DNA of 64,000 bases from Calditrichota bacterium. Lineage in GTDB: Bacteria > Calditrichota > Calditrichia > Calditrichales > Calditrichaceae. Position 1 is the stretch's first letter, and the number at the start of each line of letters is the position of its first letter. Location of the stretch: the NCBI GenBank assembly GCA_024278755.1, contig JAJRSO010000038.1, positions 62,001 through 126,000 of the forward strand, in the 5' to 3' direction. The notes under the pieces are model-generated. The model ran no database searches. It worked only from the letters and a program-made list of their open reading frames with translations, and was not told the origin of the DNA. A program made the position numbers and the translations under genes. Positions 1-64,000 of this stretch are shown here, one piece after another.

Positions 1-181
1 TAGGGATAAACTGCATAACCGTACCAGGCACCGTTTATTTAGAAAATTTAAATACATAACGGAGCATTCCGGTGAATTATCCTGTGTGGGCTGCGGACGT
101 TGCACCAGCTTTTGTCCTGCAAATATCAGCATTATCGATATTATCAATAATTTGATCGAAGAAGTTTCATTAAACAGTTAA
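1..181 (+). CDS. hydB: [NiFe] hydrogenase beta (Fe-S) subunit, C-terminal end
   Basis: Only the last 59 codons are present; the gene starts before the window and ends with TAA at 179-181. The visible part carries one ferredoxin-like [4Fe-4S] motif, CVGCGRCTSFCP, followed by a short tail. This is how the beta (electron-transfer) subunit of group 3b hydrogenases ends. The gamma, delta and alpha subunit genes follow 18 bp later in the order known from the archaeal sulfhydrogenase operon hydBGDA, which supports the call more than the fragment itself. The subunit would pass electrons between the flavin subunit and the hydrogenase core in the cytoplasm. Other Fe-S electron carriers could end in the same motif. 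Confidence 0.8.
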   Translation, partial: RDKLHNRTRHRLFRKFKYITEHSGELSCVGCGRCTSFCPANISIIDIINNLIEEVSLNS

Positions 182-199
182 GCTGACGGGTGGAAACGT

Positions 200-1033
200 A
201 TGGAATTACAAACCAAAGATTTATATAATCCTTCGATGGCAGATATTGTTGCCGTGGAAGAATTAACGGAAACCGAAAAGAGGTTTGAAATACAACTTCC
301 GGGTGATACGGCCTTGAAGCATAAACCCGGACAATTTGTGGAGGTCTCTATTTTCGGGTTTGGCGAAGCGCCTATTTCAATCTGTTCATCGCCAACTAAA
401 AGGAGTACAACCTTTGATTTAACTATTCGAAAAACAGGGCGTTTAACCGATAAAATACACCTGCTTACTGCAGGTAGTAAGGTCGGGATTAGAGGACCGT
501 TCGGCAATGGATTTAATGCTTCTGATTTTGAGGGAAAAGATATCCTGTTTATTGCGGGTGGCATTGGCCTGGCGCCTTTGAAATCGATGATAGATTACAC
601 CATTGACAAACGTGATGATTTTAAACGAATTATTATCGTATATGGCACAAAGAAGCCTTCCGAAATTTTATTCCCTTCGGAGATTAAAAAATGGCAGGAA
701 CGCGATGATGTGGAATTTTATATGACCGTTGATCATGCGGATGCAGACTGGAAGGGAAATGTGGGTGTTATTACCACACTCATTCCGCCACTTAAACTGG
801 ATGAGGAAAATACGGTAGCCGCCGTTGTCGGACCTCCGGTAATGTACAAATTTACAGCAATGGCGCTTAAGGCAAAACGCCTACCCGACAAAAATATTTT
901 TATGTCATTAGAGCGCAGAATGAAATGCGGTGTGGGCAAGTGCGGACACTGCCAGATTAACAACAGCTATGTTTGTCAGGACGGACCGGTTTATAATTAT
1001 CTGCGTGTGAAAGAATTGGAGGAGGCCATATGA
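200..1033 (+). CDS. hydG: [NiFe] hydrogenase gamma subunit, FAD/NAD(P)-binding reductase
   Basis: A 277-residue ferredoxin-NADP reductase-like protein. The N-terminal half (about 10-100) is a flavin-binding barrel with the segments FVEVSIFG and PISICSSP. The middle (about 110-230) is a nucleotide-binding domain opened by FIAGGIGLAPL. The C-terminus has a [2Fe-2S] motif, MKCGVGKCGHCQ, with a fourth cysteine in YVCQDGP. This domain order is that of the gamma subunit of group 3b hydrogenases, which exchanges electrons with NAD(P)H. The gene begins 18 bp after the beta subunit and its stop overlaps the delta start by 4 bp, so translation is probably coupled. Dihydroorotate dehydrogenase electron-transfer subunits (PyrK) share the fold, but the neighbours make the hydrogenase role clear. 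Confidence 0.92.
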   Translation: MELQTKDLYNPSMADIVAVEELTETEKRFEIQLPGDTALKHKPGQFVEVSIFGFGEAPISICSSPTKRSTTFDLTIRKTGRLTDKIHLLTAGSKVGIRGPFGNGFNASDFEGKDILFIAGGIGLAPLKSMIDYTIDKRDDFKRIIIVYGTKKPSEILFPSEIKKWQERDDVEFYMTVDHADADWKGNVGVITTLIPPLKLDEENTVAAVVGPPVMYKFTAMALKAKRLPDKNIFMSLERRMKCGVGKCGHCQINNSYVCQDGPVYNYLRVKELEEAI

Positions 1034-1788
1034 GTAAGCCAAAGGTGGCGTTTTTTGACTTTACGAGCTGTGAAGGATGCCAGTTAAATAAATTAAATTT
1101 TGAAAATGATTTACTTGATATGCTCAAATTAGTGGATATTGTTGAATTTAGAGAAGCCATGGACGACACCGCCGATGAATATGATATCGCATTCATCGAA
1201 GGCAGTATCAGTTCACCAACCTGCGTGGAACGTATCCATGATATTCGCCGGCGAACAAAAATTCTGGTTGCTTTAGGTCAATGTGCTGTTTCGGGTGGAA
1301 TTAATGCTATGAAAAATGATCAGCCCTCGGACTGGGTTCGGGAAGAGGTCTATGGCGATGATAAATACCTGTTTCCGTCTCTCCCGGCTATGCCCGTGCG
1401 CGCGGTGGTTAAAGTGGATTATGAAGTCCGGGGCTGTCCTATGAGCGCGCCGGAGTATTTACATGTGTTAAAATCCCTCGTATTGGGCCGGAAACCGGAA
1501 ATCTTTGATCATGCTGTGTGTGTGGAATGCAAGTTAAAAGAAAATGAATGCGTGTTAGATAAGGGAATGTTTTGTCTTGGTCCCGTTACCCGTGCCGGTT
1601 GTGATGCACTATGTCCGTCTTTTGGGCAATACTGTACCGGATGCCGCGGCCCTGTTTCGAATATAAATAAGAACGGAACAATAGAAATGTTAAAAGCCCA
1701 CGGTTTTTCGGTAACCGAAGCAATGAAGCGTATGAAATTATTCAATACCAATGATATGGAAAAAAGCATAAGCTGGGGGAACAGATGA
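1030..1788 (+). CDS. hydD: [NiFe] hydrogenase small (delta) subunit
   Basis: A 252-residue small subunit of the short group 3 type, with no Tat signal, so it is cytoplasmic. The N-terminus carries the proximal-cluster signature TSCEGCQ (Cys14 and Cys17), followed further on by GQCAVSGG and RGCPMSAPE, which supply the remaining proximal-cluster ligands. The C-terminal part holds a run of cysteines (CVECKLKENECV, CLGP, GCDALCP, YCTGCRGP) fitting two further Fe-S clusters. It would link the Ni-Fe site to the beta and gamma subunits. It overlaps the genes on both sides by 4 bp (ATGA junctions), showing a tightly coupled operon. Confidence 0.93.
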   Translation: MSKPKVAFFDFTSCEGCQLNKLNFENDLLDMLKLVDIVEFREAMDDTADEYDIAFIEGSISSPTCVERIHDIRRRTKILVALGQCAVSGGINAMKNDQPSDWVREEVYGDDKYLFPSLPAMPVRAVVKVDYEVRGCPMSAPEYLHVLKSLVLGRKPEIFDHAVCVECKLKENECVLDKGMFCLGPVTRAGCDALCPSFGQYCTGCRGPVSNINKNGTIEMLKAHGFSVTEAMKRMKLFNTNDMEKSISWGNR

Positions 1789-3089
1789 GCCGAGACCTTT
1801 CGATTAATGTACATCATATTACCCGGGTCGAGGGCCATGGTAATATTGTAGTGGATATGAAAAACGGGGTGCTGAATAAAGCACAACTGGATATTGTTGA
1901 ACCGCCGCGTTTTTTTGAAGCGATGATGAAAGGACGTAGTTATCACGAGGCGGCGATCATCACATCGCGGATTTGCGGAATTTGTTCTCTGGGGCATCAG
2001 ATAGCATCGTTAAAAGCAACCGAAGCGGCTTTGGGGTTGGAAATTTCGGAACAGACAAAAAAACTGCGAAAAATATTGGTGCATGGCGCTACTTTTCAGA
2101 GTAATGTTTTGCATGCCTTGTTTCTTGCAGCGCCCGATTTCTTAAATGTTGGTTCCGTTTTTCCTCTCGTGGAAACGCATAAAGAAGTTGTATTGGCCGC
2201 CCTGCGTCTTAAACGGCTGGCCAATGATATCGGAGATATTATCAGCGGGCGCGCGGTTCATCCAATTACCCTGGTTCCCGGTGGATTTACCCGCATTCCT
2301 ACAGAAGATGAATTGTTTGATTTAAAGATGAAATTAGTCGAACAGGGATTACCGGATGTTAATTTTGCCGCGGATGTTTTAAAAAGTCTTGCCGGCGAAA
2401 TTCCTGTTTTTGAACGTGAAACCGAATATATAAGCGCCCATAGTGAAGATGAATACGCTTTGTACGACGGCGATATTGTTACATCCGATACGGGAATTCA
2501 CCCCGTGGAAGAGTATCTGAACATTACAAATGAATTTATCGTCCCCCATTCTTCCAGCAAACATGCAAAATTCAGCCGAAGTTCATATCTGGTAGGCGCT
2601 TTAGCCCGATTCAATAACAATCATGCTTTATTGCATCCGCCCGCAAAAAAGGTAGCGACTGCGCTCGGTTTAGAAGCACCGAATTATAATCCGTATATGA
2701 ATACGGTTGCTCAGATGGTAGAGGTTGTGCATTGTATTGTGGATTCCATTGACTTGATTGATCAATTATTAGAAGACGGATTGAAAAAAGAAAAACCAAA
2801 TCAACAACCAACCCGCTATGGCCGGGGAATTGCTTTAACAGAAGTGCCGCGCGGTATTTTATTTCATGACTATACATACAATCGTCAGGGAATAATCGAA
2901 AAAGCAAATTGTATTATTCCAACCGGGCAAAACCTGGCAAATATTGATAATGATATGAGAAAACTGGTGCCCGAAATTATTGATGAGGGCAAAGAAGCCA
3001 TAACAAAGAAGCTGGAAATGCTGGTTAGGGCGTATGATCCCTGTATATCCTGCTCGGTACATATGTTAGATGTGGAATTCATTGAATAA
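1785..3089 (+). CDS. hydA: [NiFe] hydrogenase large (alpha) subunit, catalytic
   Basis: A 434-residue catalytic subunit. Both Ni-Fe ligand pairs are intact: RICGIC near the N-terminus (Cys64, Cys67) and DPCISCSVH at the C-terminus (Cys420, Cys423, His426). The residues after His426 (MLDVEFIE) form the short tail that a maturation endopeptidase removes after nickel insertion, and such a protease is encoded next. The length and the combination with FAD, Fe-S and short small subunits match group 3b, enzymes that reversibly couple H2 to NAD(P) and in some organisms reduce sulfur. Whether this one reduces sulfur cannot be read from sequence. Its TAA shares a base with the protease ATG. Confidence 0.95.
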   Translation: MSRDLSINVHHITRVEGHGNIVVDMKNGVLNKAQLDIVEPPRFFEAMMKGRSYHEAAIITSRICGICSLGHQIASLKATEAALGLEISEQTKKLRKILVHGATFQSNVLHALFLAAPDFLNVGSVFPLVETHKEVVLAALRLKRLANDIGDIISGRAVHPITLVPGGFTRIPTEDELFDLKMKLVEQGLPDVNFAADVLKSLAGEIPVFERETEYISAHSEDEYALYDGDIVTSDTGIHPVEEYLNITNEFIVPHSSSKHAKFSRSSYLVGALARFNNNHALLHPPAKKVATALGLEAPNYNPYMNTVAQMVEVVHCIVDSIDLIDQLLEDGLKKEKPNQQPTRYGRGIALTEVPRGILFHDYTYNRQGIIEKANCIIPTGQNLANIDNDMRKLVPEIIDEGKEAITKKLEMLVRAYDPCISCSVHMLDVEFIE

Positions 3090-3562
3090 TGATTCATGTA
3101 ATTAGTCTGGGAAATGATTTCTGTGGAGATGACGGCATCGGTCCCCGTGTGGTTGAACGGTTAACGAAACAAAAACTTCCCATCCCAATAAAGTTCATAA
3201 ATGCGGGGGAAGATGCTTTTATTTTGCTGGAATATTTAGTACAATCAAATCCTGTGTTCTTGGTTGATTGTGCGCGCATGGGGTTAATGCCGGGATCCGT
3301 TCGCCGTTTTAATGCCGAAGAAGTGCTGATGCAATCGCCTAAACAGTTGGTGTCGTTACATGGATTCAGTTTCGCAGAGATATTTAATCTGGCAAAAAGC
3401 GTTGGAAAACCGGCTCCCTGCACTATTTTTGGTGTAGAGCCAAAAGACATGCAGAGGGGGGCTGCTCTTTCGGAAGTGGTGGAAAAGAGTATTCCCAAGG
3501 CAGTCAATATGATAATAGAGGAGATAAAGCGTTATGCAGACAGCAAAAATACTCATCATTGA
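3089..3562 (+). CDS. hydrogenase maturation protease (HycI/HyaD family)
   Basis: A 157-residue nickel-dependent endopeptidase. The N-terminal signature LGNDFCGDDGIGP holds the acidic nickel ligand (Asp15). LVDCARMG supplies a second acidic ligand and SLHGFSF the histidine, matching the Glu/Asp/His triad known from E. coli HybD. The family removes the C-terminal peptide of the large subunit once nickel is inserted. The gene starts within the large-subunit stop codon, so the natural substrate is the hydrogenase encoded just upstream. The last 29 bp overlap the next gene in another frame. Confidence 0.93.
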   Translation: MIHVISLGNDFCGDDGIGPRVVERLTKQKLPIPIKFINAGEDAFILLEYLVQSNPVFLVDCARMGLMPGSVRRFNAEEVLMQSPKQLVSLHGFSFAEIFNLAKSVGKPAPCTIFGVEPKDMQRGAALSEVVEKSIPKAVNMIIEEIKRYADSKNTHH

Positions 3563-3923
3563 CGATGATATTGACTTAGTGGAAGTAATGCGTATCACTT
3601 TGGAATCGGCCGGCTTTGAAGTGGTGGATGCCCAGGAAGGGAGCAAAGGTCTGGAAAAGGTAACGAATGAACATCCTGACCTGGTTATTCTGGATGTGAT
3701 GATGGGAACACAGGACGAAGGGTTTCATGTGGCCTATCAGTTACGCAGTAATCCGCAAACAGCCGATATCCCTGTGCTGATGATTACCGCCGTGGGACAG
3801 GAAACGGGTTTTGTGTTTGATAAAGATAAAGATCTGGATTATTTACCCGTTCAGGAGTTTATAGCAAAACCAATCGATCCCGATTTGTTAATTGAAACGG
3901 TGAAGAAGAATCTCGGATTTTAG
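3534..3923 (+). CDS. stand-alone receiver-domain response regulator
   Basis: A 129-residue protein made only of a receiver (CheY-like) domain. The acidic pocket IIDDDID lies at residues 8-14, the phosphoacceptor is Asp54 in VILDVMMG, and the conserved lysine is in FIAKPID near residue 111. There is no DNA-binding output domain, so it must act through protein contacts or a phosphorelay. An insertion of charged residues (DKDKDLD) sits before the last helix. The start is set by an AGAGGAG ribosome site ending about 8 bases upstream of the ATG, although this places the first 29 bp inside the hydrogenase protease gene. The overlap implies cotranscription with the hydrogenase. A histidine kinase follows 178 bp downstream. 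Confidence 0.9.
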   Translation: MQTAKILIIDDDIDLVEVMRITLESAGFEVVDAQEGSKGLEKVTNEHPDLVILDVMMGTQDEGFHVAYQLRSNPQTADIPVLMITAVGQETGFVFDKDKDLDYLPVQEFIAKPIDPDLLIETVKKNLGF

Positions 3924-4101
3924 ATATTTTTTTAAATTTGAGTTCAGTTTTAAACGAATATTTTGTAATTTGAATGACGATCTATATTATATCGAATAGT
4001 TTTCAAAGTAACGGCAAAACTATATGGAATGAAAACACAAACCGTATCAGTATAAAAGCAATTCGGGTGCGGGACTATGAGAACTTATTTAAAAGATCCT
4101 C

Positions 4102-5478
4102 ATGCGTATGATAAAACCGGATATGAATTTGAAAGTTTCAATTCCATTTGAAGAACGCTTTCCTTTTTTAAACACCGATATCTTACAAGCCAGGATACTA
4201 TGGTCAATTCGCCTGCGCTGGTTTGCTATTTGCGGATACCTGTTGGTAACAACCGCCGTTTTTTATTTTACCGATATAAATATTAATTACAAGGCCATCT
4301 GGTATTTGCTGGGCGGTTTAAGCGCCGTAAATTTGTTATATTATGTGGTTCAGAAAATATGGAAAGATTATTCTTTTAGGGCTGAACTTTTTATGCTCCA
4401 TGTGCATATTGTATTCGATCTTCTGTTTCTTGTAGTTGTCTTGCATGTATCGGGCGGGATAGAAAATCCGGCCTTTTTGTTTTTCATTTTTCACGCTGTT
4501 CTAAGCAGCATTCTGTTCAGCCGACTTTCCGCTTTCATTTACAGCCTTTTTATTATATTTTTATTTTCCACTTTAGTACTGTTAGAATCAAATTTTCTGA
4601 TTCCGCATTATTTGCTTTTTGATCCCCATATATATAGTAATCACTTTTTTGTGTTACTAACCATTGCCGTGTTTGGAATTACCATTTTTTCCACAACTTA
4701 TATTTGTACCGGATTTATGAAAATATACCGGAACAGTAAACGCATTATAGACCGGCAGAATCGTCGTTTAATTGAAGCGGATAGACAAAAAACCAGTTTC
4801 TTCCAATTTGCTTCTCATGAACTTAAATCTCCGGTGATAGCGGTTAAATCAACTATTGACGTAATTTTAAAAGGGTATTCGGGAGCGATAGATCTAAGAA
4901 CGGTTACGCTTTTACAAAAAGCCGGCAAACGTGCGGAACAGATGCTGGATATGATAACGGAACTTTTGGAATTAACGCATATTCGAAGTGAAGCAGTAAA
5001 GGAAGATACGGAAAATATCAATATGCATATGCTTATTTCTGAAAATGTTCATCAGGAGTCCGAAGTGGCAGAGCAAAAAGGACAAACATTTGAATTGAAT
5101 TTACAAGCCGAAAATCCGATTATTCAAACGGATCGTAGTGATATGGAAAAAATATTGGGAAATTTAATTGGAAACGCCATACGCTATGGCAAAAAAGAAG
5201 GCTGGATTCGTTTACATACGTATAATAAAAATAATAAACTTTACATTGCGGTTGAAGATAACGGAATTGGAATTGATTCGAATGAGTTGAAAAATATTTT
5301 TAAGGAATTTTATCGTTCCCCAAAGGCAAAAAAAATAGTATATTTTGGCACAGGGTTGGGATTGAGTCTGGTTAAACAGCTCATTGAAAAACATCACGGG
5401 AATATTCGTGTTAAATCGGAAGAGGGAAAAGGATCTTCTTTTGAGATGGTATTCCCGCAAAATGGGAGTAAAAAATGA
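4102..5478 (+). CDS. membrane histidine kinase
   Basis: A 458-residue sensor kinase. Residues 30-215 form about six transmembrane helices with very short loops and no periplasmic domain, so the signal is likely sensed in or at the membrane. The kinase core follows: an H-box with His239 in FASHELKSP, an N-box (NLIGNAIRYG), a G1 box (VEDNGIGID) and a G2 box (GTGLGLSLV). The gene lies after the hydrogenase operon and its receiver-only regulator, which is the obvious candidate partner. It overlaps the ACT gene by 4 bp (ATGA). The 178 bp before it may hold its own promoter. The signal is unknown; redox or H2-linked control is only a guess from context. Confidence 0.88.
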   Translation: MRMIKPDMNLKVSIPFEERFPFLNTDILQARILWSIRLRWFAICGYLLVTTAVFYFTDININYKAIWYLLGGLSAVNLLYYVVQKIWKDYSFRAELFMLHVHIVFDLLFLVVVLHVSGGIENPAFLFFIFHAVLSSILFSRLSAFIYSLFIIFLFSTLVLLESNFLIPHYLLFDPHIYSNHFFVLLTIAVFGITIFSTTYICTGFMKIYRNSKRIIDRQNRRLIEADRQKTSFFQFASHELKSPVIAVKSTIDVILKGYSGAIDLRTVTLLQKAGKRAEQMLDMITELLELTHIRSEAVKEDTENINMHMLISENVHQESEVAEQKGQTFELNLQAENPIIQTDRSDMEKILGNLIGNAIRYGKKEGWIRLHTYNKNNKLYIAVEDNGIGIDSNELKNIFKEFYRSPKAKKIVYFGTGLGLSLVKQLIEKHHGNIRVKSEEGKGSSFEMVFPQNGSKK

Positions 5479-5936
5479 AGATTGGCGGCATCATTGAGCA
5501 GCGCCAGCTTGCTTTATATACAATTGCATCCATAAAAGACAAACCGGGTTCGGCAGCGGATGTATTGCACGTTTTTGCAGAAGAAAATATAAATCTGGCC
5601 TATATAACGGAGGCCTCTAATAAAGAGGGCAACGCCGTCCTGTCCTTTTGTGTGGATTGTGACGACAAGTGCAAAATAGATGCCGTTATAAAAAATAAAA
5701 CTAAGGTAAGCAGCGTGAATATTCAAAAGGTAGAAAATGTAGGATTAATCGGTGTTTACGGTCCGCATTTTCGAGAAAAGCCGGCCATTGCAGTAAAGTT
5801 GTTTAGTGTGTTAGGAAAAGCAGAGATTAATATTTTGGGGATTTCAAGCAGTATTTCCACCATCTCCTGTATTGTGGATATTCAGGAGCTGGATAGAGCG
5901 CGGGAAGCGCTTTTGGATTATTTTGAACTTCCTTAA
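5475..5936 (+). CDS. tandem ACT-domain protein
   Basis: A 153-residue cytoplasmic protein with two ACT domains. The first (about 10-80) has the ligand-loop pattern DKPGSAADVLHVFAEENIN. The second (about 88-150) contains GLIGVYGPHFREKPAIA and is close to the C-terminal regulatory half of aspartate kinases. No catalytic domain is attached. ACT domains usually bind amino acids or other small ligands and control a partner. The start overlaps the kinase stop by 4 bp, so the two are coupled, which suggests the ACT protein modulates the signalling proteins or hydrogenase rather than amino-acid synthesis. That role is inference. It ends 8 bp from the convergent chemoreceptor gene. Confidence 0.8.
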   Translation: MKIGGIIEQRQLALYTIASIKDKPGSAADVLHVFAEENINLAYITEASNKEGNAVLSFCVDCDDKCKIDAVIKNKTKVSSVNIQKVENVGLIGVYGPHFREKPAIAVKLFSVLGKAEINILGISSSISTISCIVDIQELDRAREALLDYFELP

Positions 5937-5944
5937 TCCGGGTA

Positions 5945-7597
5945 TTAAATCTTAAATTTTTCTACCAGTGTATTTAGTTTTTCCGCTAATATATTGAGCG
6001 TATGTGAATTTTTAGTTATCTGTGTACTTCCGGTCTCAATTTCTCTCGAAACATTATTAACCTGTTTAATTTCATTTGTAATTTCTCCTGAAACGGCTGA
6101 GCTTTGGGCGATGCTCTCGTTAACATCCTGAATTCCATTGGATGCCTGGGCAATATTTGTGGCGATATTTCGTGTGGCCGAAGACTGATTATCAACAGAG
6201 TCGGCTGTAGCTGTAACAATGGTTTCTATTTTATTAATAACTTCCGATATTTTGTCGATCGCTTTAACAGTGCTTTCGGTTGCATTTTGTATGTCATTCA
6301 CCTGGAATGTTATTCCTTCCGTCGCCTCCGATGTTTGCCGGGCCAGTTCCTTTATTTCATTAGCTACAACTGCAAATCCTTTACCCGCCTCTCCGGCTCT
6401 GGCAGCTTCGATTGTGGCGTTTAAAGCCAATAGTTTGGTCTGCTCCGAAATATCCGTAATGGTTTGTGTTACTTCTCCGATTTTCTGGGCAGAATCACCC
6501 AGTTCTGCTATTGTTCTGGAAGCTTCTCTCGCTTGTTCCACCGCCTTACCCGCTATCGCTCGTGAATCCGATGTGTTGCGACCAATATCGTCAATGGTAT
6601 TTATCATTTGATCCGATGCTTTCGATACAAACTGAATATTAGAAGTCGCTTCTTCCATTGCGGCGGCAACTGAATTCATATTCGTGGACATCTCCTCTGC
6701 TGCTGCTGCGGTCATATTAGACTTTTCAGCCATTTTTTGCGCACCATTTTTCATCTGTTTAGATAAGGATTCTGTTTCCGCTGAAGAGTCCTGTATTTCC
6801 GCCGAAACGGTTTTAACAAGCCGTATTATTCCGGAGAATTGTTTTACAAGATTACCCATTGATTGCATCAGAAGTCCGATTTCATTACGGGCTTTTGATT
6901 TAAAATGCACTGTAAGGTCTCCGCTGGCCATGGTGTCTGCTGCCTGTACGAAAGTATTAATTGATAGGGTTATTTTTTTTATAATAAAGAGAAGACTTCC
7001 AATAGTTAATAAAACGGTTAAGAAAGAAACGATAATCAAAACAGTTCGGTTCGTCTTGTAAATATCAACGGCGTCTTCGTAATTTGCCTGAGAAATAGCC
7101 TGTGCTTCGGAAGCCTCGGTCTGAATCCGAGTAGTTGTTTCTTGTGCTAATTTTTGAATCTTAGATACAAATATTTCGCTTGACGTATACGAATCTCCTG
7201 CTTCGATGAGAGAAAAACCTTCGATAATCGGCGATTTTAATTTTTTAATTCCTTGTTTTATTACCCGGGCTCCGGTAAGAATGGTTTCTGATTTTAACAG
7301 TTCTGATAAAGATTCGATTGCTTCCAGGCGGCGTTTGATTTCTGCAATCCGCACTCCCGGTTCATTTCCCATCATCACATTTATAATGGATTCATTATAT
7401 TTACTGGTGACAAAATCAAAGTTTTCCGAAATAAGGAGAAGTGTTCCCACTTCTTTTGTCTTCGTATTATAAGTTTCAAGAGAATTTTTAAGTGCGCTTA
7501 AATTGATCAGAGCCAGAACAACAATTAAAACTACCGCGCCACTAATCAGGCCTCCAATTCCGAGCAACATTGATTTTATACTCATTTCAATATCCAA
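5945..7597 (-). CDS. methyl-accepting chemotaxis protein
   Basis: A 550-residue chemoreceptor. TM1 lies at about 8-31 and TM2 at about 185-206. The roughly 150-residue periplasmic part between them is predicted helical, like a four-helix-bundle sensor, and has no Cache fold. A HAMP domain (about 207-260) and a long helical signalling domain follow. The highly conserved hairpin tip [11 protein letters not shown] is at 397-407, where CheA and CheW bind. There is no CheR-tethering pentapeptide at the C-terminus. It is transcribed after a free Cache-domain protein (7661-8137), from which a hairpin separates it. The receptor may read ligand through that protein, a proposal based on neighbourhood alone. 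Confidence 0.93.
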
Positions 7598-7619
7598 AAA
7601 TAATTAAAATTGATAAAAT

Positions 7620-7651
7620 AACTCTCTCTGAACCAGGGAACAGAGAGAGTT
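7620..7651 (-). terminator. hairpin terminator after the Cache gene
   Basis: An 11-bp stem (AACTCTCTCTG pairing with CAGAGAGAGTT) with a 10-base loop. On the minus strand it is followed by ATTTTATCAATTTTA. It lies 10 bp after the Cache gene stop and 23 bp before the chemoreceptor start, so it could cap most Cache transcripts while letting some read through. Confidence 0.7.
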
Positions 7652-7660
7652 ATAAAACGA

Positions 7661-8137
7661 TTATTTATACATTCCCGCACAAACGATGTATTTATTCCCG
7701 TCAGACCCTTTAACAAGTTTCAGATAAGTCGTTTTTGCATGAATCCCTTTTTCGCCGGGTTTCTGATAGGAATAGTCCACCCATCCCGTACCGTTTTTCA
7801 GGCCGGTATTCACAATATCATCCCTAAATTTTTTCCCTTTGACATCCGGTTTGCCTTTGTAGCTCTTACCGACCAAAACTTTTTTTGGATGCGCGACAAT
7901 TTTTACATTCTTGTCATAAACAAAAACATAAAGCGCAGGATTTTCTTTGTTTTTATAAGGGTGTTCAGCTTTAATTATTTTTGCAAAAGTGCCGGGAGCA
8001 TCTTTTGTAATTTCCTGAGATACCTTTTCAACTAGGTTTACTACCATTTTTTTTGTAACCGGAGTTCCGGCAATTGCCGCAAATGTATACATAAAAAGAA
8101 AACCGGTAATAATAAAGAAAACAAACAGTTTTTTCAT
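7661..8137 (-). CDS. periplasmic single-Cache-domain protein
   Basis: A 158-residue exported protein. Residues 1-25 are a signal peptide (KKLFVFFIITGFLFMYTF then AAIAG). The rest matches a single Cache domain of the kind fused to chemoreceptors and kinases: YVFVYDKNVKIVAHP, a KxLVGKSYKGKPDVKG strand-loop, and GTGWVDYSYQKPGEKG. No transmembrane or signalling domain follows, so it is a soluble sensor or ligand-binding protein. The ATG at 8137 is preferred over the TTG two codons earlier, because an AAAGGAG ribosome site ends six bases before that ATG. The chemoreceptor gene follows in the same direction. The ligand is unknown. Confidence 0.82.
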   Translation of the reverse strand: MKKLFVFFIITGFLFMYTFAAIAGTPVTKKMVVNLVEKVSQEITKDAPGTFAKIIKAEHPYKNKENPALYVFVYDKNVKIVAHPKKVLVGKSYKGKPDVKGKKFRDDIVNTGLKNGTGWVDYSYQKPGEKGIHAKTTYLKLVKGSDGNKYIVCAGMYK

Positions 8138-8255
8138 AAACAACTCCTTTAAATTGGTTAAACTGTTATTACAATAATAGCAATGGCCAATATTCGGATG
8201 AGTATTCGTAAACTTGAGAAAGGAGTGTTTTCTGTTTGGAAAAAGTATTAAAATA

Positions 8256-8975
8256 TCAGATTCCGAAAAATCTTATGGCAAATCCGGATAGAGCAATAAT
8301 AAAGCCGGCAAGGGCATGCATATAGCGTTCCCAAAATTCCGTTTTAATTTTCATAACGCCATTGGTTAAAATAAAAACCATACCCATCATTGTTGCAATG
8401 GTAACGGCGCCAAAACCAACGGCTACCCAGGCTGTGTCCAACCAGTTTCCTTTGGCCGCAGGATACATCAATAGGGGAATAAGCGGTTCACAGGGACCCA
8501 GCACAAAAATCACAAATAGCGCCCATGGGGTAATGGATTTTCCATTTCCGTGAACATGGGCGTGGCCGCCGAGATGGTGGTGTTTGTGCTGATGCGAAGC
8601 GGAGTGCTCCTGGCTGTTTCCGTCTTCGTGCTGGTGCGCATGCTCATGTTTAACGGAACGTAATCCGAGCCGGAGTCCCCAGACACCGTATGCCAGTCCA
8701 AATGCGATTAGCATCCAGCTGGCGATATCGCCGCGCCAGCCTTCTATGATTTCCATTTTATGAAGCGCAATGCCAAATGCAATTCCTACGGCGCCAAGAA
8801 CAACCGAACCGAATACATGGCCCACACCGCATAAAAAAGTGATAAACAAAGTCTTTTTTATTTTCCAGCTGCGCGCTTTGGCCATCAAAATAAAAGGCAA
8901 GTAATGGTCCGGCCCGACAATCGTATGAATAAAACCGATGCTCAATGCGCTTAAAAATAGGATATTTGCTTCCAT
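8256..8975 (-). CDS. UreH/TauE-like membrane transporter, probable nickel role
   Basis: A 239-residue integral membrane protein with about six helices. The first helix carries IHTIVGPDHYLPF, which resembles the HX4DH metal-binding signature of nickel/cobalt permeases. The central cytoplasmic or periplasmic loop (about 110-146) is exceptionally rich in histidine (for example HEHAHQHEDG, HQHKHHHLGGHAHVHG), typical of metal handling. It resembles the UreH/sulfite-exporter-like group, some of whose members accompany nickel enzymes. Being the last gene of the hyp operon, 46 bp after hypE, it most likely supplies nickel to the hydrogenase. The substrate is inferred from context and the His-rich loop. 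Confidence 0.8.
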   Translation of the reverse strand: MEANILFLSALSIGFIHTIVGPDHYLPFILMAKARSWKIKKTLFITFLCGVGHVFGSVVLGAVGIAFGIALHKMEIIEGWRGDIASWMLIAFGLAYGVWGLRLGLRSVKHEHAHQHEDGNSQEHSASHQHKHHHLGGHAHVHGNGKSITPWALFVIFVLGPCEPLIPLLMYPAAKGNWLDTAWVAVGFGAVTIATMMGMVFILTNGVMKIKTEFWERYMHALAGFIIALSGFAIRFFGI

Positions 8976-9021
8976 TATTCCTCTTATTTATTCATTAAAC
9001 AGATTCGTGCATTTGGCCGTT

Positions 9022-10074
9022 TTAACAAATCCGTGGTAACTGTTCACCCACCGGCATATCGACGATGCGTTTAACACCGAGGCTGTTTTCCATGAGAACC
9101 TGACCGGGATTTTCATCGGATACGGTTCCAATTATTATCGCATTCTTTCCCAACGGATCCCGATGCATAGCCTCAAGCACTGCTTCCGCCGTTTTTGATT
9201 CGACCACAGCGATAAGCTTTCCTTCGTTAGCCGTGTACAGTGGATCGATGCCTAAAACTTCACAAGCGCCGCGTACATCATCCGATACCGGAATAAGCGT
9301 TTCATTTAATTCGATTCCCACCTGCGACGAAACCGCCAGTTCGTTTAATACCGCCGCCGCACCGCCGCGGGTAGGATCGCGCATGGCATTGATGCCGCCG
9401 ATGGGCAGTATGCGGCTGACAAGCCCGTTAAGCGCAGCCGTGTCGCTTCTTACGGTAGACTGAAAGGAAAGCCCCTTACGAGCCGTAAGAACGGCCATTC
9501 CGTGGTCGGCCAGGGTGCCGGATAAAATTATTTTATTACCCGGTTTTAAATTGGCAGCGCTGATATGAAGTCCTTCCGGAAGAAATCCGATTCCGCTTGT
9601 ATTGATAAATAGTTTATCGCAGCTGCCCTTTTCCACTACCTTAGTATCGCCCGTAACAATGTGCACACCGGCCCTATCCGCCGCATTTTTAATGGAAAGA
9701 ACGATTTGATGCAGCTCTTCGATGGGCAGACCTTCTTCCAGTACAAAACCGATGCTTAAAAATTTAGGAACGGCGCCGTTCATACAAACGTCATTTACCG
9801 TACCGTTTACAGCCAGATCGCCGATATTTCCTCCCGGGAAAAAAATCGGACTAACCACGAACGTATCTGTGGAGAAAGAGAGCCGCCCGCCCGGCGTTTG
9901 CAGTACGGCCTGATCGTCCAAACGATTTAAGGTCGTGTTGCCGAGGCAGGGCAGAAAGACCTTCTCCAGCAATTCGGCCGACATTCTGCCGCCGGCCCCG
10001 TGCGCCAACTGGATGGTGTCGTAATCCATTTTTGGCAGGGGACAGGAAAAGGATTCAATCGTTGTTTTTGACAT
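9022..10074 (-). CDS. hypE: hydrogenase maturation factor HypE
   Basis: A 350-residue member of the PurM/HypE ATP-dependent dehydratase family. The N-terminus has the AHGAGGRMS nucleotide-binding signature. The protein ends in PRIC, whose terminal cysteine is carbamoylated by HypF and dehydrated to thiocyanate, giving the cyanide ligands of the Ni-Fe site. Internal family motifs include STDTFVV and MRDPTRGGAA. The length is normal. It lies downstream of hypD with a 97-bp AT-rich spacer and upstream of the transporter gene. Confidence 0.97.
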   Translation of the reverse strand: MSKTTIESFSCPLPKMDYDTIQLAHGAGGRMSAELLEKVFLPCLGNTTLNRLDDQAVLQTPGGRLSFSTDTFVVSPIFFPGGNIGDLAVNGTVNDVCMNGAVPKFLSIGFVLEEGLPIEELHQIVLSIKNAADRAGVHIVTGDTKVVEKGSCDKLFINTSGIGFLPEGLHISAANLKPGNKIILSGTLADHGMAVLTARKGLSFQSTVRSDTAALNGLVSRILPIGGINAMRDPTRGGAAAVLNELAVSSQVGIELNETLIPVSDDVRGACEVLGIDPLYTANEGKLIAVVESKTAEAVLEAMHRDPLGKNAIIIGTVSDENPGQVLMENSLGVKRIVDMPVGEQLPRIC

Positions 10075-10094
10075 AATAATATCTCTAATTTATA

Positions 10095-10159
10095 ATTTTG
10101 AATGTTGGATTTTGAATGTTAAATAAAAAAACAATACAATTGTTTTCCATTCAAAATCT
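10095..10159. repeat. short AT-rich direct and inverted repeats between hypD and hypE
   Basis: The 12-mer ATTTTGAATGTT occurs twice, at 10095-10106 and 10109-10120. The arm GGATTTTGAATG (10107-10118) pairs with CATTCAAAATCT at 10148-10159 across a 29-base loop. The spacer contains no gene. It could form a weak hairpin between hypD and hypE, or be a dispersed intergenic repeat; only one copy is in this window. Confidence 0.45.
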
Positions 10160-10171
10160 AAAATTTATAAT

Positions 10172-11263
10172 TTATAATTGTCTTTTATGGTACCTAAAGT
10201 AGGCCGAGCAGGCGCCTTCGCTGGAAACCATCGTAGCGCCCAAAGGATGTTCGGGGGTGCACTCGCGGCCAAAAGCAGGACAGATATTTGGCTTTTTTAG
10301 CCCCTGCAGTATCTCGCCGCTGATACAAATTTTGGGTTCTTGCGCTTCTATATGCCCCACGCCAAATTTAAGGGAAGCGTCGTGTGCCGCGTATTTTTTT
10401 CGTATTTTAAATCCGCTTTTAGGGATGGAGCCGATGCCGCGCCATTTTCGATCGGTGATTTTAAATACCTCGTCGATTATTTTCCTGGCCGGGATATTCC
10501 CCCCGCGCGAAACCGCCCGTCCATATTCATTTTCAACCGTATACTGTCCCTTTTCTAACTGCTGAACGGTTTTTAAAATACCCTGAACCAAATCGGCCGG
10601 TTCGAACCCCGTAACCACAATGGGAACTTTATATTTTTGGGCAATGGGCTCATATTCTTCCCATCCCATTACGGCACAAACATGTCCGGCGGCCAGATAG
10701 GCCTGTACGCGGTTTGCAGGTGAGGAGAGTAGCGCTTCCATGGCCGGCGGCACCAGCACATGGCTAACCAGTTCACTGAAGTTTTGCAGTCCTTCACGGT
10801 GCGCCTGACGCACAGCCATGGCGTTTCCGGGGGCGGTCGTTTCGAAGCCAACCGCAAAAAAGACAACTTCTTTGTCAGGATTCTCTCGCGCAATTTTAAC
10901 AGCCTCAAGCGGAGAATAAACAAAGCGTACATCCGCACCTCTGGAACGGGCTTCCTGTAAATCAATTTCAGAACCCGGTACGCGCAACATATCGCCGAAA
11001 GAGGTAAAAATTACCTCGGGACGGGAGGCAATCTCCAGCGCCTGATCGATGAGTTCCAATGGCGTAACGCAAACGGGGCAACCCGGCCCGTGTACCAGTT
11101 CCACCTGATCTTTTAACAGTTCATTAATGCCGCTGCGCATAATGGAATGGGTTTGGCCGCCGCAAATTTCCATAATTACCCAGGGCTGCGTAACTGTCTC
11201 CTTAATCCGATCGATGATTTTTCGAATGATTTCGGGATTACGGTATTCGTCGATATATTTCAT
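10172..11263 (-). CDS. hypD: hydrogenase maturation factor HypD
   Basis: A 363-residue Fe-S protein that, with HypC, carries iron while CO and CN ligands are attached. Signatures are [12 protein letters not shown] near residue 34 and [10 protein letters not shown] near 78, whose cysteines bind iron and the partner. C-terminal cysteines for the [4Fe-4S] cluster are in [18 protein letters not shown]. The length is normal for the family. It follows hypC by 45 bp in the operon; no strong ribosome site is visible before its ATG. Confidence 0.97.
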
Positions 11264-11308
11264 ATTTAATTACCAATTACCAATTTTATTTATACATCCT
11301 ATTGCGGT

Positions 11309-11602
11309 CTATTTCTTGTCATCTTTTCGTTTTTCGGATAAAGGTTCATTTTCAATGGTATAGCCATCGGATTTTAACTGATCCGTAACCTCATCCCAAG
11401 CTTCAAAGGATTTCTGCGCTTCCTCTTCATTTAGCAGGGAAATGGCAAAGCCGGCATGTACAATCACATACTGACCGGTTTCCGCTTCCGGCACATAGGC
11501 CAGGCAAACGCTGTTCAGGGTTCCGTTGTAATCAATATGACCCATTAACAGGCCGTTCTCTTCGTATGTTTTAACAATCTTTCCTGGAATAGCCAGACAC
11601 AT
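11309..11602 (-). CDS. hypC: hydrogenase maturation chaperone HypC
   Basis: A 97-residue chaperone that binds the hydrogenase large subunit and delivers the Fe(CN)2CO unit with HypD. The family begins Met-Cys-Leu-Ala-Ile-Pro-Gly, and Cys2 must become N-terminal to work. The correct start is therefore the ATG at 11602, not the GTG two codons upstream. A GGAG ribosome site five bases before the ATG agrees. The protein is slightly long for HypC, with a charged, lysine-rich C-terminal extension of about 15 residues. It lies between hypF (208 bp upstream) and hypD. Confidence 0.96.
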   Translation of the reverse strand: MCLAIPGKIVKTYEENGLLMGHIDYNGTLNSVCLAYVPEAETGQYVIVHAGFAISLLNEEEAQKSFEAWDEVTDQLKSDGYTIENEPLSEKRKDDKK

Positions 11603-11809
11603 TTTCACTCCTTTTAGCGCGGTTTCTAATGGTAGTTAAAATACAGATACCGGAAATTAAATAAAAGAAAATTTTTATTTAATTCATACGCCGCCGTGGC
11701 AGTCCTTATGACCTTTGGGCGTTTTGCCCGGTTAACGTACTTTAAATAAAACACTGTGAATCTTTATGAATGGAGCCAAAAAGATATCGGATTTGGCTCT
11801 GCGTACCCA
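11603..11809. other. spacer between hypF and hypC
   Basis: A 207-bp gap in an otherwise tight operon. It holds a possible hairpin (GAGCCAAA at 11773-11780 pairing with TTTGGCTC at 11792-11799) just after the hypF stop, without a clear T-run. A small hairpin, GGGC-gtttt-GCCC, lies near 11728. On the minus strand a very short open stretch would end in HKDCHGGV, too short to call a gene. A promoter for hypCDE may lie here but I cannot identify one. Confidence 0.35.
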
Positions 11810-14170
11810 TTACCTGCTTAAATGGGCTACTGTTTCCATCTTTGCCCGTAATAGCTTTTGACCGATAACCGCCTGTCCCAGCGAAATTCCTCCGTCATTC
11901 ATGGGGAAGCGCCGCTGTGTAAAACAATTTAAATCTAACTCCTTAAGCTTTTTTTGCAAACCGTTTAGTAAAATCTCATTCTGAAAAACGCCGCCGCTGA
12001 GTACAATTTTAGTAAGGCCGCTCTCTTTGGAAATTATCTTTAGGGTTTGAGCAAACAATTCAATAAGCGTTCGGTGAAAGCGTTCGGCAATTACAGACAG
12101 TTCCTGTCCTTCGAGAACGGCGCCGGTCACGGCGCGAATTATGGGGCTAACCGGAATTCGCGGCAGTGCAATTTCGAATTCAAAAGGTTCCACGTCGAGG
12201 GTATTAACCATCTGCATTAGTTCAATGGCCGCCTGAGCTTCATAATGTACTTCTCCGCGCAGGCCGCACAAGGCCGCAACTGCATCAAATAAACGGCCAC
12301 AACTGCTGGTAAAGGGTGCGTTTACCTTTTTTTCAATCATTTCGGAAATTATCTGTAGCGGATAAGTCGAAAGCGTTTTTAGTTCCGGAGGGTTTCCATT
12401 GAAGGCCGTATGCAGATAGCCCGCTGCTGTGCGCCAGGGCTGGCGAATGGCCGCGTCTCCGCCGGGCAGCGGCATGGGTTCCAGCCAGGCGCTGCGTTCG
12501 ATAGAGGTGTATGTGCCGGTTAATATTTCACCACCCCAGATAGTTTTATCATATCCGTAGCCGGTGCCGTCCAAAATTAAACCGATGACCGGTTCGTCCA
12601 AATCGTTTTCCGCCATACATGAGGCCATATGCGCATGATGATGTTGAACCGCAATCTGTTTTTTTGAGGATTGATCTCTGGCCCAGCGGGTTGAAAAATA
12701 TCCGGGATGCATATCATACACGATAATTCCCGGGTCGCTTGTCAGAATTTTTTTAAAGGTCTGAACGGTTTCGTTAAAAAAACGGTTGGCCGTTATATTT
12801 TCCAAATCGCCGATATGCTGACTGACAAAGGCACGGTTTTCCTTGAGCAGGCAAATGGTGTTTTTTAATTCGGCGCCCACGGCAAGAATGGCGGCTCCTT
12901 TTTCTTTTAAAAGATAGGGACGCGGTACAAACCCCCTGCTACGCCGTAAAAACTGGGTTTGCGTTTCCAGGGTAAAAAGCACCGAATCGTCGCCGCGTAC
13001 CAGGATTTCACGGTTGTGCATTAAAAATCCGTCGGCAATGTCCGCCAGCCGTTTACGGGCTTCTTCGTTTCCAATGGCAATGGGCTCTTCAGAGCGATTG
13101 GCCGAAGTCAGCACAAGGGCGATTAGCGCTTGATTAGCAAACGCCTTGCGCAACCGGTCCAATAAAATATAGTGCAGGGGAGTGTAAGGCAGCATAATCC
13201 CCAGCAGCTGGTTTCCCGGGGCCACCGATTGTGCAACGGGTAAACGGATCCGCTTTTTAAGCAGAACAATGGGACGCTGCGGGCTTTGCAGCCATTCTTT
13301 TTCCCGTTCCGAAACGTCGGCAATTTGTCGGATGCTTTGCAAATCCGCAAGCATCAGGGCCAGCGGTTTTTCCTCGCGATTTTTACGCAAGCGCAGCCGT
13401 TGCACTGCCTCTTCATTTAGCGCGTCCACCGCAAGATGAAATCCCCCCAATCCTTTAATAGCTAAAATTTTGCCCCGTTTCAGAAAGGCGGAGGACTGGT
13501 CAAAAGCGGCATCTCTTTTTGAAAGGGGGGCGGGATTTCCGGCTTCTTCAAACCAGACCTGTGGCCCGCAATCGGGGCAAGCATTCGGTTGGGCGTGGAA
13601 ACGGCGGTTTTCCGGATTTTCATATTCGGCCTTACAATCGCGGCAAAGCGGGAAGACAGACATGGACGTAAGCGGACGGTCGTAGGGCACGCCTTTGATA
13701 ATGGTAAAGCGCGGTCCGCAATCGGTACAGTTGATAAAGGGATACAGATAACGCCTGTCAGTGGGATCGAACAGTTCGCGCAGACAGGCGGGACAGATAG
13801 ACATATCGGGTGAAATAAGAGTTTCGTTTCCGGCGCCGGAGTGGGATCTTTTTATTTTAAACCCGTCGGAATGCAGAGGCGTTATTTCTGTAAAAGAGAT
13901 TTCGGTAATTTCCGATAACGGCGGCGGATGATGGAGCAGTTCTTTTTTGAACCGGTCAACGGACGAGGGACGGCCTTCAATTTCAATTTCTACCCCGCGG
14001 CTGGAATTACTGACAAAACCGCTCAGGGCAAACCGGCGGGCAGCGTTGTACACAAAGGGGCGGAATCCCACACCCTGCACGATACCGTTTACATTAATAC
14101 GAAGTCTAACGATAGTTTCTTTTTTAACGTCTGATAATGAACGAAATTTATGAGAAGGGTCCGGATGCAT
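11810..14170 (-). CDS. hypF: carbamoyltransferase HypF
   Basis: A 786-residue enzyme that makes the carbamoyl group used for hydrogenase cyanide ligands. Domains in order are: acylphosphatase (about 22-110, GIVQGVGFRPFVY); two zinc-finger-like CxxC pairs (CPACLRELFD with CTDCG, then CRDCKAEYE with CPDCG); a YrdC-like domain (about 230-410, with KGLGGFHLA and TSANRSEEP); and a Kae1-like carbamoyltransferase domain with HHHAHMASC and LILDGTGYG. The start leaves a leader of about 20 residues before the acylphosphatase fold, so a later start is possible. It begins 3 bp after the hypB stop. Confidence 0.97.
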   Translation of the reverse strand: MHPDPSHKFRSLSDVKKETIVRLRINVNGIVQGVGFRPFVYNAARRFALSGFVSNSSRGVEIEIEGRPSSVDRFKKELLHHPPPLSEITEISFTEITPLHSDGFKIKRSHSGAGNETLISPDMSICPACLRELFDPTDRRYLYPFINCTDCGPRFTIIKGVPYDRPLTSMSVFPLCRDCKAEYENPENRRFHAQPNACPDCGPQVWFEEAGNPAPLSKRDAAFDQSSAFLKRGKILAIKGLGGFHLAVDALNEEAVQRLRLRKNREEKPLALMLADLQSIRQIADVSEREKEWLQSPQRPIVLLKKRIRLPVAQSVAPGNQLLGIMLPYTPLHYILLDRLRKAFANQALIALVLTSANRSEEPIAIGNEEARKRLADIADGFLMHNREILVRGDDSVLFTLETQTQFLRRSRGFVPRPYLLKEKGAAILAVGAELKNTICLLKENRAFVSQHIGDLENITANRFFNETVQTFKKILTSDPGIIVYDMHPGYFSTRWARDQSSKKQIAVQHHHAHMASCMAENDLDEPVIGLILDGTGYGYDKTIWGGEILTGTYTSIERSAWLEPMPLPGGDAAIRQPWRTAAGYLHTAFNGNPPELKTLSTYPLQIISEMIEKKVNAPFTSSCGRLFDAVAALCGLRGEVHYEAQAAIELMQMVNTLDVEPFEFEIALPRIPVSPIIRAVTGAVLEGQELSVIAERFHRTLIELFAQTLKIISKESGLTKIVLSGGVFQNEILLNGLQKKLKELDLNCFTQRRFPMNDGGISLGQAVIGQKLLRAKMETVAHLSR

Positions 14171-14173
14171 AAG

Positions 14174-14986
14174 TCACGCAGTATTTTTCTTTGAATTTTG
14201 CTCTCTCAACCAGGCAAACCATGCATCCATGCCATCGCCTTTAGTGGCGGACACTTCAAAAAACTGTAAAGCGGGATTGACCTGACGCGCATAGGTTTTA
14301 CATTGTTCGATGTTAAAATCCACATAGGGCGTTAAATCGATTTTATTGATGATGCAAATATCGGAGACGCTGAACATCGTTGGATATTTAATGGGCTTGT
14401 CGTCGCCTTCGGTAACGCTGATAATGACCACCTTGTTTGATTCGCCCAAATCAAACAGGGCGGGGCAGACCAGGTTGCCCACATTTTCGATAAAAAGAAG
14501 CGAGTCCTGTTTGGGGGTAAGCTCCGTTACGGCGCGCGCGATCATCGAAGAATCCAAATGGCAGCCGTTGCCCGTGTTTACCTGCAAAACCGGCGCTCCT
14601 GCGGCGTCAATGCGCTCGGCGTCCTGCATGGTCTGCTGGTCGCCTTCAATGATGGAAATGGAAAATTCATTTTTTAAAGCGTGAATTGTTTTTTCCAGCA
14701 AAGTGGTTTTACCGGAACCGGGGGAACTAACGAGATTAAGTACGGTAATGTTTTTAGCCATAAAATAACCCCGGTTACGTTCGGCCAGCAGATTGTTTTT
14801 ACCGAGCACGTCCTGCTCAACAGCGAAAGTACGGCTGTGTTCATGTGGGTGATCGTGTGTATGGCCGTGGCCGTGATCATGCTCGTGCGTATGGCCGTGA
14901 TCGTGAAGGTGGCTATGACCGCTTTCGCCCGGTTTGGAAAAAGTGACGGCTTCGTCGGGTTGTCCGCATCCGCAGGTATCGCACAT
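14174..14986 (-). CDS. hypB: nickel-inserting GTPase HypB
   Basis: A 270-residue GTPase that hands nickel to the hydrogenase with HypA. The N-terminus begins MCDTCGCG, the high-affinity nickel CXXCGC motif. A histidine-rich stretch (about 23-50, alternating His with Gly, Asp and Glu) that can store nickel follows. The G domain has a P-loop (SSPGSGKTTLLEKT), a switch region around EGDQQT, and NKIDLTPY for guanine recognition. Downstream residues include the metal-binding Cys-His of NGCHLDS. It sits between hypA (15 bp gap) and hypF. Confidence 0.97.
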   Translation of the reverse strand: MCDTCGCGQPDEAVTFSKPGESGHSHLHDHGHTHEHDHGHGHTHDHPHEHSRTFAVEQDVLGKNNLLAERNRGYFMAKNITVLNLVSSPGSGKTTLLEKTIHALKNEFSISIIEGDQQTMQDAERIDAAGAPVLQVNTGNGCHLDSSMIARAVTELTPKQDSLLFIENVGNLVCPALFDLGESNKVVIISVTEGDDKPIKYPTMFSVSDICIINKIDLTPYVDFNIEQCKTYARQVNPALQFFEVSATKGDGMDAWFAWLREQNSKKNTA

Positions 14987-15001
14987 AATGGTTCTCCCGT
15001 T

Positions 15002-15343
15002 TTAATCTACATTAATATCTTTTACGCGCATTTCCGTTCCTCCGGAAATTTCGAAAACATAGGCGGAACATTTGGGGCATTTTACCATTCTGTCCAGCGC
15101 TTCAAAACGATGCCCGCATGCGCCGCAAACGGCCTGGGCCGGGATGACGCTGTACTTCAAAACCGCATTTTCGGCGATTGTGTTTTTGGCGGCTTCGGTA
15201 AAACAAAACTCCAAGGCATCCTGTAAAATTCCGGCTAAAGCGCCGGCTTCCACCGTAATTGCATTTATTTTTTTTGCCTTGTTTTGTTCAGCCGTCTGAA
15301 CAGCTAAATCCACAATGCCCACGGCCAAGGTCATTTCATGCAT
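15002..15343 (-). CDS. hypA: nickel metallochaperone HypA
   Basis: A 113-residue protein that begins MHEMTL. Met1, His2 and Glu3 belong to the nickel site that the family requires at the mature N-terminus, which fixes the start. A zinc site is formed by CGACGHRFEALDRMVKCPKC (two CxxC pairs, about 73-92). It partners HypB in nickel delivery. It is the first hyp gene of the operon and lies 15 bp after the stop of the DUF5916 gene, so transcription may begin further upstream. Confidence 0.96.
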   Translation of the reverse strand: MHEMTLAVGIVDLAVQTAEQNKAKKINAITVEAGALAGILQDALEFCFTEAAKNTIAENAVLKYSVIPAQAVCGACGHRFEALDRMVKCPKCSAYVFEISGGTEMRVKDINVD

Positions 15344-15358
15344 ATAAAATCTACTCTG

Positions 15359-17539
15359 TTAAATGGTAAAACGCCAAATAAATTTTGATAAAACCATTGT
15401 GTTGGTCATTTGCATCCGTGTCCCGACGGTGTCGTAGGACTGGTTAAGCACCAAATAAACGCCGGTTCCCGGTTTTGGAATCCAGTTTAATCGGAAATTT
15501 ATACTAACCTCCTGATCCTCGTCGTTCCATTGTCCGAAGAAAAGGCCAAACAAATCCGGTGTAAGCGCGTATTCGATTCTGCCGGATTGCTGACTGGCTG
15601 TAAAATGGCCGGACGGCAGTTTGATATAATTGTATTCGCTACTGTAGCTCAGGCTGATATGGCGGTTCACTCTCCAAATTAGCATACCGGATATTTCGTT
15701 TCGCTGTCCGTTAAAAAAATCGCCCCAGTTAACGGAGACAAAGCCGAAGAAGGGACGGCCGCTAAAGGTACTAAGCTGAATTTCGTAGTGGGTAAACCAG
15801 TATTCTCCGGCGGGAATGACAAAGCCATCGTGAATTTCAAAATTTTCATCCAGGTTTTCGGCGCTGCGCTGCACATTAAATTCAAAACGCTCACCGCTTT
15901 TTGTTGAAAATCCCAACGGCCGAAATTCGGTATCAAATGAGATTAGCCGCCCGGTTTGATCATTGAAATAATAATCAAAATCAATCGGTTTAAACACCAG
16001 CCGCCGCAAAAAGGGAAACATGGCGGGACGGGGATTAAATTGCAGTTCTGCATAGTATTTTTGATAATTGGTGCGGCGCAGAAAACCGGTTTCGGGCGTA
16101 AAGTTTTTTGAACTGCGTTCCCAGGAGGCGTCAAATTCGACAAAATCGCTGGGGTAGCTAACAAAGAGCCGTTGGGCGCTACCACTGCTGCCCGCTGAAT
16201 CCGGTGAAAAACTTTGCGCGTATGCGCCGCCTGTGACAAGTGTTTTATCTTCAAAAAAATGGGAGGTGGAATATAAAAAGTCTCCTCCGATAACGCCGTT
16301 TGCGTGGTCTTTTTCAAATTTACCCACACCAAGCAGCCCTACGGTGGATTCACGGCCCAGGTCCTGTTTCCAGCGCAGAACCGAAAAATTGGCAGAGGGT
16401 TTCGTATCAGATTTCGCCGTCTGGATGCTCATTCCGCCCAAAGTGGAATGACCTGTTTTGCCCATAATGCGGACGCCGCCAAGAATGGGAACACTGTTTC
16501 CCTCGGCGTCCAGGCCGATTCTGCGGCTGTAAAAGGGCTGAATTTTACGTCCCAGACCAAAATCGAAATAATCCTTTCCCTCCAGAAAAAATTCCCGTTT
16601 TTCCGGATAGTACAATGAAAACCGGCTCAGGTTGATCTGGTTGCGGTCCGACTCTACCTGAGCAAAATCGGTATTGGCCGTAATGTTTAGTTTTAAAGCC
16701 GGCGTAATTAAATAATTAATATCCCCGCCAAAATTCACATTGGTTTTGGCCTTTAATCCGGATTCATTTTGAACGCCCGCCAAAGCATAGGGTTTTAATT
16801 CAACAAGATTTACTTCTTCCAAATTTTCCAGTCCGGTTAAAACACCGGCATTTTTAACCTGTTCCAATTCGGCGTCACGCGACCAGCCCTGCCACATTAC
16901 CTGTTCGTGTTTGCGTCGGATATTGCGCTCGAAATTAATCCCCCAGACCTGCCGTTTTCTTTTTTTAAATTTCAAAGATGAAAAGGGAATGATGAATTCG
17001 GCAAACCAGCCTTCCTTACTGCGGCTGGTGCGTACATTCCAGACCCCGTTCCAGCTTTTGTTAAAATGCTGGCCGTTGTTTAAAATTAAGGCGTCGGCCC
17101 GGGCGCCATTCGGATTGGTTACAAAAAGGTATCCGTCCCGGTGGTTGTGGTAGGTGTCGATAATAATTTCGAAATTGTCGTCACCGTTCCAGCGAAAATC
17201 ACGTTGCATTTTGCGGGCGGTAATCAAATCGGGGCGGCTGTCGTAACACCATACGCCGATGTAAAGATTTTTACGATCATATAACACGGCAACTTCGGTT
17301 TTTTCACTGGCCGGTTTGCCTTCCGAAAGTTCTCGCTGTGTAAAATTAGATATTCTGGGGGCGCGCTGCCAAACAGGTTCGTTTAATTTACCATCCGCCT
17401 GTATTTTAAATGGGGTTAAAACGGCCCGCAGCAAATCGGGTTGACCATGCTGAGCGTATGCGGATGAAAGGAAAGAGAGGAGTAAAACTAACAACAAAGT
17501 GTGTGCAATTAATTTAGATTCCATAATTGTTGTATTCAC
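15359..17539 (-). CDS. DUF5916 outer-membrane protein with CBM9-like N-domain
   Basis: A 726-residue exported protein. After a signal peptide ending near SSAYAQ, residues 35-240 match the carbohydrate-binding family 9-like fold of DUF5916: KIQADGKLNEPVWQRAP, VLYDRKNLYIGVWCYDS, DDNFEIIIDTYHNHRDGY and FIIPFSSLKF. The rest (about 250-726) alternates polar and hydrophobic residues with many aromatics and resembles an outer-membrane beta-barrel. An ITANTDFAQVESDRNQ segment is typical of the family. Start choice is open between a GTG at 17539 and an ATG at 17524; neither has a clear ribosome site. The function is unknown. Its link to hypA may be only transcriptional. Confidence 0.85.
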   Translation of the reverse strand: MNTTIMESKLIAHTLLLVLLLSFLSSAYAQHGQPDLLRAVLTPFKIQADGKLNEPVWQRAPRISNFTQRELSEGKPASEKTEVAVLYDRKNLYIGVWCYDSRPDLITARKMQRDFRWNGDDNFEIIIDTYHNHRDGYLFVTNPNGARADALILNNGQHFNKSWNGVWNVRTSRSKEGWFAEFIIPFSSLKFKKRKRQVWGINFERNIRRKHEQVMWQGWSRDAELEQVKNAGVLTGLENLEEVNLVELKPYALAGVQNESGLKAKTNVNFGGDINYLITPALKLNITANTDFAQVESDRNQINLSRFSLYYPEKREFFLEGKDYFDFGLGRKIQPFYSRRIGLDAEGNSVPILGGVRIMGKTGHSTLGGMSIQTAKSDTKPSANFSVLRWKQDLGRESTVGLLGVGKFEKDHANGVIGGDFLYSTSHFFEDKTLVTGGAYAQSFSPDSAGSSGSAQRLFVSYPSDFVEFDASWERSSKNFTPETGFLRRTNYQKYYAELQFNPRPAMFPFLRRLVFKPIDFDYYFNDQTGRLISFDTEFRPLGFSTKSGERFEFNVQRSAENLDENFEIHDGFVIPAGEYWFTHYEIQLSTFSGRPFFGFVSVNWGDFFNGQRNEISGMLIWRVNRHISLSYSSEYNYIKLPSGHFTASQQSGRIEYALTPDLFGLFFGQWNDEDQEVSINFRLNWIPKPGTGVYLVLNQSYDTVGTRMQMTNTMVLSKFIWRFTI

Positions 17540-17581
17540 GCTTTCTGAATTTAGAAATTACCGGATTCGCATTAAATATTA

Positions 17582-19390
17582 TTAAAATAGTCCTTTTATT
17601 TTTTTTGCCGCGTCTTTACCCAGTTTGTTTTTCTGTTTGGTCAGTTTTTTTTGAATTTTCTTTTTCAGTGTGTCCAGCGTTTTGGCCTGCGTACGCAGCG
17701 CGTCTTCATAATGTGTAAAAACAGAACTCAGTTTAAGCCCGCGTTTGGCTGCGAATTCTTCCAGCTTCTTGCGTTTTGCCGCCGTTTGTTTTTCGATATA
17801 CGCATTAATTTTTACCCGCTCATTTTCCAGTTTACCGCCGAAGCGTTTTTTTATCTGCGCCGTAAGCGGTTTATCCAGGTTGGAATGAATGTTGATTTCC
17901 GGCTTTTCAATGGTCCCGCTAATATCGGCCCGAACCGTTATCCGCTCAGCAAAGGCAATGCTTTGAAATAGAAGACGTTCCATTTCGTTTTTTCCGTTCT
18001 GAGCGAATCTTAGCTGTTTTGCGTTAAAGTCAATGCGGCTTTTCAGATGGTTTCCATTTATTTTTAACAGGGCCAAAATATTTCCCGTACCGCTTTTAAT
18101 CTTTCCCGGAAGCAGTGTGCCAGCGCCGTTTAGGTTAAAACCGGAATAGGTAAAACGGAATTTTTCCTGAGGGCTATCCTGTAAATAGTTGAAAGAACCC
18201 TCCAAATCCAGGGACGTTTCGTTTTTCTTGCTTCCGCTCAGTTTTATTTGTGTCGCCTGGCCGATAAGCTTTTGATTACTGACAAAATTTGTGATTAGAC
18301 CTTCCAGTTTAAGACTGTCGGCGGCGTTTCCCGACAGATGCAGCTTTTTTATCCAGAAATCCGGACGTGCATTGGGGGTGTAAAAATAGATATCCTGACC
18401 TTTCAGCCTAGGCGGATGTTCTTTTTTGGGCGCAGTCGATTTATATTTCCGCGCATACTTGCGGATGGTTCGGATATATCCGAGATATTCTGTAAACCGG
18501 TCTGATAACGGTGCCCCCAAAAGCATGCGGCCAATATTCCCCGCGGAAAAATCGGGCAGTTTTAATAAACTAAGCGCGCGGTTGTAATCGTTTTTAATCC
18601 AGTTGTCCACATTGGCCAGATCCGCTTTAACCGATCGATAGTCTGTCTGGTACTCCTTTTTTAAGGATTGAATCTCTTTATTCAGTTTGTCGATTGATTT
18701 TTTAGCTGCGGAAGCTTGTTCCAGCGCCTTGGTTAGCTTTGTAATATTTTTTAAATTATTTACATCGATGGCGTCGATTTTTTTTTCTATACGTTTGATT
18801 GTGGGCAGGGGATTGCTTTTGGCGCTGCGTTTATCCCATAATGTATAAAGTGAATCCAGCCGACTATACAACGAATCAATTCGAGCCGGGGCGGAGAGTC
18901 CGGCTATTTTTAAGAGACTGTCCGTATTGGCCTGCCTGCCTATCTCGGCAAATTTTATTACGGCGACGCCGCGGATTTTTGAAGCGCCTTTCCGAGCCAG
19001 GCTGTTTTCGCGAAGCGCTTCTTTTTCGGACGCGCTTAAACTTCCGTCCGTATCGCGGCTGGTATTTGTTTGAAAACCGTTAATTTTAAATTCACTGACC
19101 ACTATTTTTTTGGAAAGCAGAGGCCAAAATTCAAAATCAATGGCACAGGGACCTGTTTCAAAAAGATTTTTCATTGGCTTTTTGGCATCGGTTACCTGCA
19201 ATCGCTGCCATTTAAGATAGACGCCGGTGAAAGAAAAATCTAATTGATCAATTTCAACCCGCGCCCCGGCGATGGAGCTCCCCATATCTTCCAACTGCTT
19301 TTCCAGCCAGGAATCGGTAAAAAACCAGCTTAACAGAACGATTAGGGCGGTTAGAACGGCCAAAAAAAGAAGGCCTTTTTTGCGTATCAT
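17582..19390 (-). CDS. AsmA-like envelope protein, TIGR03545-like
   Basis: A 602-residue protein anchored by one N-terminal helix (about 5-25, LLFLAVLTALIVLLSWFF). An AsmA-like start follows: repeated beta segments around IVVSEFKINGFQTN. A long charged helical middle (about 190-290, rich in Lys, Leu and Asp) and a second beta-rich part with IEKPEINIHSNL lead to a lysine-rich coiled C-terminus. AsmA/TamB-type proteins bridge the envelope and several move lipids. The pairing with the next upstream gene matches the two-gene TIGR03545/TIGR03546 arrangement I recall from other Gram-negatives. The stop of that gene and the ATG of this one abut without a gap. The role is unproven. Confidence 0.72.
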   Translation of the reverse strand: MIRKKGLLFLAVLTALIVLLSWFFTDSWLEKQLEDMGSSIAGARVEIDQLDFSFTGVYLKWQRLQVTDAKKPMKNLFETGPCAIDFEFWPLLSKKIVVSEFKINGFQTNTSRDTDGSLSASEKEALRENSLARKGASKIRGVAVIKFAEIGRQANTDSLLKIAGLSAPARIDSLYSRLDSLYTLWDKRSAKSNPLPTIKRIEKKIDAIDVNNLKNITKLTKALEQASAAKKSIDKLNKEIQSLKKEYQTDYRSVKADLANVDNWIKNDYNRALSLLKLPDFSAGNIGRMLLGAPLSDRFTEYLGYIRTIRKYARKYKSTAPKKEHPPRLKGQDIYFYTPNARPDFWIKKLHLSGNAADSLKLEGLITNFVSNQKLIGQATQIKLSGSKKNETSLDLEGSFNYLQDSPQEKFRFTYSGFNLNGAGTLLPGKIKSGTGNILALLKINGNHLKSRIDFNAKQLRFAQNGKNEMERLLFQSIAFAERITVRADISGTIEKPEINIHSNLDKPLTAQIKKRFGGKLENERVKINAYIEKQTAAKRKKLEEFAAKRGLKLSSVFTHYEDALRTQAKTLDTLKKKIQKKLTKQKNKLGKDAAKKIKGLF

Positions 19391-19915
19391 TTAGGCCCCC
19401 AATCCTTTAATTTTTTCGTATGCGGTGTAAAATTTGGAACCCTTGACAAGTTGAACGATTTTGAATTTTTGAAGCGCCGGATCGATGTGACTGCGATAAT
19501 ACAGCACAAAATATTTCATTGCCGGAAAGACGGGTATTAGTAGTAAGATAGAAATGGCCAGGCCTCCGGCAACCACGGTGTTGTTGTATGCGCTCAGAGC
19601 AACCACGGGAAAGCCGTATAAAAATGTCCAAATACCGTGCAATGCGGGAATTCCGGTTAGCAGAAAATATCCCAGACTATGAAACAGCGGATCGAGCAGG
19701 TAGGCAACCCCGCTAAAAATGGCAAAGGCAAATAAGGCCGATGCCAGATTGATATTCAAAATAATAAGCAGCAGAATCAAAATGAAATTATGGACGGTCA
19801 GCAGAGGCGTCAGGCCCAGAATCATTCCCAGTGAAAAGCCCGCGGCAATTTTATTGGGTGATTCTCCCGAGCGCAAAATTTTAAACAGTTTTGCGGCAAA
19901 TTTAATAAAAAACAT
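19391..19915 (-). CDS. small membrane protein, DUF2062/TIGR03546-like
   Basis: A 174-residue membrane protein. An amphipathic N-terminus leads to RSGESPNKIAAGFSLGMILG, the typical DUF2062-like entry, and then about four hydrophobic helices (about 32-55, 60-85, 103-125 and 128-150 region). The C-terminus is basic. A GGAG ribosome site lies before the ATG. It is translationally linked to the AsmA-like gene, whose ATG follows its stop directly, so the two probably work together in envelope or lipid biology. The exact function is not known to me. Confidence 0.72.
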   Translation of the reverse strand: MFFIKFAAKLFKILRSGESPNKIAAGFSLGMILGLTPLLTVHNFILILLLIILNINLASALFAFAIFSGVAYLLDPLFHSLGYFLLTGIPALHGIWTFLYGFPVVALSAYNNTVVAGGLAISILLLIPVFPAMKYFVLYYRSHIDPALQKFKIVQLVKGSKFYTAYEKIKGLGA

Positions 19916-19972
19916 CTTTTTCTCCGACGCGCAAATGTTTGCCTTTGTAATAAAGATAAGAATATATTAAGA

Positions 19973-20209
19973 TTATGGATTTATCTCAAATTTATAACTT
20001 TGCATAAAATCCGGTAGTAACACAATTTTCCCGGTAAGGGTGTAGCTGTTTCTAATAAAACCGAAAAGGCGTAATGTTTCGCCGGGAAAAAATGAAACAG
20101 GATTCAATTCTTTAACCGTTTTTCGTATTTTTTCTTTGCTATTCTTATTGCGTTCTCGGCGGTAATTCTTTTTCTGTAACTGTAAAAATAAGGGAGATTT
20201 ATCGTTCAT
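19973..20209 (-). CDS. small hypothetical protein (weak)
   Basis: A 78-codon open frame in the 417-bp space between divergent genes (19916-20332). The predicted protein has a basic N-terminal half and a beta-like C-terminal half (PVSFFPGETLRLFGFIR, GKIVLLPDFM). No ribosome site is evident before the ATG at 20209 or the TTG at 20236, and I recognise no family. It could be a real small gene or chance. The rest of the gap shows no RNA gene or clear promoter by eye. Confidence 0.3.
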   Translation of the reverse strand: MNDKSPLFLQLQKKNYRRERNKNSKEKIRKTVKELNPVSFFPGETLRLFGFIRNSYTLTGKIVLLPDFMQSYKFEINP

Positions 20210-20332
20210 TTTTATCAAAAGACCGATGAAATTCAAACTCTTGAATTATTTAGGGGAGTCTAAAATTGCTTTTTGCCAAAAGCCACTTTATTAGTAGATT
20301 TACAGCGTTTTCAATTAAAATGAAAGAACACA

Positions 20333-21283
20333 ATGGATAATGTTCCCGGTCTTGCTGAAATTCGTGCGGCCGCACAACGTATTAAGCCTTATATGCACCG
20401 CACCCCTGTTTTTACTTCTTTAACTTTAAATGAAATGGCCAAAGCAGAACTATTTTTTAAGTGCGAAAATTTTCAAAAAACCGGAGCATTTAAAGTCCGG
20501 GGCGCTTTAAACGCCGTGTTCTCCCTATCCGAAGAGGAGATTGGTTCTGGCGTTGCAACCCATTCGTCCGGCAATCATGCGGCTGCTCTTGCTTATGCGG
20601 CAAAATTGCGTGCAACCCAAGCCCGTATCGTAATGCCCAAAAATGCGCCGTCCATAAAGCAGAAAGCCGTTCGGAGCTATGGAGGCATTATTACTTTTTG
20701 TGAACCCACCCTTAGCGCACGTGAAAAAACGCTGGAAAAAATTATAACGGAAACAAACGCCAGATTCATTCATCCGTACAATGATTACAGAATTATTGCG
20801 GGGCAGGGAACAGCCGCTCTGGAGTTACTGGAAGAGATTTCGGATATTGATTTGGTTTTAACGCCGGTTGGCGGGGGAGGGCTGACCAGCGGAACGGCGC
20901 TTGCCGTTAACGCCTGTTCCGCCCGAACCAAAGTAATAGCCGTGGAGCCTCAGAATGCGGATGATGCCTGCCGTTCTTTTAAAGAAGGCCGGTTGCTTCC
21001 TTCTGTCAATCCTCAAACCATAGCGGATGGTCTGCTGACATCGCTCGGCAATAAAACATTTCCCATTATCAAAGATTTGTGTGACGAAATTGTTACCGTG
21101 AACGAAACGGAAATAAAAGAAGCGATGTATTTGATTTGGGAGCGTATGAAACTATTGGTTGAACCTTCTTCCGCCGTTCCGCTTGCGGCCGTTTTAAACG
21201 GAAAAGTAACGGTAAAAGGGCGGCGGGCGGCCATTATTTTGTCAGGCGGAAATGTGGATATAAATAATCTTCCGTGGAATTAG
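20333..21283 (+). CDS. threonine/serine dehydratase-like PLP enzyme
   Basis: A 316-residue fold-type II PLP enzyme. Lys54 in TGAFKVRGALNA would form the Schiff base. ATHSSGNHAAALA binds the substrate carboxylate, VGGGGLTSG holds the PLP phosphate, and ILSGGNVD lies at the end. It has only the catalytic domain and no C-terminal ACT-type regulatory domain, as in catabolic threonine dehydratases and serine racemases. It would deaminate threonine or serine to a 2-oxo acid, or racemise serine; sequence alone does not separate these. A methyltransferase-like gene follows about 23 bp later. Confidence 0.88.
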   Translation: MDNVPGLAEIRAAAQRIKPYMHRTPVFTSLTLNEMAKAELFFKCENFQKTGAFKVRGALNAVFSLSEEEIGSGVATHSSGNHAAALAYAAKLRATQARIVMPKNAPSIKQKAVRSYGGIITFCEPTLSAREKTLEKIITETNARFIHPYNDYRIIAGQGTAALELLEEISDIDLVLTPVGGGGLTSGTALAVNACSARTKVIAVEPQNADDACRSFKEGRLLPSVNPQTIADGLLTSLGNKTFPIIKDLCDEIVTVNETEIKEAMYLIWERMKLLVEPSSAVPLAAVLNGKVTVKGRRAAIILSGGNVDINNLPWN

Positions 21284-21306
21284 TTATGGTGGACGGAGTT
21301 TTAAGA

Positions 21307-21927
21307 ATGAAGGAAAAACAGATGCGGTTGTATCAGAAATACAGACTAAATGATTTTAGAGAAATCCTGCAGGAACTGCTAAACAACCTTAGCGGATTTG
21401 AAAATTTTGCGGGAAAATCAATTATCGAGCTCGGTCCGGGGACAAAATTGAATTTACTCCGCTTTTTTTTAAAGGAATCGGGAGCGGCATCCGTTTTGGC
21501 GGCAGGAAGAACCATCTCATTTAACAATACCGCGCTTCATAAAATGGTCACCGATATCCATCTGCTGCCTTTTCTAAAAAACCAAAAATCTAAAAGCGCG
21601 GATATTATTTATTCCAGACATGTATTCGAGCAAAACAGCTTTCATCCCATTTTGCTGTTACGCCACCCGGCCTACTGGAGGACAATTAAAGAAAACCGGT
21701 TCGATCATCCCGGAATCGATTTTCCTTCCTCTCGTGAAAATATGCAGGCTGTATTTAAACAGGCCTGGCGTGTTTTAAAACCGGGCGGCATCATTGTTTC
21801 ACAAATTGCCAAGCGGAAAAGCAGTGTTTTAACCGATTCCTTTCTTAAACAATTACGACCGCGTGCCGAGCAAATTTCGAAAAGGAAATTGGGACGTTTT
21901 TCGGAAATTGTGACCGTGGTAAAATAA
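21307..21927 (+). CDS. SAM-dependent methyltransferase-like protein
   Basis: A 206-residue class I methyltransferase-like protein. Motif I is IIELGPGTKLNLL (about 38-50), SADIIYSRHVFEQN is the motif IV region, and AWRVLKPGGIIVSQI is the usual post-motif strand. An N-terminal helical lid precedes the fold and the C-terminus is short and basic. The ATG at 21307 is chosen because a GGAG lies about eight bases before it. Upstream in-frame GTG and ATG codons (21274, 21286) have no such signal and the first would overlap the dehydratase. The substrate is unknown. It ends 18 bp from the convergent AIM24 gene. Confidence 0.7.
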   Translation: MKEKQMRLYQKYRLNDFREILQELLNNLSGFENFAGKSIIELGPGTKLNLLRFFLKESGAASVLAAGRTISFNNTALHKMVTDIHLLPFLKNQKSKSADIIYSRHVFEQNSFHPILLLRHPAYWRTIKENRFDHPGIDFPSSRENMQAVFKQAWRVLKPGGIIVSQIAKRKSSVLTDSFLKQLRPRAEQISKRKLGRFSEIVTVVK

Positions 21928-21945
21928 AGAAAAAGAACCAAACCG

Positions 21946-22710
21946 CTACCGGCCGCTGAGCAAATCTCCCAAAATGTTTCCGCCCATTCCGGCGATGCCT
22001 TTTTTCTCGCCCACTTTCTGAAAACGGGCCGCTGCATAAATACGGTCAGCCAGACGTGAAAAGGGCAGGCTTTGCATATACACTTTGCCCGGGCCGCGCA
22101 GGATGGCGAGAAACAAACCCTCGCCGCCGAACAAGGCGTTTTTAAATCCGCCCACAAACTGAATATCGTATTGAATAGAAGGCGAAAAAGCTACCAGACA
22201 GCCGGTATCCAGGCGCAGGCGTTCTCCCGAAGCCAAATCCCGTTCAATGATGGTGCCGCCGGCGTGGACAAAGGCCATTCCGCTGCCCACCAGGTTTTGC
22301 AGGATAAAGCCTTCTCCGCCGAACAGACCGGCGCCGAGCTTTTTAGTAAAAGCGATTTCAATATCAATTCCGGATGCGGCGCATAAAAAAGCGTCCTTTT
22401 GACAGAGGAAACTACCGCCCATTTTGCTCAGATCGAGTGGGATGATTTTACCGGGGTAGGGCGCTGCGAATCCCACATGCCCTTTACCGGAGCCGTGATA
22501 CAAAAAAGTAGTGATAAAAAAACTTTCGCCGGTAATCATACGTTTAAACCCGCTGAATAATCCGCCGCCCGTACTGGTTTGCATTTCGATACCGTCTTCC
22601 ATATACAGCATGGCGCCGGTTTCCGCACGAACGCCTTCGCCCGGATCCAGTTCGATTTCCACGGTCTGCATATCGTCGCCGTATATTTTGTAATCAATTA
22701 TGTCACTCAT
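21946..22710 (-). CDS. AIM24/TIGR00266 family protein
   Basis: A 254-residue protein of the AIM24 beta-sandwich family. Family features are the opening DYKIYGDDMQTVEIELDPGE, VRAETGAMLYMEDGIEM, a GGGLFSGFKRMITGESFF loop, GEGFILQNLVGSG, and a glycine-rich tail (AGMGGNILGDLLSGR). Bacterial members have no established function; the fold is a trefoil of tandem beta repeats. A GGGAGG ribosome site fixes the start. It is probably transcribed alone. Confidence 0.9.
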   Translation of the reverse strand: MSDIIDYKIYGDDMQTVEIELDPGEGVRAETGAMLYMEDGIEMQTSTGGGLFSGFKRMITGESFFITTFLYHGSGKGHVGFAAPYPGKIIPLDLSKMGGSFLCQKDAFLCAASGIDIEIAFTKKLGAGLFGGEGFILQNLVGSGMAFVHAGGTIIERDLASGERLRLDTGCLVAFSPSIQYDIQFVGGFKNALFGGEGLFLAILRGPGKVYMQSLPFSRLADRIYAAARFQKVGEKKGIAGMGGNILGDLLSGR

Positions 22711-22780
22711 TTGACCTCCCCGATAAAGTATTCATTTGTTTGTCCGTTTTTACTAAAACAGTTCGGCACAAAGCCAGTTA

Positions 22781-24091
22781 TTACAATACATATTGCAACA
22801 ATACAGAGACCCAAAATCCTCCGCTGGTCTGAGAGCCGTTTCCTAAAAAATCGTTTTCCTTTTGTAAATTCTTAAAACTAACCGGAAGCAATTGCATGAT
22901 TTCAACGCTTGCTTTCCATTTTTTTAAAGTCGATTCCAGCCGTCCATACAGCAAAAAGAATCCGTCAATTCCGGTTTTAACGGAATAGGTGTACGGATTG
23001 TAGCCGATTAATACCGGATATACGATAAAATATCGTTCCTTGTAAATAAATGAGTTTTTTTGAATCAATTGTGTCCAGCGTATGCGCATTTTACCTGATA
23101 GGTTAAAATATTCGTTTTGAAAACGCAGATATCTCATATATTCAATAAACGGAAGATTTAGTTGCATATCGGTTTTTGTAATTCTTGTTTTGGAAGCAAG
23201 CAACTGACTCCAGTAATTAAAAGGCCAGATTTCGAAAAAAGATTCTTTACCTGACCAGCCATAGGAACCACTGTTTCCAATAGAAATACGATTCTTTTCG
23301 TAAAAGTTTCGACGGAACGCCATTGAATAATAAAAAAAGCGGTAATGATCCAGGTAGCCATAAGAATTGTGTAAATAATTCAGATAAGCCCGAAGGCTGC
23401 CGTAAGTTGCCGAAATATCCATATTTACCTGCCAGGGTAAAGAAAAATGGGTTTCCCCTGAAAAGACATCGCCATACATATCGTTTTGGTAGCTGGTATC
23501 GGGATACAAAGGGGCTAAGCGCTGATATTTAAACGCGTCTTTTTTATACCAGGCAGTAACAGAGTATGCATACAGGGCAAGGGGAACTTTTCCGCGGCTA
23601 CTTTCCACTTTTCCCAGAAAATACCCGGAAAAGGGCGATGCTTTTATTTGACATCCGTACCCGGAAGTTACAAAACCAATGCCGCCTCCCCAGTAGTCGT
23701 TGTACGAAGCGCTCAGTTTTAACTTGCCTGTAAATAGATTTTGGGTTACCGTTGCGCGTATACCGCGGTTCCGATAGTATAGGCGCATGTGGCCGGAGAG
23801 ACTGTCTAAATCGTTGCTAAATCCTTCGAGACGATCGTCAAGGTACGAGATTTCCAGCCTGCGTTTGGTAAAATGATGGCTGTATTTTACAAAATTTCTT
23901 ACAAAAAAGAGTGATTGGACGGTTCCGTCAGAATGTTTGGAAGTATAAAAATTGATATACTGAAGATTAGAATACAATGTATCTTTTTGCAGATATTCGC
24001 AACTGTCTTTTTTTTCATCCGTTTCAATGTACTGAGCGGGTAAGTACTGAAAAAACAGAAATAGTATTAGCAGAATACGGGTTTTCGGCAT
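22781..24091 (-). CDS. putative outer-membrane beta-barrel, unknown family
   Basis: A 436-residue exported protein with a signal peptide (ILLILFLFFQYLPAQ). The mature part has many alternating strands with aromatic girdles (LRLYYRNRG, LKLSASYNDYWGGGIGF, FFYYSMAFRRNFYEK) and ends in VSVLLQYVL, as expected of an outer-membrane barrel. The central segment KASPFSGYFLGKVESSRGK looks like an extracellular loop. I recognise no family. It has its own ATG just after the terminator-bearing gap that follows the lipoprotein gene. Confidence 0.6.
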   Translation of the reverse strand: MPKTRILLILFLFFQYLPAQYIETDEKKDSCEYLQKDTLYSNLQYINFYTSKHSDGTVQSLFFVRNFVKYSHHFTKRRLEISYLDDRLEGFSNDLDSLSGHMRLYYRNRGIRATVTQNLFTGKLKLSASYNDYWGGGIGFVTSGYGCQIKASPFSGYFLGKVESSRGKVPLALYAYSVTAWYKKDAFKYQRLAPLYPDTSYQNDMYGDVFSGETHFSLPWQVNMDISATYGSLRAYLNYLHNSYGYLDHYRFFYYSMAFRRNFYEKNRISIGNSGSYGWSGKESFFEIWPFNYWSQLLASKTRITKTDMQLNLPFIEYMRYLRFQNEYFNLSGKMRIRWTQLIQKNSFIYKERYFIVYPVLIGYNPYTYSVKTGIDGFFLLYGRLESTLKKWKASVEIMQLLPVSFKNLQKENDFLGNGSQTSGGFWVSVLLQYVL

Positions 24092-24147
24092 GGTTTAATA
24101 TACATGTTTCCTTTTTTATTTTCAAAGAAACGGGGAAGGAAACCATA

Positions 24148-24179
24148 AAAAAAGCGCCCCGAAAACGGAGCGCTTTTTT
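24148..24179 (-). terminator. hairpin terminator after the lipoprotein gene
   Basis: A GCGC-C-CCG / CGG-A-GCGC stem with one mismatch and an AAAA loop, flanked by A6 and T6 runs, so it can end transcripts on both strands. It lies 5 bp after the stop of the 24185-25765 gene and before the next minus-strand gene, which therefore needs its own promoter or read-through. Confidence 0.85.
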
Positions 24180-24184
24180 AAAGT

Positions 24185-25765
24185 TTATTTTTTGTGGGGT
24201 TCATCCCAGGTTAGCGTTTGCAGTTTGCTTCGGGTCATATCCGGGAAAATACCGTTAAACGTATAGTCGGGGAAATAAGGCATAACAGCATCGGGATCAA
24301 TTTCGGTTCCGTTTGGCCCATCCAAAAAGACCACCGGATCCATGCCGCCATCGTAATAATTAAATACAACCACATCCACATTTTCAATGGTTATCATATC
24401 TTCCTGGCCCGCGAGAAAGAAAGAGTATGAATACCCGTTATTGTTCATTTCCCAGGAATAATCCAATGTGTTGTAGCGCCATTCGGAAGGATCTTTCCAT
24501 TGATAGTAAGGAATATAGTCTTTTAAATCAGCCAATCCGGGAACAAATACACGCCCCAGGTTTACCTGAAAACTTGTTCCGTTATCGGTAAAGGTGTACG
24601 TTTCGGTAAATAATCCGTTGAGCCAGTCGATTACGTCATGGATATTGTTCCAGTTCTGTGCAAAATCGGGCGTATCGTCGGAAGAATTTGCGATATTACT
24701 GTCTGCCATCTGAATATAGCTGAATTTAATAATATCATCCGATTGATCATCCGTCTCATTTTCAATATACGTAACCGAATTTTCAAGATCGGCAATCAGA
24801 TTGAGAATATCGCTTTTAATTTGGGCGCCGATACCCACGTGCCGATAGGTTAGAAAAGAAGAACGCGAAAGCAGGTTATATTTTACAACATCTGCGGCGA
24901 TGGAATCACTTCGGATGCTCTGTTCGCTTTCATAATTATCATTCAGATATAAATACTTTTGCTGTTCCACATACTGAACATTATACGAGTCATAACCGTA
25001 GTTGTAATCTTCGGACCAGAGACTGTCTATCCATCCGTATCCGCCGTCCTGATCGAATAAATCGACATCATAAAGTGTAAAAAAGCGGAATCCGGCGGAA
25101 ACAGCGTAAAGAGAGGCGCGGAATAAATAGATTTCGCCGGGGTCGATTTCTACCGATTCGCCGTCTGCATCCAGAACAATTACGTTGGAATCCGCAAGAT
25201 TGACGGCATAGTTCAAATGATTAATGGCGTTGCTAAGCTTAGGTAAAACACTCCCCTCAACGACATTCTGAACCCGGGCAATGCTCAGGTTATCATTAAT
25301 CTGTTGCAGGGTGGTTCCGGTTTGTTTTAAGATGGCTTCCGGAGCGGTTCCTAAAAATCGGAACTGATTATTCATAATGCGTTTATTAAAGGCGCTTCCG
25401 TTTGCATCGTTAATCAGGTTCCATAAATTATTATCATAATTGATACTGAACAGTTCCAGAATTGCCAAACCCAGATGCGCCGTCGGATTTTCGGGATCCA
25501 AATTAATGGCCTCTTCGAAGATATCTTTAATGGTTGTGTATTCGCTGTTTGGAAACACATCTTCACCGCTCTGAGCGCTTTCCAAATCGGTGCCTTCGAG
25601 TTCCTTAGCTTTCTGATTCAGTTGGTCAAAGCCTTGCATAGCCAGAGTATTGGCTTCACCTAAATTATTTTCGCCGGGGTCGGTAGATGTTTCGTCGCAG
25701 GCAGTTGTTATAAAAAGCGCGGAAAAAAGAAACGTTAAAAAAATAATGGATTTGAATTTATACAT
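24185..25765 (-). CDS. lipoprotein with TPR-like region, unknown function
   Basis: A 526-residue lipoprotein. A signal peptide ends in the lipobox ITTAC (Cys23). The mature protein starts with an acidic linker, then EEAINLDPENPTAHLGLAIL (about 85-105), which looks like one tetratricopeptide repeat. A helical body and a tyrosine-rich C-terminal half (about 400-526) follow. An AGGAGG ribosome site precedes the ATG. No family is recognised. It is probably exposed in the periplasm or on the outer membrane, and is a candidate carrier or scaffold. Confidence 0.65.
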   Translation of the reverse strand: MYKFKSIIFLTFLFSALFITTACDETSTDPGENNLGEANTLAMQGFDQLNQKAKELEGTDLESAQSGEDVFPNSEYTTIKDIFEEAINLDPENPTAHLGLAILELFSINYDNNLWNLINDANGSAFNKRIMNNQFRFLGTAPEAILKQTGTTLQQINDNLSIARVQNVVEGSVLPKLSNAINHLNYAVNLADSNVIVLDADGESVEIDPGEIYLFRASLYAVSAGFRFFTLYDVDLFDQDGGYGWIDSLWSEDYNYGYDSYNVQYVEQQKYLYLNDNYESEQSIRSDSIAADVVKYNLLSRSSFLTYRHVGIGAQIKSDILNLIADLENSVTYIENETDDQSDDIIKFSYIQMADSNIANSSDDTPDFAQNWNNIHDVIDWLNGLFTETYTFTDNGTSFQVNLGRVFVPGLADLKDYIPYYQWKDPSEWRYNTLDYSWEMNNNGYSYSFFLAGQEDMITIENVDVVVFNYYDGGMDPVVFLDGPNGTEIDPDAVMPYFPDYTFNGIFPDMTRSKLQTLTWDEPHKK

Positions 25766-27332
<1,567 letters not shown>

Positions 27333-27391
27333 TACGCAGCGCAACTCTGTACGAACGCCGGCTCCGGCACCAATTTGAACTATAAAAACCT

Positions 27392-27431
27392 GAGGCTGTC
27401 CCGACAAAAAAGATGGGACGGCCTCATTTTA
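27392..27431 (+). terminator. hairpin terminator after ahcY
   Basis: An 11-bp stem, GAGGCTGTCCC pairing with GGGACGGCCTC (one T-G mismatch-type pair), with a 12-base loop and then ATTTTAT. It lies 60 bp after the ahcY stop and 22 bp before the start chosen for typA. It argues that typA translation starts after the hairpin. Confidence 0.85.
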
Positions 27432-27452
27432 TATAAACGGAAAGATATAGAA

Positions 27453-29279
27453 ATGAACGTTGAAAATATTAGAAATATTGCCATTATCGCCCATGTGGAT
27501 CATGGAAAAACCACCCTGGTTGATGAAATGCTGAAGCAGAATGATATCTTTAGGGATAATCAAAAAGTGCAGGAACGTTTTTTGGATTCCAATGATCTGG
27601 AACGGGAACGGGGAATCACTATTTTGTCAAAAAATATTTCTATTAAATATAAAGATAATAAAATAAATCTAATCGATACGCCCGGCCATTCCGATTTTGG
27701 CGGAGAAGTAGAACGAGTGCTTAAAATGGCGGACGGGGTTTTACTTTTGGTAGATGCCTTCGAAGGCACCATGCCGCAAACCCGTTTTGTGCTTCAGAAG
27801 GCCTTAGACCTGCATTTACAGCCCATTGTAGTTATTAACAAAATGGATCGTCCGCAGGCACGTCCGCAGGAAGTGCTTAATGAAGTGTATGACCTGTTTA
27901 TTGATTTGGATGCCGATGACGATTTGATCGATTTTCCGGTTGTTTATGCTTCGGCTCGTGACGGCTGGAGCAGTATGGATGTGGAAAACCATGGCAAAGG
28001 AATGGAACCGTTAATGCAAGCGATTATTGACAAAATTCCTCATCCTGCTGAAAATAAAGGGACGACTCAGGTACAGGTTACAACCATTGATTATTCTTCC
28101 TATGTTGGACGCATCGGTATCGGCCGTGTGTTTCGTGGTACCATCAAAAACGATACCCAGTATAAGCTGGTACGTCGGAACGGAAGTGTGGAAGATATTC
28201 GTATTAAACAGCTTTACACCTTCGAAGGTTTAAACAGAGAAGAAAAAGACCAAGTAGAAACCGGTGATATTTGTGCCATTGTGGGCGTGGATGATATTAC
28301 CATTGGCGATACGATTGCCGATTATGACAATCCGGAACCGATGCCAATCGTGGCCATAGACGAACCCACTATGAGCATGACCTTTACCATCAATAATTCA
28401 CCTTTTTTTGGGAAAGAAGGCAAGTTTGTAACCAGCCGCCATATACGCGATCGGTTGTATAAAGAACTGGAATCGGATGTGGCTCTTTCTGTTATAGAAG
28501 GCGGGTCGCCGGATGTATTTAAAGTTTCGGGACGCGGTATTTTGCATCTTTCCATTTTAATGGAAAATATGCGCCGGGAAGGATACGAGTTCTCTGTGGG
28601 ACAGCCCCGTGTTATTTATAAAACCATTGATGGTAAAAAAGCCGAACCGGTGGAAGAACTGGTGATTGATGTACCGCAGGAAATGGCCGGTAAAGTTATC
28701 GAACTGGTAGGGCAGCTTAAAGCGGATATGGTTAAAATGGAAGAAAAAGGTAATTTTAAGCACCTTGTTTATCATTTGCCGTCTCGCGCTTTAATGGGCC
28801 TCCGTAATCGGATGCTTACGGCAACCATGGGTGAAGCGGTGATGCACCATCGTTTTTATCAATATGAATATTTTAAAGGTTCCATTCCAAAACGCCAAAA
28901 CGGTGTTTTGATTTCTATGGGAACCGGTCCGGTAAATGCTTACGCTCTGGATGCTTTACAGGACAGAGGCGTCTTTTTTGTCCGTCCGGGCGAAGAAGTA
29001 TATTCCGGCCAAATTGTGGGTAAATACAACAAAGACAGCGATATTGTCGTTAATTTGCAAAAAGCGAAAAAGCTGTCCAATATGCGTACGTCCAGCGCCG
29101 ATCGCGCTTTAAAATTGGCGCCTCCGGTAGATTTGAGTCTTGAAGAATATCTGGAATTTATCGAAGACGATGAATTGGTGGAAGTGACTCCCAAATCCAT
29201 CCGTGTCCGTAAGATTATTCTGGACGAACTGGATCGGCGACGAGCATTTTCGGCAAAAATGGATAAAAAAAACAAATAA
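27453..29279 (+). CDS. typA: ribosome-associated GTPase TypA/BipA
   Basis: A 608-residue translational GTPase. The start at 27453 gives the canonical opening MNVENIRNIAIIAHVDHGKT. The longer in-frame version would begin inside the ahcY terminator hairpin and adds 26 residues not seen in the family. The G-domain motifs are AHVDHGKTTL, DTPGHSDFGGEV and NKMDRP, with the switch RERGITI. Elongation-factor-like domains follow, and the C-terminal domain has GLRNRMLTATMGEAVMHHRF, special to TypA. It acts on the ribosome in stress and cold responses and in late 50S assembly in other bacteria. Confidence 0.96.
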   Translation: MNVENIRNIAIIAHVDHGKTTLVDEMLKQNDIFRDNQKVQERFLDSNDLERERGITILSKNISIKYKDNKINLIDTPGHSDFGGEVERVLKMADGVLLLVDAFEGTMPQTRFVLQKALDLHLQPIVVINKMDRPQARPQEVLNEVYDLFIDLDADDDLIDFPVVYASARDGWSSMDVENHGKGMEPLMQAIIDKIPHPAENKGTTQVQVTTIDYSSYVGRIGIGRVFRGTIKNDTQYKLVRRNGSVEDIRIKQLYTFEGLNREEKDQVETGDICAIVGVDDITIGDTIADYDNPEPMPIVAIDEPTMSMTFTINNSPFFGKEGKFVTSRHIRDRLYKELESDVALSVIEGGSPDVFKVSGRGILHLSILMENMRREGYEFSVGQPRVIYKTIDGKKAEPVEELVIDVPQEMAGKVIELVGQLKADMVKMEEKGNFKHLVYHLPSRALMGLRNRMLTATMGEAVMHHRFYQYEYFKGSIPKRQNGVLISMGTGPVNAYALDALQDRGVFFVRPGEEVYSGQIVGKYNKDSDIVVNLQKAKKLSNMRTSSADRALKLAPPVDLSLEEYLEFIEDDELVEVTPKSIRVRKIILDELDRRRAFSAKMDKKNK

Positions 29280-29377
29280 TAAAATAAAAGTGTGATATAA
29301 ACCATCTCTCATTATTTTTTGCGGAAGCATATTGTTTATTAAATCAAAAATCATATTAAAAATGTAATCGGAGGCCT

Positions 29378-31237
29378 TTGATGAAAAGTATGATTTATTT
29401 TGTTTTTTTGTATGTTATTCAGGCTATTTCGCAAAGCCCTTTTACCAGTCCTCCGATAATTCTTAGCACAGACACAACCGAATCACAGTCGGTTGTATGG
29501 GGTGATTACAACGACGATGGCTGGGATGATCTGTATATTACCCGTGGTGTGGAATCTACCGGCGCATCTGCAACAAACCTGCTCTTCCGCAATCAAACCG
29601 GCACTATGCTTTCTCAGTCGATGTCCGGATTAACAACCCTGAACGATCTGTCCGGATCGGCCAGTTGGGGTGATTACAATAACGATGGCTATCTGGATTT
29701 ATACGTTGCTGTTGTGGCGCCCATGAGCGGTAAGAACAATAATCTTTTTATGAATGATGGCGCTGGCGCTTTTACAGATAAAACAGGCAGTGCCGATGTG
29801 GGTGATATCTCTAACGACGCCGAAGATTCCGGCTATGTGGGTTGGGGAGATTATAATAACGACGGCTGGCTGGATATGTTTGTGGACAACGGAAAGGTCT
29901 TTTTCGAATATCCGTTGAAAGAAGTTAATTCTTTTTATGAGAATAACGGAGGTGTATTTACAAAAAAAAGTGCTTCTGAAATTGGGAATATTATCGGCAC
30001 GGATGATGAGTATAAAACATTTCGTTCCGGTTTTACCTGGTGTGATTATAACAATGATGGTTTTTTAGATATTTTTAATGGCAGCGGATACGGTTCTTCT
30101 AATCGTATGTGGAAAAATAACGCTGGCACAGAATTTATTAATACCTTTGATTTTACGCAGGATTTAACTTCCACCCGGGGGATTTGCGCGGGAGATTTTG
30201 ATAACGACGGTGATTTTGATTTCTACCTGACATCGGTAATTGACGGCGACCGCGGCGTTAATTTTTTATATGAAAACAGAAGCACGCCGACTTTAGACAG
30301 CCTTTATTTATGGCCGTCAGAGAAAGGCGAAATTGTTACGAATGTTAACTGGTCGAATAGTGCAATCTGGTCTGATTTTGATAACGACGGAGACCTGGAT
30401 TTGTTTGTAAGCAATTGGGGGAATCCCGACTCCGGCGATGTTTCGCATTATTTTGAAAACAGCGGTTTCCCAGACTACAATTTTTCTACGCTTCCCACTG
30501 CTATTGACTCTTTAAATCCCAATAACGGAACAAATAAAGGAGCGGGCAGAGGCGTGGCAGCGGCCGATTTTGATCACGACGGTGATTTGGATTTAGCTGT
30601 TACACGCACCGGGTGTCCGTTATTATACATTAATCAGACTTCCGGGAATAACTGGGTGCAGATACATCTTACAGGAAACGGCACCACGAATACAAGTGCA
30701 ATCGGCGCCCGGGTACGTATTGTTGCTGATATAACGTCGCAGGGGGGCTATACAAGCCAGTTAAGAGAAATATCGGGGCAGAGCGGGGCCGGATCGCAAA
30801 ACAGTTTAACGGCACATTTTGGCCTTGGTGATGCAACGGTAATTGATACACTGGAAATACTTTGGCCGGTTACCGGAAATAAAGAGATATATACCGCTTT
30901 AGCTGTAAACCAAATTTATTCATATACGGAAACGGTAATCAGCAGTCTCGACAATAAGCGATATAAACAAACGTCGACGTTTGAATTATTTCCAAATTAT
31001 CCGAATCCGTTTAATCCGGAAACGGTAATTACGTATCATCTGTCTCAGGCAGGAAAAATAAAATTAACGGTAATCAACCCGGCCGGACAACTATTAAAAA
31101 CTCTGATTGCAGCGTATCAACCGGCCGGATTTTATAAAATCCCCTTTAAGGCGACCGAACTGAGCAGCGGGGTGTATTTTTATCGTCTGGAGACTCCTTT
31201 TGGTCTACAGTTACGAAAAATGATTTTTCTGAAATAA
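29378..31237 (+). CDS. secreted FG-GAP/ASPIC repeat protein with type IX sorting domain
   Basis: A 619-residue exported protein. After a signal peptide (about 1-18) come seven FG-GAP-type repeats with calcium-binding DxNxDGxxD loops (for example GDYNDDGWDDLY, GDFDNDGDFDFY, ADFDHDGDLDLA), fitting a seven-bladed propeller. An ASPIC/UnbV-type domain follows (about 440-510, EISGQSGAGSQNSL, HFGLGDATVIDTLEI). The last 75 residues are the sorting domain with NYPNPFNPETVI and GVYFYRLET, ending in a basic IFLK. A GGAGG ribosome site precedes the ATG. It is a paralogue of the next gene and probably acts on the cell surface in adhesion or polymer binding. Confidence 0.88.
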   Translation: MMKSMIYFVFLYVIQAISQSPFTSPPIILSTDTTESQSVVWGDYNDDGWDDLYITRGVESTGASATNLLFRNQTGTMLSQSMSGLTTLNDLSGSASWGDYNNDGYLDLYVAVVAPMSGKNNNLFMNDGAGAFTDKTGSADVGDISNDAEDSGYVGWGDYNNDGWLDMFVDNGKVFFEYPLKEVNSFYENNGGVFTKKSASEIGNIIGTDDEYKTFRSGFTWCDYNNDGFLDIFNGSGYGSSNRMWKNNAGTEFINTFDFTQDLTSTRGICAGDFDNDGDFDFYLTSVIDGDRGVNFLYENRSTPTLDSLYLWPSEKGEIVTNVNWSNSAIWSDFDNDGDLDLFVSNWGNPDSGDVSHYFENSGFPDYNFSTLPTAIDSLNPNNGTNKGAGRGVAAADFDHDGDLDLAVTRTGCPLLYINQTSGNNWVQIHLTGNGTTNTSAIGARVRIVADITSQGGYTSQLREISGQSGAGSQNSLTAHFGLGDATVIDTLEILWPVTGNKEIYTALAVNQIYSYTETVISSLDNKRYKQTSTFELFPNYPNPFNPETVITYHLSQAGKIKLTVINPAGQLLKTLIAAYQPAGFYKIPFKATELSSGVYFYRLETPFGLQLRKMIFLK

Positions 31238-31373
31238 TTAAATAGATAATGCTTTTATACGAACGGTAGTTTTTGGACTAATCTGCTGTGATATTTAACA
31301 CGGTAATTTAAGTTATTTCTTTTAATTTCGAGAAGATATAATTTCCTAACAAAAACCGAGATAGGGAGGATTT

Positions 31374-33221
31374 ATGAAAAAAGGGTATAGATATCTATTA
31401 TTTGCATGTTTATTCATTATACTTTCGAAAGCCGGAATGGCTCAGGACCCTTTTACATATAGCGGAGATATTTTTGGCGCAGGCTATTCCAATGGAATTG
31501 CCTGGGGCGATTACAACAATGATGGCTATCAGGATTTTTATATTTCAAACGGACATCAAAGTGCGCCCGCGGAGAAAAATGTAAACCTTTTATATCTGAA
31601 TAATGGAGACGGAACCTTTGATTCGGTAACCACTGCGGGAACAATTATCAGCGATCAGTTTGTTTCCGGTGGTAGCACTTGGGGGGACTATGATAATGAC
31701 GGTGACCTGGATATTTTTACCGCTGAAGTATTTAGAGTAGCGTCAAGCTTTCCCAATGAATACAAAACAACGTACAGTTTATATGTCAATAATGGAGACG
31801 GAACGTTCACACGTAGTGATGCGCATGGAGATTTAACCGTTGAAACAACAGAATGCGGGGCGTCTGCATCCTGGGCCGATTACAACAATGATAGTTATCT
31901 GGATTTGGCAATAAGCACTCAATACATCAAATTCTCTGCCGTAAAAAATAACAACGCGCTTTATCTGAACGAGGGCAGTGCGGGAACATTTACGAAACAA
32001 AATAATGTTGTAACGGAACAGGTAACCCAGCAAGGCGGTGTCAACTGGGCCGATTATGATCAAGATGGCGATATGGACCTGGTTACCATTGCCGGGTTGG
32101 AATATCAATCTTCATGGCTTTTTACGAATAGCGGTTCTTCAGCATCCTTTTCTTTTGATTCACTAACCATCCTTTCCAGTCAAGACGCCAAAGGCGCCAG
32201 TTGGGGCGATTACGATAATGACGGCGATTTTGATTTATATGTAACCGTAAGCGGTGTAAATTTAGATGCCGGTCAGGTTGCTCAAAAGAACATCCTTTTT
32301 CAAAATACTAATGGAACGCTATCGCCTATTACAATTAACGGTTTAACTACGGATACGCTGTATACCAATGTTAGCGAGTGGGGCGATTATGATAATGACG
32401 GTGATTTGGACATATTTATCGGTAATGCAGGCGGTACTACCGATAAACAAAAAAGTTATATTTATATAAATAATAATGATGGCACATTTACCCGTTTAAA
32501 CAATACTATTCTGAGTGATTCTTCCACCTATACACGCGTTGCCGCCTGGGCGGATTATGATAACGACGGTGATTTGGACATAGTAATTGGCCGTGACGGA
32601 CAAAACCGTCTGTTTACTAATACACTTAGTAATGGTAATCACTATATAAATATTCGCTTGACCGGTGTTACGGCAAATAAATCTGCCATTGGTTCCATCG
32701 TTAAAGTTAAAGCCACAATTAATGGTGATGCGGTTTGGATGATGCGTGAAATCAGTGGCCAAACCGGATATGGCAGCCAAAACAGTTTGCGTGCTCATTT
32801 TGGTTTGGGTGATGCGACGGTAATCGATTCCATAGAAATTGACTGGGCCGGTTCAGGATTGGTTGAGTATTATACAAATGTGCCCGCCGATCAGTTTATG
32901 CTGCTTACGGAAGGTAACGCCAGCGCAATCGACGATGGAAACGCGCAGGGATTGCGGACATTTGAATTGAAGCAAAACTATCCGAATCCGTTTAATCCAA
33001 CAACTGCAATTAGCTACCTATTACCAAATGCGGATAATGTTAAAATTACTATTTATAATGCGCTCGGACAAAAAGTGAACACTCTTTATAAAGAAAATCA
33101 GACAGCTGGCAACCATACAATTTCATTTAATGCATCCGGGTTATCCAGCGGTGTTTATTACTATAAACTGGAAACCGGAAACGGTTTGTCCAAGGTTAGA
33201 AAGATGATATTAATGAAATAA
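31374..33221 (+). CDS. secreted FG-GAP/ASPIC repeat protein with type IX sorting domain (paralogue)
   Basis: A 615-residue paralogue of the preceding gene with the same layout: signal peptide; seven calcium-loop repeats (GDYNNDGYQDFY, GDYDNDGDLDIF, ADYNNDSYLDLA, ADYDQDGDMDLV and three more); an ASPIC domain with EISGQTGYGSQNSL and HFGLGDATVID; and a C-terminal sorting domain (NYPNPFNPTTAI, GVYYYKLET, ending ILMK). One repeat has DNNDS in place of DGx, so its calcium loop may be weaker. A GGGAGGA ribosome site lies before the ATG and a strong terminator follows, so the pair may form a small unit. Confidence 0.88.
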   Translation: MKKGYRYLLFACLFIILSKAGMAQDPFTYSGDIFGAGYSNGIAWGDYNNDGYQDFYISNGHQSAPAEKNVNLLYLNNGDGTFDSVTTAGTIISDQFVSGGSTWGDYDNDGDLDIFTAEVFRVASSFPNEYKTTYSLYVNNGDGTFTRSDAHGDLTVETTECGASASWADYNNDSYLDLAISTQYIKFSAVKNNNALYLNEGSAGTFTKQNNVVTEQVTQQGGVNWADYDQDGDMDLVTIAGLEYQSSWLFTNSGSSASFSFDSLTILSSQDAKGASWGDYDNDGDFDLYVTVSGVNLDAGQVAQKNILFQNTNGTLSPITINGLTTDTLYTNVSEWGDYDNDGDLDIFIGNAGGTTDKQKSYIYINNNDGTFTRLNNTILSDSSTYTRVAAWADYDNDGDLDIVIGRDGQNRLFTNTLSNGNHYINIRLTGVTANKSAIGSIVKVKATINGDAVWMMREISGQTGYGSQNSLRAHFGLGDATVIDSIEIDWAGSGLVEYYTNVPADQFMLLTEGNASAIDDGNAQGLRTFELKQNYPNPFNPTTAISYLLPNADNVKITIYNALGQKVNTLYKENQTAGNHTISFNASGLSSGVYYYKLETGNGLSKVRKMILMK

Positions 33222-33512
33222 CCTGTTTTTCGAACAAGTAAACTATTTGGTTTTAATAAATAACTCTTTAAAGGCGCTGACAACCGGCGCCTTTTTTTAT
33301 CCCGCCATTTTCCCTAATCTAAAATATTCCTAAACAAGTATATCCTCAGATTTAAAAAATATTTTTTTGTAAGGAATTAATAGTACCCGCGTCTAACCTG
33401 TTGTTCGTCAATTGAACAATGGGGGAGAGTAAAATGAAAGAACCTTGAGAAAAGCAAAATAATATACAATTAAGCAACCGAACAGTATATCATTATCAGA
33501 AAAGGATAAGAA
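33222..33512. other. intergenic region with an inverted repeat
   Basis: A 291-bp gap. Apart from the terminator at 33270-33299 it holds a small inverted repeat, TTGTTC (33401-33406) against GAACAA (33414-33419). A GGGGGAGAG ribosome-like site is followed by a four-codon frame ending in TGA. I see no gene in it. Confidence 0.35.
33270..33299 (+). terminator. rho-independent terminator after the FG-GAP pair
   Basis: An 8-bp stem AAAGGCGC/GCGCCTTT, with a short loop, followed by TTTTTT. It lies 48 bp after the stop of the second FG-GAP gene. Confidence 0.9.
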
Positions 33513-35750
33513 ATGAAAAAAAGTTTGATAGTAACGACTTTAGTGATACTTGTATTTTCGTTTTCTTTTGCACAGGTAACGATTACGAATACACAAAACT
33601 ATAACACCGCAGAACAGATGTTATTAGCCAACGAAATAAACGAAAGCGGCGAACCCTTTGCCGAGGCCCTAGGTTATAATTTAGAGGATCTCGATCCGGC
33701 TGTTTTGAACGTACCGGATGATATTTCCTATACATTGGGCATTGAAAATTATGAATACTCCCGCTACCAGCTTGGCACCATTATTTCACGTTCCGGAATG
33801 GGGCTGCACATGATGTGGGCGCCGATGATTAGCAAAATGGCTTCCATGGAACCGGAAGGTTTTGACGGTTCATTTACAATGGCTCCGAACGGATTTAAAG
33901 AAGATGATGAATTAATGAAGAATATCATGCATTTTTCAATGCTGACCAATCAGGCGCCTCCGGGAAATCCCTGGCCGCAATTTGCCGATTTTATCAGCGG
34001 CGATCCAAGATTACCGTTACAGATAGATGCCGACAAGTTTGCCTGGGAAGATTTTACAACCCTGCGCTGGGACCGTACTAAAATGGATAAGACGCTAAAT
34101 CCTGCCGCAATGGGCCAAAGCTTAATGAAACAATACCTGTGGGCGCAGGATATGCTCAGCGCGTTTCATAACAGCGCAGACGAGGGTATCGACGCGGATG
34201 GCGTTATTTCGCCGGATTTACCCGACAGCCCACATTTTGACCCGAACAATGATGTGTTTTACGGTGGCGACGGCCTGGATGGATTCATCGGGCATATTCT
34301 GACGGCCGAAGCAATTAATAAAATAGTTTTTCTGACCAAAAAACTGGCATTTGACGGAACTTCTCTGGGAATGATTGATTTGATGAATTACGATCCCCGG
34401 AACGGAATTAAATATTTCCCGCATAAAATTCGGATAGCCGAAGGAAAAGTTCATCCCATGCTGCCTCCCAAAGTATCATCTATGACGGTAACGGATGCAC
34501 GTAGTGATTTATTTGACCAGTCCTCCCTGCTCTGGGGAACCTTATCTTTTACCAATATGATGGATCCCAATAACAGCAGCTCTTCGGCACATTTGGCCTA
34601 TAAAGAAGTGTTTGACGGCGATCCCTTTCCGGCTGCCATGTCACAAACCGGTATGCCGGGCCCGTTTGATTTGATGAAAGGAACCAGCAAGGCGATTTTT
34701 CAGAATTTGCTGGCCATGCATTACAACCGCAAATACCACACCTTTGTTGATGAAGCATCGTTAATGGATGGAATGGTTAAACAGGGTAGCGACGTTTCTA
34801 CAAAGAATATTGGCTACGTGTTAGTTGCCTTAAAACAGTTTACGGAAGAGTTTGACGGAACGCCTTTGCAGGGTGCTGCATTGAAGGTTGTTAAGCGACA
34901 GGCGGATTTTCTGCTAAAAAAACTGCGTAACGGTCACGGTGGCGTTAAGGCTCGTTATTCATTAATGCGTAATGGAAAAGATATGGTTGAAAATGTAATG
35001 GCCCAGGCCGCCGCGGTAAGAGGTTTGTACGCCGCGTACCTGGCAACAAACCGACAGAGATTTTTAATTGGCGCAAATATCGCATACGATTATTTAATTG
35101 CAAATTATTTTGTCTCTGACGAAGATGCTTTCCGCACCGAATTAAATAACGACAGAGCGGTTTATACACCGGCTGTGTTTGCAATTATTGCCGGAGCGCT
35201 GCGCGAAGCAGCACTCGTAGGCGGCTATAGTGATGCGCCTGCCATTTACACCCGCTTTTTCAAGAAAATAGCCAACAAAATGCAGCTCTCCGAAGGCGCG
35301 CCATCAGGCGAATTTGGTAATGATTCCGAAGGCGCGCCATCAGGCGAATTTGGTAATGATTCCGATGGCGACGGTATCCCGTTTATTCCGGAACAGCCGG
35401 ATAATTTGCCGCCGGTATTTGCCAGCGAAGCGGTGTACGAATTCTCTTCCACACCTTCCGGAGGCACAAGCAGAAGCGGACGTATAAACGGAATAGCGGG
35501 TTTGCGTAATTTTCCGAATCCCTTCAATCCGTCCACAACCATTGCCTTTTCATTATCGGAAGCAGTGCAGGTTTCGTTGAAAGTATACAATATTACCGGA
35601 CAGGTAGTGGCCGAACTAACCTCCGATGCGCTTGCCGCCGGTGAACATCAATTTACCTTTGACGGTTCCAATCTGTCCAGCGGCGTCTATTTTTACCGTC
35701 TGCAGGCCGGTGCGAAAACCATTGTGAAAAAGATTAATCTGATTAAATAA
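33513..35750 (+). CDS. large secreted protein with type IX sorting domain, unknown family
   Basis: A 745-residue exported protein with a clear signal peptide (about 1-20, LIVTTLVILVFSFSFAQ). Residues 60-600 are mostly helical with many Met, Asp and Trp residues (AMGQSLMKQYLWAQDML, YVLVALKQFTEEFDG, AAVRGLYAAYLATNRQRF). The pattern recalls an alpha-helical toroid, but no catalytic motif is recognised. A linker at about 593-616 carries two exact copies of a 12-residue unit (SEGAPSGEFGND), followed by DSDGDGIPF, a calcium-type loop. The last 75 residues are the sorting domain (NFPNPFNPSTTI, GVYFYRLQA). It is probably delivered to the cell surface. The function is unknown. Confidence 0.7.
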   Translation: MKKSLIVTTLVILVFSFSFAQVTITNTQNYNTAEQMLLANEINESGEPFAEALGYNLEDLDPAVLNVPDDISYTLGIENYEYSRYQLGTIISRSGMGLHMMWAPMISKMASMEPEGFDGSFTMAPNGFKEDDELMKNIMHFSMLTNQAPPGNPWPQFADFISGDPRLPLQIDADKFAWEDFTTLRWDRTKMDKTLNPAAMGQSLMKQYLWAQDMLSAFHNSADEGIDADGVISPDLPDSPHFDPNNDVFYGGDGLDGFIGHILTAEAINKIVFLTKKLAFDGTSLGMIDLMNYDPRNGIKYFPHKIRIAEGKVHPMLPPKVSSMTVTDARSDLFDQSSLLWGTLSFTNMMDPNNSSSSAHLAYKEVFDGDPFPAAMSQTGMPGPFDLMKGTSKAIFQNLLAMHYNRKYHTFVDEASLMDGMVKQGSDVSTKNIGYVLVALKQFTEEFDGTPLQGAALKVVKRQADFLLKKLRNGHGGVKARYSLMRNGKDMVENVMAQAAAVRGLYAAYLATNRQRFLIGANIAYDYLIANYFVSDEDAFRTELNNDRAVYTPAVFAIIAGALREAALVGGYSDAPAIYTRFFKKIANKMQLSEGAPSGEFGNDSEGAPSGEFGNDSDGDGIPFIPEQPDNLPPVFASEAVYEFSSTPSGGTSRSGRINGIAGLRNFPNPFNPSTTIAFSLSEAVQVSLKVYNITGQVVAELTSDALAAGEHQFTFDGSNLSSGVYFYRLQAGAKTIVKKINLIK
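35289..35360 (+). repeat. exact tandem 36-bp duplication inside a coding region
   Basis: Two identical 36-bp units (35289-35324 and 35325-35360) encode SEGAPSGEFGND twice in the linker of the 745-residue secreted protein. Identity at every base, including wobble positions, points to a recent duplication or ongoing slippage. Confidence 0.95.
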
Positions 35751-35790
35751 TGCGTTCTTTTACCCAACACATCATTAAGTAAAAACTTCT

Positions 35791-35832
35791 AAGCTGCTCC
35801 CGGAATTAATACTAAAAGGGAGCAGTTTATTT
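35791..35832 (+). terminator. terminator hairpin after the secreted protein
   Basis: An 11-bp stem, AAGCTGCTCCC pairing with GGGAGCAGTTT (one G-T pair), with a 16-base loop, then ATTTA. It lies 41 bp after the stop codon. The T-run is short, so efficiency may be modest. Confidence 0.7.
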
Positions 35833-35910
35833 AAGAGATGGATTAACATGTAAATTTTATTATATTCGAATAGTCTGATAAACCGTTTAACAGAAATAGG
35901 ACGCCCGGAA

Positions 35911-36966
35911 ATGCTTAAACTTCCTTCGCTAAAAGCCGTCTTAACCCGCATGTATCGCAACGGGATTCCCAAAAATACCATCGAAGACCTCTATAAATTT
36001 TTTGTTAAGAATAAACCGGAAAACCTGATTGCCATAAATCCAAATTTTATTGCCATTAAAACCGGCATTTCTCATCTGGAAATGCTTAATTTATCTGTTG
36101 ACGGTGTTTTGTCCGGGTTGTTCGAAATGCAGTGGGATATTAATTGTCCGCGCTGCGGAAACATAGCCAATCATACCCATGCGCTGGGGGATATTCATAA
36201 TCATAGTTATTGCCAGAGTTGTCAATTGGATTTTGATAATTACGCTGACCAGAATATTACCATTAGCCTCTCCCTGCATCCCAATTTGTTTGAGGGTACG
36301 CCGCCGGAGCCTCCTGCCATGCGCCAGGTGGATAAACGCATGGCCGTTGTTACCGTACTCGATCTAATTGGCGTTCCAAAATTCAGAGAAAACTTTTCGA
36401 ACCAAATTCCCAATTTAGACCATTCGGTTAAAGTCCGCTCGGTTACATTAATGTTTACCGATCTAATTCAGTCAACCGCTATTTATCATGATATCGGCGA
36501 TCTTAAAGCCTATGTGTTGGTAAAAGAACATTTTGATGCACTGTTTGCCGAAATCACAGCGCATTCCGGTGGAGTGATCAAAACCATCGGCGACGCAGTG
36601 ATGGCGGTTTTTCATGAACCGTTAATCGCCGTTAAAGTATCGTTTGAGTTAAAAAAAGCCGTCAAAGCAATTCTTAGTAAACACAAACTGGAAGAAGGAT
36701 ACGGTTTAAAGGTGGGGCTGGCTTCCGGTCCGGCGCTGGTCGTGAATATGAATAAAGTGTTAGATTTATTCGGAACAACCGTCAATAAAGCCGCCCGAAT
36801 CGTTGGTTTTTCAGATGAGCAAAATATCGCCGTTTGCCAAAGCACGCTGACGGACGCCGATTTAAACCGCTGGCTGGGAAACGGGGCTTTTGATACGCGA
36901 ACAATTAAAGAAGAATTAAAGGGTATTCCCGGCTTATCGAAAGTTACGCTTATTCAGATACCATAA
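35911..36966 (+). CDS. class III nucleotide cyclase with N-terminal zinc-ribbon (DUF5939-like)
   Basis: A 351-residue cytoplasmic protein. The N-terminal part has a zinc ribbon, C79PRC82 and C101QSC104, in a region like DUF5939. The cyclase domain (about 178-345) has intact key residues: metal ligands Asp184 (FTDLIQST) and Asp228 (KTIGDAVM), base-selecting Lys224, and the transition-state pair Asn292/Arg296 in VNKAARI. It should make cAMP or cGMP; Lys224 favours ATP, although selectivity needs testing. It has no membrane segment. It sits alone between secreted-protein genes, and the target of the messenger is not visible. Confidence 0.85.
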   Translation: MLKLPSLKAVLTRMYRNGIPKNTIEDLYKFFVKNKPENLIAINPNFIAIKTGISHLEMLNLSVDGVLSGLFEMQWDINCPRCGNIANHTHALGDIHNHSYCQSCQLDFDNYADQNITISLSLHPNLFEGTPPEPPAMRQVDKRMAVVTVLDLIGVPKFRENFSNQIPNLDHSVKVRSVTLMFTDLIQSTAIYHDIGDLKAYVLVKEHFDALFAEITAHSGGVIKTIGDAVMAVFHEPLIAVKVSFELKKAVKAILSKHKLEEGYGLKVGLASGPALVVNMNKVLDLFGTTVNKAARIVGFSDEQNIAVCQSTLTDADLNRWLGNGAFDTRTIKEELKGIPGLSKVTLIQIP

Positions 36967-37109
36967 TTTAGCCTCTTCAAAACGGATTCTGGACTAATAC
37001 AAAAATATCATTTCTCATATTTGAATTAATTTCCAAAAAGGTTTAATTTAAAACACATTTTATTTCTTCCTTATATTTTTAACTATTCTAAAATGATCGG
37101 AGAATTTCT

Positions 37110-40055
37110 ATGTCTGTCAAATCCGTTCTTTCGCTTTTGTTGATTCTTTTTATTTCATCCGCTATGGCTGAGAATAGGCAACGAACGTCCGTTCTTTTAA
37201 ATGGCAATAAGATAACGGTTCAGATGTGGAATTACGGTTCTTTTTCTTCCCCGGGAAACAGAAGCACCGATTTTGTTTGGAATGGTCTCGGCTATGCTAA
37301 TGAGGTCGGTTTTTTTGTAGGCGCCGAAGTCGAAGCGCCGCAGGGAAGTCATCCCGATGTCTTTCAGGATGTTAACAGCGGCCGCTGGCTGGCGCATATC
37401 ATTTCCGACGGTATTAAAAGCAGTGGCGGTGAAGTTTCGTCCGACGGGCAAACCCGCTGGGGCTGGCAACCGGTTGTTTCGAGGAATAACGCGACGTTAG
37501 AATATTTCGAGCTTTCTCATCCGGATATTAATGGAAACGGAATCCCTGACGGCTGGCCGGAATCCTGGTGGAATGCGGATGAGGAAAGATACAGTTGGCC
37601 GGGTTTATGGGGCTGGGGTGAAGAGACAGCCAATTATGAAACATTGTACGGAATGGATGACCGCGATAATCCTGAATTTGAATACTATCCTTTTGAAAAC
37701 GATTCCACGCGTAAAGGGCTTGGATTACAGATGGAAGTGCGTTCGTTTCAGATGAGTGATTTTTATGAAGATGTCATATTTGTTACCTTTGATTTAACGA
37801 ATATTAGCGATAACAATTTAGATAAAATGCTGTTTGGCCTTTGGGGGGATCCGCATATTGGCGGCGCGGACGACTGGCGGGACGACTGGCAGGCATACGA
37901 TTCCGACCGGCAGATGCTCTATGCCTGGGATGACGATGGAAAGAGTGTTACGAACCCAAATATAACACCCGGCTATTTTGGCATCTCTTTTTTACAAACG
38001 CCCGGAAATGCAGGAGACGGGGTGGATAATGATAACGACGGTATGACCGATGAAAGCCAGAATGACGGTATTGACAACGATGGAGACTGGAGCGCGGTAA
38101 CGGACGATGTGGGCGCAGACGGTATTGCCGGCACATCCGATACGGGAGAGGGCGATGGAATCCCCACATTGGGAGAACCCGCTTTTGAGTATAAGGATAT
38201 GGATGAGGCGGATATGCTGGGCATTACCAGTTTTAAAGCGCCGCCGTTTTCGGCAATTACAATTAAAGAGGATGAAAAAATCTGGCAGTATCTGAGCCCG
38301 GGGAATTTTGATTCGCTGACGACAGCGGGTGATTTTGTTCTGATGGGTGGAAGCGCGTATTTTAGTCTGGAAAAAGGAGAGACAAAACGGGTTGGTATTG
38401 CTTTTGTGATGGGGCAGGATTTAACGGATTTACAAGGCAATGCCGATTATGCCAAAGCCTTTTATCACGATAATTTGGGCAGTGCGTCTAATACGGCTGA
38501 TATTTCCGTTATGGAACCACAAAACGGTACATCCCTTGATAATCCGGTAACCATTCAATGGGATGCGTCGTCTCTTCCTGCGGACGCAGAGCTCTTTTTT
38601 TCGTACCGTGCCGGCTTTAATCAAGGATGGATAGGCGTAACCGGAATCCCCAATTCAGGCTCCTATTCATGGAATACAGAGGGATTGAGCAATTCCGCTT
38701 TTTATAAAATACGCCTGCGCTCCGTTTCGCCGGTAACAAATGTAAAAGGAGAGAGCAGCGGATATTTTACCATAAAACACGCACAAAGCGGCAATACGCC
38801 GCCGGAAATTTATTTTGATTTCCCGGAAGGAAAGACGGTTAAAGATGATTTTAACGTTACCTGGCTTGCCGGAGATGCCGACGGAGACGCCCTAAGTTTA
38901 CACCTCATCGTTTCATCGCCAACGGTACAGGATACTATTTCTGTAACCGGTAATTCCTATCTGTTACCTACAAAAAGATATCCCAACGGTCTCTGCACTC
39001 TGGAACTGTATGCCCACGATGGCACAGTAAATGCGAAAACAGAGCATAGCCTTCAGATAAACAATGAATATCAGGAATTACCCTCCGGTAGTCTTTTACA
39101 TCAAAACGGTGGCGCCACAGGAGAGATAATAACCCATATTGTTGAAGAGGAGCAGTTAATTAAAAATACGTATTTTATCTCGTTTGACGATACGAGTAGC
39201 GCGCATATTTCCTATTCCGTATTTGATTCGCTTAATCAAATTTATTTGATTTCAGGGGATGTGTTGCCGGAATTCCCCGAAAACGGCCGTTTGTTTGACG
39301 GAATGCGATTGTCTTTTGTAAACAGCCGGTTCCAATTGAACACGGACGAAACGGGTTGGCAGGCGGCCAGCTCTACAAATATGGAGTTTACTATTATCCG
39401 TGAAAGCAACTATGCCGAAGATCCATACGATTACGAAATTCGTTTTTATGATCAGATTGTAGATACGACGGTAAATAATATTGAAGTGAATTATCGGGTA
39501 AGGGATTTACTGAATAACGTGCAAATGGAAACGGCCGTGTCCGGCGCTAATTCCCAATGGAAACCCACAGATACCATTTTTATTTTACGGGGCGGAAAAA
39601 CAACAAATGATATTGTATGGAAAATGGACTCTGCTTTTCCGGGTGGCGAAACGCAAAAAAATCCGGGAGATGGCGACATCTATTATATAAAAACCTTTAA
39701 ACCATTTTCTGTACATGACAGGTATTCACTTAACACATCTTCGGTCGGTATTAATTCCGAATCAGCGCTTATTCCCGAGCAAATGGAGCTGCAACAAAAC
39801 TATCCCAATCCGTTTAACAACACAACCACCATAATCTTTACGGTCCCCCAGGCTATACAGGCGGAACTGGTGATATATGACGTTGCCGGACAAAAAATTA
39901 AAACGCTTTTTAGCGGCAAAACGGTTTCGGGAAATAACCGTTATCGTTGGAATGGAAAAACAGAACAGGGAAAAGAGGCGGCGTCGGGTTTATATTTTTA
40001 TCGACTAAAAACAAACCGGGGAAGCATTGTAAAAAAGCTGATATTGATAAAATAA
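37110..40055 (+). CDS. very large secreted protein with calcium loops, Ig-like repeats and type IX sorting domain
   Basis: A 981-residue exported protein with a signal peptide (SVLSLLLILFISSAMA). Residues 20-460 form a domain common in type IX-secreted proteins of this group, with DGVDNDNDGMTDESQ and NDGIDNDGDW calcium-type loops at about 305-325. Two immunoglobulin-like domains follow (about 465-550 starting ISVMEPQNGTSLDNPVTI, and about 565-660). A beta-rich part and the sorting domain (NYPNPFNNTTTI, LYFYRLKT, ending LILIK) close it. The sorting motif has Asn-Asn in place of the usual final Pro-x. A CGGAGA ribosome site precedes the ATG. It is likely cell-surface or released; the ligand is unknown. 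Confidence 0.75.
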   Translation: MSVKSVLSLLLILFISSAMAENRQRTSVLLNGNKITVQMWNYGSFSSPGNRSTDFVWNGLGYANEVGFFVGAEVEAPQGSHPDVFQDVNSGRWLAHIISDGIKSSGGEVSSDGQTRWGWQPVVSRNNATLEYFELSHPDINGNGIPDGWPESWWNADEERYSWPGLWGWGEETANYETLYGMDDRDNPEFEYYPFENDSTRKGLGLQMEVRSFQMSDFYEDVIFVTFDLTNISDNNLDKMLFGLWGDPHIGGADDWRDDWQAYDSDRQMLYAWDDDGKSVTNPNITPGYFGISFLQTPGNAGDGVDNDNDGMTDESQNDGIDNDGDWSAVTDDVGADGIAGTSDTGEGDGIPTLGEPAFEYKDMDEADMLGITSFKAPPFSAITIKEDEKIWQYLSPGNFDSLTTAGDFVLMGGSAYFSLEKGETKRVGIAFVMGQDLTDLQGNADYAKAFYHDNLGSASNTADISVMEPQNGTSLDNPVTIQWDASSLPADAELFFSYRAGFNQGWIGVTGIPNSGSYSWNTEGLSNSAFYKIRLRSVSPVTNVKGESSGYFTIKHAQSGNTPPEIYFDFPEGKTVKDDFNVTWLAGDADGDALSLHLIVSSPTVQDTISVTGNSYLLPTKRYPNGLCTLELYAHDGTVNAKTEHSLQINNEYQELPSGSLLHQNGGATGEIITHIVEEEQLIKNTYFISFDDTSSAHISYSVFDSLNQIYLISGDVLPEFPENGRLFDGMRLSFVNSRFQLNTDETGWQAASSTNMEFTIIRESNYAEDPYDYEIRFYDQIVDTTVNNIEVNYRVRDLLNNVQMETAVSGANSQWKPTDTIFILRGGKTTNDIVWKMDSAFPGGETQKNPGDGDIYYIKTFKPFSVHDRYSLNTSSVGINSESALIPEQMELQQNYPNPFNNTTTIIFTVPQAIQAELVIYDVAGQKIKTLFSGKTVSGNNRYRWNGKTEQGKEAASGLYFYRLKTNRGSIVKKLILIK

Positions 40056-40140
40056 ACGGCTTTTTGTTTTTACTAATCCATATTTCATTCAAACCTGTTA
40101 TTTTGTATCTTTCAGTTGAAATAATACTGGAAAAAATAAC

Positions 40141-40545
40141 ATGTCTTCAGTTTTAGCGCGCAAAGCATTTTTAAAACAGATAGGGCAGATATTCCTTGGC
40201 GGAATTATTATCCTAATGAGTCGTTTATTCGGTGACTTTTTATTACGTTTTCTTAAAACAGAACGTTTTGTGAAAATAGATAGCAAAAAGTTTATAGATG
40301 CGCAGCTTACGACAGAGGATTTTTTTGCCGAAAAAACCGCCGCGGGCGTACGCGTATTTTCCCGCAAGTGCCCCCACCTGGGCTGCACGCTACAAAAAGA
40401 TGAATCCCGTAAAAAGATTGTCTGTCCCTGCCATGGCAGTACGTTCTCAATTGAAGGAAAATACGAAAGCGGTCCGGCCCGCCGAAATATGTTTCTCCTG
40501 CCGGTAAAACAAACGGGAAAAGGAAAACTGATAATTAAACTCTAA
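40141..40545 (+). CDS. Rieske [2Fe-2S] protein of a bc-type complex
   Basis: A 134-residue protein with an N-terminal membrane helix (about 14-30) after a basic start, as in bc-complex Rieske proteins. The cluster motifs are Cys77-x-His79 in KCPHLGC and Cys95-x-x-His98 in CPCHGS, with disulfide cysteines 82 and 97. The GSTFSIEGKY segment is typical. It would accept an electron from quinol at the Qo site. The next gene, 7 bp later, encodes cytochrome b. No cytochrome c1 is present; two multihaem cytochromes follow instead. Confidence 0.93.
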   Translation: MSSVLARKAFLKQIGQIFLGGIIILMSRLFGDFLLRFLKTERFVKIDSKKFIDAQLTTEDFFAEKTAAGVRVFSRKCPHLGCTLQKDESRKKIVCPCHGSTFSIEGKYESGPARRNMFLLPVKQTGKGKLIIKL

Positions 40546-40552
40546 AGACAGA

Positions 40553-41452
40553 ATGAGAATAGAGACAGAGAAAATATTTGCCAAACGAATATGGCTGCCC
40601 GGCTGGGGCGAAATAGCGCTGAGCGCTTTACAGTTGGCGTTGATTTCTGGTATGATGCTGATTCCTTTTTTTTTACCGGGGACAGAGGCATTTAAAACCG
40701 TTAGCCTTTTAAATGGTTCCGGGTTTATTGGACGCTGGCTGCATGGCTTTCATTCCTACAGCGGAGATATCTTTATATTTGCCTCTCTCATTCATACTTT
40801 AGAATATCTTCTTAAAAAAAGTTACCGTGAATATCATTTAAAATCCTGGGCGTTGCTCATTGTGCTGGCTGTTATGGCGCTTTTAGCGGTTTTCAGCGGT
40901 TTTCTCAGTATCGGCAGTAAAGAGAGTTTTGCCGCCTTACATATCTTTTCCGGTATTTTGGAATTGCCGGGAAAAACTGGGAAGGCGCTCTCTCTTTTTA
41001 TCCTGGGCAATGCCGGGGCAAATACACCTTCGGCCTCTGTTTATTTCCATCATATTGCTACGTTTACGGTGTTAACAATTGTTTTAACCTATATGCATAT
41101 CAAACGGCTAAAGGCAGAAAGCTATGCTTTTTACTACACTTTTGTCCTTCTACTGGCAATAAGCCTGTTTTTTCCGGCCCATATAGGACAAGCGCTGTCT
41201 TCTCCGGCGCAAGTTTTAAAAGGCCCCTGGTATTTTATCGGTTTGCAGGAACTGTTATCCTGGATGCCGGTTTGGCTTGGCGGATGGCTTTTACCAATAT
41301 TGGTACTAATCTTGCTAGCCCTGTTGCCGTATCTGCGCAAATACGACTGGGTGATTCTTTACATTCTTACCGTAATTTTTCTGTTTTACCTTGCAGAAGG
41401 TGCAATCGGATGGTTTTTGAGAGGAGCGGGATGGCAACTGCTATTGAGGTAA
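40553..41452 (+). CDS. cytochrome b of a bc-type quinol oxidase
   Basis: A 299-residue membrane protein with about seven or eight helices. Haem ligands are visible as His67-x13-His81 in helix B (GFHSYSGDIF, SLIHTLEY) and His167-x14-His182 in helix D (YFHHIATF, YMHIKRL). The x14 spacing in helix D is that of b6-type proteins. The second half has KGPWYFIGLQELL where the Qo-site PEWY motif normally lies; the Glu is absent and the Pro is shifted. The C-terminal helices suggest a fused b6/subunit IV-like protein, short for a full cytochrome b. It should oxidise quinol with the Rieske protein. Confidence 0.9.
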   Translation: MRIETEKIFAKRIWLPGWGEIALSALQLALISGMMLIPFFLPGTEAFKTVSLLNGSGFIGRWLHGFHSYSGDIFIFASLIHTLEYLLKKSYREYHLKSWALLIVLAVMALLAVFSGFLSIGSKESFAALHIFSGILELPGKTGKALSLFILGNAGANTPSASVYFHHIATFTVLTIVLTYMHIKRLKAESYAFYYTFVLLLAISLFFPAHIGQALSSPAQVLKGPWYFIGLQELLSWMPVWLGGWLLPILVLILLALLPYLRKYDWVILYILTVIFLFYLAEGAIGWFLRGAGWQLLLR

Positions 41453-43221
41453 AATGGCAAAATATCCTGCTGTTTCTGGCGCTTATCTTTATGCTTCTGC
41501 TAAGCATTTTTATATTTCAGCCAAAAACAAAATCCATTGCTGACTTTAGAAAAAACGCAGATCAGTGTAGAACTTGTCATACGAATGTGGCGGATATGAG
41601 TGCTTCACATCCCGTAAAAACAATGGGCTGTGCGGCCTGTCATCTGGGGAATCCCTTTTCCGCCGATAAAGAAAATGCACATGCCGGGATGGTGCGCAAT
41701 CCGTCGGATCTGCTCTGGGCGGATAAAACTTGCGGAAAAACTGAATGTCACCCTGCTTTGGTTAAGGATGTTCGTAAATCCATTATGACCGATAATTCCG
41801 GTTTGGTGAGCGCAACCTTGTTTCAGTGGCGGGAGAGCGCAACACTAAACGATTCACTTGTACAGATACATTCCATTCCGGACACTTCTCTGGCCACCGA
41901 TCATCTCCGTAAGCTGTGTGCCGGCTGTCATATCAATAAAACCGAAAATGATTTTGCCGGTGAAATTGGGAAGCGGGGCGGCGGTTGTAACGATTGTCAT
42001 CTGGTTGGCAATACTACCGGCACACATCCTGCTTTTACCGTACAAATAGGCATCGAAGTTTGCGAAAAATGTCATAACCGCTCCAACCGAACAGCTCTTA
42101 ATTATCAGGGAAAATTTGAATCGGAAGGATATGGCACCCCATACGGAGGAGGCGCTTTTAGTGAAGATACGCTTTCCGGAGGGCGCTTCTTTTATCATAT
42201 CCCGGCCGATATACATTTTAGGGCCGGCATGGTCTGTATCGATTGTCATACGGCAGAAGAGGTTATGGGAGACGGAAAACGGCATGCACATCTCGAAGAT
42301 CAAATACAGGTGCGTTGCAGGGATTGCCATCAGGCTAGTTTTAAAAAACCCGACTCCGCAGATATCTCATGGAAAGTAATAGCGGTTAATACCATGCTTT
42401 CGGTACCGGATGATTCGCTGCTGGCCGTCACTTCCGGCGGCAGTTTTTTAAATAATGTCCGGCGCGAAAACGGACGGGTCGTACTCATTAAAAAAACAGA
42501 CGGTGAGCGTCGTGTTATAAAACAGATGGAAAAAAATAAAAACTGTACCCTATCCGGACACGAACGGCTTAGTTGCCAGGCCTGCCATACTGCGTATACG
42601 CCACAGTGTTACGGTTGCCATGATGTGTATGACCCTTCGCGCAAACAAATGGATAAAATTTCCTTTGAGGAAACGGAAGGTCACTGGCAGGAATTTCGCT
42701 CGTATCTGCGTTTTGAACGGCCTGCATTAGGCGTCGATCCGTTTAACCGTATCGTTCCTATGGCGCCGGGCTGTCAGGTGTATTTAACCGAACTGGACAA
42801 ACAAAAGCAGGTAAAAAAACAGGCCTTCTGGCCAACCATGGCCGGGTTCGATCCGCATAGCACCCGCCGTGAAACACCAACCTGTATGGAATGCCACAGC
42901 GATCCCAAAAGGCTGGGTCTGGGCGAAGGAAATTTGACACTTAAGGAGGGAAACCTGCATTTTACTCCCACCTATGCAGCAACCGCAGCCGGATTGGGCG
43001 GATTTGCTCTGGAACAGATGATTCATGTAAACGGAGAACCGTTTCAACAGATGTCGCGAACGGGAGAACGTCCGTTTAACGGAACCGAAATACGCAAAAT
43101 TTATGCTATGCGTTATTGTCTGGTTTGCCATGAAAAAGCCACGGACAAAATATATAACAGATTTTCGGAAAGCCTTAAACGTTTTCGCAGCGATCAGGAG
43201 ATAATATGCCAAGGGAAATAA
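41431..43221 (+). CDS. membrane-anchored multihaem cytochrome c, 12 haem sites
   Basis: A 596-residue protein. The ATG at 41431 is chosen because AGAGGAG ends four bases before it and it gives an N-terminal helix (ILLFLALIFMLLLSIFIF, about 11-28); an upstream frame inside cytochrome b has no such signal. Eleven CxxCH motifs and one CX4CH motif (CGKTECH, near residue 100) are visible, so up to twelve covalent haems. Clusters CRTCH/CAACH and CAGCH/CNDCH/CEKCH come first, CQACH and CYGCH in the middle, and CMECH and CLVCH near the end. The helix keeps it at the periplasmic membrane face, in the place of cytochrome c1. It overlaps its neighbours by 22 and 16 bp. Confidence 0.9.
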   Translation: MATAIEVKWQNILLFLALIFMLLLSIFIFQPKTKSIADFRKNADQCRTCHTNVADMSASHPVKTMGCAACHLGNPFSADKENAHAGMVRNPSDLLWADKTCGKTECHPALVKDVRKSIMTDNSGLVSATLFQWRESATLNDSLVQIHSIPDTSLATDHLRKLCAGCHINKTENDFAGEIGKRGGGCNDCHLVGNTTGTHPAFTVQIGIEVCEKCHNRSNRTALNYQGKFESEGYGTPYGGGAFSEDTLSGGRFFYHIPADIHFRAGMVCIDCHTAEEVMGDGKRHAHLEDQIQVRCRDCHQASFKKPDSADISWKVIAVNTMLSVPDDSLLAVTSGGSFLNNVRRENGRVVLIKKTDGERRVIKQMEKNKNCTLSGHERLSCQACHTAYTPQCYGCHDVYDPSRKQMDKISFEETEGHWQEFRSYLRFERPALGVDPFNRIVPMAPGCQVYLTELDKQKQVKKQAFWPTMAGFDPHSTRRETPTCMECHSDPKRLGLGEGNLTLKEGNLHFTPTYAATAAGLGGFALEQMIHVNGEPFQQMSRTGERPFNGTEIRKIYAMRYCLVCHEKATDKIYNRFSESLKRFRSDQEIICQGK

Positions 43222-44849
43222 AACATTTATCTCTATTGAATTGTGTTTTAGCGGGATTTTTTTTTATTGTTGTTAATTCTGTTTGGCTTTTTGCTTCAGA
43301 AAATTGCCAAGCTTGTCATAAGGAGATGCAGTCTTCCTGCAAACTGACCTGTGAGGAGTGTCATATTTCGTCGACTGCGCCGGGGCAAATTCAGCCGGCC
43401 GATCATCCCAAAGTCATTGCCAATCCTTCTAAAGAAGCCTATTGGCAGGAGAAATGCGCTCCTTGCCATGCCAAAGAAATAGAAAAATTTAAAAATAGTT
43501 TACACTATTCCTTAGCCGGCATTATTGGGCAAACCCGTTTTTTATGGGGTAAAACAAACAGTCCGCTTGACGAAAATCCGACAGAAAGCCGGAGGGAGTT
43601 GTTACAGTTAAAAACAAATGCGGCACATTCCACAGCGGAATTAGCGGACGCTCTGTTGGCCCAAAAATGCCTTTCCTGCCATTTTGAAGCGGAAGGACGC
43701 ACGCAGGCTAAAGGGCGTAAGCGTGCCGCTGGCTGTGCATCCTGCCACATTCCGCTGGATCAAAAATCGGGTAAGCCGTTGTTTGGGCACAAGATGCAGC
43801 AAAAAGTGTCCGATGCAACCTGTATGACCTGTCATTCCGGTAATCGCGTTGGTGCCGACTATTACGGTTATTTTGAACACGACTATCATAAGGCATATCA
43901 GACGCCATACGGAGCAGAGGCGCAGTTTGCTTCGTTTCAGCACCGGATGGTTCCTGATGTGCATCAACTGGCGGGCTTGCAATGTATGGATTGCCATTCC
44001 CGACCGGATGTAATGGGAGGAATTACAGCGTCCGCTTTTGAAGGACAGAACAGGGATACCCGCAAGTGCACGCAGTGTCACGGAGGGTTTGATCACATAG
44101 TACAAAGAATAGAATTGAAAAACTCGGTTCCTCAATTCGATAAAACCGTTATTGCTCATAAAGAGTTCCATCACAAGGTAAGCTGTGCTGCCTGTCATGC
44201 CGGATGGAGTTACCAGGATTATGGCTTACATCTCTTTTTTGACCAGAGTAATCATTATGATCAATGGGGCGATTTTATCTGGCAGGACGATGCGGAAATT
44301 ACTCATCTGCTGCAAGAACAACTGAACCGGCCGCCGGGATCCCGCCAAAACGCGCATACCCGCAATAAGCTCAGCGGAAAAGCCATGGCCGGCGCCTGGT
44401 ACAAGGGATGGACCTTTCGCCGCTGGGAGGGTATTGTGTTAGGTAAAGGCGAAAAAGGGCTTTATGTGCCTATTCGTCCTTTATATCAATATTATGTGAC
44501 GTATGTGGATTCGCTAGACAATGTCTGGCTGGATTCACAGATTCCGCTACGAAAGGATGGTAAACCCGGTTGGAACTGGGATACTTACGCGCCCCATACG
44601 ATTCAGGCTGGCGGACGAGCCTGCGAAAACTGTCACGGAAACACATTAGCTGCAGGATTAGGCATCCGATCTTCGTTAAAAGACTCGGTTGCAAATGCCA
44701 TTACATTGCCATCGGCGCCGATATTACCGTTAACCCGGTTATTAAATTCGCATGAGCGAAAAAAACTACTCTATCCCTCTGCCCGATATAAAAAATGGCG
44801 GATCAAAGCCATGAAAAAAAATGGCTTGTTAAAACTATTGCATAATTGA
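43206..44849 (+). CDS. multihaem cytochrome c, 10 haem sites
   Basis: A 547-residue exported protein with an N-terminal hydrophobic segment (about 10-29), probably a signal or anchor. Ten CxxCH motifs are visible (CQACH, CEECH, CAPCH, CLSCH, CASCH, CMTCH, CMDCH, CTQCH, CAACH, CENCH). Nine lie in the first two thirds and one near residue 490. The gap of about 150 residues between the ninth and tenth (WTFRRWEGIVLGKGEKG and following) may be a catalytic or docking domain. A CAGGAG ribosome site precedes the ATG, which overlaps the 12-haem gene by 16 bp. It is likely to receive electrons from the bc-type complex; the partner oxidant is unknown. Confidence 0.9.
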   Translation: MPREIKHLSLLNCVLAGFFFIVVNSVWLFASENCQACHKEMQSSCKLTCEECHISSTAPGQIQPADHPKVIANPSKEAYWQEKCAPCHAKEIEKFKNSLHYSLAGIIGQTRFLWGKTNSPLDENPTESRRELLQLKTNAAHSTAELADALLAQKCLSCHFEAEGRTQAKGRKRAAGCASCHIPLDQKSGKPLFGHKMQQKVSDATCMTCHSGNRVGADYYGYFEHDYHKAYQTPYGAEAQFASFQHRMVPDVHQLAGLQCMDCHSRPDVMGGITASAFEGQNRDTRKCTQCHGGFDHIVQRIELKNSVPQFDKTVIAHKEFHHKVSCAACHAGWSYQDYGLHLFFDQSNHYDQWGDFIWQDDAEITHLLQEQLNRPPGSRQNAHTRNKLSGKAMAGAWYKGWTFRRWEGIVLGKGEKGLYVPIRPLYQYYVTYVDSLDNVWLDSQIPLRKDGKPGWNWDTYAPHTIQAGGRACENCHGNTLAAGLGIRSSLKDSVANAITLPSAPILPLTRLLNSHERKKLLYPSARYKKWRIKAMKKNGLLKLLHN

Positions 44850-44874
44850 CTGTTTATTGAGTAAGATAATAGAT

Positions 44875-46599
44875 ATGAAAAAGAGTCGAATTCGAACGAT
44901 AATACCCGATAGCGCCCGTTCCATCGTCGCAATTTTTGTGGCGCTTGCCGTTTTGATGATTGCCAGCGCAGTGGTGGAATTATCCCAAAGTAAAAAAGAA
45001 ATCTTGCATATTATGGAAGAGCAGGCCCATTCGTTGCTGGAATCGATACTGGTTGCTTCACATAATACGCTGCAAACAACCCAGTACCTCGATGAACTGG
45101 CCAGAGAAAAGATTTTAAATTTCAAAGCACACGATCCGCGTTTTCTGGAATTTAAAAAAAAGATTGGGTTTGGCGTTCTGCTGCGAAATGCCGTATCACA
45201 AAATCCACGTATTATTTTTGCTGCCCTGCAGGATACCAGTAATATTTTAGCGGCGTCCGGCAATGTGTCCGTTTTACAGTCTATCTTATCCTCCCCGTTT
45301 CTGGCAAAGGCTTTAAACGATTCGCTTTTTCGCACTCGAATTACGGAATTTGATTCCACCGAAATATTTGAAGCAGTTCACCCATTTGTTTTTAACGGCC
45401 AAAAAATCGGTTTAATGCGCCTTGGTCTCTCTTTGGCTCCGGTACAAACCGTTAACAGCCGGATATACAGACGTCTGATAATCATAACAATTGTTCTGAC
45501 CCTAATTGGGTTTATTATTTTTATTTTCCTGTTTACGCGTCAGCGCTATTTTCTGTTAAAAAAACAGTATTCCATCGTAGAAACGTATTCGGGAAACATT
45601 ATCGGAAATGTAAGCGATGGTATTATTGTAATGGATAAAACGGCGGGCATCAAAATTTTTAATACAGCCGCCGAGCAGCTTTTTGGAAAGACTGCCGGCG
45701 AAGTACAGGGCCAAACGGCGGATATCCTGTTTGAACAGGACATCTGTCTGCAACTACTTCACTCCGACAACGCCCTTACGCCGTTAGACTGTAAAATAGA
45801 TGGCCAGAAAAAATATTTATTGGTATCCAGAAGCCGATTTACCGATGAGGACGGTATTGAAAATGAGATTCTGGTGATTCGCGATTTAACCCAGGAAAAA
45901 TTGCTTGAAGAACAAATGGAACGAAAACAACGGCTCACAGCCATGGGTGAACTGGCATCGGGAGTGGCCCATGAAATCCGTAATCCGCTTAACACCATAA
46001 GCACCATTATTCAGCAGCTAAATAAAGATTTTGAACCGGTTAACGAAGCCGAAGAATACCATCAATTGGCCGGCCTTGTCTATAACGAAGTGAACCGTAT
46101 CAATCACACCATTCAGGATTTCCTGCGTTTCTCCCGACCGGAACCGGTACAAGCTTCGGCGTTTAATTTGTCTGCCTTTCTAAAAGAATTAAAAATACAA
46201 TTCGACTCCACCCTATCGGAACAACAGGTCGTGCTTAAAATTACAGAGAACTGGAATGGAGATGTGTTTTGGGATCCCAGGCAAATGCGACAGGTCTTTA
46301 TCAACTTAATTCAAAATGCTCTTCAGGCAGTACCGGAAAAAACAGGCGAGATTCATATTTCGGTTAATAAACTTCCCGACGAGGAATTGGAAATTACAGT
46401 AAAAGACAATGGAACGGGCATAAAAAAAGAAATTCTTGCCAATATTTTTAATCTGTATTTTACCACAAAAGCCAAAGGTACCGGAATCGGGCTGAGCATT
46501 GTGCAGCGTATTGTGTATGAACATCAAGGATTTATCTCGGCTGAAAGTGAACCGGGCGCCGGCGCAGAATTTTACCTAAAACTTCCCATTAAGATCTAA
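44875..46599 (+). CDS. NtrB-like membrane histidine kinase with PAS domain
   Basis: A 574-residue sensor kinase. TM1 is at about 13-34 and TM2 at about 203-225, with a periplasmic sensor of about 165 residues between them. A PAS domain (about 235-350, GNVSDGIIVMDKTAGIKIFN) and an NtrB-type H-box (GELASGVAHEIRNPLNTI, His366) follow. An N-box (NLIQNALQAV), G1 (KDNGTGIKKE) and G2 (GTGIGLSIV) complete the kinase. A TTG six codons upstream is an alternative start; the ATG is preferred, although neither has a strong ribosome site. The NtrC-type regulator at 52958-54334 is its likely partner. Confidence 0.9.
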   Translation: MKKSRIRTIIPDSARSIVAIFVALAVLMIASAVVELSQSKKEILHIMEEQAHSLLESILVASHNTLQTTQYLDELAREKILNFKAHDPRFLEFKKKIGFGVLLRNAVSQNPRIIFAALQDTSNILAASGNVSVLQSILSSPFLAKALNDSLFRTRITEFDSTEIFEAVHPFVFNGQKIGLMRLGLSLAPVQTVNSRIYRRLIIITIVLTLIGFIIFIFLFTRQRYFLLKKQYSIVETYSGNIIGNVSDGIIVMDKTAGIKIFNTAAEQLFGKTAGEVQGQTADILFEQDICLQLLHSDNALTPLDCKIDGQKKYLLVSRSRFTDEDGIENEILVIRDLTQEKLLEEQMERKQRLTAMGELASGVAHEIRNPLNTISTIIQQLNKDFEPVNEAEEYHQLAGLVYNEVNRINHTIQDFLRFSRPEPVQASAFNLSAFLKELKIQFDSTLSEQQVVLKITENWNGDVFWDPRQMRQVFINLIQNALQAVPEKTGEIHISVNKLPDEELEITVKDNGTGIKKEILANIFNLYFTTKAKGTGIGLSIVQRIVYEHQGFISAESEPGAGAEFYLKLPIKI

Positions 46600-46609
46600 T
46601 ATTTTTTTA

Positions 46610-46643
46610 CGACCCTCCGGTTGCCCGTACGACTGTTTGGTCG
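46610..46643 (+). promoter_or_regulatory. tandem palindromic activator sites upstream of the DUF2202 gene
   Basis: Two 14-bp sites of the form CGAC[CT]-N4-GGT[CT]G lie 20 bp apart: CGACCCTCCGGTTG (46610-46623) and CGACTGTTTGGTCG (46630-46643). They end about 80 bp before the -24 box. The spacing of two helical turns puts them on one face of the DNA, as expected of enhancers bound by a NtrC-like activator. The same pair with the same 20-bp spacing occurs before the gene at 51779. Confidence 0.72.
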
Positions 46644-46723
46644 GGCTTTCGCAAGAATGCGTTATGTTTTATTTATGATATAACTTCTTTATAAACCATT
46701 TGTTATTGCGTGTTTTTATTAAC

Positions 46724-46738
46724 TGGCACACCCTTTGA
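46724..46738 (+). promoter_or_regulatory. sigma-54 (-24/-12) promoter of the DUF2202 gene
   Basis: TGGCACACCCTTTGA matches the sigma-54 consensus TGGCACG-N4-TTGC in the -24 GG and the spacing to the -12 TTG. It lies about 45 bp before the ATG at 46783. It shares the flank AACTGGCA with the promoters at 47854 and 51728. Confidence 0.82.
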
Positions 46739-46782
46739 ATGAAAAGTGGAAAACATTTAAACCAAACAAAAGGAGAAACATC

Positions 46783-47466
46783 ATGAAGGTCTCGTCATTT
46801 TTAATTCCACTTGCTTTAAGCGTCACATTAGCCGGAAGTTTAACGCTATCGGGCTGTACCGATTCGGTGAATGCCAGCGGTTCAAATACAACCAATGAAG
46901 AATCGTATTTGACAGAAGCGGTTATCGACAGTATGCCCACTGAAGAATTAAGTGAAGCGGAAACCAGTGGTTTGATATTTATGCGTTAAGAAGAAAAATT
47001 AGCCAGAGATGTTTATTTAACATTGTATAGTGCTTGGGGGCAGCGTATTTTTACCAATATTTCCGGTGCCGAACAAATGCATATGGACGCCATAAAGATT
47101 TTGTTGGATAAATATGAATTAAGCGATCCCGTTGAATCCGATTCCATCGGTAGTTTTACCAATGCCGATTTAAACGCTCTGTTTATCACTTTAACCACGC
47201 AGGGAAGTACCTCGCTGATAGAAGCGTTAAAGACCGGCGCCTTAATTGAGGAAATCGATATACGAGACCTCGTTAAAGAATTAGAAGAAAACGTGGATAA
47301 TGAAGATATATCCTTTGTTTATGAAAACCTGTACAGGGGTTCCAGAAATCATTTACGCGCCTTCGTTCGTAATTTAGACCGTCAGGGTGTTACCTACGAA
47401 CCGGTTGTTTTGGATCCTGCGGATTATCAAAAAATAATTGATAGCGACTGGGAACGGGGACGCTAA
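46783..47466 (+). pseudogene. DUF2202 lipoprotein gene with an in-frame TAA
   Basis: A 228-codon frame interrupted once by TAA at 46987-46989 (codon 69). Before it: an AAGGAG ribosome site, a signal peptide and lipobox (TLSGC, Cys25), then LSEAETSGLIFMR. After it, in the same frame: EEKLARDVYLTLY, EQMHMDAIK and RNHLRAFVR, the ferritin-like DUF2202 helices. The family reads Met-Arg-Glu-Glu-Glu here, so a single GAA-to-TAA change explains the stop. The 3' part remains fully open and codon-like, so the change is either very recent, a sequencing error, or bypassed. It is preceded by a sigma-54 promoter and followed by a terminator. Confidence 0.8.
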
Positions 47467-47486
47467 AAGGAATAAACGATTTCCGG

Positions 47487-47517
47487 AGGCTGTTCCAATG
47501 GGACAGCCTTTTTTTTG
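47487..47517 (+). terminator. rho-independent terminator after the DUF2202 gene
   Basis: A 10-bp stem AGGCTGTTCC/GGGACAGCCT (one T-G pair) with a three-base loop, followed by eight T residues. It begins 20 bp after the DUF2202 stop codon. It shows the downstream thrombospondin-repeat gene needs its own promoter. Confidence 0.9.
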
Positions 47518-47741
47518 ATATGATTTGATAAATATGATAAGATACGTATATTTTCCCGTGAATGGATAGGTTGATAATTCTGTTTATACTAAAACTTATC
47601 AATTGTTATTTAAGTCTGGTGTTGCTAGATATTGGATGCCGCAAGGTATGCCACAAAATTAGCGTCCTTTAGGAAAGCAATCTTATAAAAACTCCCGCTC
47701 TGCGGGATAATAAGCAAGAATTGCCCAAATTGGATTTAATT

Positions 47742-47776
47742 AGACCTGTTGGGAATCAAACTCGCCCGGAAGGGCG
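47742..47776 (+). promoter_or_regulatory. candidate variant activator sites upstream of the TSP3-repeat gene
   Basis: Two dyads, AGACCTGTTGGGAA (47742-47755) and the perfect CGCCC-GGAA-GGGCG (47763-47776), lie 21 bp apart, ending about 79 bp before the -24 box. They share the layout of the sites at 46610 and 51632 but differ from the sequence CGACY-N4-GGTCG at two symmetrical positions. The rest of the 436-bp gap (47467-47902) holds a terminator, a small CCCGC-tct-GCGGG hairpin at 47694-47706, the sigma-54 promoter, and no gene. Confidence 0.4.
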
Positions 47777-47853
47777 AAAATATAGATACGCGAGAATTTG
47801 AATATTTATTCTAACTGGTATAAAAACCGCTGGTTAGAAGGAAGCTAAAAAAC

Positions 47854-47868
47854 TGGCATAGCATTTGA
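47854..47868 (+). promoter_or_regulatory. sigma-54 (-24/-12) promoter of the TSP3-repeat gene
   Basis: TGGCATAGCATTTGA keeps TGGCA and TTG with the exact sigma-54 spacing and has the AACTGGCA flank shared with the other two promoters. A transcript starting about 12 bases after the -12 box begins near 47879. That excludes an ATG at 47876 as start and supports the ATG at 47903. Confidence 0.75.
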
Positions 47869-47902
47869 AGAATACATGATAAAATTTATAAAGGAGAAAA
47901 AA

Positions 47903-48358
47903 ATGAAAATGTTTACAGGACTTTTAATCCTTGCTCTTTTAGTTGTTACAGGAAATGCCTTTGCCCAGGATTCGCTGCAGATTCAGCAAAAAAAGCAAAT
48001 GCGAATTAAGATGAATAAAAAAATGCAGGGCCAGGGAAGGCATGGTATGGGTTTTGTGGATGCAGACGGAGACGGTTACAATGACAACGCCCCCGATGCA
48101 GACGGTGACGGAATACCCAATGGAATGGACCCGGATTATACGGGCGGGAAAATGCATAACGGCCGTGGCGGCATGGGTTTTGTGGATGCGGACGGTGATG
48201 GAATTAATGACAATGCAATGGATGCGGACGGCGATGGAATTCCCAATGGAATGGATCCGGATTTTGTACGCCCCCGGAACGGGAGTGGAAAAAATATGGG
48301 AAAAGGACAAGGCGCCGGCCATAATGGCGGACATAAAAGGGGTGGAAAAAACAAATAA
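47903..48358 (+). CDS. small secreted thrombospondin type-3 repeat (calcium-binding) protein
   Basis: A 151-residue exported protein with a signal peptide (FTGLLILALLVVTGNAFA). The body has two near-identical blocks, each GxGMGFVDADGDGxxDN then DADGDGIPNGMDPD, giving four DxDxDGxxD calcium loops of the type-3 kind. Around them lie Lys-, Met- and Gly-rich basic segments (KKQMRIKMNKKMQGQG; a C-terminus rich in Gly, His and Lys). It may bind calcium or other metal ions in the periplasm or outside. The ATG at 47903 follows AAAGGAG and lies downstream of the sigma-54 start. The blocks are also near-repeats in DNA. Confidence 0.8.
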   Translation: MKMFTGLLILALLVVTGNAFAQDSLQIQQKKQMRIKMNKKMQGQGRHGMGFVDADGDGYNDNAPDADGDGIPNGMDPDYTGGKMHNGRGGMGFVDADGDGINDNAMDADGDGIPNGMDPDFVRPRNGSGKNMGKGQGAGHNGGHKRGGKNK

Positions 48359-48382
48359 ATGTGTAGCTTCATCACCCCCTGT

Positions 48383-48424
48383 AAGGCGGCTGTCCCGTTT
48401 AACTATGAGACAGCCGCTTTTAAT
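48383..48424 (+). terminator. terminator between convergent genes
   Basis: A stem of about 12 bp, with AAGGCGGCTGTC pairing with GACAGCCGCTTT, a 14-base loop, then TTTT. It lies 25 bp after the TSP3-repeat gene. It is inside the gap to the convergent peptidase gene and could also act weakly on that strand. Confidence 0.85.
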
Positions 48425-48429
48425 TTCTA

Positions 48430-51375
48430 CTAATAGCCAAAAATATCCTGTAATGTTAAGTAGGTAACAGAACCATATTTCTTTAAAACCCGTTTATCCA
48501 GTTTTTTTGTATTGCCTAAAACCAGAATTGTGTATTTATTTCCTTTAATAAAATCGTGATGAAATTGCTTAATATCCGCTAAAGATAAGGTGGGTACCTT
48601 TTCCCATAAATCTTTACGTGCATCGTAATCCAGTCCCAATTTTTTTGCGCGTTCATAGCGAAAAAGAATATCTGATTTTGTAATCCTTTCGGGCGCAATT
48701 CGTTTAAGAATAGCTTCTTGAGAAGATTTAAAAGAGATTTCGGATTCGGGCATATTATTTAATAAATCATAAAACCCGTCCATGGCCTCACCGAGTTTAT
48801 CGGCCTGTGTCCCGATGTAAGCAAACACGTAGTGTGCGTCTTCTTTTTTTAACGGTGTGCGGTAAGTGGCAAATACAGAATAGGCCAAAGCTTTGGATTC
48901 CCGCATGGTCTGAAAGACTACCGACGACATGTTTCCTCCATAATATTCGTTAAACAAGGCGCGTACCGGCAGGTTGTCATTATTAAACGGGCTGCTTTTG
49001 GAAAGCATAATTATTTCGGCTTGTTTCATATCGTAATCTACGACATATACTTTATTTCTGTTTGTTTCCAGTTCTTTCCATTGAACCGGTTCGGGCGGAG
49101 CGGTAAGTCTTTCCGGTACGGTATGGATTTCGTTTAAAGCAGCGGTCAAATCCGCCTGATTATCCGGGCCATAATAGAGAATACGGTGTTTGAAACTATT
49201 CAGTTTATGAATAATATTGACCAGTTCTTCCGGTGTTAAGGCTTTTAAATCGGTTTCGTTCAGAATGTGCGTAAACGAAGATTTAGGGCCGTAGATGCCG
49301 TAATTATTCATGGCGCCCCATAAAATAGCGCCCTTATTCAGCTTTTGATCGGCACGGTTTTTTAGGATGTCTTTTATAAGATTTGTAAGCGCTTGCGGAT
49401 TTGGCCGGGCGTCTGCCAATAGGTGTTCAAACAGTTTTAGCCCTTCCTTAAAGTTTTCACGTAGACCGTTCAGACTAACCCACACCTGATCGCCGGAACT
49501 GTTTACACGGAAAGAACAGCCGATTTTATAAAACTCCTGTTTAATCTCTTCCGGAGTATACTTGGAAGTCCCGAGATAAGGAAGGTAGCGTAATGCAACA
49601 CCAAGTTTCAAATTGTTATCGGTTCCGGTATCCGTTATGTAATACAATTCAAACAGATCGTTTTCATCGTTTTCTTTATAAAAAACAGGAATTTCTCGTT
49701 TTATTGAAAACTGTTTTATATCTTTTTTATAATCTATAAAAACCGGTTTTACCTCTTCCGTTTTCATAGACTCAATGTTTTTAAGAAAGTCAGATTGTGC
49801 CGTACGATTTAACTCGACCGGTGTAATTTTAGGTTTTGTAATTTTCTGAATACCAGTATCTTTACCGGTTCGTTTATATACAACGACATAATTATTGCCA
49901 TAGTATTTATTAGTAAAATCAACAATTTCCTGTTTGCTTATTTTTGCCAGGCGGTCAAAACGGGTAACCATATTTTCCCACGGCGTTTCATTTGTAAAGG
50001 CTGAAATATAAGCATAAGCGCGTCCCCAGTTGGATTCATAATTATGGATCTGCCGTAGTTTCATATCATTTAGCGCCGCTTTGGGCAGCCAGTCGGGGAA
50101 TTCCCCTTTTTTCACTAATTCGATTTGCGAAAGCAACAGCTCTTTTACCTCTTCCAATGTTTGTCCCTGACGGGGGCGGGCGCCCAAACTATGGTAAGAG
50201 TAGTCTTTCATTAAACGGGGACTGGAATAGGCGCCGAGAACCATCTGTTTTTGATTGAGGTTGATATCAATCAGTCCTGCCTGTCCATTCATTAAAACCA
50301 TATCCAGCATGGTTAACAGATCGGCCTCTTTTGTGTTTATGCCCGGCAAACGGAAAGCAAGCGTAATGCTTTCGGCGTCAGGGCCCAAAACTTCTTTAAC
50401 GATAGGTTTTGTTATCTTTGCTTCTTTTGGCGGGGAATAGACCGGAATTTCTTTCGTTTTAAACTGACCGAATGTGGCGTCGATTTTTTTAATGGTTAAA
50501 TCCGGATCCAAGTCGCCGGACAGGCAAATAGCCATATTATTCGGAACATAATAGGTATTAAAATAATTGACTACCGATTGCATGGAAGGATTCTTCAAAT
50601 GTTCAATGCGGCCTAAAGTTGTCTCTGTCCCGTATGGGTGTTTCTGAAACAATCCGCGTAATAAAGCTTCCGAAGCCTTTCTGCGGTCATTGTCCATTGC
50701 CCTGTTTTTTTCTTCATACACTACTTCGAGTTCGGTATGAAATAAGCGCAATACCGGATCTTCAAAACGTTCTTTTTCAACTTTTAACCATTTATCCATC
50801 TGATTTGTGGGTATATCGTTAATGTAAACGGTCTGTTCAACGGATGTAAACGCATTGGTGCCTGTGGCGCCCATAGAGGCCAATAGCTTATCGTATTCAT
50901 TTGCAATAGCATAGTGGGCTGCCACACCGGAAACACTGTCAATTTGATGATAAATATGTTTACGTTGCAACGGATCGGTTTCCTTACGATAAACTTCAAA
51001 CAAGTCTGTAATCTTCTGAATTTCCACCTTTTCCTTATCCCAGTCCAAAGTGCCGAATTCATCGGTTCCTTTAAAAAGTAAATGCTCCAGATAATGCGCC
51101 ATTCCCGTGTTATCGGAAGGATCGTTTTTATGGCCTACTTTTACGGCAATTGCGGTTTGAATGCGTGGGGCGTCTTTATAAACGGTCATATATACTTTTA
51201 AACCGTTAGCCAGAGTATAAATCCTTGTGTTAAGCGGATCGCCGTCTACCGTTTGGTAAGTATAGCCGTTGCTGCTTACGGTTTTTGTTTCGGAACAACT
51301 GCTAAGAGCAGATGTGAAAATAATAATAGAAAACAGAAGCAACAGTTTGAATGCTTTCAGTTGAGTTGGGTACAT
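48430..51375 (-). CDS. M16-family (pitrilysin-like) zinc protease lipoprotein
   Basis: A 981-residue exported protease. A signal peptide ends at lipobox LSSC (Cys27). The zinc motif HxxEH is His94-Tyr-Leu-Glu97-His98 (MAHYLEHLLFKG), with the third ligand likely in VYEEKNRAMDNDRRK near 220. A second M16 half (about 560-960) lacks the HxxEH motif, as usual for the inactive half, and has the Arg/Tyr-type ISFKSSQEAILKRI region. Members degrade peptides in the periplasm or outer membrane. An AGGAGG ribosome site fixes the start. It is divergent from the sigma-54 gene at 51779. Confidence 0.9.
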   Translation of the reverse strand: MYPTQLKAFKLLLLFSIIIFTSALSSCSETKTVSSNGYTYQTVDGDPLNTRIYTLANGLKVYMTVYKDAPRIQTAIAVKVGHKNDPSDNTGMAHYLEHLLFKGTDEFGTLDWDKEKVEIQKITDLFEVYRKETDPLQRKHIYHQIDSVSGVAAHYAIANEYDKLLASMGATGTNAFTSVEQTVYINDIPTNQMDKWLKVEKERFEDPVLRLFHTELEVVYEEKNRAMDNDRRKASEALLRGLFQKHPYGTETTLGRIEHLKNPSMQSVVNYFNTYYVPNNMAICLSGDLDPDLTIKKIDATFGQFKTKEIPVYSPPKEAKITKPIVKEVLGPDAESITLAFRLPGINTKEADLLTMLDMVLMNGQAGLIDINLNQKQMVLGAYSSPRLMKDYSYHSLGARPRQGQTLEEVKELLLSQIELVKKGEFPDWLPKAALNDMKLRQIHNYESNWGRAYAYISAFTNETPWENMVTRFDRLAKISKQEIVDFTNKYYGNNYVVVYKRTGKDTGIQKITKPKITPVELNRTAQSDFLKNIESMKTEEVKPVFIDYKKDIKQFSIKREIPVFYKENDENDLFELYYITDTGTDNNLKLGVALRYLPYLGTSKYTPEEIKQEFYKIGCSFRVNSSGDQVWVSLNGLRENFKEGLKLFEHLLADARPNPQALTNLIKDILKNRADQKLNKGAILWGAMNNYGIYGPKSSFTHILNETDLKALTPEELVNIIHKLNSFKHRILYYGPDNQADLTAALNEIHTVPERLTAPPEPVQWKELETNRNKVYVVDYDMKQAEIIMLSKSSPFNNDNLPVRALFNEYYGGNMSSVVFQTMRESKALAYSVFATYRTPLKKEDAHYVFAYIGTQADKLGEAMDGFYDLLNNMPESEISFKSSQEAILKRIAPERITKSDILFRYERAKKLGLDYDARKDLWEKVPTLSLADIKQFHHDFIKGNKYTILVLGNTKKLDKRVLKKYGSVTYLTLQDIFGY

Positions 51376-51460
51376 TTAAACTCCTCCTTTACATTTAGTG
51401 AAATCCCATCCCGTTTTAAACTTCATTTGTTAAAAAAAGAGATATTCGTTTTGAATGTGT

Positions 51461-51483
51461 CGTTGCACAATCGATACACAACG
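51461..51483. promoter_or_regulatory. inverted repeat in the divergent promoter region
   Basis: CGTTG (51461-51465) and CAACG (51479-51483) flank a 13-base spacer that contains the palindrome ATCGAT. It lies about 86 bp upstream of the peptidase ATG and could be an operator for it. The surrounding 403-bp gap (51376-51778) otherwise holds the activator sites and sigma-54 promoter of the plus-strand gene. Confidence 0.3.
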
Positions 51484-51631
51484 GAAACGCTGTTTCATTT
51501 ATGTTTAGATAAGGATAAATATGTATGGAAATAACCTACAAAAAATAAATATAAATGGCTATAAAGGAAAAAAATAATAGCCGAATACGCAATAATGTCT
51601 GATACTGCCGGTTTTATTTGAGTAAACCGCT

Positions 51632-51665
51632 CGACCAACCAGGCTCCTCTTCGACTAAAAGGTCG
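51632..51665 (+). promoter_or_regulatory. tandem palindromic activator sites upstream of the barrel-NtrC operon
   Basis: CGACTAAAAGGTCG (51652-51665) matches CGACTGTTTGGTCG before the DUF2202 gene in both half-sites. A second site CGACCAACCAGGCT (51632-51645) has a good left half and a weak right half. The two lie 20 bp apart, as in the DUF2202 pair, and end 62 bp before the -24 box. They fit enhancers for the NtrC-like protein encoded by this same operon, implying autoregulation. Confidence 0.72.
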
Positions 51666-51727
51666 TTTTAAAGGCAGAAAGATAAAAACGTTACCGTTTA
51701 AACCCTATTGTTTAAGGCTTTGTGAAC

Positions 51728-51742
51728 TGGCACGTTATTTGA
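51728..51742 (+). promoter_or_regulatory. sigma-54 (-24/-12) promoter of the barrel-NtrC operon
   Basis: TGGCACGTTATTTGA matches TGGCACG exactly and the -12 TTG at the right spacing. It lies 36 bp before the ATG at 51779, leaving a short 5' untranslated leader. The flank AACTGGCAC is shared with the other two. Confidence 0.85.
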
Positions 51743-51778
51743 CAATGTAGATTAAAAACAACGGAAAGGGTTTCTTAA

Positions 51779-52933
51779 ATGTATTCGATAAAAAATTCGC
51801 TGCTCATTTTAAGTATATTTGTTTCAGCCACTTTTGCTCAATTTACAGCGCAGGCTAGTTTATCCACCACATATGATGATAATCTGTTGCGTTCACATCA
51901 GCCGGAATCGGATATGATTAGCGATTTTGATTTAAATTTAATGTACACACCCGGCAAGAGTTATCTAACCTATTTTTTTAATCCGGATTATTTTAGTTAT
52001 AAAACAAATTATTTGCGAAATTTTTTTATGAATCGTCTGGGTTTCAGGAATCAAATTGTGTTGAATAAAGATAAAAACAACCTCTTTTATTTCGGCGCAG
52101 AATGGGATATCCGTATAAATGGCGCCGATTACAATTATTACGACTATAATCAACTCTATGCATATGCAAATATTTCATATAATTTTAACGGCGTCTTTTT
52201 TAAAGGCGGGTATAATTATCGCTACCGCAGTTATGCAAACGTTCCGGATTTAACAAACAACCGCCACTATCTGTTTATTCAGACCACTAAAACATTTAAT
52301 ACGCGAACCACAGTAATTGTGGAAGCCGACGCCGGATATAAGTCTTTTGGAGGGGAGGAATACTATTCTGCTTCCGGTGGCGGCCGGGGCTCCGGACGAA
52401 TGGGCAGTGGATATACAACATATTCCACTACAGAAATCCCAAGTCTCTCTCAGGCTGTTTTCCTGGCGCGAATTGCCCAATCCATTTATGACAAAATGGG
52501 CTTTTTTATTCAGTATCGTAAACAAATAAGCCTCAACGGTAGTTCCGGCTATGAAAACCAAAGTGATTATTACCAGGACGAAGAACTATTTGATGACCCG
52601 TTCAGTTACGAGAGCGATCAGTTAACGGGCAAGCTAACCTGGATGCTGCCCTGGAATATTAAACTGCAAACCGGCGGCAGCCTGACATCAAAAAATTATA
52701 TTAGTGAAAATGCCTTTATTTCCGCCGAAGATAGCAGCGGGTTAGGCGGAATTCGTAAAGATGACCAAACTATTATTAATTTCTCGCTGGCAAAAAAGTT
52801 TTTCCCGCATAAATCCTGGCTGAATACGCTTACCTTAAATTTTAATTATTCCTATATTCTAAACGAATCAAACAGCTACTGGTACGATTATAAAAACAAC
52901 TATGCCAGCGCGGGAATCCGTTGGAGCTTTTAA
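51779..52933 (+). CDS. outer-membrane beta-barrel, sigma-54-controlled
   Basis: A 384-residue exported protein. A signal peptide (LLILSIFVSATFA) is followed by alternating strands rich in Tyr, Phe and Asn (LNLMYTPGKSYLTYFF, LYAYANISYNFNGVFF) and ends in ASAGIRWSF, a classic outer-membrane barrel terminus. A Gly/Ser-rich loop (SASGGGRGSGRMGSG, about 195-210) is likely exposed. I recognise no transport family. It is the first gene of an operon with the NtrC-type regulator 24 bp downstream and has its own sigma-54 promoter and enhancer sites. It is probably a surface porin or channel needed under the condition sensed by the kinase. Confidence 0.78.
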   Translation: MYSIKNSLLILSIFVSATFAQFTAQASLSTTYDDNLLRSHQPESDMISDFDLNLMYTPGKSYLTYFFNPDYFSYKTNYLRNFFMNRLGFRNQIVLNKDKNNLFYFGAEWDIRINGADYNYYDYNQLYAYANISYNFNGVFFKGGYNYRYRSYANVPDLTNNRHYLFIQTTKTFNTRTTVIVEADAGYKSFGGEEYYSASGGGRGSGRMGSGYTTYSTTEIPSLSQAVFLARIAQSIYDKMGFFIQYRKQISLNGSSGYENQSDYYQDEELFDDPFSYESDQLTGKLTWMLPWNIKLQTGGSLTSKNYISENAFISAEDSSGLGGIRKDDQTIINFSLAKKFFPHKSWLNTLTLNFNYSYILNESNSYWYDYKNNYASAGIRWSF

Positions 52934-52957
52934 CAAATCAAAGAACAGGAAACCAAA

Positions 52958-54334
52958 ATGTCAGATTTCAGAATCCTCTTAATTGACGATGAGCCGGCGC
53001 AAATTCTCTCCATCCAGTCTTTTTTAAAGCGTCGGAACTATCAGGTTGTTTCGGCCAACTCCGGTACGGAAGGGCTGGCTTTATTAAAAAAGGGAGATGT
53101 CCATTTGGTGTTTACCGATTTTCGTATGCCCGATATGAACGGTCTGCAGGTGGTACAGGAAATTGCGAAGATAAATCCGGAAATTCCCGTGGTTGTTCTG
53201 ACAGCTTACAGCGACTCGGAAGACGCGGTTCAGGTGATGAAAGAAGGGGCCTTCGATTATTTATCCAAACCGATTGATTTGGATGAACTGGAACTGCTGG
53301 TTCAAAAGGCAAAAGAACGCAATTATCTGATTTCAGAAAACAAATTGTTGCGCACCCAACTGGAAGATCGTTATAAATTTGACGCCGTTATCTCGCAAAG
53401 CGGAGAGATGGAAGAAGTCCTGAATACGGCGGGCCGGGCGGCTAAAAGTAAAGCAACGGTTTTGATTCGCGGCGAAAGCGGAACCGGAAAAGAACTGATT
53501 GCCAAAGCGGTACATTTTGCCAGTTCCCGCAAAGACAAGCCGATGATTACCGTTAACTGTGCGGCGTTAACCGAAACCCTGCTGGAAAGCGAGTTATTTG
53601 GCCACGAAAAGGGATCCTTTACCGGAGCCTCAGCCATGCGTATCGGTCGGTTTGAACAGGCAAACGGCGGGACGCTGTTTATTGATGAAATCGGCGACAT
53701 ACCCCTGCAAACACAGGTCAAACTGTTGCGGGCTTTGCAATTCGGCGAATTTCAGCGTGTGGGCGGTACCGAGACCATTAAAGTGGATGTGCGTATTCTC
53801 ACCGCCACTAATCGGAATCTCGAAGATATGATTCAGCAGGGGAGTTTTAGGGAAGATTTATTTTATCGGATCAATGTGGTTGCCATTCATATCCCGCCGC
53901 TACGAGAACGTAAAACGGATATCCCCTTACTGATTGCCCATTTTATTAATAAATATGCTTCGGAAAATGAGAAGGAGATAAGCGGAATCAGCAGAGAGGC
54001 TCAGGATTACCTGATGCGCTACCGTTTTCCCGGTAACATTCGTGAACTGGAAAACATCATCGAACGGGCGGTTGTGATGAGCCGTGATACGCTTATAACA
54101 ACAAGCGACCTGCCTGTCGGTTTATCCGTAACACACGAATCGATAATACTTGATCCCGCCGATTTTTCCCATTCGTTTACGGAAAAAGTAGCCGCGTTCG
54201 AAACAGCTATGATTGAAGAGGCGCTGGAAATAAAAAAAGGCAATCAAAGTCAGGCCGCCAAGATGATGGGGATTTCGGAACGGCATCTGCGTTCCCGAAT
54301 GCAAAAGTTAGGTATTGTAAACACACAGCGTTAA
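52958..54334 (+). CDS. NtrC-family sigma-54-activating response regulator
   Basis: A 458-residue regulator with all three domains. The receiver (1-120) has phosphoacceptor Asp54 (TDFRMPDMNG). The AAA+ domain (about 140-370) has Walker A GESGTGKE near 172, Walker B Asp243/Glu244 (LFIDEIGD), and the sigma-54 contact loop GSFTGA (219-224), a Ser variant of GAFTGA. A Fis-type helix-turn-helix closes it (QSQAAKMMGISERHLRSRM). It should bind the palindromes at 46610 and 51632 and activate the -24/-12 promoters. It lies 24 bp after the barrel gene and overlaps the convergent flavoprotein gene by 4 bp. Confidence 0.93.
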   Translation: MSDFRILLIDDEPAQILSIQSFLKRRNYQVVSANSGTEGLALLKKGDVHLVFTDFRMPDMNGLQVVQEIAKINPEIPVVVLTAYSDSEDAVQVMKEGAFDYLSKPIDLDELELLVQKAKERNYLISENKLLRTQLEDRYKFDAVISQSGEMEEVLNTAGRAAKSKATVLIRGESGTGKELIAKAVHFASSRKDKPMITVNCAALTETLLESELFGHEKGSFTGASAMRIGRFEQANGGTLFIDEIGDIPLQTQVKLLRALQFGEFQRVGGTETIKVDVRILTATNRNLEDMIQQGSFREDLFYRINVVAIHIPPLRERKTDIPLLIAHFINKYASENEKEISGISREAQDYLMRYRFPGNIRELENIIERAVVMSRDTLITTSDLPVGLSVTHESIILDPADFSHSFTEKVAAFETAMIEEALEIKKGNQSQAAKMMGISERHLRSRMQKLGIVNTQR

Positions 54335-55632
54335 TCCGAAGGCGAACCGAATTGAATCCCAATTTTCTTTAACAGAGCAAAAGGCGCTTCTCCTCCGGCA
54401 AAGATAAAGGTGTAATTATTGGGCATGGTAATCACGCTTTCACCATCTTTAAGCACTACGGTTGTCTCTGTTATTTCCAGAAGATTCGAATTAAAACGAA
54501 CATTGACAGCGCCGGACTGAATCAATTGATTTATGCGTTCTTCATTACGTTTTTTTAAACGAAAGAATTTCTCTTTTCGATACGAAAGTGTGACCGTTGT
54601 ACCTGTTTGACCGGACAGCCCAATTGCGGCTTCCACGGCGCTATCACCTCCACCCACCACAAGAAGATGGTTTCCGCGATACCCTTCGGCATCAAGTAGT
54701 TTATACATTACCTTGGGGAGTTGTTCTCCTTTTATACCCAGTTTCCGCGGAGTTCCGCGTCTGCCTAGGGCCAGGATAACCTGCATAGCCAGATACGTGC
54801 GGCCAGTTGTTTCTATTGTGAAGATATCGTTATTTTTCGAAATATCTTTTAACTTTTCTTTTGAGTTAATCGGCAGTTTATTACGCGTTAAAATTGTATT
54901 CCAGATATTCAAAAGCTCTTCTTTGCTATATTCCGTTTTCGTAAGTTTGCCATATAATGGAATTTCCACGGGTTCGGTAAGCACCATTTTCTTTTTTGGG
55001 TACTGTAAAATTGTCCCCCCGGCCTCTTGTTGATCAAATGCCGCAAAGGAAAGTCCTTGTTTTTTTGCTTCTGCCGCAGCGCTTAATCCGGCAGGTCCGG
55101 AACCCACAATTACGAGGTCGTAAACCTCCGCTTTTGTACTGCGTTTTCCGTTTTTGACAATATGGCCGGTAACCTGTCTGCCCTGGTTGATGGCATTTTT
55201 TATTAAAGCCAAACCACCCAGCTCGCCAATAATATATATTCCGGAAATATTGCTTTCGTAATCTTTGTTAATTAGCGGGATGTCGTCTCGTTTGGAAATA
55301 TCTCCCAAACCGATGGTGATTCCTTCAACCGGGCAAGCTTCGGCACATTTTCCATGACCAACGCAGCGCGCGCCGTTAATAATTACTGCCTTTCCCGAAA
55401 CAATAGCCAGCACGCCTCCTTCGGGACAGGCGGCAACGCAGGTTCCGCAGCCAATACAAGCAAACAGATCGATCACGGGGTGTTGCACAATAGGTTTATC
55501 AAAACCGAGACGGCGGGCCTCATCACGTTGCTCCTGCGCAGCTTTACTATTTTTACGATATTTAAAAAAAGCCGGTAAAATAATCAGCAACATAAAAACC
55601 GCAGTGGTAATCCAGATTATAAGTGATTCCAT
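54331..55632 (-). CDS. membrane-anchored FAD/NAD(P) oxidoreductase with two ferredoxin motifs
   Basis: A 433-residue protein. One N-terminal helix (about 4-24) anchors it. A ferredoxin domain follows: CIGCGTCVAACP (Cys59, 62, 65, 69) and CVGHGKCAEACP, in which the second cysteine is His93 (Cys90, His93, Cys96, Cys100). Residues 150-430 form a thioredoxin-reductase-like flavoprotein with VIVGSGPAGLSAAA (FAD) and LVVGGGDSAVEAA (NAD(P)), without the redox CxxC. It could move electrons between NAD(P)H and membrane carriers in the cytoplasm. It is the last gene of the 54331-61099 unit, 6 bp after the barrel gene. Confidence 0.88.
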   Translation of the reverse strand: MESLIIWITTAVFMLLIILPAFFKYRKNSKAAQEQRDEARRLGFDKPIVQHPVIDLFACIGCGTCVAACPEGGVLAIVSGKAVIINGARCVGHGKCAEACPVEGITIGLGDISKRDDIPLINKDYESNISGIYIIGELGGLALIKNAINQGRQVTGHIVKNGKRSTKAEVYDLVIVGSGPAGLSAAAEAKKQGLSFAAFDQQEAGGTILQYPKKKMVLTEPVEIPLYGKLTKTEYSKEELLNIWNTILTRNKLPINSKEKLKDISKNNDIFTIETTGRTYLAMQVILALGRRGTPRKLGIKGEQLPKVMYKLLDAEGYRGNHLLVVGGGDSAVEAAIGLSGQTGTTVTLSYRKEKFFRLKKRNEERINQLIQSGAVNVRFNSNLLEITETTVVLKDGESVITMPNNYTFIFAGGEAPFALLKKIGIQFGSPSD

Positions 55633-55638
55633 AATGCC

Positions 55639-57297
55639 TCAGAAATAGTATCCGATATCTGTAAAAATACGATGTCCCAAAATCGTATCGCCCCAATCAT
55701 ATTGGTAGTATCCGCCAATATAAAACCGCAAGGGCAGTGTTACTCGTGTGTTGAGTCGTAGCCATTGATTGGCAAAGGCGGTTTGAGTGGTCTTTAATGT
55801 ATAAAGATACGCGCCGTAAGTAATATCTATGGAATGGCCCTGTTTAAAACGAAATCCCAGGCGGGCCGAAGGGTTTATTCCCGATATAAAAAAAGAATCA
55901 AAACCGTTTATGCGCCCGAAAACATACATATGCTTAAGCAGAAAGTTTTGTTTTCGAAGCGTACTGCCGTATGCATAAGTCATTTTATTTTCATTGGCTT
56001 TTTTGCGGATTCCTATATAGGCGCTTAGCCGATAGTCTTGCAAAAAATGTATTTGGATGTTGCCGCGCAACCCCTGACGCTGGGCATCGTCAAACAGACT
56101 ATCTGCCATGCCGCGTGTTTCGTAAGTGTAATAGTTTTTCCGGTTATCATAATTTATGCCTGCCGAAAGCCACGGTGAAACTATATAATGTCCGCTGAGA
56201 TATAATCCGGTAACATTAACGGTTTTCGGTATTCGTTGCCGTCGCCAGTTTCGGTTAATATCAATTTCCAGCGACTGATAAATATTCCATTTATTACGTT
56301 TGTTGTATGTTAAACGCTGAAACAGAAACTCGCGACTGACGGTGCGTTTATGATATACGGCGGCGGCATACAGATTGATTTCTATCCGTTGAGAATTATT
56401 GTTTGCCTGGCGGAAACGGACAAAAGAACCATATTTTTGATAAGATGTCTGGAAATCGGAATACTGCCACTGGGGCTGAGTGCCTGCAAAAATGCCCCAA
56501 TGCCATTTGGAATTAATCCGCTGACCCATTAAAAAACCATCCATGTATCCGATTCCGCTGAAACCGGAAGAAATGATTCGTCCCATTTTTGCATAAACTA
56601 TTGCTTTAGGGTTATCATAGGTTAGAGAAGCTTCGTATAGGCGATTCTGGCGGCGAAGATCCGGCAAGCTACGCCCCTTTGCATTATAGAGTGAACGGAA
56701 ACGAAGGCGGAAACGCATATGCGGACTAAAAAGATTTTTTGCCAGTATTTTAAAATGAAACGACGGCAGATTTTGATCATTGTCGGAATTGGACCCGTCG
56801 ATAAAACGGTATCCTTGTAGCGCGGCATAGCCACTGATGCGAACCGGCACAGATACGGAAACAGATTCTTTGGTTTTAACCGGTCGCTTTCTGCTGATAC
56901 GAGTGAAAGCTTCCGGCGTTTGTGTGTTTGACCGTTGAGTAAGTAAAACAACTTTATACCCGGATAGCATCGGCTTGGTTTGCGATATAATTTTGCAGGA
57001 AGAAGAATGAGAGGCGGTGTAAACGGCTTCGATTAAGCCAATAGATTTACCATCTTTTATAACTTTTAGGCTATCCTGTTTACGAATACCCTCCGCCTGA
57101 CCGGCGGAAATATAGATATATTCCGCCGAAACATATTTAACCGTGATTGTTTGCGTTTCGGCCAAAAGAGGAGCGGCAAGTCCCGTAAATATCAAAACAA
57201 TGCCCATTACCATTTTTAGCAGGATGCTTCGTATGAGCGCTGCAAATAACAGAACATATGTAAATCCAAAGGGAACGGGCGAATGGGATTTAATCAT
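55639..57297 (-). CDS. outer-membrane beta-barrel next to multihaem cytochromes
   Basis: A protein of about 550 residues. The ATG at 57297 overlaps the 16-haem gene by 8 bp. An ATG at 57213 would give a neater signal peptide (MVMGIVLIFTGLAAPLLA); no ribosome site decides between them. After export, a small beta domain (EGIRKQDSLKVIKDGKSIG, VVLLTQRS) precedes a long barrel of alternating strands with aromatic residues and a C-terminal GYYF. No family is recognised. The position between multihaem cytochromes and the electron-input flavoprotein suggests a porin that holds cytochromes in the outer membrane, by analogy with MtrB-like proteins; homology to them is not shown. Confidence 0.75.
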   Translation of the reverse strand: MIKSHSPVPFGFTYVLLFAALIRSILLKMVMGIVLIFTGLAAPLLAETQTITVKYVSAEYIYISAGQAEGIRKQDSLKVIKDGKSIGLIEAVYTASHSSSCKIISQTKPMLSGYKVVLLTQRSNTQTPEAFTRISRKRPVKTKESVSVSVPVRISGYAALQGYRFIDGSNSDNDQNLPSFHFKILAKNLFSPHMRFRLRFRSLYNAKGRSLPDLRRQNRLYEASLTYDNPKAIVYAKMGRIISSGFSGIGYMDGFLMGQRINSKWHWGIFAGTQPQWQYSDFQTSYQKYGSFVRFRQANNNSQRIEINLYAAAVYHKRTVSREFLFQRLTYNKRNKWNIYQSLEIDINRNWRRQRIPKTVNVTGLYLSGHYIVSPWLSAGINYDNRKNYYTYETRGMADSLFDDAQRQGLRGNIQIHFLQDYRLSAYIGIRKKANENKMTYAYGSTLRKQNFLLKHMYVFGRINGFDSFFISGINPSARLGFRFKQGHSIDITYGAYLYTLKTTQTAFANQWLRLNTRVTLPLRFYIGGYYQYDWGDTILGHRIFTDIGYYF

Positions 57298-58543
57298 CTT
57301 CTTTTCCATTGGGATGACAGGAATAACAGGAAGCGCTGTCGTAAGAATATCCATTGACTTCTTTGTGCTTATCATCCATTTTACTCTGTCGGTGTTCGTG
57401 ACAGGTGATGCATTCAAAGGTGCTGTAATCGGAAGAAATCACATGGCAGTCAGCGCAGGTATTCCATTCCCCTTTATGTTTTCCGGAATAGATGGGAAAA
57501 TATAATCCGTCATGGTCAAAATCAGCCGGTTGCCAGCGCGAGGTTGTATGACAGTCGGCGCAGGTTCTTGGAAAAGAGGCGGCCTGATGTGAAGGATCGC
57601 TTGTATTATTATAATCCGCTTCGTGACAGGAAATACAATCCGAGGGGATATTGGAATATCCGGATGTGTGGCAATCCTGACAATCGGCAGATTTATGTGC
57701 GCCTGTCAACGGGAAATTGGTAAGGTTGTGATCAAAATCAGCCGGGGTCCATCGGTCTTCGGAATGACAGGCCTGACAGTCGGTAGAAAAACTTGCAGCC
57801 CGATGGTCCGGCGATTGTGCCCGGTTGTAATCGGTTTCGTGGCAACTAAAGCAGGCAATTTCCAGCGGGGTATTCAAATTACCTCCGTGGCAATCGGAGC
57901 AATCGAGCAAAGCATGGGCGCCTCGTAACGGAAAACGGATACTGTGTTCCCAAACAGCGCCCTTCCAGCTTGCGGCATCGGCAAGATGGCAGTTTTCACA
58001 GTTTAAGCTAAAACCGGTACTCTGATGAGCGGGATTCAGGGTTTGCATATAATTGGTTAAATGGCAGCTTTTACACTCCGTGGAGGTATTGACAAAGGTT
58101 CGTTGCTGTTCCGACTGATGGCAGGCCTGGCAATCGAGAAGCGCATGTATACCGGTAAGCGGAAACGAGGACTGCGCGTGTAGTTCAAACATTTCCAATC
58201 TGTTTTCCCAGTTTTGAGTCGTGTGGCATCTCTCGCACCGGAAGCCCAGTTCTCCCTTATGGATATCCGTATGGCAATCTGTACAGGCGGTGCCGATACG
58301 ATTAAATACAAGACTTTCGTGGCAGCTTTGGCACTGCGCGGAAAAATGCCCGCCTGTAAGCGTAAAGCCTACATTGTCATGGTTAAAGGTCATCTTTTTA
58401 GCAGATACGCTCCAGTCCTGCGAAGAATGACACATTTCACACTCCATGTCAAAATCCTCGCCATGAGGCATATCTTCCTGTTGAGATGTCTCTCCCCGGG
58501 AAAATGCAGTGACCAAAAGGAGCAGAGTAATAATTTTAACCAT
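57290..58543 (-). CDS. multihaem cytochrome c, 16 haem sites
   Basis: A 417-residue exported cytochrome with a signal peptide (KIITLLLLVTAFSRG). Sixteen CxxCH motifs are visible, about one per 26 residues. Many are preceded by a module of an aromatic-rich FDHxxxxFPLxGAHxxxxC pattern, for example FDHNLTNFPLTGAH before CQDCH and SIRFPLRGAH before CSDCH; the histidines could be distal haem ligands. The string-like layout suits a wire of haems. The gene overlaps the upstream 20-haem gene by 8 bp and is followed by an overlapping barrel gene. Confidence 0.92.
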   Translation of the reverse strand: MVKIITLLLLVTAFSRGETSQQEDMPHGEDFDMECEMCHSSQDWSVSAKKMTFNHDNVGFTLTGGHFSAQCQSCHESLVFNRIGTACTDCHTDIHKGELGFRCERCHTTQNWENRLEMFELHAQSSFPLTGIHALLDCQACHQSEQQRTFVNTSTECKSCHLTNYMQTLNPAHQSTGFSLNCENCHLADAASWKGAVWEHSIRFPLRGAHALLDCSDCHGGNLNTPLEIACFSCHETDYNRAQSPDHRAASFSTDCQACHSEDRWTPADFDHNLTNFPLTGAHKSADCQDCHTSGYSNIPSDCISCHEADYNNTSDPSHQAASFPRTCADCHTTSRWQPADFDHDGLYFPIYSGKHKGEWNTCADCHVISSDYSTFECITCHEHRQSKMDDKHKEVNGYSYDSASCYSCHPNGKEDD

Positions 58544-60212
58544 TCTTGATACCGTTGCTTTTTATGTTTCCATGACATGATTTACAAGTGGCTTTAAGAG
58601 GTTTATAACGCACAATCGAGCGTTTATCTTCCCGAATGGTTTTATGGCAGGAGGCACAGGGTACATATTGATGAGCGCCGCTAAGTTTAAAGGTTGCATC
58701 CCGGTTGTGATCAAATTTTTCAGCCAGCCAGTCGGTGGGCGTATGGCAGCGATCGCACCGAGTTACTTTTTCGTTAACCCGTTTAAACTGTCCGTTATGA
58801 ATGTCATCATGGCAGGAGGCGCAATTGTTTGTTGCCTTATTGAAATCGGTTTTATCCGTTCCTTTCCCGGAATGACAACGAATACATTTTATCGTTTTAT
58901 GACGCCCTTCAAGCGGAAACGACGTACGGTTGTGATCAAATGAAACAGAAGACCAGTTTTCTACCGAATGGCAATGTTGACACCCGTCAGAATTTGTTTC
59001 TTTAGAGACGATTGTGAGATATTTTTCCACCTGTTTTTTGTGCGGATTCGGATGGCAGGAAACGCAGCGCTCGTATTTTAAATGAAATTGAAACGTGGTT
59101 TTTGCCGATTTTTTTTGTTTTTGCCGGTGGCATTCGAAACAGGGAACGGCAAGATGTGCGCCTTTAAGAGGAAAACGGGTTTCGGAGTGCAGGACGGTAG
59201 TAAAAAGGGAGGGTGAAAAACCGTTTTCGGTATGGCATTCTTCACAGGCACCTTTTTGACTACGCATTTTAAAAGCCCCCTGATGCACATCCTTATGACA
59301 ATCGGAACATAAATTGTAGCGGGTTATTTTTAAAGGTTTGCCCGGAAGGTGGCAAGCTTTACAGCGTAGTATTAAATGCATTCCTTTAAGCGGGAAGTTG
59401 GTGCGGTTATGATCAAATTTGGTTTTAATCTGTTGCCAGCTTTTGGGTGAATGACAGGATGTACAATTTCCCCCCAGCGTTCCGTTATGCACATCATCAT
59501 GGCAAGAAGTACAATTAGTAAAGGTTAGACCATTAAATTTTAAGTATGTTTTTTCGGTTGTATTTTTTTTATCGATTACCGTGTGATGACATTTTACACA
59601 ATCCGTTTGTTTGTGTTTTCCGAGAAGGGGAAAATCTGTCTTGGAATGGTTAAAACCCGGAGCCGGTTTCCAGCTTTCCATGGTGTGGCAGGAGAGACAA
59701 TTTGTATCGAGCTGGCCGCGGTGTTCATCCACATGACAGTTTAAACAGTCGGATGACAGACCCAAAAACGTTTTATCAGGGTCTTTGTTTGCATCCGTTA
59801 ATGGTTTCAGCTTATGGATAAACTCTTTTTTATGACAGTCTCGGCATTTAAGTGTTTTATGTTTACCTTTAAGCAAATAACCCGTTTGGGCATGATCAAA
59901 TTTCTCAATGCCTTCTTTCCAGTAAATTAAGTCGAAATCCCGGCCATGATGTTCAACATGGCAATCGGCGCACAGGCGAAATTCGGTATTGGAGTGGAGA
60001 CCCCGTTTCTCTGTAATTTCTTCTTTTAATAATTTATGGCATCTAAGGCACTTTTCGGGAGAGAGTTTTTTCCCGCTTTCATGGCATTGCGTACAATTCT
60101 CGATACCTTCCAAATCTTTATGTGCTCGATGCAGATCTCCGGGAGAGAGCTGAGCCTTTCCCGGGCCCGGAAATAGCAGCAGAACACTAAAACAAAATAA
60201 AAAAAATCTCAT
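58536..60212 (-). CDS. multihaem cytochrome c, 20 haem sites
   Basis: A 558-residue exported cytochrome with a signal peptide (MRFFLFCFSVLLLFPG). The ATG at 60212 has AAGGA five bases upstream and is preferred to the in-frame ATG seven codons earlier. Twenty CxxCH motifs are visible. The same module as in the 16-haem protein recurs, for example FDHNRTNFPLKGMH before CKACH and FDHNRTSFPLEGRH before CIRCH. It follows the cytochrome b gene by 8 bp. It would take electrons from that membrane protein toward the outer membrane. Confidence 0.92.
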   Translation of the reverse strand: MRFFLFCFSVLLLFPGPGKAQLSPGDLHRAHKDLEGIENCTQCHESGKKLSPEKCLRCHKLLKEEITEKRGLHSNTEFRLCADCHVEHHGRDFDLIYWKEGIEKFDHAQTGYLLKGKHKTLKCRDCHKKEFIHKLKPLTDANKDPDKTFLGLSSDCLNCHVDEHRGQLDTNCLSCHTMESWKPAPGFNHSKTDFPLLGKHKQTDCVKCHHTVIDKKNTTEKTYLKFNGLTFTNCTSCHDDVHNGTLGGNCTSCHSPKSWQQIKTKFDHNRTNFPLKGMHLILRCKACHLPGKPLKITRYNLCSDCHKDVHQGAFKMRSQKGACEECHTENGFSPSLFTTVLHSETRFPLKGAHLAVPCFECHRQKQKKSAKTTFQFHLKYERCVSCHPNPHKKQVEKYLTIVSKETNSDGCQHCHSVENWSSVSFDHNRTSFPLEGRHKTIKCIRCHSGKGTDKTDFNKATNNCASCHDDIHNGQFKRVNEKVTRCDRCHTPTDWLAEKFDHNRDATFKLSGAHQYVPCASCHKTIREDKRSIVRYKPLKATCKSCHGNIKSNGIKNG

Positions 60213-60220
60213 TTTTATCC

Positions 60221-61099
60221 TTAAAATATCCATGTGTAACCCAGCCAGACGGAAACGGAAATATGTACGAACATAATCACGTACATAATTATGGCAAACG
60301 GCTTATGAAATACATGCCAGTAATGAAATAAGCGGTGTATTTTAGTCCAGAGGGCGATTCGTCGTTCCAGTAAAAACCTTTGTTCGGCTGTAACGACGAT
60401 ATGATGAACCTCCTGTATCGGTATATGAAAGGTTTTTAGAAGAATCTGTTTTAACTTTCTCTGACGAAGTGGCCCGTACAAACCGGAAAAGAGAAGATTT
60501 AAAAAACTCCTTTCCGCAGAATCCGCCCCATATAAATTCTTTTTAATACGGATAGTATCCGCATCGGATAAACCAAATTCCTGTTGAAGCGTTTCCCGTA
60601 ATCGGGCAGCATCGCTTTCTGCTTCTTCCAGAGATAACTCCTTGCCATAAATGCTGCGGGGAATCTGGTTGTAGAGAAAGCGGCCCAAGATACCGCTCAG
60701 CGCAACGGCAATCATTGACCAGAAACTGACAGATACCAGACCGTTCAGCTTAAACGTGCTGTGCAAAATAATGAATAAGGGGCCGGCGATACCAAAAAAA
60801 ATATGAATTTTTAGCCAGTTACTTAATCGGCCTAAATGTTGAAATATTTCAATTCGTTTGCGGATGGAATAAAAGAGAAGACTGAGGAGCATCAAAGAAC
60901 CTAATATTCCCAATCCGTGGCTGCGATAGCCGCCGGGTTTTAAAAATTTGTAGGACGGGTGACGCACGCGCAGCGCTAACGGAGTAGAGTAATACTCATA
61001 TCCGTTCCATAAAAAATAGGCTAACGCAATAGCGGCCGATACGTATAAAATATAAAGAAAAAAATTGAAGAGGAGGCTTTTGTCCTGCTGTTTTGCCAT
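60221..61099 (-). CDS. cytochrome b-like membrane protein of a multihaem electron-transfer unit
   Basis: A 292-residue integral membrane protein with about five helices: about 9-30, 60-78, 97-117, 124-146 and 265-290. Paired histidines stand in helices: LKIHIFFGIAG with IILHSTF, HGLGILG, WHVFHKPFA and MFVHISV, consistent with b-type haems. It resembles cytochrome b561/ferric-reductase-like proteins, but I cannot name a family. A charged cytoplasmic region (about 150-245) splits the helices. It is the first gene of the minus-strand unit and would oxidise quinol and feed the 20-haem cytochrome; this is inference. Confidence 0.72.
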   Translation of the reverse strand: MAKQQDKSLLFNFFLYILYVSAAIALAYFLWNGYEYYSTPLALRVRHPSYKFLKPGGYRSHGLGILGSLMLLSLLFYSIRKRIEIFQHLGRLSNWLKIHIFFGIAGPLFIILHSTFKLNGLVSVSFWSMIAVALSGILGRFLYNQIPRSIYGKELSLEEAESDAARLRETLQQEFGLSDADTIRIKKNLYGADSAERSFLNLLFSGLYGPLRQRKLKQILLKTFHIPIQEVHHIVVTAEQRFLLERRIALWTKIHRLFHYWHVFHKPFAIIMYVIMFVHISVSVWLGYTWIF

Positions 61100-61197
61100 T
61101 ATCAGAATCCGTTCTGTGTATTATATTCAATAATTAAATCACATTTTTTAACAAAAGAGATACAATTTTTATTTCTTAAAGTAACATTTTATTTGTT

Positions 61198-61562
61198 TTA
61201 AGCAAGCGTAATTCCCAAAGCTTTAAAAACATCCTGAATGCGGTTAAAAACGGTAATGGATTCACTGCCGGCAAATATCAGTCAGATGGGGCTTACCCCT
61301 TCCGTAAAGTTTGCCACAACAATATAATAAGCGTCTTTGTTTAGTGTGACGCCGGCCTCGGCAATCAATTGTTTCAGGCTGTCACGCCGCGCCGGAAATC
61401 GCCTTCGATGAACCAGCGGTAGGATTGTCCGAAGAGATCCTTCGTATCGGTTACTTTAAACGGCGAATCCTGTTCCGCTTTTGGTACGAGAATTATACGT
61501 TCCTGAGCAGAACTAAAAAGGGGAACAAGCAGTCAAATCAAAACGATTAAAATAGAACGCAT
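61198..61562 (-). pseudogene. decayed gene for a small exported protein
   Basis: On the minus strand a 121-residue-sized gene can be followed through three lesions. It starts ATG at 61562 with a signal-peptide-like MRSILIVLI, an in-frame TGA at 61533-61535, then LLVPLFSSAQERIILVP and a coding-like stretch to EGDFRRGV. A one-base shift near 61380-61400 leads to DSLKQLIAEAGVTLN and ANFTEGVSP. A second TGA lies at 61282-61284, then IFAGSESITVFNRI and a final TAA at 61198-61200. Both TGAs could have been TGG. The family is unknown. It follows the tricorn-like gene by 38 bp and fills most of the 61100-61600 gap. Confidence 0.65.
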
Positions 61563-61600
61563 AAGCCCCCTTAAAATAATCTGTTAAAAGAGCGATTAGC

Positions 61601-64000
61601 CTAATTGGCTCTTTTAACTTTAACCGGATCGGCTGGTTGTGGCAGAATTTTTACGGCTTTTATATTCAATAATTCCATTGCGGTTTTAACGGCCGCTTCC
61701 AATTGAGGATCATGGCCCTGATTTACCAGTTTGGGAAGTTGTTCCACGGTAATGTCTGGAGCCACTCCCTTATTTTCCACATCCCATTCGCCTTTAATAT
61801 TATAAAACCCGCCACGAGGGGCCGTAATATATCCGCCGTCGATTAATTTCGGTACATCCCAGATGCCAACTAATCCGCCCCAGGTGCGCGTTCCAATCAG
61901 CGGGCCAATCTTTTTTAACCGGAACATATAAGGCAGCATATCGCCGCCGGACCCGGCCGCATCGTTTATAAGCATCACTTTTGGCCCCCAGATAGCCGCA
62001 TTGGGGGCGGTAAACGGCTGCCGTTTACCGACCGGATTGTTAAAATAACCCAGTAAATCCCGGGAAAGCAGATCGATGATATAATCCGCAATAAATCCGC
62101 CGCTGTTAAAGCGTTCGTCAATTACCGCGCCTTTCTTGTCCTGTTGCGCAAAATAGTAGCGGTTAAAATTTTTGTAGCCGTCAATCGAAGTGTTGGGCAG
62201 CCAGACATAAGCAAGTTTCCCGTCAGATAGACGGTCGACTTTTTTTCTGTTTTCCTCAATCCATTCTCGCTGACGTAAAGGAGCTTCGCTTTTAACCGGA
62301 ACCACGGTAACGGTGCGAGCGCCCTTCATCTGCGGTTTAGCGTTAACGGTAAGAGTGATTTGTTTATCGGCGGTTTTATCAAATAAGCTGAATAAATTTC
62401 GATTGTCTTTTACCTGAATTCCGTTTACAGCCAAAATATAATCGCCTTCCTGTACATCAATACCGGGGCCACTGAGTGGCGCGCGTAATTTTGGATTCCA
62501 GTTTTCGCCATTGTAGATATGTTTGATACGGAAACGTCCTTGATCAATCATATAATCAGCGCCAAGCAGACCGGGCGCTGCTTTTTCGATATCGGGCAGA
62601 TCGCCGCCGCCTGTGAACGAATGGCCGATTGATGTTTCACCGCCTAAAATATCCAGCAGATAGGTGAGATCGGCACGGTGACGGACATATCCCACCATAG
62701 GTGCATAGGCTTTATACGCCCAATCCAAATCCAGTCCGTGTACATTATCCACATAAAAATAATCCCGCTGAAAACGCCAGGCTTCCCGAAATATCTGTTT
62801 CCATTCGGCCGGAGGGTCTACCTTCATCTGTAATTTATCCGCCGCTATTTTACCCTCGTTTGCTTTGATTTCTTCCCCGGCTTCCGTGATAAAAAAATCA
62901 GACTCTTTTGTATGATAAAGCAGTTTCTCTCCGTTAAAAGATACCGCATATCCCCGGATACCTTTAATTAACTCCTTAGATTCCCGTTCCTTTAAATCAT
63001 AGTGATGTAATACGGCGCCAGATTCGTTTGAAATCGATTCCTGATAAAAGAGCTGGCCTTCTTTGCCCGTTTGTAAGTTACTGTAATCTCTTTCGGGTAT
63101 GTCCAGAGCCAAAATTCGCTGATCGATAGTTTTAAAATCGATGGTCACCGTGACGTCTTTCTTGTTATCTTCTTTGTCTTCCTTCTTTTTCTTCTTCTTT
63201 TTTTTAACCTCCTCTTCATCACTTTCCGGTAGAAGCGGAGACGGCTCGTCCGCCGAAAGGACCACAAGATAGACGGCGCGTTTTACCGGCCTGTCCAATG
63301 AACTCATATCCAGCCAGCCCACATTTAAACCGTAATCGGTACTTGAAATAAAGTATAAATATTTTCCCGATTTATCCCAGGCGGGTGATTTACAATCAGA
63401 CATCCCGTCCGTAAGCGGATATGATTTCTTATCTTTAAGAGAATAGATAAAAATAGTGTTATATTTATTAGTCAGGCGTTTGGTATAGGCAATCCATTTG
63501 GAATCCGGTGACCAGGCCGGAAAGATAGTACGCTCGGGATGCGCAAATCCTTCGTTGTCAATCATATATGTAGCGCCGTTTTTTGTATTTAAAACCCATA
63601 AGTTTCGATCGGCATCGCCAAAACTGATCCATTTGGAATCCGGTGACCAAGCGGGGGAATAATAAAAAGTAGGTTTTTTCAAAGTAAACGTTTTTATATC
63701 ACCGCCAAACTGATCGGCAGTAACCAGGCGGTATTCACCGGATGCGTCGGAAAACCAGCAGACGCGTTTTCCATTGGGCGACCAGGCCGGCGCACGCTCG
63801 GCGCTGCCGGAACTTTTTGTCAGATTCCGAATATCGCCTTTTTTTTCCGGAACGGTAAAAATTTCGCCTCTGGCTTCAAATACAGCCCGCTTACCACTAG
63901 GTGACAGGTTAAACCGAACGATATTTTTTTCAACTTTTTCCCAGTGCGGCCGGGCCCATGGGAAATCACCCCGTACGGAAATATGTAGCTGTTCCGGTGT
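61601..64000 (-). CDS. tricorn-like serine protease, C-terminal part
   Basis: At least 800 codons are open to the window edge, so the N-terminus is missing; an in-frame TTG at 63682 is not the likely start, as the reading frame continues upstream through PAWSPNGKR. The visible order is part of a beta-propeller (SPAWSPDSKWISFGD repeats, about to 63100), a lysine-rich hinge (EEVKKKKKKKKEDKE), and a core-like domain. A PDZ domain (GPGIDVQEGDYILAVNG) and an S41-type domain with AGSGGDMLPY holding the nucleophilic Ser follow. SIGHSFTGG supplies a Ser-His pair as in tricorn. It breaks down peptides; an export signal, if any, lies outside the window. Confidence 0.88.
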   Translation of the reverse strand, partial: TPEQLHISVRGDFPWARPHWEKVEKNIVRFNLSPSGKRAVFEARGEIFTVPEKKGDIRNLTKSSGSAERAPAWSPNGKRVCWFSDASGEYRLVTADQFGGDIKTFTLKKPTFYYSPAWSPDSKWISFGDADRNLWVLNTKNGATYMIDNEGFAHPERTIFPAWSPDSKWIAYTKRLTNKYNTIFIYSLKDKKSYPLTDGMSDCKSPAWDKSGKYLYFISSTDYGLNVGWLDMSSLDRPVKRAVYLVVLSADEPSPLLPESDEEEVKKKKKKKKEDKEDNKKDVTVTIDFKTIDQRILALDIPERDYSNLQTGKEGQLFYQESISNESGAVLHHYDLKERESKELIKGIRGYAVSFNGEKLLYHTKESDFFITEAGEEIKANEGKIAADKLQMKVDPPAEWKQIFREAWRFQRDYFYVDNVHGLDLDWAYKAYAPMVGYVRHRADLTYLLDILGGETSIGHSFTGGGDLPDIEKAAPGLLGADYMIDQGRFRIKHIYNGENWNPKLRAPLSGPGIDVQEGDYILAVNGIQVKDNRNLFSLFDKTADKQITLTVNAKPQMKGARTVTVVPVKSEAPLRQREWIEENRKKVDRLSDGKLAYVWLPNTSIDGYKNFNRYYFAQQDKKGAVIDERFNSGGFIADYIIDLLSRDLLGYFNNPVGKRQPFTAPNAAIWGPKVMLINDAAGSGGDMLPYMFRLKKIGPLIGTRTWGGLVGIWDVPKLIDGGYITAPRGGFYNIKGEWDVENKGVAPDITVEQLPKLVNQGHDPQLEAAVKTAMELLNIKAVKILPQPADPVKVKRAN

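Follow-up and report, generated by a model that had tools for sequence, protein, structure and literature searches.

An operon from a Calditrichota bacterium (Calditrichaceae; assembly GCA_024278755.1) probably encodes a menaquinol oxidase of the Rieske/cytochrome b class, a complex III-like enzyme in which a dodecahaem cytochrome replaces cytochrome c1. The operon lies in the window, the 64,000-nt stretch of DNA that was analysed (contig JAJRSO010000038.1, positions 62,001-126,000), and comprises four tightly packed genes on the plus strand at 40141-44849, encoding a Rieske protein, a cytochrome b, a 12-haem cytochrome and a 10-haem cytochrome.

Organization and conservation of the operon

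The features of the operon and of the gene downstream of it, in window coordinates, are:

40141..40545, plus strand, Rieske [2Fe-2S] protein, 134 aa (PF00355, E 3.4e-11; motif comparison)
40553..41452, plus strand, cytochrome b, 299 aa (PF00033, E 1e-7; ligand spacing; AlphaFold2 model; tree)
41222..41233, plus strand, Qo (ef-loop) motif GPWY at the PEWY position (alignment; motif survey)
41431..43221, plus strand, 12-haem cytochrome c, ExtM relative and proposed c1 substitute (NF040943; haem-site conservation; anchor)
41731..41751, plus strand, CX4CH, third haem site of the 12-haem protein (aligned to CXXCH of Geobacter ExtM; invariant)
43206..44849, plus strand, periplasmic 10-haem cytochrome c, ExtN-like role (CXXCH count; identity to the 12-haem protein; NCBIfam)
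44857..46599, plus strand, PAS-histidine kinase (Pfam)

The Rieske and cytochrome b genes are separated by 7 nt, while the cytochrome b and 12-haem genes overlap by 22 nt and the 12-haem and 10-haem genes by 16 nt, which agrees with a sequence-only reading of this DNA that the four genes overlap or nearly touch. The kinase gene, starting either at a TTG 7 nt downstream of the operon or at ATG 44875, about 25 nt downstream, is possibly co-transcribed with the operon and encodes no subunit of the complex. The four-gene order recurs across Calditrichaceae, with cytochrome b identities of 48-54%, and is also present in a Desulfobacterota-side MAG (L202). Chance or a pseudogene is ruled out by sequence shuffles, the lack of stops and conservation in several genera.

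The multihaem proteins and their neighbourhoods

The 12-haem protein contains 11 CXXCH motifs, against 0.05 expected in shuffles, and one CX4CH, which is a real twelfth site, aligning with the third CXXCH of Geobacter homologues that have 12 CXXCH; none of the 12 haem sites varies among the 28 homologues that were compared. Translation starts at ATG 41431, and the N-terminus forms a transmembrane anchor that looks uncleaved. The protein matches the ExtM family NF040943 over its full length (E 4.5e-94); its score of 315.9 bits stays below the curated cut-off of 800, the homology being full-length nonetheless. The exact partner of the cytochrome b, which the sequence-only reading had to leave open, is thereby identified as an ExtM relative. 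Sequence searches against solved structures returned only weak or spurious matches for the 12-haem and 10-haem proteins, and an AlphaFold2 model of the 12-haem protein built from 7 sequences (pLDDT 36) was unusable, so that it allowed neither a fold search nor an assignment of haem ligands.

No c1 gene is present in the operon, as had been claimed, and when the search was extended to the whole 96%-complete genome, no match to the cytochrome c1 family PF02167 exceeded the cut-off (best 13.3 bits vs 22.8). A single polypeptide of about 905-938 aa, encoded directly behind a Rieske gene, combines cytochrome b with the 12-haem protein in three phyla (Bacteroidota, Ignavibacteria and other Calditrichota); such fusions were counted in L008 and five further sampled Bacteroidota, in two Calditrichota and, frameshifted, in one member of Ignavibacteria. 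The fusions point to the 12-haem protein as the leading candidate for a c1 substitute and, together with the family-wide four-gene order, support the earlier proposal that a multihaem partner replaces c1.

The 10-haem protein carries 10 CXXCH motifs (0.04 expected in shuffles) and is a paralogue of the 12-haem protein, with about 23% identity over its length. It did not turn up in the fused or the SAR324-type loci and is dispensable, leaving the 12-haem protein as the sole constant multihaem partner. For this reason we did not adopt a complex of 22 haems, and the suggestion that quinol oxidation drains into 22 haems is unsupported as it was stated. A point against our assignment is that one Calditrichota genus and several Desulfobacterota have the 12-/10-haem pair without a local Rieske/cytochrome b, suggesting that the pair can serve other donors as well.

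Across four phyla, the genes adjoin a Phs/Psr-like molybdoenzyme gene, often together with rhodanese and YedE genes, and NrfD is likewise among the sulfur-linked neighbours. Sulfur genes are adjacent in G001, G003, G013, G019, SAR324 and Bacteroidota (9 of 13 ExtM genes), and the Geobacter-type ext cluster of G409 also has sulfur genes beside it, with a PhsA-like neighbour. Among 40 Calditrichota genomes, the operon and sulfur genes co-occur (Fisher p ~1e-5, genomes counted as if unrelated); in the source genome, the sulfur island, including rhodanese, is on another contig (C77) and does not adjoin the operon. The Phs/Psr-like, rhodanese and YedE neighbours suggest a sulfur-linked role.

These neighbours would also suit a different assignment, in which the 12- and 10-haem proteins act together as the terminal reductase, with polysulfide, tetrathionate, selenite or some other oxyanion as substrate, and are merely fed by the Rieske protein and cytochrome b, making the whole a quinol:substrate reductase. 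The 12-haem protein has about 8 conserved non-motif His for 12 haems, and with fewer conserved distal His than haems, some haems may have an open site; moreover, the Geobacter cluster is tied to selenite/tellurite reduction via ExtI. However, that selenite evidence concerns a porin, not ExtM, neither CXXCK nor another known signature of catalytic haems was seen, and the 10-haem protein, with about 9 conserved distal His for ten haems, looks wire-like; the count for the 12-haem protein is one of sequence conservation. We therefore regard a terminal reductase as rather unlikely.

It is very unlikely that ExtM and the 10-haem protein are parts of an outer-membrane electron conduit with which the Rieske and cytochrome b genes are only co-transcribed. 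Geobacter ExtM has a lipoprotein signal and is listed as extracellular in one paper, and extIJKLM has been termed a porin-cytochrome conduit (PMC13194489), but the single cytochrome b-ExtM polypeptides of three phyla tie ExtM to the inner membrane, the 12-haem protein of Calditrichaceae keeps its apparently uncleaved anchor, and no porin gene was recognised beside the Calditrichaceae 12-haem gene.

Rieske protein, cytochrome b and the putative electron path

The Rieske protein has an N-terminal membrane anchor, scores over the PF00355 cut-off and shows the CxHxGC...CPCHGS pattern of bc-complex Rieske subunits; in its CPHLGC...CPCHGSTF motif, the Ser is kept and the Tyr is replaced by Phe. In cytochrome b, the haem-b ligands pair as H67/H81 and H167/H182 with the canonical +14/+15 spacing, and the AlphaFold2 model of the protein (pLDDT 72) aligns with bc1 cytochrome b along 275 residues (Z 22.7, rmsd 3.1 A), so that ligands and model together give four haem-b histidines in a bc1/b6 fold. 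The b6 and subunit IV parts are joined in one chain of seven helices, A-G only, without helix H, which would place the C-terminus in the periplasm, where the haem domain of the fusions must be. The haem c_n cysteine is absent, and in the tree this cytochrome b forms a separate and deep lineage, with SH-aLRT 99.9 on the branch that parts it from the Geobacter ExtP side.

At the Qo site, the lineage carries GPWY/F (GPWY at residues 224-227 here), with an invariant E-to-P change in the ef loop, and the Qo glutamate is missing. The alignment upholds the earlier observation that GPWY replaces PEWY; its reading as an oddity went too far, since our motif survey found APWY to be the common form in b6/subunit IV-type complexes of Nitrospinota, Planctomycetota, Chloroflexota and Desulfobacterota, and we rejected GPWY as a unique feature. 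The PEWY of bc1 proper is thus lacking, but the motif varies in the wider class, so its loss is not decisive.

The invariant E-to-P change and the Tyr-to-Phe change in the Rieske protein could nevertheless indicate a degenerate Qo site, at which the enzyme would act without bifurcation as a plain quinol dehydrogenase or operate in reverse. We consider this quite improbable: a wide range of Rieske/cytochrome b complexes whose haem ligands are all present carry xPWY as a rule, the cytochrome b of the operon retains both b haems, and a Kuenenia Rieske protein with Phe at the same position has a potential of +335 mV (PMC12954380), indicating that Phe need not mean low potential.

In the menaquinol oxidase that we favour, the Qo site at which quinol is oxidised would lie between the Rieske protein and cytochrome b with its GPWY ef loop. 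Of the two electrons, one would reach the Qi side by way of haems bL and bH. The Rieske cluster would pass the other to the 12-haem ExtM-type subunit tethered to the membrane, from which it would travel on to an acceptor by way of the 10-haem paralogue or of other multihaem proteins in the periplasm. Judging from the neighbourhoods across phyla, this electron traffic may be part of sulfur-compound metabolism.

Relation to known complexes

A literature search found no biochemistry for any member. The nearest known system is Geobacter extM-Q (Cbc6), which was suggested in 2010 to form a bc complex that includes 12- and 10-haem cytochromes (PMC2825233, PMC5877670), so the pointer of the sequence-only reading to metal reducers was correct; as the 12- and 10-haem proteins are related to ExtM and ExtN, this kind of complex is already known. 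In extMNOPQ (GSU2935-2931 region), as in the operon studied here, 12-haem, 10-haem, Rieske and cytochrome b genes are found in one cluster without c1, and ExtM shares 29-30% identity with the 12-haem protein, the two being homologous from end to end. In Desulfobacterota, genuine ext clusters were located via ExtM, a search with ExtP having first returned other b6-type complexes. Different from our operon, the Geobacter genes are ordered M-N-O-P-Q, b6 and subunit IV are split, and the cytochrome b, on the other side of the 99.9%-supported branch, has the haem c_n cysteine (FCLGG) and SAWF at Qo. Accordingly, our cytochrome b reaches only 59.8 bits against ExtP (cut-off 290) and falls outside that lineage. 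The ExtH/I/KL/S genes adjacent to Geobacter ext were not recognised beside the operon in the 64-kb window.

Cytochrome bc1 and b6f share with the operon a Rieske protein, a bc1-fold cytochrome b and two b haems, but contain c1 or f where the operon, lacking the c1 of bc1 proper, has a 12-haem subunit, GPWY and no helix H. In the Kuenenia complexes (Kuste4569-4574, Kustd1480-1485), a multihaem c likewise replaces cytochrome f; they differ in having 6-8 haems, split b6/subunit IV and NAD(P) oxidoreductase subunits (PMC12954380), and are not homologous to the operon gene for gene. Other Calditrichaceae operons also combine Rieske, cytochrome b and multihaem genes, including a 9-haem type on contig C7 and an octahaem Hao-linked type, like the Nap-linked genes reported for Caldithrix abyssi, but these have PEWY, a cytochrome b of 350-362 aa from another clade and other multihaem families.

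A further-reaching view, which we put forward tentatively and hold to be on the unlikely side, is that the deep cytochrome b lineage, dodecahaem-fused in several phyla, represents a second, independent multihaem complex III in which the menaquinone pool is energetically coupled to the conversion of sulfur compounds (Phs/Psr-like molybdoenzyme, rhodanese, YedE) and the 12-haem protein serves as the junction or even as the catalytic site.

The Geobacter cluster has been a candidate for the missing quinol-oxidising bc complex since 2010, and whether ExtM belongs to the inner or the outer membrane has long been ambiguous; the natural cytochrome b-ExtM fusions point to the inner membrane and offer single-gene targets for tests. 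If our assignment is true, at least five phyla would have a Q-cycle enzyme whose quinol oxidation feeds a dodecahaem wire directly, and a role in sulfur metabolism becomes open to testing. The operon was apparently overlooked in the probable Caldithrix abyssi genome (G001), as the genome paper counts one Rieske/cytochrome b pair only.

Operon layout and gene products

Genes for a Rieske protein, a cytochrome b and two multihaem cytochromes follow one another in the window, separated by a 7-nt gap and then joined by two overlaps:

40141-44849, + strand: Rieske, cytochrome b, 12-haem and 10-haem cytochrome genes
41431, + strand: ATG start of the 12-haem gene

The Rieske and cytochrome b genes gave above-cut-off Pfam matches, and the two multihaem proteins contain class III/c7-type haem domains. 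Cytochrome b (299 residues) carries the ligand pairs H67/H81 and H167/H182 (spacing +14/+15), and its AlphaFold2 model (pLDDT 72, pTM 0.76) aligned with bc1 cytochrome b over 275 residues (Z 22.7, rmsd 3.1 Å), covering helices A-G. CXXCH occurs 11 times in the 12-haem and 10 times in the 10-haem protein, compared to 0.05 and 0.04 in shuffled proteins. The twelfth haem site of the former is CX4CH, which aligns to an ordinary CXXCH in Geobacter homologues, and all twelve sites are invariant among the 28 12-haem homologues compared.

No cytochrome c1 gene was found in the operon, and PF02167 had no above-cut-off match in the whole genome (3.94 Mb, 96%-complete). Of the genome's four Rieske-domain proteins, one is encoded in a second Rieske/cytochrome b/9-haem operon, on contig C7 (L076 3015-5831), which has a PEWY motif. 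This operon is part of a large multihaem island at 50-104 kb of the contig (L075-L077) that also holds near-duplicated cassettes and 19-, 17-, 13- and 11-haem proteins. Genome G005 has four different Rieske/cytochrome b/multihaem operons, of 9-haem, Hao-like 8-haem, 780-aa 8-haem and 12/10-haem type (L091, L092, L094, L083).

The likely subunit in the place of cytochrome c1

The 12-haem protein gave a full-length match to the Geobacter ExtM model of NCBIfam (E 4.5e-94), scoring 316 bits where the cut-off is 800. Cytochrome b matched the ExtP model weakly (3e-16). The 10-haem protein matched the ExtM, ExtN and ExtO models and is a paralogue of the 12-haem protein, with which it shares ~23% identity (up to 26% in relatives) across most of the length. 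The Geobacter extM/N/O/P products are a 12-haem protein, a 10-haem protein, a Rieske protein and a cytochrome b (PMC5877670), and a 2010 proposal regards the cluster as a conserved bc complex of the inner membrane (PMC2825233); this kind of system is therefore already known.

Cytochrome b and the 12-haem protein form one reading frame in two Bacteroidota loci (L008, L009). The fused frame was found in 6 of the 13 ExtM-bearing Bacteroidota genomes (395 sampled; L008's own genome is one of the six), in G017 and G018, two Calditrichota genomes from a different family, and in one Ignavibacteria MAG. In the last (L006 7950-10651), a frameshift lies within the haem part, reflecting either an assembly error or a pseudogene. 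The Rieske gene is immediately upstream of the fused gene in the loci read. Since a seven-helix cytochrome b has a periplasmic C-terminal end, the fused haem domain occupies the place of c1. The 10-haem protein was not seen at fused or SAR324-type loci, indicating that it is accessory. Several Desulfobacterota and one Calditrichota genus have the 12-/10-haem pair without a local Rieske/cytochrome b, so the pair is a module able to accept other donors. Such pairs occur at L203, L205-L207 and L209-L211, two of them with a small MerR-type regulator gene upstream.

Cytochrome b lineage and proposed mechanism

In a tree of 62 cytochrome b sequences (quick search), a branch supported at SH-aLRT 99.9 separates the window lineage (Calditrichaceae, SAR324-like and fused types and the Desulfobacterota-side MAG locus L202) from Geobacter ExtP, PEWY types and APWY b6/subunit IV types; the deep order is uncertain because of long branches. 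The window lineage combines b6 and subunit IV in a single chain and lacks the haem c_n cysteine of Geobacter ExtP (FCLGG). Its Qo motif is GPWY or GPWF, different from the SAWF of Geobacter ExtQ. GPWY is one form of the widespread xPWY motif; our survey found APWY in Nitrospinota, Planctomycetota, Chloroflexota, Desulfobacterota and others. Except in L202, the Rieske proteins of this lineage keep Ser and have Phe for Tyr, from which the potential cannot be read, because +335 mV is reported for a Kuenenia Rieske protein that shares this Phe (PMC12954380).

The operon most probably encodes a bc-class menaquinol:dodecahaem cytochrome c oxidoreductase, with menaquinone assumed as the quinone. Quinol would be oxidised at Qo, one electron passing via the Rieske protein to the 12-haem protein and the other via the b haems. 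The missing Qo glutamate by itself is compatible with bifurcation, as the whole xPWY class lacks it. The alignment showed about eight conserved extra His in the 12-haem protein versus twelve haems; a catalytic haem there is conceivable.

Distribution and gene neighbourhoods

This cytochrome b was found in 10 of 15 genomes of the family (including Calditrichaceae MAGs; most relatives compared are MAGs), the nine relatives sharing 48-54% identity with the window's. The gene order is kept in the family wherever contigs permit reading, and L202 has the same four genes. In G001 (single contig, 4.98 Mb), probably Caldithrix abyssi judging by where its Nap-type Rieske lies, the operon is at 1.48 Mb (L081 9512-14165), adjoining a sulfur island. 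The C. abyssi genome paper lists only a Nap-linked Rieske/cytochrome b pair (PMC5317091).

The island, of varying completeness, encodes a Phs/Psr-like molybdoenzyme, ferredoxin, NrfD, paired YedE-type sulfur transporters and rhodanese. It adjoins the operon in G001, G003 and G013 and the ExtM pair of G019, lies near SAR324-type and Bacteroidota forms, and is on a separate contig (C77) in the window's own genome. A molybdoenzyme gene is beside 9 of 13 Bacteroidota ExtM genes (8 within the flanks fetched, plus L008), and the Geobacter-like ext cluster of G409 has a molybdoenzyme (45% identity) and rhodanese alongside. Among 40 Calditrichota genomes, 15 had both ExtM and island NrfD, 1 and 5 only one of them and 19 neither (Fisher p 1.0e-5, kinship between genomes ignored). 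These neighbourhoods suggest a link of the operon to sulfur metabolism.

A second multihaem cluster (54331-61099, - strand) also contains a 592-aa ORF with no match:

54331-55632, - strand: FeS/FAD oxidoreductase
57290-58543, - strand: 16-haem cytochrome
58536-60233, - strand: 20-haem cytochrome
60221-61099, - strand: 292-aa multi-helix protein, no Pfam match

Translations read by eye placed a [NiFe] hydrogenase region at 200-14986, with subunit genes at ~200-3562 and maturation genes at ~8256-14986. The gene at 47876-48358 encodes a small secreted protein whose DADGDGIPNGMDPD repeats resemble calcium-binding ones.
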